A DNA stretch of 33,773 bases from Bacilli bacterium (GCA_017470005.1 JAFUFH010000050.1:1-33773); one strand, 5' to 3'; counted from the stretch's first letter, positions 1-33,773 are shown. Program-made: numbers and translations. The notes: generated by a model from the letters alone, not told the origin.

Positions 1-60
1 TATCGACATTCCGGAACTCTCTATTTCTTCCCTCAGTTTTCTGTAGTCATCCATCGTCAT
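1..60 (-). CDS. N-terminal fragment of a mobile-element protein (partial)
   Basis: Twenty codons are visible, beginning MTMDDYRKLREEIESSGMSI, before the window ends. A strong Shine-Dalgarno (AAAAGGAGG, minus strand, 71-79) lies upstream at suitable spacing. The same start is found at 21781-21858 and, diverged, at 33713-33773 (MSQSKYIKIREEIDKAGISI). Conservation of the protein start in all three copies, more than of the DNA around it, argues that this is coding. It is likely the first transposition gene of the element; the product cannot be confirmed from 20 residues. Confidence 0.5.
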   Translation of the reverse strand, partial: MTMDDYRKLREEIESSGMSI

Positions 61-69
61 ATCAAAAAT

Positions 70-105
70 GCCTCCTTTTGCCTACTATCTTAGGCAATCA
101 GAGAC
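70..105 (-). promoter_or_regulatory. Hairpin enclosing the ribosome binding site of the mobile-element gene, copy 1
   Basis: On the minus strand TGCCTA (96-91) pairs with TAGGCA (84-79), with a flanking weaker arm next to the GGAGG at 75-71. The Shine-Dalgarno therefore lies in or against the stem. The start codon is at 60. The same arrangement is kept in the other two copies even where bases changed, which suggests a hairpin that blocks translation of read-through transcripts, a known device of insertion sequences. Confidence 0.5.
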
Positions 106-135
106 ATAATAGGAATGACGCTAATTTAGTAACGC

Positions 136-360
136 TTACAGATAATCTAATTCTTCTTTTTGGAAAGAAAGGGTGCATAAGGCATCAATTTGTTCATTGA
201 TTTCTTCTAACATCTCTTTTGTGAAAACAATGCCTTTATTTCTGCATTTGAAAAGGTATTCTCCCACCAAATCCGTGTGCTTGTGGAAAATCACTTGGTC
301 CATGTTGAACTTGTATAAATCCGTATCTAATAATGATGTGATAATCTGTGGTAGTCTCAT
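136..360 (-). pseudogene. pncB: Nicotinate phosphoribosyltransferase, N-terminal part only, cut by a mobile element
   Basis: NAPRTase makes nicotinate mononucleotide from nicotinate in NAD salvage. The visible N-terminus (MRLPQIITSLLDTDLYKFNM, then about 50 more residues) matches the start of bacterial PncB, whose hallmark SLLDTDxYKxxM is present at about residues 9-20. A full protein is about 400 residues or more; here only about 73 residues precede a stop codon contributed by the mobile-element end (the TAA inside TGTAAG, 138-136). The start at 360 has a good GAGGAG Shine-Dalgarno on the minus strand. The remainder would lie beyond the left edge, on the far side of the element, unless deleted. 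Identification is firm; loss of function is inferred. Confidence 0.8.
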
Positions 361-436
361 CTTAACTCCTCATCTTTCTTGTAAAAGATACCACTTTAAT
401 TTCTTTTTGTCACTCTCTTTGCGAAATAAAGAAAGG

Positions 437-470
437 TGTGGCACTTTTGTGGCGTTAAATATTATAAAAT
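437..470 (+). promoter_or_regulatory. TGTGGC-box promoter of the HipA-like/radical SAM operon
   Basis: Two direct TGTGGC repeats start at 437 and 448, 11 bp apart, and a -10-like TAAAAT lies at 465-470, 17 bp after the start of the second repeat. The same geometry occurs at 3133-3166 and 11655-11688. No TTGACA-like -35 is present at the normal distance, so an activator bound to the repeats, of the OmpR/PhoB direct-repeat kind, is a reasonable guess. A sigma-A start would fall at about 477, the first base of the gene. Confidence 0.6.
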
Positions 471-476
471 ATTGCT

Positions 477-1697
477 ATGAAATCACGTAAAAAAGAATAT
501 ATTTTGATGTTCAAGGATGAGGAAGTTCTCTCTTTCTCTATCTCCTTTGGCAAAAGGAATAAATTAGAAGTGTTAAAAAAGCTCGCTCACTTTGATAGAG
601 CGCCTTTTGGTTTAGAGGATAATCTTACCATGGAAGAACTCAGCGACAAATTGTCCACCTTCTTCTATAAAAGAACCATACCACCTACTAGATATGGAAT
701 CGAGGAGATTCTCAAAGCGACGAAGTGTGAAAATTCTCTAGAACTTTCTTTTAAAGGACACGGCTTATCTTTATCCACTCACTATTGGTTTAAACAAAAG
801 GATGAAAACCTGAAATATGATGATATCAACTTCTTCACTAATCCTTGGGATGACAGTTTCGGAAGAGCTCTCTTGCACCAAGATTATGAAGCCTTAGCTC
901 ATGTCAGCTATGAAGTTCCGGATATCGTCACCAACGGTTGGGCAGAAAAGGGCTGGATATACGATAATGGTCCGAAATTATACAAATTAGGAATCGCTCC
1001 TGGTCAGATTGAAGAATCTTTATCCGAAGTTCTCACCTCTAGACTTGCTCGCCGCATGTTCAATGATGAATCTGTCCTTCATTATGAATTGAAAAAGATT
1101 GGAGATCGTTACGCCTCTGTCTCTAAAGCGATGTTAGGTATCGACGAAGAATTGATCCCTTTATCGGTTGTCGTTCCTCCAGAATTACACAAATTATATG
1201 CGGGTAAAGGAAATGATCGTGATGTGACAGAACGCTTCTTTAAAGAAATTGAGAATTCTAGCATTCCTCATCTTCATGACTTCTTTGTAAAACTGAATTG
1301 TTTGAGAAGTTTATGCTTCCTCAACGACTTGCATATGGATAACATTTCGGTCATTCGAAATTTGAAAACAAAAGAGATTCGAATCGCCCCTTTATATGAT
1401 TTAGCTGGTGCCTTTGGTAGCACACAAAGAGGAAAAGAGTTCTTATCTAATCTGACTCGAGGTTCCTTTTTAGTCGTTTATTTCATTTATGGAAATCTCG
1501 ATAAGAACTGGGATTATTCCTGGTTTGATCCGAAGACCTTAGATGGATTCGAAGATGAGATCAGAGAAATCTTATCTAAGAGTGATTTCTATACTCCCAT
1601 ATTGATTGAAAACATCATACAGACCTATATTAGCCAAAAAGAAGCTCTCATCCATCTTGCTAACGAGCAAAAAGAACGAGAGAAGAACAAAGAATAA
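477..1697 (+). CDS. HipA-like kinase-fold protein of a RiPP locus
   Basis: The 406-residue protein resembles HipA/CtkA-like serine/threonine kinases of Bacillota. Visible family signs are the N-terminal stretch SLSTHYWFKQKDENLKYDDI followed by NFF, a GWAEKGW segment, and a C-terminal catalytic region with DLHMDN (about residues 283-288, corresponding to D-x-H-x-x-N) and APLYDL (about 304-309, the metal-binding Asp). Both catalytic acids therefore seem kept. It lies 17 bp before the radical SAM gene and is probably cotranscribed with it. There is no antitoxin-like HTH partner (HipB), so a classical persistence module is unlikely. A role in modifying the peptide or regulating the locus is inference. 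No Shine-Dalgarno precedes the ATG and the predicted transcript start coincides with it, so the mRNA may be leaderless; a later ATG at 507 is an alternative start. Confidence 0.65.
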   Translation: MKSRKKEYILMFKDEEVLSFSISFGKRNKLEVLKKLAHFDRAPFGLEDNLTMEELSDKLSTFFYKRTIPPTRYGIEEILKATKCENSLELSFKGHGLSLSTHYWFKQKDENLKYDDINFFTNPWDDSFGRALLHQDYEALAHVSYEVPDIVTNGWAEKGWIYDNGPKLYKLGIAPGQIEESLSEVLTSRLARRMFNDESVLHYELKKIGDRYASVSKAMLGIDEELIPLSVVVPPELHKLYAGKGNDRDVTERFFKEIENSSIPHLHDFFVKLNCLRSLCFLNDLHMDNISVIRNLKTKEIRIAPLYDLAGAFGSTQRGKEFLSNLTRGSFLVVYFIYGNLDKNWDYSWFDPKTLDGFEDEIREILSKSDFYTPILIENIIQTYISQKEALIHLANEQKEREKNKE

Positions 1698-1714
1698 AAA
1701 GAAGGTAAATAACT

Positions 1715-3109
1715 ATGTATTACAAATTGGATGAAAGAATTGCACTGCGCAAATGGAAATTAGTCGATAGATCTCTCTATGTGAGAGGCCAGATTCACGC
1801 TATTCCCGTTCCCAAAGAAGAATTTGAACTTCTTTTACAATGCGATGGCGAACACGATTTACCAGAGAACCATGAAATCGAACACTTATTAGAGCACGGA
1901 TACATTGTTCCTTGTAAGAAAGGGGAACATTCCAGCGAGTGGTCTCAGTTAAAAGAATATGAGAATTATTATTTCCCTACCATGAACCTCATGATCACCG
2001 GAAAATGTAATCTCAATTGTTTGCATTGTTTCAACGCCAAAGATAACGCTCCTTTAAATAGTGAATTGACCTATGAGCAAATTTTAAACATCTTAGATCA
2101 AGCCAAAGAAATCGGTGTCAACGCCTTCACCATCACAGGAGGCGAGCCTCTTGTTCATCGTCATTTCTTAGATATCGTGAGAGCAATTTATGAAAGAGAT
2201 ATGTTCATCTTTGAGCTCAACACCAACGGACTTCTCATCACACAAAAGATGTTAGATACATTCAAAGAACTCCATTGTGATCCTTTGATCAAGATTTCTT
2301 TTGATGGTATCGGATATCACAATTGGATCAGACAACATCCGAAAGCGGAAGAACTTACTTTGAAAGCTATCGAACTTTGCATCAAGAATGGGTTCCGTGT
2401 CAAAGCCCAAGTTCAAGTCAACAAAAAAAATGTCGACGTGATGATGGATACCGCAAAACTTCTCAACAAGATGGGTGTGGAAGAGATGAGACTCATCCGT
2501 ACCACCGAAGCACCTCGTTGGGAAAAGAACTCTCCTCAATCCTCTCTTCCTATCGATGAATACTATGAAAGAATGACTGCCTTTGCAAAAGAGTATATGG
2601 ACTCTAACATGGAAATGAGAATCGATATCTGGCAGTTGTTGCGTCTCCATCCTAGAAGCAACTCTTACGAACTTGTTCCGATTGCTTGTAACAAACACGA
2701 TTTCAACATCCGTATTCCTATGTGTAAAGGAAACAGAGGTATGATCGCTGTTTCTAGCAGCGGTGAAGTCGTCCCTTGCCTTCAGATGTCTGGATATTTC
2801 ATCGAGAACAATATCCATTTAGGAAATCTCTTTGAAACTCCGTTGAAACAACTCGTCATTCAGAGTCCTTACCTCAATCTCGCTTTAGCTCCCTTGTTAA
2901 AGCAGATCCTTGAGAATGATAAATGCGCTGATTGTAAATATTACAAAGCTTGCACTGGCGGATGCCCCGCTCTCGGTTTACTTTATTCCCCCAAGCATGA
3001 TTTCTACCACGAAGATATCACCAAATGTCACTTCTTTGAAAACGGTTGGTATGAGAAAGTCAACGAAGTCTTGAAAGATTATCGTTTGATCAATCCCTTA
3101 GATATTTAA
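1715..3109 (+). CDS. Radical SAM/SPASM peptide maturase
   Basis: This 464-residue protein should bind a 4Fe-4S cluster and S-adenosylmethionine through C98-x3-C102-x2-C105 (GKCNLNCLHC), with the SAM-binding ITGGEPL motif downstream. The C-terminal third carries the many cysteines of a SPASM domain (MCKGN, VPCLQ, CADCKYYKACTGGC, KCHFF), expected to hold one or two extra clusters. The first 80 or so residues precede the core and could be a peptide-binding domain of the RRE kind. Such enzymes install thioether, C-C or epimer modifications on ribosomal peptides. The precursor gene lies 77 bp downstream, making it the likely substrate; the chemistry cannot be told from sequence. Shine-Dalgarno AGAAGG precedes the start. 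Confidence 0.88.
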   Translation: MYYKLDERIALRKWKLVDRSLYVRGQIHAIPVPKEEFELLLQCDGEHDLPENHEIEHLLEHGYIVPCKKGEHSSEWSQLKEYENYYFPTMNLMITGKCNLNCLHCFNAKDNAPLNSELTYEQILNILDQAKEIGVNAFTITGGEPLVHRHFLDIVRAIYERDMFIFELNTNGLLITQKMLDTFKELHCDPLIKISFDGIGYHNWIRQHPKAEELTLKAIELCIKNGFRVKAQVQVNKKNVDVMMDTAKLLNKMGVEEMRLIRTTEAPRWEKNSPQSSLPIDEYYERMTAFAKEYMDSNMEMRIDIWQLLRLHPRSNSYELVPIACNKHDFNIRIPMCKGNRGMIAVSSSGEVVPCLQMSGYFIENNIHLGNLFETPLKQLVIQSPYLNLALAPLLKQILENDKCADCKYYKACTGGCPALGLLYSPKHDFYHEDITKCHFFENGWYEKVNEVLKDYRLINPLDI

Positions 3110-3132
3110 TATTTATTTTCTAATATAAATTC

Positions 3133-3166
3133 TGTGGCACATTTGTGGCATATGTTTTGATATGAT
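3133..3166 (+). promoter_or_regulatory. TGTGGC-box promoter of the precursor peptide gene
   Basis: TGTGGC repeats start at 3133 and 3144 (11 bp apart), and the -10-like TATGAT lies at 3161-3166, exactly 17 bp after the start of the second repeat. This repeats the arrangement at 437-470 and 11655-11688. It gives the precursor its own start, so it can be made in excess over the maturase. The Shine-Dalgarno AAAAGGAGA follows at 3172-3180. Confidence 0.65.
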
Positions 3167-3186
3167 AATGAAAAAGGAGAACAGCT

Positions 3187-3375
3187 ATGAGAAAAGATTT
3201 ATTAAAAGGCCTCAGCGAAGAGCAAATTGCAAAAGTTCGCGCTTGTCACAATCCTAGTGACCTTTTACAAATGGCCAAAGATGAAGGAGTGGAACTCAAT
3301 CAAGAACAATTAGAAGCCATTGCTGGTGGCGCTTGCACTTCCGAAAATCATAGAAAAAGAAAGTTTGAAAGTTAA
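3187..3375 (+). CDS. RiPP precursor peptide with Nif11/NHLP-like leader and double-glycine cleavage site
   Basis: The 62-residue peptide has a helical acidic leader (LSEEQIAKVRACHNPSDLLQ and following) resembling Nif11-type leaders, ending ELNQEQLEAIAGG. Cleavage after Gly47-Gly48 by the C39 peptidase encoded at 3832 would release a 14-residue core, ACTSENHRKRKFES. The core is strongly basic, has a single cysteine (C50) and also Thr and Ser, any of which could be targets of the radical SAM enzyme or of the kinases nearby. Leader C20 is a second cysteine. Only one precursor gene is visible. It has its own TGTGGC-box promoter and a strong Shine-Dalgarno. The mature product and its activity (antimicrobial or signal) are unknown. 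Confidence 0.85.
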   Translation: MRKDLLKGLSEEQIAKVRACHNPSDLLQMAKDEGVELNQEQLEAIAGGACTSENHRKRKFES

Positions 3376-3383
3376 ATTATTAT

Positions 3384-3413
3384 TTAAGAAATAATTAACT
3401 TCCGTGTTATAAT
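3384..3413 (+). promoter_or_regulatory. Probable sigma-A promoter of the export operon
   Basis: TTAAGA at 3384-3389 and TATAAT at 3408-3413 are separated by 18 bp, upstream of the gene at 3437. No TGTGGC repeat is present here, so the exporter may be driven differently from the precursor. An AT-only dyad (AATTATT/AATAATT, about 3375-3395) overlaps the -35. Confidence 0.45.
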
Positions 3414-3436
3414 TTGTTAACCACAAAAGAACAAAA

Positions 3437-3829
3437 ATGAACAAAGACAAAATCAGCATTTCTAGCCCAGATGATCTCAACTCTCATCTGCAGCGCACCT
3501 CAATAATCACTTGGCTCACGCTCATTCTTGTGATTCTTGTTTTGGGTGCGTTTTTTGTTTGGGCTTCTATCGCAAAAATCCCCGTGAAAGTCATCACAGG
3601 TGATGCTCACATTCAAAATGGAAATGTTACTCTTCATGTGGAAGAGAAAGATTTAGAGAAATTAAAAGTCGGTCAAACGGTTTATATCTTGGAAGTAAAG
3701 GGTGAGATTTTATCGATTGAAGAAGATGGACAACCTGTTGTCTCTTCTTTTGATCTTCCGGATCAAGATACCAAATACACCATTTTGATTGAAGAGATTC
3801 GACCGATTGAGTTTTTGCTTAAAAATTAA
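3437..3829 (+). CDS. Short HlyD-like membrane protein of the NHLM export system
   Basis: The 130-residue protein has one transmembrane helix at about residues 24-44 and a short extracytoplasmic beta-rich part containing a lipoyl-like turn (KDLEKLKVGQTVYILEV). Position directly before the two NHLM-type ABC transporters identifies it as the counterpart of the HlyD-like secretion protein of such systems. It is much shorter than usual HlyD family members, lacking the long coiled-coil hairpin, which fits a monoderm cell with no outer membrane to span. The start has only a weak Shine-Dalgarno. Its stop is 2 bp before the next gene, so translation may be coupled. Confidence 0.6.
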   Translation: MNKDKISISSPDDLNSHLQRTSIITWLTLILVILVLGAFFVWASIAKIPVKVITGDAHIQNGNVTLHVEEKDLEKLKVGQTVYILEVKGEILSIEEDGQPVVSSFDLPDQDTKYTILIEEIRPIEFLLKN

Positions 3830-3831
3830 TT

Positions 3832-6000
3832 ATGAAAGAACAGAAGAAGCCAAAGAACAAAGGGGTAGCTAATACTCCTCTCATCATGCAGTTAGAAGCG
3901 CTTGAATGTGGAGCGGCCTCTTTAGCGATGATTATGGCTTATTATGGCAAGTGGGTACCCCTAGAACAAGTCAGAGTGGATTGCGGTGTCTCTAGAAATG
4001 GTAGTAACGCCAAGAATATTTTAAGAGCGGCTCAAAAATACGGTTTTAAGACCAAAGGTTTTGCCTATAACATCAAAAAATTGAAAGAAAAAGGAAGATT
4101 TCCTGCCATCATCCACTGGGGTGGTGGACATTTTGTGGTTCTAAACGGAATCAAAGGAAATAAAGCAATCATCAACGATCCCGCAAAAGGATTGGTGAAG
4201 ATGGATTTAGAAACTTTCGATAAATTCTTCACCGGTGTTTATTTAGAGCTTGAACCAGATGAAACCTTCGTTCCTAGCGGAAAAAAGAAATCCATCTTAG
4301 AATTTGCAAAGAAGAGACTCAAAGGGGCTACCGCCTTGATCGCCTTCTTCGCTTTGACCACCATCATCTTCTATCTCTTTGGCATCATCAATCCGGTGAT
4401 GAATCAAGTCTTTGTCGATTATCTATTAGGAGGAAATAACCCGACGTGGTTGCTTCCTTTCATCATCATATTTGCAGCGATTGGACTGTTACAAGTCTTA
4501 GTGACTCTCGTCCAAGATTTATACCAATACAAGGTGCGAGGAAAACTAGATTTATTAGGCTCCACTTCCTATATGTGGAGAATCTTGCGTTTGCCTATCG
4601 AATTCTTCTCTCAAAGAATGGTCGGTGACTTACAAACTAGACAAGGAGAGAACGCCTCTATCGCAGAAACCTTAGTCAACGTCTTCGCTCCTCTCTTGTT
4701 CAACACCATCATGATCGTGGTCTATCTTGTCTTCATGATCAACAAGAGTTGGATTTTAACTCTCGTGGGTGTCACAACCGTTGTGGTCAACGCCTTCATG
4801 TCTCGCTATATGGCTAAGAAGAGAGTCAACCTTGCCCGTGTGCAAGCCAGAGATAAAGCTCGTCTTTCTTCCATGACGAGCAAAGGTATCGAAATGATTG
4901 AAACCATCAAATCTAACGGTGCCGAACAAGCTTATTTTTCCTCTTGGTCTGAAGCTCAAGATGAAGCCATCAAAGGTAGAATCCGCATGGCAAAAACCAG
5001 CCAATTCTTAGGTTTTATCCCCGCTTTCATCTCCATGCTTGCCAACTATTCCGTCTTGATTCTCGGTGTATATTTCACCATCCAAGGCGAATTCTCTATC
5101 GGTTCTATCTTAGCCTTCCAAGGCTTATTAAGTTCCTTCCTCTCTCCTGCTATGACCATCATCTCTAGCGGTCAAACCTTGCAAGAGATGCGCACTCAGA
5201 TGGAAAGAGTCGATGACGTTTTAGAATATCCTCTCGATGAAAATGTCACCCGTTCTATCCCTACAGGTAACATCGCTAAAATCAAAGGAAATTTAATTTT
5301 AAAAGATATCACTTTCGGATATTCTCGTTTAGATCGTCCGATTTTAAGCAACTTTAACCTCGAGATCAAACAAGGACAAAAGGTAGCTATCGTCGGTTCT
5401 ACCGGTAGCGGTAAATCCACTCTTTCCAAATTGATCTCCGGTCTTTATTCTCCCTGGAGTGGAGAGATCATCTTCAACGGAAAAAAGATAAATGAAATCG
5501 ACCATGAAATCTTCACTTCCTCTATCGCTGTCGTCGACCAAGATATCACTCTTTACGAAGATACCATCTCCAACAATATCAAGATGTGGGATGAATCTAT
5601 TGAAGACTATGAAGTCATCATGGCATGTAATGATGCTCAGATACACAAGCAGATCATGTCTAGAGAAGGTGGCTATAACGCACCTATCTTAGAAGGCGGT
5701 AAGAACTTGTCTGGCGGTGAAAAGCAAAGATTAGAAATCGCCCGTTCTTTAGCTAGCGATCCTAGCATCATCATCTTGGATGAAGCCACTAGTGCCTTAG
5801 ACGCTAAGACAGAATTTGAAGTGGTCAAAGCCATCAAAGCTAGAGGTATCACCACCATCGTCATCGCCCACCGTCTTTCCACCATCCGCGATGCCGATTT
5901 GATTGTGGTTTTAGATAAAGGTCATATCGTAGAACAAGGAACACATGAAGAACTGATGCAATTGAAAGGTTCTTACTACGATTTGGTTACGAATGAATAA
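3832..6000 (+). CDS. NHLM-type peptidase/ABC transporter (C39 peptidase-TM-ATPase)
   Basis: This 722-residue transporter should cut the leader from the precursor and export the core. The N-terminal C39 domain has Q20, catalytic C26 (in LEALECGAAS), H100 (WGGGHFVVLNG) and D116 (NDPAKG), so the triad is intact. Transmembrane helices fill roughly residues 165-455. The ATPase has Walker A GSTGSGKS (about 521-528), signature LSGGEKQ (about 625) and Walker B IIILDEATSALD. It matches the peptidase/permease/ATPase class of NHLM bacteriocin systems. It starts 2 bp after the HlyD-like gene with no clear Shine-Dalgarno and ends 11 bp before its partner transporter. Confidence 0.92.
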   Translation: MKEQKKPKNKGVANTPLIMQLEALECGAASLAMIMAYYGKWVPLEQVRVDCGVSRNGSNAKNILRAAQKYGFKTKGFAYNIKKLKEKGRFPAIIHWGGGHFVVLNGIKGNKAIINDPAKGLVKMDLETFDKFFTGVYLELEPDETFVPSGKKKSILEFAKKRLKGATALIAFFALTTIIFYLFGIINPVMNQVFVDYLLGGNNPTWLLPFIIIFAAIGLLQVLVTLVQDLYQYKVRGKLDLLGSTSYMWRILRLPIEFFSQRMVGDLQTRQGENASIAETLVNVFAPLLFNTIMIVVYLVFMINKSWILTLVGVTTVVVNAFMSRYMAKKRVNLARVQARDKARLSSMTSKGIEMIETIKSNGAEQAYFSSWSEAQDEAIKGRIRMAKTSQFLGFIPAFISMLANYSVLILGVYFTIQGEFSIGSILAFQGLLSSFLSPAMTIISSGQTLQEMRTQMERVDDVLEYPLDENVTRSIPTGNIAKIKGNLILKDITFGYSRLDRPILSNFNLEIKQGQKVAIVGSTGSGKSTLSKLISGLYSPWSGEIIFNGKKINEIDHEIFTSSIAVVDQDITLYEDTISNNIKMWDESIEDYEVIMACNDAQIHKQIMSREGGYNAPILEGGKNLSGGEKQRLEIARSLASDPSIIILDEATSALDAKTEFEVVKAIKARGITTIVIAHRLSTIRDADLIVVLDKGHIVEQGTHEELMQLKGSYYDLVTNE

Positions 6001-6011
6001 AAGGAGACAAT

Positions 6012-8189
6012 ATGGGTTGGTTTGAAGAACAAGTCAAGCAACGTAAACAACTCGACGAAAAAACTTTCGAAGAGTCTTTTATGTCCCTTGCTGGCCTCGG
6101 TGTCAACAATCAAAATCATCTCAGTGAACAAGCCTTGAGAGAGAACTATGTCCTCTTCCAAGTCCTTTCCTTTTTCCATTACCAAATGGTAGAGATTCCA
6201 AACAATATCACTGACTTTAAAGATAAAGCCAATTACGCCTTACGTTCTAGCGACATTTTATATCACAAAATAGATTTAGATGATTCTTGGTTACAAGATA
6301 ACGCTTCTCCTTTACTCGTCTTCACCAAGCTCAATCACACCCCTGTTCTCCTTCTTCCTAAAGGAAATAAGGGATATTACTATATCAACTATCAGAATGG
6401 TAAGAGAGTCAAAGTCGATGACGATATCCGCGAAGACTTAGAAGAACAAGCCTATCGTTTCTATCGCCCTCTTCCCAGTCAAAAGATATCTGTCAGAGAA
6501 TACGGAAGATATTTAAAGAAATCCATCAAGGTCATCGATATCATCATCCTTGTCCTTGCCACCGCTATCGCCTCTGGTGTAGGTCTACTCATGCCATACT
6601 TGACCAAGATGTTGACTGGCGATGTCACTCAAAGCAAAGATATCCCCCAGTTTATCCTCGTCTCTATCTATGTCGTTTCTACCGCCACAGGATTGCTTCT
6701 CATCAACGCGGTGAAATCTCTGATCACAACGCAAGTCACCATCAAGATAGAAAAGTCCGTCCGAGAAGCCACAATGATGCGTGTTCTTCACCTTCCTACT
6801 TCCTTCTTTAAAAAATACAACACCGGTGAATTGAACAGCAGATTCTCCAGCACCATCGCTTTGGCTAACACTCTCATCAACTCGGTCTTTATGACTTTCC
6901 TCTCTGTCGTGATGTCACTAGCCTATCTCTTCCAATTGATTGGCTTTGCTCCCTCTTTGATTCTTCCTGTCATTCTCATTTTGTTGGTCACTTCTTCCTT
7001 CACCATCTTCATCTCTCTCCTTCAAAAGAACTATACCAAGAAGAGTTTAGAGCTCTCCTCGAAAGAGGCTGGTGTCACTTATGAAATGATCAATGGTATC
7101 CAAAAGATCCGTTTATCCGGTTCAGAAAAGAGAGTCTTTGCCAAATGGGCATTAGCTTATTCTAAATCCGCCAAAGTTCGTTACAATCCCCCTTTGATTC
7201 TCCGTATTTCTCCCGCGATTTCCTTATTGATTACTCTCCTTGGAAACATTGTCATTTACACCATCGCCGCTAGAAACAATATCGATGCCAGTACTTATAT
7301 GGCCTTTGTCACCAGCTATGGTGTTCTCTCTTCCGCCTTCGCTTCCTTGACCAACGTGGTCTCTGTCATCTCTACCATTCAACCTCTCTTTGAAATGGCT
7401 AGACCGATCCTAGAAGAACAGCAAGAAATTCACGAAGGTAAGATCAATCTGGAATCCGTCAAAGGGAATATCACATTAGATAGAGTCTCCTTCCGTTACA
7501 CCGAGAAGGGGCCTCTCATTCTCAACAATCTCTCTTTGAATATCAAAGAAGGTGAATATGTCGCTATCGTCGGACAGACAGGATGCGGAAAATCCACTCT
7601 CGTCCGTCTGCTTCTCGGATTTGAAAAACCGATCAGCGGCGATATCTTATTCGATGATATCAATATCAACGATGTCAACTTGACCACCTTGAGACGCAAC
7701 ATCGGTACGGTCATGCAAAACGGAAATCTCTTCCACGCTGACATCTTATCTAACATCATCATCTCCTCTCCGGATCTAAAAGAAGAAGATGCATGGAAAG
7801 CAGCAGAGATTGCCAATATCGCGGATGATATCCGCGAAATGCCTATGGGTATGAAGACCATCATCTCTGAAGGTCAAGGCGGTATCTCTGGCGGTCAAAA
7901 ACAGAGAATCATGATCGCAAGAGCCATCGTTCACCAGCCTAAGATTCTCATCTTTGATGAAGCTACTAGCGCCTTAGACAATAAGACGCAAAAGAATATC
8001 ACCGAATCCATCAACAAACTCAACTGTACAAGAATTGTCATCGCTCACCGTCTTTCCACCATCAAAAACAGCGACCGTATCATCATGTTAGAAGGTGGTC
8101 ACATCATCGAAGAAGGTAATTATCAGACCTTGATTGATAAAAAAGGTAAATTTGCTGAACTTGTCGAAAGACAAAGATTAGATACTTAA
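6012..8189 (+). CDS. NHLM-type ABC transporter, permease/ATPase without peptidase
   Basis: The 725-residue protein has an N-terminal cytoplasmic region of about 170 residues lacking C39 catalytic motifs, a transmembrane domain at about 175-460, and an ATPase domain with Walker A GQTGCGKS (about 520-527), signature ISGGQKQ (about 624) and Walker B ILIFDEATSALD. This is the second ABC protein typical of NHLM export loci, probably forming a heterodimer with the peptidase-bearing transporter upstream. The start follows a strong AAAAGGAGA Shine-Dalgarno. Its stop is 13 bp before the STAS gene, so export and the partner-switch genes are one transcription unit. Confidence 0.88.
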   Translation: MGWFEEQVKQRKQLDEKTFEESFMSLAGLGVNNQNHLSEQALRENYVLFQVLSFFHYQMVEIPNNITDFKDKANYALRSSDILYHKIDLDDSWLQDNASPLLVFTKLNHTPVLLLPKGNKGYYYINYQNGKRVKVDDDIREDLEEQAYRFYRPLPSQKISVREYGRYLKKSIKVIDIIILVLATAIASGVGLLMPYLTKMLTGDVTQSKDIPQFILVSIYVVSTATGLLLINAVKSLITTQVTIKIEKSVREATMMRVLHLPTSFFKKYNTGELNSRFSSTIALANTLINSVFMTFLSVVMSLAYLFQLIGFAPSLILPVILILLVTSSFTIFISLLQKNYTKKSLELSSKEAGVTYEMINGIQKIRLSGSEKRVFAKWALAYSKSAKVRYNPPLILRISPAISLLITLLGNIVIYTIAARNNIDASTYMAFVTSYGVLSSAFASLTNVVSVISTIQPLFEMARPILEEQQEIHEGKINLESVKGNITLDRVSFRYTEKGPLILNNLSLNIKEGEYVAIVGQTGCGKSTLVRLLLGFEKPISGDILFDDININDVNLTTLRRNIGTVMQNGNLFHADILSNIIISSPDLKEEDAWKAAEIANIADDIREMPMGMKTIISEGQGGISGGQKQRIMIARAIVHQPKILIFDEATSALDNKTQKNITESINKLNCTRIVIAHRLSTIKNSDRIIMLEGGHIIEEGNYQTLIDKKGKFAELVERQRLDT

Positions 8190-8202
8190 AGGAGGTACCA
8201 TT

Positions 8203-8496
8203 ATGAATCACACATTTGAAGACAAAAAATTAACACTCTTCTTAGAAGGAGAATTGAATTCTTACAATTCTGAAGATGTGGAAAAAGAATTGGAAAGTCT
8301 CGTCCAAGTTAACCATCCCACTTCCGTCGTGTTAGATTTAGAAAAATTACATTACATCTCTTCCGCTGGATTGAGAATCATCGTCCGTTTGAAACAACAG
8401 ATCGATGATACTACCTTGGTGAAAGTTCCTGGCAATGTCTATGAAATCTTTGACATGGTCGGCTTCCAGAACGTCCTCAAGATCGAAAGACTTTAA
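8203..8496 (+). CDS. STAS-domain anti-sigma-factor-antagonist-like protein
   Basis: The 97-residue protein is a single STAS domain like SpoIIAA/RsbV, which in partner switching binds an anti-sigma kinase when unphosphorylated. The key segment YISSAGLRIIVRLK carries Ser53/Ser54 where the family's phosphorylated Ser sits. The Shine-Dalgarno AAAGGAGG is strong, suggesting plentiful expression. The downstream fusion protein has a closely similar STAS domain (the same EGELNSY/DGEINSY and YISSAGLR blocks), indicating duplication. Likely partners are the phosphatase/ATPase protein at 9670-11541 and possibly an unlinked sigma factor; no sigma factor is encoded in the window. Confidence 0.85.
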   Translation: MNHTFEDKKLTLFLEGELNSYNSEDVEKELESLVQVNHPTSVVLDLEKLHYISSAGLRIIVRLKQQIDDTTLVKVPGNVYEIFDMVGFQNVLKIERL

Positions 8497-8513
8497 AGAA
8501 GGGTTGTCTCTCC

Positions 8514-9668
8514 ATGAAATATGATCTCAACGAACAAACTCTGACGATCTATTTAGACGGAGAAATCAATTCTTACACGGCAGAAGCAAAGGAACAAGAA
8601 ATCTTTCAAGTCACAAGAAGTCAAACTTTTGAAAACCTCGTTCTTGATTTAGAACAAGTTTCTTACATCTCTTCTGCTGGGTTGAGAGTCATTTTGAAGT
8701 TGAAAAAAGAATACGAGAATCTTTCTCTCATCAACGCTTCCTTTGAAGTGTATGATGTCTTTTCTATGACTGGCTTTGTGGATATCATGCCCATCTCTAA
8801 GATTCTTAGAAAGGTCGATGTCTCTCACGCTACGGTCATCGGAAGCGGATTTTTCTCCACCGTTTATCAATTAGATAAAGACACGATTGTCAAAGTCTTT
8901 AACCGCACCAGCGATCCCGACCAGATTCAAAGAGAACTGCGCCTTTCCAAAGAAGCTTTTGTTTTAGGAATCCCTACCGCCATCTCTTTTGATATCGTGC
9001 AAGTAGGAGATAAATTAGGCGTGTGCTTTGAATTGCTTGACGCCACCTCCGCTAAAACGACCTTCTTAAAGGATGAACAACACTTCCACGAATTCATGGT
9101 CAAATACGCGGCTCTATTAAAAAAGATCAACACCACAGAATGCAATGATCCTGAGATTCCCTCTATCAAGAATTTCTATCTGGAAAAGATCGATAAGATT
9201 CATCCGTATCTAGAAGAGGCGTATTATCAAAAAGCCAAGCGCTTGTTAGAATCTATCCCTGAAAGAAACACTTTCGTTCACGGAGACTGTCACTTCAAGA
9301 ATATCATGATTCAAGGAGGAGAGCTCCTTCTCATCGATATGGATACCCTCTCTGTCGGGCATCCTCTCTTCGAATTAGCTGCTCTCTACGCTCCCTATTG
9401 TGCTTTCAGCGAAGATGACAAAGGAAACAGTGAAAAATTCTTGGGCATCAGCGATGAACAAGCAAGACATATCTATCAATCTCTCCTCTCCCTATATTTT
9501 GGAAAAGACGACGAAGACATTTACAATAAGTTACGACTTGTCTGTTATATCCATATGGTGTGGTGGAATCGCACCAATGAACCGGACAACCAAATTAGAT
9601 TAGAAGGGTGCAGGCAACGTCTTTATCCATTGTTAGATCGATACGACGACCTGGATATAGGTATATAA
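8514..9668 (+). CDS. STAS domain fused to an aminoglycoside-phosphotransferase-like kinase
   Basis: Residues 1-95 form a STAS domain with Ser53/Ser54 in YISSAGLR, and residues about 105-384 a small-molecule/protein kinase fold of the APH class. Kinase motifs are present: a Gly-rich loop GSGFFSTVYQL, a Lys in IVKVF, the catalytic HGDCHFKN (about 256-263) and the metal-binding IDMD (about 273). The arrangement recalls the TIGR02172-type APH-like kinases, to which I assign it tentatively. The substrate is unknown; it could phosphorylate STAS serines, the exported peptide or an antibiotic-like molecule. It ends 1 bp before the phosphatase gene, whose start has only a weak Shine-Dalgarno, so translation is probably coupled. 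Confidence 0.75.
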   Translation: MKYDLNEQTLTIYLDGEINSYTAEAKEQEIFQVTRSQTFENLVLDLEQVSYISSAGLRVILKLKKEYENLSLINASFEVYDVFSMTGFVDIMPISKILRKVDVSHATVIGSGFFSTVYQLDKDTIVKVFNRTSDPDQIQRELRLSKEAFVLGIPTAISFDIVQVGDKLGVCFELLDATSAKTTFLKDEQHFHEFMVKYAALLKKINTTECNDPEIPSIKNFYLEKIDKIHPYLEEAYYQKAKRLLESIPERNTFVHGDCHFKNIMIQGGELLLIDMDTLSVGHPLFELAALYAPYCAFSEDDKGNSEKFLGISDEQARHIYQSLLSLYFGKDDEDIYNKLRLVCYIHMVWWNRTNEPDNQIRLEGCRQRLYPLLDRYDDLDIGI

Positions 9669-9669
9669 C

Positions 9670-11541
9670 ATGATCGAAGAGAAAGAAATTAAGAGCGCAT
9701 ACGAAAAAAACGAAATCAGCGCTAACAAACACATGACGTTCGCCCTGCTTTACACAGCGGGTCTATTGTTCTTAGTTTGGTTTGGCTACATCTTTAAGTT
9801 GTTCTCCACCTCGGAAGACACAAGAATCTTGACGATCTGGGTCATTCCCTTTGTCTTCGTTCTCCTTGTCATCCCGATGGCTTTCATCAAGAGTTCCTTC
9901 CTAGCCAGTAACAAATACAAATATTTTGCCCTATCTCTCTTCGTCATCGCCATCTCCACTCTCAATGTCATCATGTCAAAACACGCCATCTTAGGATGGG
10001 CAGTCTGCATCATCTTGACGGGGCACTACTACAACCCGAAAGTGACAAGAATCATGTTTGTCACCGTTCTACTCATGATCTTTGTCTGTTTAGGATTTGC
10101 GATGTTCTTCGGTGAATTTGATGCAAACCTCCTCTCTGGTGAACTCAAAGAAGAGGATCAGATGATTTACAACTTCCAACTTCTCCCAAAGATTTATCCT
10201 GACACTATGGAAGGTAGAACCGAATATCTCATCGATTTGATGGAGGTTGGAGAGAATCGTTTCGTCAGTGTCTTTACCAATTATTATTTAGGAAGAGCCT
10301 TATTCACCACCGTCATCTTTGTCATCACTGTCTTCTTAAATAAGAGAACAAGATACCTCCTCAACAGTGAAATCACCGTTCAAAGCGAGAACCAAAAGAA
10401 CAAGACCGAGTTGGATCTTGCCAAAGGAATTCAGCTCAACACCTTACCTGTGGAAACCGTCAATTCAGACGTTGTGGAGATCGTCGGAGAATTGAAAGCC
10501 GCAAAGGAAGTGGGTGGTGACCTTTATGACTACATCGAATTAGATGAAAATCATGTCGCCATCTTGATTGGTGATGTCTCTGGCAAAGGTGTTCCTGCCG
10601 CTATGTTCATGATGAAAACCATCACCAGTTTCCGTGACTTTGCTAGCCCAGGAAAGAGCCCTTCTCAAATCTTAAGAGAAGTCAATGCTTCCATCTACAA
10701 AGGAAATCGAACCAGTTTATTCGTCACCTGTTTCTTAGCTATCTTAGATAAGAGAAATGGTAAAGTGGTCTATTCTAACGCTGGTCATAACCCGCCATTG
10801 ATTGGTCATAACAAAGCCTTCCGATATCTAAAATGTAAACCTGGATTCTTGCTTGGTTGCTTCAAAGATTGTTTCTGCCAAGACGAAGAACTCACTCTCG
10901 AGCCTGGAGATAGCATCACGCTCTACACCGATGGTGTCACCGAAGCTAGAGATATCAAAGGTGATTTCTTCGGTGAAGAAAGATTCCTCAAAGCAGTCAA
11001 CCAACACGAATACACTTGCATCGTGGAGATGCATCACACCATCAAGGATGAGATTGCTGCCTTTGTCAAAGACGCCCCTCAAAGTGATGATATCACGATA
11101 TTGACATTAAAATATCGCGGAAGTAATTACACCTACGAAGAAAAAGAATTCGATGCGAAGAAAGAGAATGTCCTTGATATGTTAGGTTTCATCAGCAACT
11201 TCGCAGACGATCATCAATTCCCTGAAGAATTTAAAAACAAATTGGTGATTGTCGGAGATGAACTCTTCTCCAACATCATCCGCTACGGATACGAAAACAA
11301 TGGAGGAAGCATCTTTGTCCGTCTCCTCTTCGATGAGAGCCAAAACAAATTTGCGATGACCATCATCGATAAGGCCAAAGCATTCAACCAATTAGAAGTT
11401 AACAACAAAGAAGTCAGCGGCGATGTCAAGGAATTGAAGGTCGGTGGCTTAGGACTCATCATCGTCAAAAAGATCATGGATGAATACGCCTACGATAGAA
11501 TCAATGACAAAAACATCCTGATGCTAAAGAAGAGATTTTAA
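9670..11541 (+). CDS. Membrane SpoIIE/RsbU-like PP2C phosphatase fused to an RsbW-like ATPase domain
   Basis: The 623-residue protein starts with several transmembrane helices (about residues 22-230, with a soluble loop near 155-205). A PP2C-type phosphatase domain follows at about 250-480, with metal-binding EVGGDLYDY and GDVSGKG motifs, NAGHNPP and LYTDGVTEA. The C-terminal 120 residues form a GHKL/HATPase domain like RsbW/SpoIIAB (DELFSNIIRYGYEN N-box, VGGLGLIIV G-box). Phosphatase and anti-sigma-like kinase for the same STAS target thus lie in one membrane protein. It probably senses an extracellular or membrane signal and sets the phosphorylation of the two STAS proteins upstream. It is the last gene before a strong terminator. 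Confidence 0.85.
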   Translation: MIEEKEIKSAYEKNEISANKHMTFALLYTAGLLFLVWFGYIFKLFSTSEDTRILTIWVIPFVFVLLVIPMAFIKSSFLASNKYKYFALSLFVIAISTLNVIMSKHAILGWAVCIILTGHYYNPKVTRIMFVTVLLMIFVCLGFAMFFGEFDANLLSGELKEEDQMIYNFQLLPKIYPDTMEGRTEYLIDLMEVGENRFVSVFTNYYLGRALFTTVIFVITVFLNKRTRYLLNSEITVQSENQKNKTELDLAKGIQLNTLPVETVNSDVVEIVGELKAAKEVGGDLYDYIELDENHVAILIGDVSGKGVPAAMFMMKTITSFRDFASPGKSPSQILREVNASIYKGNRTSLFVTCFLAILDKRNGKVVYSNAGHNPPLIGHNKAFRYLKCKPGFLLGCFKDCFCQDEELTLEPGDSITLYTDGVTEARDIKGDFFGEERFLKAVNQHEYTCIVEMHHTIKDEIAAFVKDAPQSDDITILTLKYRGSNYTYEEKEFDAKKENVLDMLGFISNFADDHQFPEEFKNKLVIVGDELFSNIIRYGYENNGGSIFVRLLFDESQNKFAMTIIDKAKAFNQLEVNNKEVSGDVKELKVGGLGLIIVKKIMDEYAYDRINDKNILMLKKRF

Positions 11542-11548
11542 AGAAATG

Positions 11549-11582
11549 AAAAGAGATTCACAAAGATAGTGGATCTCTTTTT
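11549..11582 (+). terminator. Rho-independent terminator of the export/partner-switch operon
   Basis: A stem of about 13 bp (AAAAGAGAT..CAC with GTG..ATCTCTTTT, including one T-G wobble) around the loop AAAGATA is followed by a run of T. It closes the operon running from 3437. Confidence 0.85.
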
Positions 11583-11654
11583 CTATGTATCAAAATTTGT
11601 AATTTCCAGAGTTTTTGCTGTTTAATAAATGTATATTATTTATAGTTCGTTGTA

Positions 11655-11688
11655 TGTGGCACTTATGTGGCACGCGAGAGGTTATAAT
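11655..11688 (+). promoter_or_regulatory. TGTGGC-box promoter of the lipoprotein gene
   Basis: TGTGGC repeats start at 11655 and 11666 (11 bp apart) and TATAAT lies at 11683-11688, again 17 bp after the start of the second repeat. It is the third member of the set at 437 and 3133 and links the lipoprotein to control of the RiPP locus. Confidence 0.65.
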
Positions 11689-11727
11689 AAGCTATACGAT
11701 TCGATGAGCGAAAAGGAGGTTTATCAA

Positions 11728-14700
11728 ATGAGGAAAGCAATAAAAACAATGATTCTTCCATGGATTATGGCTTGTCTTTTAGCTAGCTGTAATCAAGTAG
11801 AACCCACTACAAGCAATAGTAAAGAACCGGATACTAGCAATAGCACAATCAATCAATACACCGTTTCCTTTTATGATGGAGATGATCTTTATCAAGTCCA
11901 AACCGTGGATGAAGGAGAGTGCGCTATTGAACCAGAAAAGCCAACCAAAGTAGAAAAAGAATTCCAGTATTGGTGCTCTGATCCTGCCTTGACGACAAGA
12001 TATAGCTTTACAACACCAGTAACATCGGATTTATCTTTATATTCTTTATACGAGAATCTTCCTCCTTTTGAGGATTACAATGATAAATTCTTACCTGTCC
12101 ACGCTCCATTCTTAACAGAAAAACATTTCTTTGAAGATGACAAAGACATTGAGATTGCCTTAGTGCCAGATGGTGTGACGATGAGTTCTAGCATCAACAC
12201 GGATCAAGTTCTTCTCTCTGGTGGATTTGAAGATTTAGAAGTCAAAAGTGTCAAGGTGGAGACGAACCTCATCACGATTCAAACCACTGGCTCCGTGAAA
12301 AACAAGATGTCTTATGTCACTTTTTCCAAAGGCACCAACAAGAACAACAATTATTTGACCATGCCTTTTGAAATCAATGAGAGAACTATCCCTTCTGTTT
12401 TTATCGATAAATCTAGCATTTTAGTGAACAAAAAAGATATTCTCTTCTCCGTGAGAGCAGAATATCAAACTTTAAAGCATAGTGCAGAGATGACTCCTGC
12501 ACAATATTTAGAAAACATCAACAATGAAACCTTTAACTATTTTTCTGTCGCACAAGAACAAAATGTCTCCTTAAGCATCCTTTCTATCCATAACGATTTC
12601 ACAGGATTTGATGCCAAGCTTCATTATGAAGGAGATGGAGATTTCAATGAGGAAATTCTTGAAAACATCTCTCAAAATGTCAAACTCTCTATCACAAAAG
12701 ACGCTTTTGAAGATGAAAAAGAGCACGAATTTTCCTTGGACTTAAATGTTCCTCAATCCACATCCCGTATCCTTGTCACTCCAGTAAAAGTGAATACTTA
12801 TACAGGAAATTATCTCATTCATCTCAATGGCTGCAAATTTAGAAGTGATTTACCAAGCCACATTGAGCAAATGACCACAAGTCCGAATAATAAGAATCTT
12901 TTCATCTCTGTTCCTGATGGCGAAGTTACCATAGAGTCTCTTCGCATCATCAATGATTTTGAGATCCAAGGAAAACTGAAAATTGAGACAGAAGCACAAA
13001 TTAAGGATGCTGCAGTCTCATTAAATGAAGTGACTATCGGAGAAAATGTCATCAAGTTCTTAACAAAGCCATTCAAAGACGAAGACGTTTCTGTTTCACA
13101 AGAAATCCTTCCGATTGAAATCGGATATGATTCCTCTTTAACAGGAACCATCCATCAAGATGATGGAGCTAGTTACAAAGGAGTGAAATCCTATATCCAA
13201 GAGCTCGCTTTAACAGAAGAAACCTCCACCATTGACCAACTCATTGCCATCGGTACTCCTCTTGGTAAGATTGCCTATGGCGCTTATTCTGGCAACTATA
13301 CCATGGTGAAAGAAACGGTAGGAAAAGCCTTAGGAATTGACTCTTTAAGAGATCCCACCTGCTTGATGTTAGATCGACTTCAAAGTTTGATGGATAAATT
13401 GGTTGAAATTGAAAATAGAATCCAAGCTTTAGGTGAAAAATTGGATAGTTTGAAAAAGGAATTGGAAACCATCGGTAAAGAGGCATACCTCAACTCTTTC
13501 TTAAATGCGTATGACATCTGGAATTCGTTTAAATCCGATTATTATGCTCCTATGCTTGACCATATTCATAATTACACTACGGCTTATTACCGTTACTATT
13601 ATGACTTTGCTATGGCAAGTCACCCAGATTCCTCTGGAAAGACTGCCTCTATTGATATTTATTATGATGGAAATGGCGAAGTAGTTTTCCCTGCCGAGAA
13701 TTTAATTTATTCCGTGGACGGTAAAATCATCGATAAATCTAAGACAAAGACAATTGTATTCCCTGAACTAGAGCACACACTGGCTGGCATCCGTCATGAA
13801 GACGGGCACGCTTATCGCAGCATTGAGAATGATATCATTGCTGATTTGGTTCGCCATAGCACCTATAGCGATAAAGAGATCGGGGATATCCTTAAAACAT
13901 TAACCTTCAATGCGATGAAGAGTTATTTCTCTTCTCAATCGGTTATCGATGGATTCACCAATAAATTTGAAAGCTTCTGCCAAGCCCTGACAGCAAGTGA
14001 TATCATCTCCTCCATCAACATTTCCCCCTTAGAGTGTTTCACTATCATACTTCAAACCATATTTAACTTTGGTTTTGAAATCGAACCTGATTTGAATCTT
14101 GTCACGATTAAACTACAAACAATCTTCTATTCCGCTAGAAAGATTTTCGACTTTGTTTGCGTGATCAACTCCGGAGATGTCAGCATAGGAAGCTATGATA
14201 CCTTAATCAGAGATGTCGAAACAGAACTCTCTAGTGATCGTTTCTATCACAGCAATGATGAAAACGGTAATGTGTTCTGTTTTGTCTCTAACATCTATGT
14301 GACTGCCGCTACAAACGCCTATGCCATTCAATTTGGTAGAGATTGGTATGACAAGAAAACTGTGAGACTCGTTGAAAACGATTATAAGAACTTCAGTGCT
14401 CCTCAATTAGAAAGCTTTGAAAGTATCAGTGAAGAAGATATTGCCTTCATGAAGATTAAGGTCAAAATCTATAACATCGTTAAAGGTACAAACTATAGTT
14501 TCAAATCTTACTTGTGTAAAATCGGTATCATTCCCAATGAAATATATGATAAGACACTGGGTATCTTAACAAGAATTGATGGTATTGTCTCTGGTGAGGA
14601 AACCTATGACTTATCCGCTCCCCATCTTTTAGACCAAGTTTATTTCCATGGAGTTGGCAATGAGCCCTCTTATGTTTCCGAAAGAAAATACGATATGAAA

Positions 14701-14949
14701 GAATGGGATCGCGTCTTAGCGGAATATATTTACGCAATCAAAGGTAGAATGATTTCCTTTGATGACGATGAAACATACGATATGATAGCGGGATTTGGTT
14801 CCACTCACATGAGAGAGGCGACAGGAGGGTTCCACGATCAACCCATCGCTTTCTTTGGAAGTGATGTGGACATTGCCTTCTTCTGGGATGATTTCTCGGA
14901 TAGTGTGACAGTGTGGTCTTACTACGTGGTATTTAAACCAGTCCATTAA
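11728..14949 (+). CDS. Large surface lipoprotein with InlB-type repeat and central coiled coil
   Basis: The 1073-residue protein has a lipoprotein signal peptide with lipobox LASC (Cys21), so it should be anchored to the outer face of the membrane. A Ser/Thr/Asn-rich linker follows, then a Listeria-Bacteroides (InlB B-type) repeat at about residues 45-110 (TVSFYDGDDLYQVQTVDEGE and on). A heptad-like coiled coil covers about 545-590 (MDKLVEIENRIQALGEKL), preceded by a small-residue-rich stretch. The rest is not recognised. The start at 11728 is chosen because AAAAGGAGG (11711-11719) and a signal peptide follow it; earlier in-frame Met codons lie upstream of or inside the promoter. It shares the TGTGGC-box with the precursor gene, so immunity, receptor or delivery roles for the peptide are possible, but unproven. 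Confidence 0.75.
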   Translation: MRKAIKTMILPWIMACLLASCNQVEPTTSNSKEPDTSNSTINQYTVSFYDGDDLYQVQTVDEGECAIEPEKPTKVEKEFQYWCSDPALTTRYSFTTPVTSDLSLYSLYENLPPFEDYNDKFLPVHAPFLTEKHFFEDDKDIEIALVPDGVTMSSSINTDQVLLSGGFEDLEVKSVKVETNLITIQTTGSVKNKMSYVTFSKGTNKNNNYLTMPFEINERTIPSVFIDKSSILVNKKDILFSVRAEYQTLKHSAEMTPAQYLENINNETFNYFSVAQEQNVSLSILSIHNDFTGFDAKLHYEGDGDFNEEILENISQNVKLSITKDAFEDEKEHEFSLDLNVPQSTSRILVTPVKVNTYTGNYLIHLNGCKFRSDLPSHIEQMTTSPNNKNLFISVPDGEVTIESLRIINDFEIQGKLKIETEAQIKDAAVSLNEVTIGENVIKFLTKPFKDEDVSVSQEILPIEIGYDSSLTGTIHQDDGASYKGVKSYIQELALTEETSTIDQLIAIGTPLGKIAYGAYSGNYTMVKETVGKALGIDSLRDPTCLMLDRLQSLMDKLVEIENRIQALGEKLDSLKKELETIGKEAYLNSFLNAYDIWNSFKSDYYAPMLDHIHNYTTAYYRYYYDFAMASHPDSSGKTASIDIYYDGNGEVVFPAENLIYSVDGKIIDKSKTKTIVFPELEHTLAGIRHEDGHAYRSIENDIIADLVRHSTYSDKEIGDILKTLTFNAMKSYFSSQSVIDGFTNKFESFCQALTASDIISSINISPLECFTIILQTIFNFGFEIEPDLNLVTIKLQTIFYSARKIFDFVCVINSGDVSIGSYDTLIRDVETELSSDRFYHSNDENGNVFCFVSNIYVTAATNAYAIQFGRDWYDKKTVRLVENDYKNFSAPQLESFESISEEDIAFMKIKVKIYNIVKGTNYSFKSYLCKIGIIPNEIYDKTLGILTRIDGIVSGEETYDLSAPHLLDQVYFHGVGNEPSYVSERKYDMKEWDRVLAEYIYAIKGRMISFDDDETYDMIAGFGSTHMREATGGFHDQPIAFFGSDVDIAFFWDDFSDSVTVWSYYVVFKPVH

Positions 14950-14965
14950 TACAGAGCTCTATTTC

Positions 14966-14997
14966 AGCCCCATGTTCTTCTTATCATGGGGCTTTTT
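14966..14997 (+). terminator. Rho-independent terminator of the lipoprotein gene
   Basis: AGCCCCATG pairs with CATGGGGCT around a 10-base loop and is followed by TTTTTG. A strong GC-rich stem directly after the stop codon. Confidence 0.93.
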
Positions 14998-15151
14998 GTC
15001 GCTTTATCTTTGTGGTCAAAGGACATGCAAGAGGTAAAACTAATTGGCATACACGAATGGATAAGATACATATTTAAAATCTATAAATATAGCCTTACAC
15101 ATTAGCGTCAATTTTAACTATACCCGCGCTAGAACAAAACAAAAAACTATT
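14998..15151. other. Gene-free AT-rich spacer
   Basis: Between the lipoprotein terminator and the 33-bp repeats I see no gene, RNA or clear promoter. It marks the change from C-ending codons on the left to more AT-rich genes on the right. Confidence 0.4.
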
Positions 15152-15316
15152 ATTCGCTTGAAAAAGTCCTATGTTTTGTCTATTATTCGCTTGGAAAAGT
15201 CCTTAGTTTTATTCATTATTCGCTTGGAAAAGTCTATGTTTTTGTTGCTTATTCGCTTGGAAAAGTCTATACTATGGTTAGAAATACGCTTGGAAAAATC
15301 TGGAAATGAGGCTATT
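15152..15316 (+). repeat. Five tandem 33-bp repeats in front of a DUF4143 ATPase gene
   Basis: The unit begins ATTCGCTTGGAAAAGTC and starts at 15152, 15185, 15218, 15251 and 15284, exactly 33 bp apart; the last copy is diverged (ATACGCTTGGAAAAATC). About 17 bp of each unit are conserved and about 16 bp vary. The ATPase gene starts at 15320, where a sixth unit would begin. Because 33 is a multiple of 3 the array is open in frame with the gene and would encode a repeated IRLEKS peptide, but the ATPase fold begins only after it. A regulator-binding array on one face of the helix (about three turns per unit) is my preferred reading. Confidence 0.8.
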
Positions 15317-15319
15317 TAT

Positions 15320-16693
15320 ATGTATAAAAGGAAGATTGAGACAGAACTTATTCAGTGGAAAGAAAGCTTAAAGACCAAAAGAAAAGCTTTTGTTTTAAAA
15401 GGTTTAAGACAAACTGGTAAAACAACATCGATCAAAGATTTTGCAAATAACAATTATGAAAATGTTGTTTATATTAATTTTAAGTTAGAGCCAAGTCTTA
15501 AAAATGCATTTAACGGAGATTTAGATGTCAACACAATTACCACGAATATTTCTGCCTTAAAACCCGCTGTTAAATTCATTCCATACAAAACAGTAATCAT
15601 TTTAGATGAGGTACAAGAATCTTCGGGGGCTAGAGCGGCTATTAAATCATTTGTAGAAAATGATGATCGTTATGATGTGATTGCATCTGGCTCTTTATTA
15701 GGATTAAAAGGCTATAATCAAAAATATCATGGCGGAGCTTCTATTGGCTACGAACATACTGTTTATATGAAGCCAATGGATTTTGAAGAATTCTTATTAG
15801 CAAAAGGTATTAGTGAAGATGTTATTACTTATTTAAGAACCTCTTTTGAATCTAGAAAGAATATTCGCCAGCCAATTCATGAAGCAATGAGTCGTTATTT
15901 TAAAGAATATCTCTGCGTAGGTGGTATGCCAGAAGCAGTAGACACTTTTCTAAAAACAAATGATCTAAATCAAGTCAGAAAGGTATTGAGTGATATCTTA
16001 GAAGGATACAAAGATGATTATGGCAAGCATCTAAATGAAAATGAAGAAGAAAAACTAGATAAAGCTTTACTTGCTAAAATAAATAAAGTTTATACCTCGA
16101 TTCCTGCTCAGCTTGCAAAAGAAAATAAGAAGTTCATGTACTCAAAAATCTCTAAAAAAGCAACTTCAACAATGTACGATCCTGCCATTCAATGGTTGGT
16201 GGATTACGGTCTATTAACATATTGTTATAATCTTAGACAACTTGAGTTACCATTAATAGGAAATAAGATGGAAGAATGTTTTAAATTATACGTTGCTGAC
16301 ACAGGGCTATTTATGGCAATGCTAGAAAAAGACGTGTATGAAGATGTTTTATTTGGCAAACTAGGTTCATATAAGGGTGCTCTATATGAAAACATTATTG
16401 CTGACGCTTTCGCCAAGAGTGATAGGGATTTATTCTACTACAGCAAAGAGTCTGGCTTAGAAATTGATTTCATTACCCGTTATAAAAAGGATCTTTCTTT
16501 AGTAGAAGTTAAAGCAAAAACAGGAAAAACAAAATCTGCAAAAACTGTACTTTCTAATAAGAAAGATTATCCAGAAGTAAATCGATTCATTAAGTTTGGT
16601 GAATCCAATATTGAAGAATTTACGGATGAATTTGGAAATATAAGATTAGTATTACCACATTATTTAGCTTTCTTAATTGCCTCTTCTGACTAA
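15320..16693 (+). CDS. DUF4143 family P-loop ATPase
   Basis: The 457-residue protein (counted from ATG 15320) has a Walker A GLRQTGKT at residues 28-35 and Walker B VIILDEVQES, then the DUF4143 C-terminal region. Near its end GLEIDFITRYKKDLSLVEVKA has the spacing of a PD-(D/E)xK nuclease-like core (EIDF and VEVKA), intact here. Family members are common in gut bacteria and archaea; the function is not settled. I chose 15320 because homologues begin just before the ATPase domain; an in-frame ATG at 15158 would add 54 residues encoded by the repeats. The gene is AT-rich compared with the RiPP locus and stands alone, which fits horizontal acquisition. Confidence 0.85.
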   Translation: MYKRKIETELIQWKESLKTKRKAFVLKGLRQTGKTTSIKDFANNNYENVVYINFKLEPSLKNAFNGDLDVNTITTNISALKPAVKFIPYKTVIILDEVQESSGARAAIKSFVENDDRYDVIASGSLLGLKGYNQKYHGGASIGYEHTVYMKPMDFEEFLLAKGISEDVITYLRTSFESRKNIRQPIHEAMSRYFKEYLCVGGMPEAVDTFLKTNDLNQVRKVLSDILEGYKDDYGKHLNENEEEKLDKALLAKINKVYTSIPAQLAKENKKFMYSKISKKATSTMYDPAIQWLVDYGLLTYCYNLRQLELPLIGNKMEECFKLYVADTGLFMAMLEKDVYEDVLFGKLGSYKGALYENIIADAFAKSDRDLFYYSKESGLEIDFITRYKKDLSLVEVKAKTGKTKSAKTVLSNKKDYPEVNRFIKFGESNIEEFTDEFGNIRLVLPHYLAFLIASSD

Positions 16694-16793
16694 TTTCATG
16701 AATTGTCTTTTTTTAAAACGCTAACCAAGCAACATAGGCCATTTTAACCGGTAAATCCTATGATGGTCGCCTTATCTCATTCACTGATGATAG

Positions 16794-16815
16794 ACACGCA
16801 CTTATGTACGTGTTT
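16794..16815 (+). other. Hairpin between convergent genes, possible weak terminator
   Basis: ACACGCAC pairs with GTACGTGT (one wobble) around a TTAT loop, followed by only TTTC. It lies between the convergent ATPase and histidine kinase genes. Nearby, GATGGTCGCCTTAT (about 16762-16775) resembles GATGGTCGACTTAT near 33231, hinting at shared mobile-element debris. Confidence 0.3.
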
Positions 16816-16851
16816 CATGGCTCAATATAAATAAATATTTAATGGCGGTTT

Positions 16852-18126
16852 CTATTTGTTATTATCTGGAATATAGATTCTAACAATAGTGCCCCCATTT
16901 TCATTTGGTGAAATGGTTAATGTCCCTTTAATTGCCGATAGACGTTCACGAATATTATTTAAAGCAGTGTGTGGCTCTCCGTTATCTTTATCGGAGATAC
17001 CAGGACCAGTATCGCTAACGATAATAACGCTACCCTTTTCTACTTTTTCAGTTTTAACAGAAACACGCAATGGGTCAGTTGAATCGATATCCAATCCGTA
17101 TTTCACGGAGTTCTCTACAAGTGGTTGCAATGTTAAAGGTGGAATACGGAATAAAGTATGAGGTGTATCAAATTCCACTAAAAGGTTATCTTCATATTGT
17201 GCTTTTACAACAGCTAGATAAGCGCGAGTATGTTCTAATTCTTCAGAAAAAGGAATAGGTTCTTTGTTTGTGATCGCATGGAAGTTTTTGCGAAGATAAA
17301 TAGTGAAATCCAAAGTAACTTGTTGAGCTTTTTCAGAATCTTGTTTACATAAATAATAGATACTTGTCATCGTGTTATAAATAAAATGAGGACGCATTTG
17401 TAAGACCGCGATACTAGCGCTTTGATCAGCAATCTTTCTTTGTTGATTAAAATATTGCTCAATTTGTTCGGACATGATGATGCCAAACATCGATAAAGCA
17501 GAGATGGAAATAGCTACTACAATCCAAATGAAGACGGAGACAAATGCTTGCAAGGTCATGACAATTAATAAAGGAAGTAGATAAACAAGAAAAGCGATGA
17601 AATATTTTTTGCTAAGTGCTTTTCGATTACAAAGTATTTCAATGAGGTTCGAAACGATAAGTGCAAGCATCAAAACAATTAAAACCCAATAGTATTGCCC
17701 ACGGATAAAATCATTTTCTTCAGTGAAATAATAAATTCCATCTATAAACTGGGTGAGGATAAGCAAAATAAATAAAGCCACACATAAGGCGATATTTAGA
17801 TAAAATATCAAGCTTTTGCGGATGTTTTTCTTAGCGCAAGCCAAAACATACATTGTAAAAAGAGGCATTAAAACCGAAGGAAAAAATGTTTCAATAAAAG
17901 CAATGATCCTTTCCACCCAGGCTAGATTTGGATTGGTATAAATAAATATGTCAATAACATAAGCAACAATACTCAAAAGCAAAATTGAAAAAGATGAAAT
18001 GAAGAACAATTTGCTTCTTTTATCTAAAGTTGGGAAAGTAGAAGAAGCCAGAAGTCCTAATAAAACAACTAAAAATAAAGCACCGCCAATAAAAAAGTAA
18101 CCAAATAATAGAGTATCACTTGGCAT
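16852..18126 (-). CDS. LytS/YehU-like sensor histidine kinase with seven membrane helices
   Basis: The 424-residue protein (ATG start at 18126) has seven predicted transmembrane helices in the first 220 residues and then a short linker to the kinase. The His_kinase block LQMRPHFIYNTMTSIYYLC carries the phosphorylated His at about residue 247, and the ATP-binding domain shows the N-box LVENSVKYG and the G-box DTGPGISD. This is the LytS-type architecture. The start shares one base with the stop of the regulator gene upstream (TGATG) and has an AGGAGG Shine-Dalgarno, so the two are translationally coupled; a TTG at 18129 is a less likely start. The signal is unknown; the divergent surface protein gene is a plausible target of the pathway. 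Confidence 0.88.
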   Translation of the reverse strand: MPSDTLLFGYFFIGGALFLVVLLGLLASSTFPTLDKRSKLFFISSFSILLLSIVAYVIDIFIYTNPNLAWVERIIAFIETFFPSVLMPLFTMYVLACAKKNIRKSLIFYLNIALCVALFILLILTQFIDGIYYFTEENDFIRGQYYWVLIVLMLALIVSNLIEILCNRKALSKKYFIAFLVYLLPLLIVMTLQAFVSVFIWIVVAISISALSMFGIIMSEQIEQYFNQQRKIADQSASIAVLQMRPHFIYNTMTSIYYLCKQDSEKAQQVTLDFTIYLRKNFHAITNKEPIPFSEELEHTRAYLAVVKAQYEDNLLVEFDTPHTLFRIPPLTLQPLVENSVKYGLDIDSTDPLRVSVKTEKVEKGSVIIVSDTGPGISDKDNGEPHTALNNIRERLSAIKGTLTISPNENGGTIVRIYIPDNNK

Positions 18127-18722
18127 CAATAAATCCCTCCTGTTGAAATTGGATGTCTTAACTTTTTAAGCTGTTCTTTTACACCTTCTAGTGTAATAGG
18201 TTTAACCATAAAACCACTAGCTTTAGTGTTCCACGCTTCAATGGAATATTCTGGATAAGCAGTTAAGAAAACAACGTTCATTCTTGGATTGATTTCAAGT
18301 AAGGAATTACATAAATCTATTCCATTTGTTAAACCAAGTTCAATATCTAAAAACGCTAGTGAAACGCGGTTATTTTGTGCGTATTTCATCGCTTCTGATG
18401 GCTTTGTAAAACCAGAAACGATTGCGTTAGGTAAAGCTTTTTCAATAATAGGAGTGCCACCAGTAAGGATGATTTTATTATCATCAACGATGATGACATT
18501 TGGGTGATTGTCAACTTCATTTGCGGCATCAAGTAATTCAACGACATCAACTTCAAGAATCTCCGCGATTTTAGCGATGATTGTAGCGTTAGGAAGTCTT
18601 CTATCCGCCTCCCAGTTAGCGACGCTTGATCTAGTGACAGGTAAACTATCCGCTAATTGCTTTTGCGACATTCCTTTTTGTTCTCGAATTTCTAAAAGTG
18701 CTTTTCCAAACGTGCGTTTCAC
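18126..18722 (-). CDS. Response regulator with N-terminal XRE-type HTH and C-terminal receiver domain
   Basis: Residues 1-65 are a Cro/CI-type helix-turn-helix (SQKQLADSLPVTRSSVANWE), and residues about 74-195 a receiver domain with the acidic pair D80/D81, phospho-acceptor D126 (LAFLDIELG), T154 and K174 (VKPITLEG), so phosphorylation should work. The domain order is reversed relative to usual regulators, and LytS-type kinases normally pair with LytTR regulators, not XRE ones. The gene starts with GTG at 18722 behind GGAGGG. It heads a two-gene operon with the kinase and is divergent from the surface protein gene; the shared region has a 15-bp palindrome that could be its operator. Confidence 0.88.
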   Translation of the reverse strand: MKRTFGKALLEIREQKGMSQKQLADSLPVTRSSVANWEADRRLPNATIIAKIAEILEVDVVELLDAANEVDNHPNVIIVDDNKIILTGGTPIIEKALPNAIVSGFTKPSEAMKYAQNNRVSLAFLDIELGLTNGIDLCNSLLEINPRMNVVFLTAYPEYSIEAWNTKASGFMVKPITLEGVKEQLKKLRHPISTGGIY

Positions 18723-18782
18723 AGGTTTCGCCCTCCGTAGATAGGTTAATTATACAATTAAATCGTATATATTTGAAAAAAG

Positions 18783-18797
18783 GTTTCAATGTGAAAC
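18783..18797. promoter_or_regulatory. Palindrome GTTTCA-ATG-TGAAAC, possible operator of the XRE-receiver regulator
   Basis: A perfect 6-bp inverted repeat with a 3-bp centre lies in the divergent region between the regulator and the surface protein. TATAAT at 18806-18811 on the plus strand would place the palindrome over its -35. Two further dyads lie downstream in the leader: GCGTAT/ATACGC (18859-18877) and AATAAC/GTTATT (18884-18901). Confidence 0.45.
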
Positions 18798-18928
18798 ACT
18801 ATTCTTATAATTCTTTTCGCATGAGTGATTTTGGTTTATCTTATAGGCATCTAAATATGCGTATAAAAGACATACGCTAAAAAAATAACTTTTTCGTTAT
18901 TAACCAATCAGCACTAAAGGAGATGATT

Positions 18929-21586
18929 ATGAAAAAGAAAACATTAGCTAGTGTCAGTATGTTAGGTTTATTCCTCACTGTATTAGCAGGAACAGGCATG
19001 AGCCAAGCTCCTATTAAAACAGAAGTGAGAAAAGAAGCACTTCGCGAGGAAAACAAAACAACTTACACCTTCACCATGGAAACTATGAAAGGCTATTGGA
19101 AGGATGCCAACGATAGCACCTATCTTTATTTCACTTATAAGGATGGTTCCACCAAACAGGCTCCTGCTTTCCCTGGTACAAAAATGAATTTATCCTATTA
19201 TGAGGGTAAAAGTTTCCTCTATTTCTATTGCTCTATCACTCCCGAAGATGAGATTAAGGAATTCTATTTTAATAACGGCACCAATGATGCCTATAGAACA
19301 ACAGATCCTATCCCATTCTTTACCGACCGTACAGTGCACCCACTCAATGTCAACGGTGGACCTAGTGGCTCTCACTATGAAATTGCTAATTGTAGAATCA
19401 ATTATGTAGAAAATAACGCCACTCTCGATTACAACGACATGACATTCCAACCCTGGGTAAACCCATATGCTTGGCCTGAAACTGTGGGTAACTACTATCT
19501 AGGCGTAGACATGGAAATCGTTGATGAATGGACTCTTCCTGAAGGAGAAGTAAGCCTTCTCTTAAATGGACATAGTGTGAACAACGTTAACGATAAGGCC
19601 AGCCGTTATTTCTATGTAGATAAAAACACCACATTCAATTTATACGATAATTCTGAAGAAAAACGCACTTATGAATTCGAATTTGGAAACTATCGTTACA
19701 CTCACATCCCTATTGTGGATGCCGAATATAACGAAGAACACGCGAATGAAGGTCATGTCATAACTGGCGGATATATCACTAGGGCTTATGGATCCAAGAG
19801 CTCTTATCATAAGAATGCTGGAAAAGGTGGCGCCGTTTATAACGAAGGTACTTTCAACATGTATGGCGGAACCATTATGGGTAGCAACGGCAATGGTGGT
19901 GGAGGCGGTGTCTATAACGCTGGTACATTCAATATGTATGGTGGACGTTTAACCGCTAATGTCTGTGGTAATGGTGCTGGTCTGTTGAACGCCGGTACCG
20001 CCACAATCATGGAAGGTGCTTCCATCGATGACAATTACGCTTCCTACGGTGGTGGAGGCATCTATAATACCGGTAATCTCATTTTGGATAATGCAACCAT
20101 CTCCAATAATGCCGCAAATGAATACGGTGGTGGTATCGCAAATGCCATATATGAAGATGAAGAAACCATGGAAGCGGTCACTGGATTGACCACTTTAAAG
20201 GGTAAGTGCGTCATCAATGACAACGTTAAATGCGGATATAATTGGGATACCGATGAATCCTACACGATAGGCAAAGATAATCTCTGTTTATTAGCTGGTA
20301 AAGTCATTGATTGGAGTGCCGCAGATTTGAAGTTTATCACAGTTCCTACCTACCTCACTATTGAGGGTGATAAATTAAGCGAAGGGTCTGACATTGGTAT
20401 TACCATGGAAGAGGCTGGCGACTTCTCTACTGGTCTTTCCAAATCTAAATCCAAAGCCAATCGTGAGTTCTTCACAGCTGACGATCCTAATTACTCCGTT
20501 CGTGTCAATGGCTCAACAGGCCAATTGTCTCTTGTGGATGCTTCTACACCAGAAGAACCCGACCACGAACATGTATTAACCTATACCGCGGATGGAGACA
20601 CAATCACCGCCACTTGTAGTGCTGAGGATTGTGATTTAGAAAATAATAAAGCCACATTGACGATAAAGGCTCCTGCCAACTTAGAATATGATGGTAAAGC
20701 AAAACTCGCTACTTTCAAAGAAGGTTATGATTCTACTGTCTTCCCTAATCCTGTCATCAAGTATTATCAGGGTTCTAGCGAAGTCGCTTCCTGTGTCGAA
20801 TTAGGTAAATACCAAGCTAGAGTCACTTTCGGTAATGCCACTGCCTTCGTTGGCTTTGAAATCATCGGTAAGAAAGTTGTTGATCCTAATAACCCCAATG
20901 TCTCCCTTGAAATCAATGATATCGTCGATACCGAAGATATCGAATTAAGAGTCGAAGTTAGAATAGATGTTGCGGAAAAAGATGTCGCCGAAGATTATGC
21001 TAAGATTCAAAAAATGCTCAAAGATGGTGAGCAGATTGCAAAAGTCTATGATGTCAAGCTCGTCAGAATTGTTGGTGGTGTTGAAACCGTCATTCAACCT
21101 TCGGATATCAAAGCTGGATTGACCATCAAAGTTAGAATGGCTATCCCTGAAGGGGTCGACATCAAAAACACTAGAATTCTCCACATCCACAATATTGATG
21201 ATATGGAATTTGTCAGTGATTTTGAAATTTCCGGTAAGGACATTGTCTTCCCTATCACTAGATTGTCTCAATTCGCTTTCGTCGTAAATACCAAGGTTGG
21301 ATTAAATGGTGGTATCATCGCATTGATCGTCATTCTTTCCATCTTAGCCGTGTTAGGTATCTGCTTCTGCTTATTGTTCTTCATCTTTGCAAAATTCATC
21401 ATCGTTGTTGAAAATAACGAAGAGAAGATTGTGAAAGCCATCAAGCTCGGAAAAGAAAAACAAGACGATAAGGAAATGATCAAGCTCATCACCTTCAAGT
21501 TCAAGAAAGAAGTCAGAGTCGAAGAAGAAGTCTTCAATAAGAAACAAGATGCCGAAGAATTCTTGAAAAACAAGAATAAACAATAA
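18929..21586 (+). CDS. Secreted beta-helix surface protein with C-terminal membrane anchor
   Basis: The 885-residue protein has a signal peptide (MKKKTLASVSMLGLFLTVLA then GTGMSQA). A Gly-rich region at about 285-410 repeats YNxGTFNMYGG-like units, typical of a right-handed parallel beta-helix. A HVLTYTADGDTITATC domain follows near 545-600, of a kind common in surface proteins of gut Bacillota. A single transmembrane helix at about 790-823 is followed by about 60 charged cytoplasmic residues (coiled, Lys/Glu-rich). There is no LPXTG sorting motif. ATG 18929 is preferred over the in-frame ATG at 18923, which touches the AAAGGAG Shine-Dalgarno (18916-18922). Codon use is closer to the RiPP locus than to its right-hand neighbours. 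The function is probably adhesion or surface sensing, uncertain. Confidence 0.8.
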   Translation: MKKKTLASVSMLGLFLTVLAGTGMSQAPIKTEVRKEALREENKTTYTFTMETMKGYWKDANDSTYLYFTYKDGSTKQAPAFPGTKMNLSYYEGKSFLYFYCSITPEDEIKEFYFNNGTNDAYRTTDPIPFFTDRTVHPLNVNGGPSGSHYEIANCRINYVENNATLDYNDMTFQPWVNPYAWPETVGNYYLGVDMEIVDEWTLPEGEVSLLLNGHSVNNVNDKASRYFYVDKNTTFNLYDNSEEKRTYEFEFGNYRYTHIPIVDAEYNEEHANEGHVITGGYITRAYGSKSSYHKNAGKGGAVYNEGTFNMYGGTIMGSNGNGGGGGVYNAGTFNMYGGRLTANVCGNGAGLLNAGTATIMEGASIDDNYASYGGGGIYNTGNLILDNATISNNAANEYGGGIANAIYEDEETMEAVTGLTTLKGKCVINDNVKCGYNWDTDESYTIGKDNLCLLAGKVIDWSAADLKFITVPTYLTIEGDKLSEGSDIGITMEEAGDFSTGLSKSKSKANREFFTADDPNYSVRVNGSTGQLSLVDASTPEEPDHEHVLTYTADGDTITATCSAEDCDLENNKATLTIKAPANLEYDGKAKLATFKEGYDSTVFPNPVIKYYQGSSEVASCVELGKYQARVTFGNATAFVGFEIIGKKVVDPNNPNVSLEINDIVDTEDIELRVEVRIDVAEKDVAEDYAKIQKMLKDGEQIAKVYDVKLVRIVGGVETVIQPSDIKAGLTIKVRMAIPEGVDIKNTRILHIHNIDDMEFVSDFEISGKDIVFPITRLSQFAFVVNTKVGLNGGIIALIVILSILAVLGICFCLLFFIFAKFIIVVENNEEKIVKAIKLGKEKQDDKEMIKLITFKFKKEVRVEEEVFNKKQDAEEFLKNKNKQ

Positions 21587-21601
21587 ATAATTAATTAGCC
21601 T

Positions 21602-21633
21602 AAGACCTCTAAATCCATTTTAGAGGTCTTTTA
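21602..21633 (+). terminator. Rho-independent terminator of the surface protein gene
   Basis: AAGACCTCTAAA pairs with TTTTAGAGGTCTT around a TCCA loop and runs into T residues. It lies 16 bp after the stop codon. Confidence 0.9.
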
Positions 21634-21718
21634 TCATATAGAAAGGAACACGGATTCATGAATAATTTACTAAAAAAGGGCCTTGTTGAACCACCTTTTT
21701 GAGTAAGCAAAAAAACAT

Positions 21719-21784
21719 ATTCACTCGGAAAAGTCTATACTATGATCAGGGATTCGCTTGAATACATAAGACTGCGTATTTCAT
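21719..21784 (+). repeat. Degenerate two-copy remnant of the 33-bp repeat
   Basis: ATTCACTCGGAAAAGTC at 21719 and ATTCGCTTGAATACA at 21752 are again 33 bp apart and match the array at 15152-15316, including the TATACTATG that follows one unit there. No DUF4143 gene follows here; instead the segment abuts a mobile-element end, so the gene was probably lost or displaced. Confidence 0.65.
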
Positions 21785-21858
21785 GATTCAAATAGCCTTA
21801 TCGACATTCCATAGTTCTCTATGTCTTCCTTGAGCTTTCTGTAGTCATCCATCGTCAT
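21781..21858 (-). pseudogene. Truncated mobile-element gene start
   Basis: Twenty-five codons, MTMDDYRKLKEDIENYGMSI then RLFES and a TGA stop. The first 20 match the partial gene at 1-60 with a few conservative changes. It is too short to function. Confidence 0.6.
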
Positions 21859-21867
21859 ATCAAAAAC

Positions 21868-21902
21868 GCCTCCTTTTGCCTATTTTTTAGGCAATCAGAG
21901 GC
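21868..21902 (-). promoter_or_regulatory. Ribosome-binding-site hairpin, copy 2
   Basis: On the minus strand GCCTC..TGCCTA pairs with TAGGCA..GAGGC, and the GGAGG Shine-Dalgarno forms part of the outer arm. This is the best paired of the three copies (two stacked stems), supporting sequestration of the site. Confidence 0.5.
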
Positions 21903-21974
21903 ATGATAGGAATGACGCTGATTTAGTGACGCTTACGCTTTTCTTGGTTATTAACACTCTTACTATATAAGCGC

Positions 21975-22003
21975 TTGACTCTCTCTCTTTCTCTCTTTAT
22001 AAT
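21975..22003 (+). promoter_or_regulatory. Near-consensus sigma-A promoter of the protease/AAA+ operon
   Basis: TTGACT at 21975-21980 and TATAAT at 21998-22003 are separated by exactly 17 bp. The spacer is a CT-rich run (CTCTCTCTTTCTCTCTT). An 8-bp palindrome AAGCGCTT (21969-21976) overlaps the -35. The start would be about 22010, giving a leader of about 40 bases. Confidence 0.85.
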
Positions 22004-22048
22004 TCTATTAAAGGGAACACGTTAAAATCACTTATGGGAGAAAAAGGG

Positions 22049-22837
22049 ATGAAAGAAAACGCGATTCTAATTAGACCACTTGATGTTTTGAAAGTAGGAG
22101 TTGATTTTTCTAATTTGGAAAATATTAACTACGCAATCAATGCTGATGGCGTCTCAACAATTCATACACAAAGAACTCAAGAAATTTCTGATAAACTCGG
22201 GATTCATATCATTGGGTTTGTGGATAGAAATGCAAATGATATTAATAATCCAAAAGCTTGTGAAATATCGGGCTATAAATATATTGGTTCATTTATGCTT
22301 GTCTGTAAAACAGACAGTCGTTTCAGCCCACTTCCATTAAATGAAGATGAATTGGAAACTGTTTATACGTATCTAGCTACGAATGATGTAGCATTAGCAA
22401 AATCAAATGATGCTAAAACATTTTTTACCAGATATGAGATAACAAATCCACTTTTACCAGTATCTAATGTCGTTCCTTCTACATATTACAAAAAAGAAGT
22501 TTCTTACATGATTATGTTTAGGTACGATTTAACTAATTTATCTAGACAAGAAATTGATGAATTTGCTGAATCACTAAAGCAACTTGATAAACGAATATTT
22601 TTTGAAAATTTTAGGGATGTCGATGGAGTTTTATTGTCTCCAGATAAGAAATATTATTTTTGCAGTTTACTTGATGACGATTTGAATAATTTTTATGTCG
22701 TTTTTCAAGCAAAAGATGATGTTACCGAAGAGATTCTTCTTAAAAATATCAAAGGTACAGTTAATGGATTCTTAGGGTTAATGGAAGAACCAGAACATGT
22801 TGATATGGATACCGCTAGCGAAGAAACAATGGATTAA
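22049..22837 (+). CDS. Unrecognised protein, first gene of the protease/AAA+ operon
   Basis: The 262-residue soluble, acidic protein has no signal peptide or membrane helix and I do not recognise its family. It appears to have two parts: residues 1-130 (opening MKENAILIRPLDVLKVGVDF) and 145-240 (VSYMIMFRYDLTNLSRQEID and on), ending in an acidic tail (EEPEHVDMDTASEETMD). ATG 22049 is preferred over the in-frame ATG at 22034 because GGAG lies 8 bp before it and nothing like a Shine-Dalgarno precedes 22034. It is the promoter-proximal gene of the operon, so a sensor or adaptor for the AAA+/protease pair is possible but unsupported. Confidence 0.7.
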   Translation: MKENAILIRPLDVLKVGVDFSNLENINYAINADGVSTIHTQRTQEISDKLGIHIIGFVDRNANDINNPKACEISGYKYIGSFMLVCKTDSRFSPLPLNEDELETVYTYLATNDVALAKSNDAKTFFTRYEITNPLLPVSNVVPSTYYKKEVSYMIMFRYDLTNLSRQEIDEFAESLKQLDKRIFFENFRDVDGVLLSPDKKYYFCSLLDDDLNNFYVVFQAKDDVTEEILLKNIKGTVNGFLGLMEEPEHVDMDTASEETMD

Positions 22838-22850
22838 GCGAGGTTGATTC

Positions 22851-23006
22851 ATGATCAAAAAAAAGAAAAAAACCAAAAAAGATGATTCGGATATATTGTT
22901 ACCAGGTGACTTAAATATCCCAGATCCATTAGATGATGTAAAAGATAAGAAAATTGATCGTAAAAGGAGAGTAGAAATTCCTGACCCGCTAGATGATGTT
23001 AAATAA
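22851..23006 (+). CDS. Small protein of 51 residues with a duplicated IPDPLDDVK motif
   Basis: A GAGG Shine-Dalgarno at 22840-22843 precedes an ATG, and the frame is open to a TAA at 23004. The protein starts with a lysine-rich run (MIKKKKKTKKDD) and contains IPDPLDDVK twice, at about residues 23-31 and 43-51, the second forming the exact C-terminus. The two copies use different codons (for example CCAGATCCATTA and CCTGACCCGCTA), so selection acts on the peptide. It fills the gap between its neighbours (13 and 14 bp on either side). It looks like an unstructured adaptor or substrate with a docking motif. Function unknown. Confidence 0.75.
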   Translation: MIKKKKKTKKDDSDILLPGDLNIPDPLDDVKDKKIDRKRRVEIPDPLDDVK

Positions 23007-23020
23007 AAAAAGGAACAATT

Positions 23021-23581
23021 ATGAGCGCAATTAGAATTAAAGTTAAAAAAGCTACTGGAGACTATGATGTTGGTGCATCCAAGATGTTAGGCAATCCAGT
23101 TTTGCCATCAGGGATGGAAGACGAGCTTCCTTCTACTGCAATGTTTTTGATGCAAATTAAATTAGAGGACATTAAAGATTTAGATGCAGATAACATGCTT
23201 CCTCATAAAGGATATTTATATTTTTTTCTTGATGTTGAGGATGGAATTTATTCCATGAAGCCGATAGTAAAATTCTCTGAAGAAGAACCTGTTAATCACA
23301 TTACCGATTTTAATAAAATTGTTGAAGATTTTGAACAATATGACCAAGACTATTTAATTGAATTTGAAAAGTGCGATGATAGTGAAACTGGCAACAAGCT
23401 ATTAGGTTGCCCAGGGGATTGGCAATTTAGTGAAGAACCAGATCAATTATTATTCCAACTTGATCCAATGGATAGTGAGGAAATGGGGTTATTCCCAACT
23501 TTTGATGGAATGATGTATTTCTTTTTTGGAAAGGACAAAAATAATTTTGACGATGTAAGATTAGTGGAGGATTTCTCATAA
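23021..23581 (+). CDS. DUF1963 (YwqG)-like protein
   Basis: The 186-residue protein resembles the DUF1963/YwqG family: an opening MLGNPVLPSGMEDELPS, a FLMQI strand, a YLYFFLDVEDG segment, the typical KLLGCPGDWQ then LLFQLDP, and a closing MMYFFFGKDKNNFDDVRLVE. It is shorter than typical YwqG proteins (about 250 residues). The biochemical role of the family is not established. Its stop codon overlaps the next start by one base (TAATG), so the two products are translationally coupled and may act together. Confidence 0.6.
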   Translation: MSAIRIKVKKATGDYDVGASKMLGNPVLPSGMEDELPSTAMFLMQIKLEDIKDLDADNMLPHKGYLYFFLDVEDGIYSMKPIVKFSEEEPVNHITDFNKIVEDFEQYDQDYLIEFEKCDDSETGNKLLGCPGDWQFSEEPDQLLFQLDPMDSEEMGLFPTFDGMMYFFFGKDKNNFDDVRLVEDFS

Positions 23582-24243
23582 TGATTACTCCAGAAATTAA
23601 AAATCAAGTAAATGAAATTTTTAAACGAATCAATTCTAGATTAGAACATCCATATGCAGCCGCAACTTATGTTGATGTTCCTGATTTAAAAGAAATCGAT
23701 AAAATTACAAGAGAAAACTGTGAAGATACAGTCAATGATTTAAATTTTCTATTCGAAGTTGATTTGTATCTTGCTGATAGGTACACAAGTTTAGGCAGAT
23801 TCTCTATTTCAGCGAACTATAATTTTGATGCTTTAAAAGTAGCGGATTTGTTAAGTAATACCCATCACCATGTAAAAGCCATTAAGGGTGACATGGCAGA
23901 ATTATTTTCTAATCTACTTAGAGATCGCAATTTTTATGTTGATGACGATTGTAAAGATTGCTTAGGACTCGCAAAACACACCGGTTTATATACGGATGAA
24001 GAACTTGAGCATATATATAACCGTCGTATGCAAAAAAGAAGAAATATTAAGACCGATCCAGTGGAAATGAGCCCAGAATATCTTGCCGTTATCGATGAAG
24101 TTGAAAAAAAGATTGCAGAAAATTCCAAATTTAAAATGGGATTTTGCTTTGAAACATGGGAACTTAAGGAAATATATTTAGGAGAAAAAGGTATCAAATG
24201 GTCATCTCCTGCATCTTTAAATCCGAGAGTTATGTTTGATTAA
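23581..24243 (+). CDS. Unrecognised 220-residue soluble protein
   Basis: No signal peptide or membrane segment. The protein is mostly helical in appearance, with a conserved-looking HHHVKAIKGDMAEL stretch, a Cys pair (DDCKDCLG), and a C-terminal tail FCFETWELKEIYLGEKGIKW followed by SSPASLNPRVMFD. That ending (aromatic-rich, W-x-S-P then N-P-x-V-x-F-D) looks like a family signature, but I cannot name the family. The start overlaps the stop of the DUF1963-like gene by one base. Confidence 0.65.
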   Translation: MITPEIKNQVNEIFKRINSRLEHPYAAATYVDVPDLKEIDKITRENCEDTVNDLNFLFEVDLYLADRYTSLGRFSISANYNFDALKVADLLSNTHHHVKAIKGDMAELFSNLLRDRNFYVDDDCKDCLGLAKHTGLYTDEELEHIYNRRMQKRRNIKTDPVEMSPEYLAVIDEVEKKIAENSKFKMGFCFETWELKEIYLGEKGIKWSSPASLNPRVMFD

Positions 24244-24262
24244 GATTAATAAGGATTGTAAT

Positions 24263-26533
24263 ATGCAACCATTTGAAAAAGAATTATTAAAAAACAATTC
24301 GTATTTTGTTGAAACGCCTCTTTTAACTGAGGAAGTTAATCGCGTTATTGATTTAGAGGCGAGCCAACGTGAAGCTTTAATGGTGTATTCTCTTGCTCCC
24401 GTTGGAAAGAATATTGCTTTTAAGAACGCTTTAAATAAATTAGAAGGCAATAAAATATTCATTAATTTTAATGACTTATCTTATATGTCATCGTTTCCCT
24501 GCTATTATATTGTTAAAACAATATATGACAAATTAGATGAATATGGCATTGCTCATCAAGGGGATTTTCCCTATACTCCTCCAAGCAATTCACATCTTGA
24601 TGTTGAAACGGATTATGACATCCTTTTGGGCGTATTGAAAACCGATTTATATTGTTTAAAGTTAGATAAACCTTTATACATTCTAATCAGTAATTGTGAT
24701 ATGCCTTTTGATAATGATTTTTCATTGACTTTTTATCGTCATTTCATTTTTGATAAAAGAAGATTGCCAGACAATTTACATGTCTTTTTAATCACAAGCG
24801 ATATCACTCAAGTTGAGGCGAATAAAGAATATTTAGAAACTTATAGTTTAGAAGGAAATAAGGACAACCCAAAATTATTTTTTAAAGATTTAATGGGCAA
24901 ATATGGTCGAAATGTTGATGATGAATTACTTTTATTAGCTAATCCATCTTTAAAAATTTCCGATTATATTTATATTGCTGGTTTTGTCATTAATTACGTT
25001 GGGTTAAAAGAATACCACTATACTTTGTCATCTTTGTTAAGCAAAAATAACACGGATGAAATTTTGCTATATATCTTTACTGATTTTTACTCTCGATTAA
25101 GTAGAAACGGGAAAATTATCTTCACGGAATCCCTATTAGACTTATATATGTTTAATTTTGGCTTAACCAGTGAAGAGATATTGTCCTCTGGAAAATATTT
25201 ATTCTCCAACGATGAAGATAATCATCGCTTAATGGATTATGAAGAAATTTCTAAAAACGAAAAGAATATAATTCTTACTTCGCTAGAATTCTTTACAAGA
25301 AAAGAGGATGATCGTTTCGTTGTATTTGACCGCATTATTAAAGAGTTCATTGGCACTAATGCTATGTATTTCACCAAACTTATTTGCGATGAATATAAAA
25401 ATCGATTATCCGACGCCGTTGAACATATTTATCAAAATACCGAATATTTAGAGAAAATAGACTATCGCTATTTTGCTGAAGAATATATGGGTAACCATGT
25501 ATTGAAAGTAGATAAAAAATCTTATTTTATCCATTTAGAAAAAGAAGGGGTTTATTCAAAAAAGAACATTGCTAGATACGCTATTTTCATCCCACTAATT
25601 AATCGAATTAAAACTCATATTTCTAAATTCCCAATTCATCTTACTAATTTTGATATAAAGAGTATTTCGGAAAACGAAATATTTATGCTCTCATATATTG
25701 AAAGAGCTTCTGTTATCTATTTATCTGGATTAAATTATGGTGCGTTTTATTCTTTATTTAAGAATAAAGATTTGATGTATTTTCTATTAGCAAAATCTCG
25801 TCGTATGGTAAGAAGAGTCCTTAATAGGTTTATTGACACCCAATACGAATATCATAAGAAAATAGATGCTGGCAAAGGTGATATTTCTTCTTCGCTAGGC
25901 ACACTTTTATGTTCTGAATTTGATTATTTAAGTGATGATAAAGATGATATTCATTTGAGAGAAGAATTGCTACTCCTTCTTGGAGAAGTTTTATACGAAA
26001 ATGACATTTTGGTTAATGGTAAAGTTAAAGATAATTTTTATAAATATTGCACTGACCCAATAACTGATTTTGCTATCGTCAGCAATAATAACTCGGAACC
26101 AATAAAATGTTTAAATGATTTCATTGAGTCTCTAAAAGAAGAAGTGATTCCTTTTGAAAAATTGTCTTCTGATCTAGGTTATTATTGCCAAAAATATCAA
26201 GATGAAGATAATGTTTTCCATAAATTGATTTATGCTTACCTAGCATTAAAAATATATATGGTCTTAGGCGAAAACAGACAAGTTAATGCTAAATTATCTT
26301 CTTTATTAGAGCCTGTTATGAGCGATGTTTTGATATATTGCGAATATTGTTATTTCCCAGAAGTTTATGGCTCGATATATGCTTTATTCGGCCGAATTTA
26401 TCCTAAAGATTATTTAGGCAGGATGACTATAGGTGCGAATTTTCTTATTTCTCAAGGGTATCAAAAAACCGCTGATGACTTTATTCGCGCTATTAAATAT
26501 TTCTCCTCTTTAAAAATAAAGGAGGGTGAATAG
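24263..26533 (+). CDS. Large protein with degenerate P-loop NTPase-like N-terminus
   Basis: The 756-residue protein has an N-terminal region of about 200 residues with the layout of an AAA+/STAND NTPase. A Walker-A-like loop at about 42-50 reads YSLAPVGKN: GK is kept, but the expected upstream glycine and the Ser/Thr after the lysine are missing. A Walker-B-like strand YILISNCD (about 139-146) and a sensor-like HVFLITSDI follow. The remaining 550 residues are helical and not recognised. I infer an inactive NTPase that binds or scaffolds, rather than hydrolyses. ATG 24263 is preferred over an earlier in-frame codon because AAGGA lies 7 bp upstream. The stop is 1 bp before the AAA+-trypsin gene, so the two are likely partners. 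Confidence 0.6.
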   Translation: MQPFEKELLKNNSYFVETPLLTEEVNRVIDLEASQREALMVYSLAPVGKNIAFKNALNKLEGNKIFINFNDLSYMSSFPCYYIVKTIYDKLDEYGIAHQGDFPYTPPSNSHLDVETDYDILLGVLKTDLYCLKLDKPLYILISNCDMPFDNDFSLTFYRHFIFDKRRLPDNLHVFLITSDITQVEANKEYLETYSLEGNKDNPKLFFKDLMGKYGRNVDDELLLLANPSLKISDYIYIAGFVINYVGLKEYHYTLSSLLSKNNTDEILLYIFTDFYSRLSRNGKIIFTESLLDLYMFNFGLTSEEILSSGKYLFSNDEDNHRLMDYEEISKNEKNIILTSLEFFTRKEDDRFVVFDRIIKEFIGTNAMYFTKLICDEYKNRLSDAVEHIYQNTEYLEKIDYRYFAEEYMGNHVLKVDKKSYFIHLEKEGVYSKKNIARYAIFIPLINRIKTHISKFPIHLTNFDIKSISENEIFMLSYIERASVIYLSGLNYGAFYSLFKNKDLMYFLLAKSRRMVRRVLNRFIDTQYEYHKKIDAGKGDISSSLGTLLCSEFDYLSDDKDDIHLREELLLLLGEVLYENDILVNGKVKDNFYKYCTDPITDFAIVSNNNSEPIKCLNDFIESLKEEVIPFEKLSSDLGYYCQKYQDEDNVFHKLIYAYLALKIYMVLGENRQVNAKLSSLLEPVMSDVLIYCEYCYFPEVYGSIYALFGRIYPKDYLGRMTIGANFLISQGYQKTADDFIRAIKYFSSLKIKEGE

Positions 26534-26534
26534 T

Positions 26535-29500
26535 ATGGATAAAAAATATTGCACAAGTCGTTGGATTCAATTGTCTGAGACTGAATATGGCGATTTTAAT
26601 AGTAAAGAAGAAGGACCATATTTTGGTGTTGTTTTAAAAGATAATATTAATTTATATAACTTCGGTCGTTTCAATTCTAAACACCAATTTGATGGTTTAA
26701 TTTGCTCTGCGTATCATAGCTGGTTTGATTTTGCTGAATATAGCAATGGGGAATTAATTTCTCCAATCATCAGAGCACATAACAACCCTTCTATTAGTGT
26801 TACCATAGGAGAAATCAAAAAAGGAAACGCAAGAAGGATATGGATCGATTTCACAACCTCTAATTTTGATTATTACAAAATCAATGAACTTGGAGAAATT
26901 GTTGGAGTTTTCATTCATTATGAAGGGAAAGACGGTTCTATTTGTTTTAAAAAATATGAAGCTGGAAAGATTATTTCTACTATCGATCTTCCAAAAAAAT
27001 TCCCGTTAAAGTCAAAAATTTTATCAAATGCTTTTGCTTTTATTCCAACTAGAACTGATTTTGGTGTATTTAAATTAACTAGCAGTAACACTCAAACCTA
27101 TTGTGAAAACTCTAATGGTGATGCGGTAGGAATTGGTGTTACAACGGTAGAAAAAGATTTTTATTCTTTAAGTACATTTGCTAATGGAGCAAGAGATGGT
27201 TATCAATTTGTTCGTGACAATAATGTTTCTAGACTTCTTTATGGCGTAAACAACGACTTTACTGGTCCGATCATCGAATTAAGAGATGATGGTATTTTTA
27301 TCACTGCGGATAATAAAGATGATGATGGAAACGTTGTTCATTCAGCAATGATAATGATTCTTGATGATGAACTATATTTATTTGATTCTAATACCGGAAC
27401 GATTGAAAAAAATGACCCTTCTATTAAATTCGTCGATTTTGATGAAATCTCTTTTGATTTAAAAGGAGATAACAACTATACAGATTTTTATTCCGCTGAT
27501 GACTTGTTTAAGGAAAAGACGATTGAAAAAGAAAAAGTTGAAGTTAAGCAACCAGAAGCAGATGTTAATGACCCAGAATATAAAATTATGTCTTTAATAG
27601 GTCAAGAAGACGTCAAAAAAGAATTTAAACGTATTAGAGCCTATATTCAAAAAAATGACGCTTCTAAGATTTATAAAAATATGGTTTTCTCTGGAGAAAA
27701 TGGTGTTGGCAAATCTACAGTTGCTAAACTCATTTGTGATGTTTTATATAAATATCACGCAATTTCTTCAAAATTCTACAGTGAAAGAAATGCTAAGGAG
27801 ATATTCAACAATGTCACCGGTGGAACAGCTGAAAACCTAGATAATTTATTTAAAAATGGCAGAGGTGGTGTAATTTTAATCGATGACATTCATTATTTGG
27901 ATGCACTAAATAGTTCAGAAGTCAGCGAAGGCTTGTGGGCTTTAGCAAAAATCATGGAAGAAAACCCCGAAACCGTTTTTATTCTTTGTGATAACAAATA
28001 TAACATGAATCAAATCATGGAAAATAATTTAACTCTTTTCCAAAGATTAATTCGTTTCCATATGAACTTTGTTGACTTCACTAAAGAAGAATTAGGCCAA
28101 ATTTTAGATATTAAATTGAAAGAAAAAGGATATACAATTCATCAAGATGCTAAAGATAAATTATTAGAGGTCATTTTCTTGTCGAAAGCGTATGGTAACA
28201 ACATTAACGCAACCGCAGCAATAGCAATTTTAGACGAAATCATTGTTATTCAAAATGTAAGAACTGAATTTGTTGATGATAAAACTATTACTAAAGATGA
28301 TGTCGATGTTTATGTTATCGAAAACGATATCGAATTTATCGATCAAAAAACAGGTTTCCAATCTGATGCTAGAAAAAAACTGGATGAATTAATCGGGTTA
28401 GAGAATATCAAGGAAACTGTCGATGACTTAATTGCCTATTTCTCTATAAATAGAGGCAAGAAAGTTGATTTTCATATGTCTTTCTCTGGCAACCCAGGAA
28501 CTGGTAAAACGGAAGTAGCCCGTATTATTGGTAAATTATTGCGACAAGAAGGTATTTTGCCGACATCGAAGTTCTTAGAAGTTACGAGAAAAGATTTAAT
28601 CGGACAATATATTGGGCAAACTGCTATATTGACTAGAAATATTATCGATAAAGCAATGGGCGGAGTTCTTTACATTGATGAAGCTTATTCTTTAGCGTAT
28701 GGCTCAGAGCGTGGTGGAGGCGGTAAAGACTATGGCCAAGAATGTATCTCTGAATTATTGAAGGCTATGGAAGATAGGCGTGGAGAATTTTGCGTCATTA
28801 TGGCGGGTTATACCAAGGAGATGGAAAGGTTATTTGAATTAAACCCTGGTTTTAAATCACGTGTTAAATTTCATTTAGAATTCCCTGATTATTCTGATGA
28901 AGAATTAGGAAAGATTGCTCGTTTATTCTTAAAACGAGAAAACGCAATTATGAGTGATGAAAATATTCATTTGCTTGTCAAACTCGTGTCAATTCAAAGA
29001 AATTTCCCAAATTTTGCCAATGTTCGTACTTTAAGAGAAGCAATTTCTAAAGTGCAAATTAAGCACGCTAGAAAGATAAGAGAAAATCCTGACAATCCAA
29101 ACAATAATGAATTAACAAAAGATGACATTCTAAACGCTTTCTCTAAAGAGGAAATGGAATTATTAGATAAATTCGAGAAGGATACAGATAAACCTTCTAA
29201 ATATAATCCTCAAGAATTGAAAGAATTATATGAAGGATATGTTCCACAACCATTAGAACAAAATAAAGACTATCTAACTGAGGCAGTTTTAGCGCTAAAG
29301 ATGTCGGATGGGAAAAATGGTGAAGGGACAGGATTTATCATTTCTAAAGATGGATATTTTTTGACTTGTGCACACTGTGTGGATGGAGCCAGAAAAATTA
29401 TTGCAAGAAGAAGAATTTCACATCACGGAAGACATGTCGATATTCATTATGACTCCACGGTGATTTCTTTAGATAAAAAGGCCGATGTTGCCTTATGCAA

Positions 29501-29888
29501 AATTATCGCAGACGAGAAGGAAGAATTTGAATATCTTGTTCTTGATGATGGTGTCAAAGAAATAGAAAAGCTTACTCATGTCCACTTGCTTGGTTATCCT
29601 TTTGGAGTTACTCGCTTTGATGAATTATCCATTAATGAAGGCAAAGTAATGTCTTATCAAAAAGCGAATCAGTGGATGGAGGATCAAATTAATCTAGATA
29701 TACAGGCTAAAGGTGGTAATTCTGGTTCACCTCTTATAGATAGTAATACCTCTAAAGTTATAGGTGTATTCTGTGGATCTGCTATATCCTATGGCCAATC
29801 TATCACTGAAGAAATTAATTACGCAAGACCAATTAAATATGTCTGGAATATGTTAGGCAAAGAATATAAGGAGAATAACGAACTATGA
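26535..29888 (+). CDS. Fusion of beta-rich domain, two AAA+ domains and a trypsin-like protease
   Basis: The 1117-residue protein is modular. Residues 1-310 are beta-rich with MORN-like Gly/Tyr spacing, not assigned. AAA+ domain 1 (about 350-600) has Walker A SGENGVGKST (386-395) and Walker B VILIDDIHYLD. AAA+ domain 2 (about 612-870) is CbxX/SpoVK-like, with SGNPGTGKTE (651-660), LYIDEAYSLA (about 712-721), and Arg residues in NPGFKSRVKF. Residues about 910-1100 are a trypsin-like serine protease with His947 (LTCAHCVDG), Asp984 (KADVALCKI) and Ser1063 (GGNSGSPL), all in order. No signal peptide, so it works in the cytoplasm. The ATPases probably control or feed the protease. AGGAGGG precedes ATG 26535; GTG 26526 is an alternative in-frame start. 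Confidence 0.88.
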   Translation: MDKKYCTSRWIQLSETEYGDFNSKEEGPYFGVVLKDNINLYNFGRFNSKHQFDGLICSAYHSWFDFAEYSNGELISPIIRAHNNPSISVTIGEIKKGNARRIWIDFTTSNFDYYKINELGEIVGVFIHYEGKDGSICFKKYEAGKIISTIDLPKKFPLKSKILSNAFAFIPTRTDFGVFKLTSSNTQTYCENSNGDAVGIGVTTVEKDFYSLSTFANGARDGYQFVRDNNVSRLLYGVNNDFTGPIIELRDDGIFITADNKDDDGNVVHSAMIMILDDELYLFDSNTGTIEKNDPSIKFVDFDEISFDLKGDNNYTDFYSADDLFKEKTIEKEKVEVKQPEADVNDPEYKIMSLIGQEDVKKEFKRIRAYIQKNDASKIYKNMVFSGENGVGKSTVAKLICDVLYKYHAISSKFYSERNAKEIFNNVTGGTAENLDNLFKNGRGGVILIDDIHYLDALNSSEVSEGLWALAKIMEENPETVFILCDNKYNMNQIMENNLTLFQRLIRFHMNFVDFTKEELGQILDIKLKEKGYTIHQDAKDKLLEVIFLSKAYGNNINATAAIAILDEIIVIQNVRTEFVDDKTITKDDVDVYVIENDIEFIDQKTGFQSDARKKLDELIGLENIKETVDDLIAYFSINRGKKVDFHMSFSGNPGTGKTEVARIIGKLLRQEGILPTSKFLEVTRKDLIGQYIGQTAILTRNIIDKAMGGVLYIDEAYSLAYGSERGGGGKDYGQECISELLKAMEDRRGEFCVIMAGYTKEMERLFELNPGFKSRVKFHLEFPDYSDEELGKIARLFLKRENAIMSDENIHLLVKLVSIQRNFPNFANVRTLREAISKVQIKHARKIRENPDNPNNNELTKDDILNAFSKEEMELLDKFEKDTDKPSKYNPQELKELYEGYVPQPLEQNKDYLTEAVLALKMSDGKNGEGTGFIISKDGYFLTCAHCVDGARKIIARRRISHHGRHVDIHYDSTVISLDKKADVALCKIIADEKEEFEYLVLDDGVKEIEKLTHVHLLGYPFGVTRFDELSINEGKVMSYQKANQWMEDQINLDIQAKGGNSGSPLIDSNTSKVIGVFCGSAISYGQSITEEINYARPIKYVWNMLGKEYKENNEL

Positions 29889-30283
29889 TTGATGAAAACT
29901 TATTTAAAAGAGACACGTTTTTACTAGAAGAAAGCGACCCACTAACCATATGTATTTCTTTTGATTATAACAGAGATGATAATTCCAAACGTGTCGTTAA
30001 AGAAATAACTCCTGAGATGCAAAAGAAATTAAATGGTGGAGCTCCTATTTGGGAAGAACTGGATAGAAGTTATTCTGTAAAAATCTACGCAATGAGCCAC
30101 AACAACGTTTATCTCACTGTTTATGAACAAGTAGCGGAAACTGCATTTAAAAGGATTGAAAATATCATTTTAAACAAATTCCATCCTCAATGGTGTGGTT
30201 TCTTAGGTGAAGGCGATCACCAATTCGTTTATTGCTTTTTTATTAAAGAATTAGGAGGCCTTAAACGTGGAATTATTATATAA
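29885..30283 (+). CDS. Unrecognised 132-residue protein downstream of the AAA+-protease gene
   Basis: Starts within the stop of the protease gene (ATGA overlap, 29885-29888) behind AAGGAG, so it is coupled to it. The protein is soluble with an alternating strand/helix appearance (DPLTICISFDY, YSVKIYAMSHNNVYLTVYEQ, WCGFLGEGDHQFVYCFFIKE). No family recognised. Its 3' end overlaps the next gene by 17 bp. Confidence 0.65.
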   Translation: MIDENLFKRDTFLLEESDPLTICISFDYNRDDNSKRVVKEITPEMQKKLNGGAPIWEELDRSYSVKIYAMSHNNVYLTVYEQVAETAFKRIENIILNKFHPQWCGFLGEGDHQFVYCFFIKELGGLKRGIII

Positions 30284-30548
30284 AGGAAGTTTAAGAGCTT
30301 TAAGAGGTCCTGGAATGGCTTTTGCTAATCCAGAAGGAAAATTTAATCATGAACATATGCACTTTTTCTTGTCTTTAGGTATCCAAGATATGTCTATTCG
30401 TATTGATGACATTAATGATGAAGGAATTGCATTTACCATCAAATATTTTAATAACGACACCCATTATTTCATTAGGCCAGGCGAGACAATTGAATTAAAA
30501 AAAGAAGGCAATGCCTTCGGTTGTGAATTATATTTTTCCATCGGATAA
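30267..30548 (+). CDS. Unrecognised 93-residue beta-rich protein, GTG start
   Basis: GTG at 30267 follows TTAGGAGG with 8-bp spacing, inside the end of the preceding gene. The protein looks like a small beta-sandwich (FFLSLGIQDMSIRIDDINDE, IAFTIKYFNND, GETIELKKEG) with a His-rich NHEHMHFF turn. It has the scale of an adaptor or recognition domain. Family unknown. Confidence 0.65.
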   Translation: MELLYKGSLRALRGPGMAFANPEGKFNHEHMHFFLSLGIQDMSIRIDDINDEGIAFTIKYFNNDTHYFIRPGETIELKKEGNAFGCELYFSIG

Positions 30549-30576
30549 ATAGATATTAATTAAGGAGAATAACACT

Positions 30577-30897
30577 ATGATTTATAATACGGACACCCTT
30601 ACTATTAAGTTAAGATGTTATAATTCAGAAAATCATAAAGAGGAAGTTACTAATCTTGCCTGTCAACTAGGAGCAGAAGTTCTTTTTAAAACGCACCATT
30701 ATCTAGTGAAGGTTATTAATATGAATAACGAAGAGGTTGAGTTGGAAGTTGATGATGGTAAAAAAGTTAGTAAACATCTTCTTCAAGTAGATAAACAAAT
30801 ATGTAGAGATGATGAATATTGGTACGCTACTGGCAATCCTAATGATCCGGCTGATAAACATGGCCCAATTTTATATATGACATTAGCGAGAAAATGA
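30577..30897 (+). CDS. Unrecognised 106-residue protein, last gene of the operon
   Basis: A good AAGGAG precedes ATG 30577, 28 bp after the preceding stop. The protein alternates short strands and charged turns (TLTIKLRCYN, YLVKVINMNNEEVELEVDDG) and resembles its two upstream neighbours in size and style without clear identity. The stop is TGA. No convincing terminator follows. Confidence 0.6.
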   Translation: MIYNTDTLTIKLRCYNSENHKEEVTNLACQLGAEVLFKTHHYLVKVINMNNEEVELEVDDGKKVSKHLLQVDKQICRDDEYWYATGNPNDPADKHGPILYMTLARK

Positions 30898-31167
30898 TTA
30901 CTCGTATGATACATTTTCTTGCTGCCGAAAAAAATTTAGTAGGTTAAATTAACTTATATATTCTGCGATATTAGATAACAAAAAATTGACCATCGAATTA
31001 GCGCGTGGTGCTTCGCCCATATATCGCGCTTCGTTCGACATTTTTGATTTGGCTGTCCACACTGAGACAATAAGGACAGTGAACTTCATTCATGTTGCTG
31101 ATGATAAGAAAGCCGCTAAGGATAATTATCCAAATAATACAACCATCCAATTGCAAATACAAAATAT
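30898..31167. other. Gene-poor spacer with a possible gene remnant
   Basis: A frame open from about 30953 reads ILDNKKLTIELARGASPIYR and on to about 31160, with no ATG and no Shine-Dalgarno. It may be the decayed end of a gene, or chance. An inverted repeat AGCGCG/CGCGCT spans 31000-31030. I see no RNA gene and no clear terminator. Confidence 0.3.
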
Positions 31168-31187
31168 TTGTCTAGCATACTCGACAA
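31168..31187. promoter_or_regulatory. Palindromic operator, copy 1, before a DUF4143 ATPase gene
   Basis: TTGTCTAGCATACTCGACAA is two mismatches from the perfect palindrome TTGTCGAGTATACTCGACAA. The second copy starts exactly 33 bp downstream. A TATACT (31193-31198) between the copies is a possible -10. Confidence 0.6.
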
Positions 31188-31200
31188 ATATCTATACTTA

Positions 31201-31220
31201 TTGTAGAATATACTCGACAA
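31201..31220. promoter_or_regulatory. Palindromic operator, copy 2, abutting the ribosome binding site
   Basis: TTGTAGAATATACTCGACAA shares the complete right half with copy 1 and keeps the TTGT of the left half. It directly precedes GGAGA and the ATG at 31231, so a bound protein would block transcription of the ATPase gene. Confidence 0.6.
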
Positions 31221-31230
31221 GGAGACTTTT

Positions 31231-32481
31231 ATGAATCATGAAACTTTGAAAAGAATCATCTTTGATCAACACCAAGTCATAAAAGACGCTGTGATAATTG
31301 ATAGGAATATTGTTTTAGAAAAAAACGTTAATTATGTTTTAGTTGGATTAAGAAGAGCAGGCAAAACAACATTGCTTTATAAAAGAGCGCTGGAATTAAT
31401 TAACGAAGGTGTTGATTGGAATCAAATTATTTATATTAATTTCGATGATGAAAGGTTGCTTGAATTCACTGTTAACGATTTTGATGACATTCTTTTAGTA
31501 GCAGAAGAATTATCAAACAAAAAACATTATTTTTATTTCGATGAGATTCAAAATATCGATGGTTGGGAAAAGTTTGCTATTCGCATTGCAAATCAAGGAT
31601 ATAAAGTTGATATTACTGGAAGCAATGCAAAAATGCTTTCTAAAGAAGTGGAAGCAAGACTAGGCGGAAGATACATTTCTAAGGAAATCATGACATATTC
31701 TTTTGATGAGTTTTTAAGAGCTAATAACACAAATAAAGCTGGATATTCTGTTAAAGAGCTTGGACAAATAAATAGTTTGTTGAATGATTATTTTATTAAT
31801 GGTGGCTTTCCCGAATCTATCAGCTTTAAAAACAAAAGAGAATACATTTCTAGCATTTATCAAAAGGTTCTTTATAATGACATCATTGTTCATAACAATA
31901 TAAGAAATGAAAATGGTATCAAACTTATGATAAAAAAAATAGCCGAATCAGTTAAGCAAGAACTTTCTTTTACTAAAATTCAAAATATTATTACTGGCAT
32001 TGGATATAAAATATCTAAAGATATAGTTATCGATTATTGCGGATATTGTAAAGATGCTTTTCTCTTATTTACACTAGAAAATTACTGCACTTCTTTTTTA
32101 GATAAGAATAGCAATCCAAAATATTATTTTATGGACAACGGAATATTAAATCTTTTCTTAGATGACAAAAGAAGTTCACTATTAGAAAATATTGTCGCTC
32201 TACACTTATACAGAACTCATAAAGATTGCCTTTACTATTTCAAAGGTTACAAAGCTGATATTGATTTTTATCTTTCTGAATTTAATACCGCAATTCAAGT
32301 AGCGTATTCAATCGATGAAAAAGATGCTTATGATCGTGAAGTTAATAGTTTAATCGCTTTTGCGAAAGCTAATCAGTCAAAATCCAATTTGATAATTATA
32401 ACTTACGAAGAGGAAAAAATAATTGAAATTGATGGATTTTTAATCAAAGTTATTCCACTAAAAAAGTTTTTGCTTAATTAA
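31231..32481 (+). CDS. DUF4143 family P-loop ATPase, second copy
   Basis: The 416-residue protein has Walker A GLRRAGKT at residues 39-46 and a Walker-B-like YFYFDEIQNIDGW, then the DUF4143 region. Near the C-terminus ADIDF is present but the partner motif reads AIQVAYS in place of the E-x-K found in the protein at 15320, so the nuclease-like site is incomplete, as in one known subgroup. The two ATPases are distant relatives, not a recent duplication. AAGGAGA precedes the ATG, and two 20-bp operators lie directly upstream. The gene is AT-rich and stands alone. Confidence 0.85.
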   Translation: MNHETLKRIIFDQHQVIKDAVIIDRNIVLEKNVNYVLVGLRRAGKTTLLYKRALELINEGVDWNQIIYINFDDERLLEFTVNDFDDILLVAEELSNKKHYFYFDEIQNIDGWEKFAIRIANQGYKVDITGSNAKMLSKEVEARLGGRYISKEIMTYSFDEFLRANNTNKAGYSVKELGQINSLLNDYFINGGFPESISFKNKREYISSIYQKVLYNDIIVHNNIRNENGIKLMIKKIAESVKQELSFTKIQNIITGIGYKISKDIVIDYCGYCKDAFLLFTLENYCTSFLDKNSNPKYYFMDNGILNLFLDDKRSSLLENIVALHLYRTHKDCLYYFKGYKADIDFYLSEFNTAIQVAYSIDEKDAYDREVNSLIAFAKANQSKSNLIIITYEEEKIIEIDGFLIKVIPLKKFLLN

Positions 32482-32941
32482 TAATTTGACATTTAAATCG
32501 TTTTCATAATAAAGAAAATTTAAAACCCTATCAAAAAGAAAACGATCCCTCCTTACCTTTCATACAATAAGATGGACATATGGGTGATACAACACTCATT
32601 ATCTTTTCTTTTTCAAGATGGTTAAGAGGGTTTAACCTCGTGTCTATCCAGTTTTTATAAGGGGTTAAAAAGTAACCCTATATGACTCTCAACCACGTGT
32701 CCTAGAAATAGTCAATATGTTAAAAATCTTCGAAAAAGTAATAAAAAAACGTATTTTTACGTACGAGTCTCGACAATCGAAGATGCCCTTAAATGTCGAT
32801 ACACGGACATAAAATCATAAAAAAAGAGGAATAAAATCCGCTATTGATGTAAATACCATAACGGAGCTTATGTTTCATTTTTCTTATATACTTTAAAGTT
32901 ACTAACTTTCGAGTATATTATAATATAAGCTTCTTTTTTTC

Positions 32942-32974
32942 AAAAAAAATCCCAATTTCTTGGGGCTGATTTTT
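32942..32974. terminator. Terminator-like hairpin in the gene-free region
   Basis: AAAAATC..CCAA pairs with TTGG..GATTTTT around TTTC, giving A and T runs on the two sides, so it could stop transcription in both directions. It lies 460 bp after the ATPase gene. Confidence 0.5.
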
Positions 32975-33126
32975 GTGAAGATGTCTCCAATTGTCGATAT
33001 ACATACAACAATCTAATAACCCATATAAGATAAAAAGAAAAGACACATACAATTTGTACATGTCTCAACAATCGATGATGCCGGGAGACAGCGGATTTAA
33101 ACTCAGCATACATTTCTCAAATATAT

Positions 33127-33172
33127 GACAAAAAACCTCACAAATGTCCGACAAAAAACCTCACAGATGTAA
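33127..33172. repeat. Tandem 23-bp direct repeat
   Basis: Two units starting at 33127 and 33150 share GACAAAAAACCTCACA then (A/G)ATGT. Multiple short repeats like this are usual at the ends of IS21-type elements, so it may be a solo element end. Confidence 0.6.
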
Positions 33173-33187
33173 AATATAGCACAAGTT

Positions 33188-33201
33188 CGAACAAAAGTTC
33201 G
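33188..33201. promoter_or_regulatory. LexA/DinR-type SOS box without an obvious gene
   Basis: CGAAC-AAAA-GTTCG matches the Gram-positive SOS operator CGAAC-N4-GTTC with complete arms. It arises where two AAGTTCGAAC palindromes stand 12 bp apart (33184-33204). No coding frame starts within several hundred bases on either side. Confidence 0.5.
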
Positions 33202-33261
33202 AACGGGATATCTTTTACGCTTACCCGGTGATGGTCGACTTATGACGGTTCAAATTTCTAA

Positions 33262-33292
33262 ACAAAAATAAAAGGTATCCGTTCAGATACCT
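33262..33292 (-). terminator. Minus-strand terminator
   Basis: On the minus strand AGGTATC pairs with GATACCT around TGAACG and is followed by TTTATTTTTG. It could end the transcript of the broken minus-strand gene at 33517-33633. Confidence 0.65.
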
Positions 33293-33516
33293 CTAAAGTT
33301 CGATAATGTCTCCAATTGTCGATGAATGAATACATTTCAAAGTCCAATTGTCGATTAATGAATTTATTGTTATAAAAAAAGAAGTTGTTGTCTACTTGAT
33401 TAAATAGGATTGATACAAACGTGTCAGTCCTTTTTCTTTATACCAAACACGAATACCATCCAAGGCCAATATAATCTTCTCATATCGTTTTATTATTTAA
33501 AAAAGATATCTAATCA

Positions 33517-33633
33517 CTATCGTAAATCAATTTGTGAACTGCTATCACAAGTAATCTTTTGGTTGTATTTAGTTTTCACCCAATCAGAAACTTCCTTAGA
33601 AAGAAGGATATCAGTTAAAATGTCAATCTTTTC
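33517..33633 (-). pseudogene. C-terminal remnant of an unrecognised gene cut by the mobile element
   Basis: On the minus strand a frame of about 39 codons (EKIDILTDILLSKEVSDWVK and on, ending SSSQIDLR) runs from the element end to a TAG stop. It is not recognised. A minus-strand terminator downstream supports it as the tail of a gene whose front lies beyond the element, off the right edge. Weak evidence. Confidence 0.3.
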
Positions 33634-33665
33634 GTAAGCGTTACTAATTAAGCGTTCTACAAAAC

Positions 33666-33708
33666 AAGCCTCCGGATGCCTAAGATATTGGGCACAAGGA
33701 GGCTTTTT
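33666..33708 (+). promoter_or_regulatory. Ribosome-binding-site hairpin, copy 3
   Basis: AAGCCTCC (33666-33673) pairs with GGAGGCTT (33698-33705), with TGCC/GGCA inside and TTTT after. The AAGGAGG Shine-Dalgarno for ATG 33713 lies in the right arm. The structure could also act as a terminator. Confidence 0.55.
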
Positions 33709-33712
33709 CAGA

Positions 33713-33773
33713 ATGAGCCAAAGCAAATACATCAAAATCCGGGAAGAGATAGACAAGGCAGGTATCAGCATCA
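33713..33773 (+). CDS. N-terminal fragment of a mobile-element protein (partial, right edge)
   Basis: Twenty codons, MSQSKYIKIREEIDKAGISI, before the window ends. Homologous to the starts at 1-60 and 21781-21858 (shared K-x-R/K-E-E/D-I-x-x-x-G-x-S-I pattern). Possibly an IS21-type transposase, judged only from the layout of the element end. Confidence 0.5.
   Translation, partial: MSQSKYIKIREEIDKAGISI

What the first reader, a model, noticed from the sequence alone, without database searches (positions are those of the whole stretch)
22049..30897. Candidate new NTP-controlled protease system: nine-gene operon around an AAA+-AAA+-trypsin fusion and a degenerate NTPase
Seen: one near-consensus promoter, nine tightly packed or overlapping genes, a cytoplasmic trypsin-like protease fused to two AAA+ domains, a neighbour with a broken P-loop, a DUF1963-like protein and several small unknown proteins. 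The block has AT-rich codon use, is flanked by mobile-element debris and DUF4143 genes, and has no metabolic gene. Known: bacterial conflict systems that pair active AAA+ ATPases with inactive STAND-like NTPases and trypsin-like effectors have been described around MoxR/VMAP modules. Inferred: this is a relative or an analogue in which a CbxX-type AAA+ takes the regulatory place. I do not recognise this exact gene set as a named system.
Basis: partly seen in the sequence, partly recalled or inferred. Interest (0 to 1): 0.9.

Follow-up and report, generated by a model that had tools for sequence, protein, structure and literature searches.

The report
Protease fused to protein-remodelling motor, with partners
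This is a nine-gene bacterial operon, rare but found again in a second bacterial family, whose central protein joins an ATP-driven protein-remodelling motor to a protein-cutting domain, a combination that specialists looked for in this motor family and reported not finding; what it cuts and when is unknown.

Summary
The observation mostly holds. Window 22049-30897 carries nine packed genes behind one near-consensus promoter. The 1117-residue protein is a degenerate MORN-like region, a divergent AAA+, a SpoVK/CbbX/EccA-clade AAA+ and a trypsin-like protease with His947-Asp984-Ser1063. Genes 1-8 recur in the same order in another family (G105; 44-57% identity where measured), genes 3-6 in G514. 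Distribution is patchy: one of 15 genomes of the window's genus, 2 of 296 in the class. Outside the operon, the AAA+-trypsin fusion and the DUF1963 + gene-4 pair still co-occur: in 296 class genomes the same four, from three genera, carry the fusion and gene 4, and RUG14810 has both at separate loci. This defines a core. Bacteroidales carry gene 4, DUF1963 and a triple AAA+ in kinase/phosphatase/FHA clusters, some with an M48 peptidase. A 2023 preprint found no peptidase association in this AAA+ clade, so the fusion is a counterexample. Not supported: gene 5 as a degenerate NTPase, kinship with VMAP/MoxR systems, mobile-element debris. Defence is possible but only indirectly supported. Most likely: an ATP-driven cytosolic protease with two dedicated partner proteins; no activity has been shown.

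The parts
21975..22003 (+). promoter-like site TTGACT-17-TATAAT upstream of gene 1
   Evidence: 11 of 12 consensus positions, the only + strand match that good in 21500-31500; consensus match only
22049..22837 (+). gene 1, 262 aa; N-terminal domain weakly resembles a domain (domX) of TerB-containing proteins in Bacteroidales AAA+ clusters
   Evidence: 44% identical to the G105 gene; hhalign 75%, pairwise E 2.5e-5 to domX: suggestive only
22851..23006 (+). gene 2, 51 aa, lysine-rich with a repeated DPLDDVK motif
   Evidence: short protein at the same place in G105 with the same motif, E 0.0091
23021..23581 (+). gene 3, 186 aa, DUF1963 (TYPP superfamily; proposed protein-binding, chaperone-like)
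   Evidence: Pfam PF09234 E 4.1e-10; superfamily and proposed role from PMC4275035; adjacent to gene 4 in all six Bacilli loci seen
23581..24243 (+). gene 4, 220 aa, unnamed family ending in NPxVMFD
   Evidence: hhalign 99.4%, E 8.6e-22 to the Bacteroidales family; alignments; helical model of low mean confidence with a confident C-terminal part
24263..26533 (+). gene 5, 756 aa, orphan family without a P-loop, found only in the operon type
   Evidence: full-length homologues only in G105 and G514; no family match
26535..29888 (+). gene 6, 1117 aa AAA+-AAA+-trypsin fusion
26535..27524 (+). gene 6 N-terminal region (residues 1-330), degenerate MORN-like by eye, fastest evolving
   Evidence: 25-30% identity between homologues; the shorter G137 fusion has recognisable MORN repeats at this end
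27552..28334 (+). gene 6 divergent AAA+ domain 1 (residues 340-600), Walker A GENGVGKST, Walker B LIDD
   Evidence: long branch in the tree
28356..29150 (+). gene 6 AAA+ domain 2 (residues 608-872), SpoVK/CbbX/EccA clade
   Evidence: SpoVK 1.8e-89 and CbbX 2.9e-86; CbbX and EccA1 structures; 73-76% identity between homologues
29310..29864 (+). gene 6 trypsin-like domain (residues 926-1110), His947, Asp984, Ser1063
   Evidence: Trypsin_2 E 6e-21; triad residues invariant in the three full-length proteins
29885..30283 (+). gene 7, 132 aa, unknown
   Evidence: homologue at the same place in G105, E 3.3e-11
30267..30548 (+). gene 8, 93 aa, unknown
   Evidence: homologue at the same place in G105, E 2.1e-16
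30577..30897 (+). gene 9, 106 aa, unknown; no homologue found in G105
31231..32481 (+). flanking AAA_14-DUF4143 gene, probably not part of the operon
   Evidence: Pfam, PADLOC candidate PDC-S01 E 9.7e-88; 333 bases after gene 9; absent from the G105 locus

Best explanation
The operon encodes a cytosolic, ATP-driven proteolytic machine. Gene 6 is its engine: the CbbX-type AAA+ module would assemble as a ring, grip and remodel a specific client, and expose it to the trypsin-like domain on the same chain for cutting. Gene 3 (DUF1963/TYPP) and gene 4 would be dedicated partners that present or regulate the client; the fast-evolving N-terminal region of gene 6 and the operon-specific genes 1, 2, 5, 7, 8 and 9 would add recognition and control. 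It is an accessory system whose most likely setting is stress or conflict, perhaps antiphage (role and mechanism are scored apart). Shown: gene set, order, conservation of catalytic and Walker motifs, co-occurrence of the core, patchy distribution. Inferred: ring assembly, ATP-dependence, cutting, adaptor roles, biological role.
For: Fusion in window, G105, RUG14810, G137 and G335, with trypsin domains 54-68% identical among the full-length proteins. Fused AAA+ domains lie in one part of the tree with two unfused relatives, consistent with an old fusion. Fusion and gene 4 mark the same four of 296 genomes (naive p 3.2e-9, 1.3e-6 by genus), and RUG14810 has both although apart. Genes 3 and 4 are adjacent in six of six Bacilli loci. 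In two genomes of the same order, operons hold an AAA+ of this clade and a separate trypsin gene. No signal or membrane segment in gene 6. DUF1963 has a proposed protein-binding, chaperone-like role (PMC4275035).
Against: No biochemistry. Characterised clade members are non-degradative chaperones (PMC10659427). Trypsin-like domains in the effector position of vWA conflict proteins are mostly inactive (PMC7159879); here the triad residues are present but activity is untested. Fusion-bearing lineages number about four, so counts are small and not corrected for phylogeny. The Bacteroidales clusters with gene 4 and DUF1963 lack the trypsin domain.
Confidence: 0.55

Rival explanations
1. Dedicated chaperone with a processing step: the AAA+ module remodels one client, as SpoVK, CbbX and EccA do, and the trypsin domain makes one limited cut or serves as a binding module; the system is not degradative.
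For: Characterised members of the clade act on narrow clients without degradation (PMC10659427); AAA+ domain 2 is the best-conserved part.
Against: The triad residues are invariant in all three full-length proteins, which a pure binding module would not need.
Confidence: 0.25
2. Stress or envelope signalling module: the Bacilli operon is a reduced relative of the Bacteroidales kinase-phosphatase-FHA-TerB cluster and works in phosphorylation-linked stress signalling, not defence.
For: Gene 4, DUF1963 and AAA+ of this clade occur in those clusters: of 48 loci with the AAA+ and kinase, 15 hold gene 4, 17 DUF1963, 39 PP2C, 38 FHA. One pair of loci shares a pgk neighbourhood.
Against: No kinase, phosphatase or FHA gene in the window operon; many loci are cut by contig ends; patchy distribution in Bacilli.
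Confidence: 0.25
3. Antiphage or conflict system in which infection triggers cutting of a host or phage protein (the first reader's reading, in general form; a claim about role, compatible with the best explanation's mechanism).
For: Patchy distribution and AT-rich composition. Gene 3-4 pair beside a DUF4062 protein in RUG14810, and DUF4062 in 11 of 48 Bacteroidales loci; DUF4062 proteins include an antiphage NADase (PMC13174449). A separate AAA+/trypsin operon holds TIR-domain genes.
Against: No match to a PADLOC system beyond generic similarity; no relative in IMG/VR by the scans done; none covering most of gene 6 on plasmids or phages.
Confidence: 0.35
4. Relative of VMAP/iSTAND-MoxR-vWA ternary systems.
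For: Peptidase domains occur with AAA+ ATPases in those systems (PMC7159879).
Against: No MoxR, vWA, VMAP or iSTAND component found; the paper's text does not mention CbxX, SpoVK, MORN or DUF1963; different AAA+ clade.
Confidence: 0.04

Closest known systems
SpoVK/CbbX/EccA clade of AAA+ chaperones
   Same: AAA+ domain 2 matches SpoVK and CbbX models and CbbX and EccA1 structures; GY signature at 758-759
   Different: C-terminal trypsin-like domain and a divergent second AAA+; Delerue et al. 2023 report no evidence of peptidase fusions or interactions in the clade (PMC10659427)
Lon and FtsH (AAA+ fused to a protease)
   Same: motor and protease on one chain
   Different: different AAA+ clade, and a trypsin-like protease domain instead of Lon S16 or FtsH M41
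HtrA/DegP family proteases
   Same: trypsin domain matches HtrA models and DegQ/DegP structures
   Different: no PDZ domain among the matches shown, no membrane or signal segment, fused to AAA+
VMAP/iSTAND-MoxR-vWA ternary conflict systems
   Same: AAA+ and trypsin-like domains in one gene set
   Different: defining components absent
Bacteroidales triple-AAA+ / kinase / PP2C / FHA / TerB clusters (unnamed in the literature found)
   Same: gene 4, DUF1963 and AAA+ of this clade
   Different: no trypsin fusion; kinase-phosphatase signalling genes; M48-TerB peptidase in 8 of 48

Membership tests
SpoVK/CbbX/EccA AAA+ clade | sequence match to clade models and structures | tested here: met
   SpoVK E 1.8e-89, CbbX 2.9e-86, EccA 4.4e-62, all below the equivalog cut-offs, so clade but not a named member; PDB CbbX and EccA1
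SpoVK/CbbX/EccA AAA+ clade | conserved tyrosine in a sensor-1 GY signature | tested here: met
   G758 Y759 invariant in the three full-length proteins
SpoVK/CbbX/EccA AAA+ clade | asparagine four residues before the first arginine finger, and second arginine finger | tested here: inconclusive
   N770-P-G-F-K-S-R776 is present but the published numbering could not be mapped with certainty; R831/R834 not assigned structurally
SpoVK/CbbX/EccA AAA+ clade | no peptidase fusion (a reported negative, not a defining rule) | tested here: not met
   trypsin fused in five genomes; M41 peptidase fused in G042; does not exclude membership
S1 trypsin-like protease (HtrA-like) | His-Asp-Ser triad in a trypsin-like domain | tested here: met
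   H947, D984, S1063 invariant; Trypsin_2 6e-21; activity not testable here
DUF1963/TYPP | match to the DUF1963 model | tested here: met
   E 4.1e-10, 40.8 bits against a cut-off of 23
STAND or degenerate AAA+ NTPase (gene 5) | P-loop NTPase fold, P-loop intact or degenerate | tested here: inconclusive
   no P-loop in three members, no family hit, no similarity to the DUF4062-STAND family; fold model unusable
VMAP/iSTAND-MoxR-vWA ternary system | MoxR AAA+, vWA protein and VMAP or iSTAND component | tested here: not met
   none found in the nine genes and flanks scanned
known antiphage system | match to a PADLOC-DB system | tested here: not met
   only generic AAA+ or protease similarity for the nine genes; library dated 2023
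known antiphage system | protection against phage | not testable with these tools
   needs experiment

The most novel reading that the evidence does not exclude
A previously undescribed class of ATP-dependent protease: CbbX-clade AAA+ coupled to swappable peptidases (trypsin fused or in the same operon; M41 fused; M48 in the same cluster) with DUF1963 and gene 4 as conserved partners, used in stress or antiphage responses in both Bacilli and Bacteroidales.
Probability: 0.3. Interest if true: 0.85.

Novelty: new variant of a known kind. Interest (0 to 1): 0.68.

Why it matters
A published survey of this AAA+ clade reported no evidence of peptidase fusions or interactions; the window, four other genomes and one M41 case are counterexamples found by sequence. 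If the coupling works as inferred, a clade known for narrow-client chaperones also holds proteases, and gene 4, an unnamed family, becomes a marker for finding them. It gives a small, expressible core of three proteins to test.

Tried and rejected
Gene 5 as counterpart of the DUF4062-STAND NTPase beside genes 3-4 in RUG14810: hhalign probability 0.3%. Gene 5 fold: single-sequence AlphaFold2 failed, pLDDT 37. By-eye likeness of genes 7, 8, 9 and the G105 244-aa protein to each other and to Bacteroidales beta-rich domains: not supported by hhalign. Gene 1 as DUF3846-like, by eye: not returned by Pfam; only the domX similarity at 75% remains. Gene 5 against structures: nothing significant. Viral contigs with genes 5 and 6, plasmids with genes 4-6 and phages with gene 6: no relative covering most of the query. 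Literature on the gene set: none found among the open papers held. A fold search with gene 4 was not run because the model averages pLDDT 55.

Full report
What is there. The window is contig C65 of assembly G000. Nine same-strand genes lie at 22049-30897 with gaps of -17 to +28 bases, behind a TTGACT-17-TATAAT site at 21975-22003. Gene 6 is a fusion of an N-terminal region, two AAA+ domains and a trypsin-like domain. Domain 2 matches SpoVK, CbbX and EccA; domain 1 is much more divergent. The triad is His947, Asp984, Ser1063, and both AAA+ domains keep a Walker A motif. Composition is AT-rich across operon and DUF4143 flanks, so the AT-rich stretch is wider than the operon.

Is it a unit? Yes. 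G105, from another family of the same class, has genes 1 to 8 in the same order; identity is 44% for gene 1, 51% for gene 4, 49% for gene 5 and 57% for gene 6. It has an extra 244-aa gene before gene 1 and no gene 9. A third genome, G514, same genus as G105, shows genes 3-6 up to a contig end. The set is patchy: gene 5 in the window and G105 only among 296 class genomes, apart from one marginal partial hit; full-length gene 6 in one of 15 genomes of the window's genus; gene 5 in two of four sampled genomes of G105's genus. Several of these genomes are incomplete.

A smaller core. The fusion also occurs outside the operon: full length in RUG14810, and as a shorter MORN-AAA+-trypsin protein in G137 and G335 at one shared locus. 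A gene 4 profile finds, at E below 1e-10, exactly G000, G105, G137 and G335 among 296 class genomes; the fusion marks the same four. The chance of that is 3.2e-9 naively or 1.3e-6 counted by genus, neither corrected for phylogeny. Weaker gene 4 hits, short or marginal, exist in five other genomes. RUG14810 also has gene 4, beside DUF1963 and away from its fusion gene. Genes 3 and 4 are adjacent in window, G105, G514, RUG14810, G137 and G335. Genes 1 and 5 were not found in RUG14810, G137 or G335. So the core is fusion + DUF1963 + gene 4, and the rest is operon-specific.

Beyond Bacilli. Gene 4 has clear homologues in Bacteroidales, in clusters with a triple AAA+ of this clade, kinase, PP2C, FHA, zinc-ribbon, TerB, DUF1963 and DUF4062 genes; of 48 loci with AAA+ and kinase, 15 hold gene 4, 17 DUF1963, 11 DUF4062 and 8 an M48-TerB peptidase. 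These loci were retrieved through gene 6, many are cut by contig ends, and no background rate was measured. Gene 4 ends in a conserved NPxVMFD tail in the aligned members.

Couplings to peptidases in this clade: trypsin fused (above); trypsin as a separate gene in operons of G039 and G031, with SPFH and BspA-type LRR genes and, in G039, TIR genes; M41 fused in G042. Delerue et al. state that they found no evidence for peptidase fusions or interactions in the clade (PMC10659427).

How it may work. Inference: an AAA+ ring remodels a client and the linked trypsin domain cuts it; DUF1963, proposed to bind poorly structured or extended protein (PMC4275035), and gene 4 present or control the client. 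The N-terminal region of gene 6 varies most (25-30% identity against 73-76% for AAA+ domain 2), as a recognition surface might. No activity has been shown.

Role. Defence is suggested by patchiness and by DUF4062 neighbours of genes 3-4 in RUG14810 and Bacteroidales; DUF4062 is reported as a TIR-like NADase family with an antiphage member (PMC13174449). Against it: no match to catalogued systems and no relative of the whole protein in the mobile-element collections. Stress signalling is nearly as defensible.

Known or new. Not a VMAP/MoxR ternary system: its defining components are absent. By sequence gene 6 belongs to the SpoVK/CbbX/EccA clade, with a new architecture. No paper found here describes the gene set; the library holds only open-licence papers, so this is not proof of novelty.

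Noticed in passing
L086:5548-8853 (G042:C2): CbbX-clade AAA+ protein of 1101 aa with a C-terminal Peptidase_M41 domain, E 4.9e-34: another peptidase fusion in a clade reported to lack them.
   Followed up: partly
L087:80-11107 (G039:C5) and L088:77-8638 (G031:C1): Operons with SpoVK-like AAA+, zinc-ribbon trypsin-like protease, SPFH, BspA-type LRR and, in L087, TIR-domain genes.
   Followed up: partly
L020, L067, L025 and about 45 further Bacteroidales loci: Unnamed cluster of triple AAA+, Ser/Thr kinase, PP2C, FHA, TerB, zinc-ribbon, DUF4062, DUF1963 and sometimes an M48-TerB peptidase.
   Followed up: partly
window 1715-6000: Radical SAM/SPASM protein near an ABC exporter with a C39 peptidase domain, the layout of a ribosomal-peptide maturation and export locus.
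   Followed up: no
window 8514-11541: STAS-APH fusion protein next to a SpoIIE phosphatase fused to a histidine-kinase-like ATPase domain, suggesting partner-switching regulation.
   Followed up: no
window 18126-18722: Response regulator with an N-terminal HTH and a C-terminal receiver domain, the reverse of the usual order, beside a histidine kinase.
   Followed up: no
L138:6953-7222 (G200:C129): 89-aa protein that resembles only the C-terminal part of gene 4 and ends in DPDIRFD, so that part may exist as a separate small domain.
   Followed up: no
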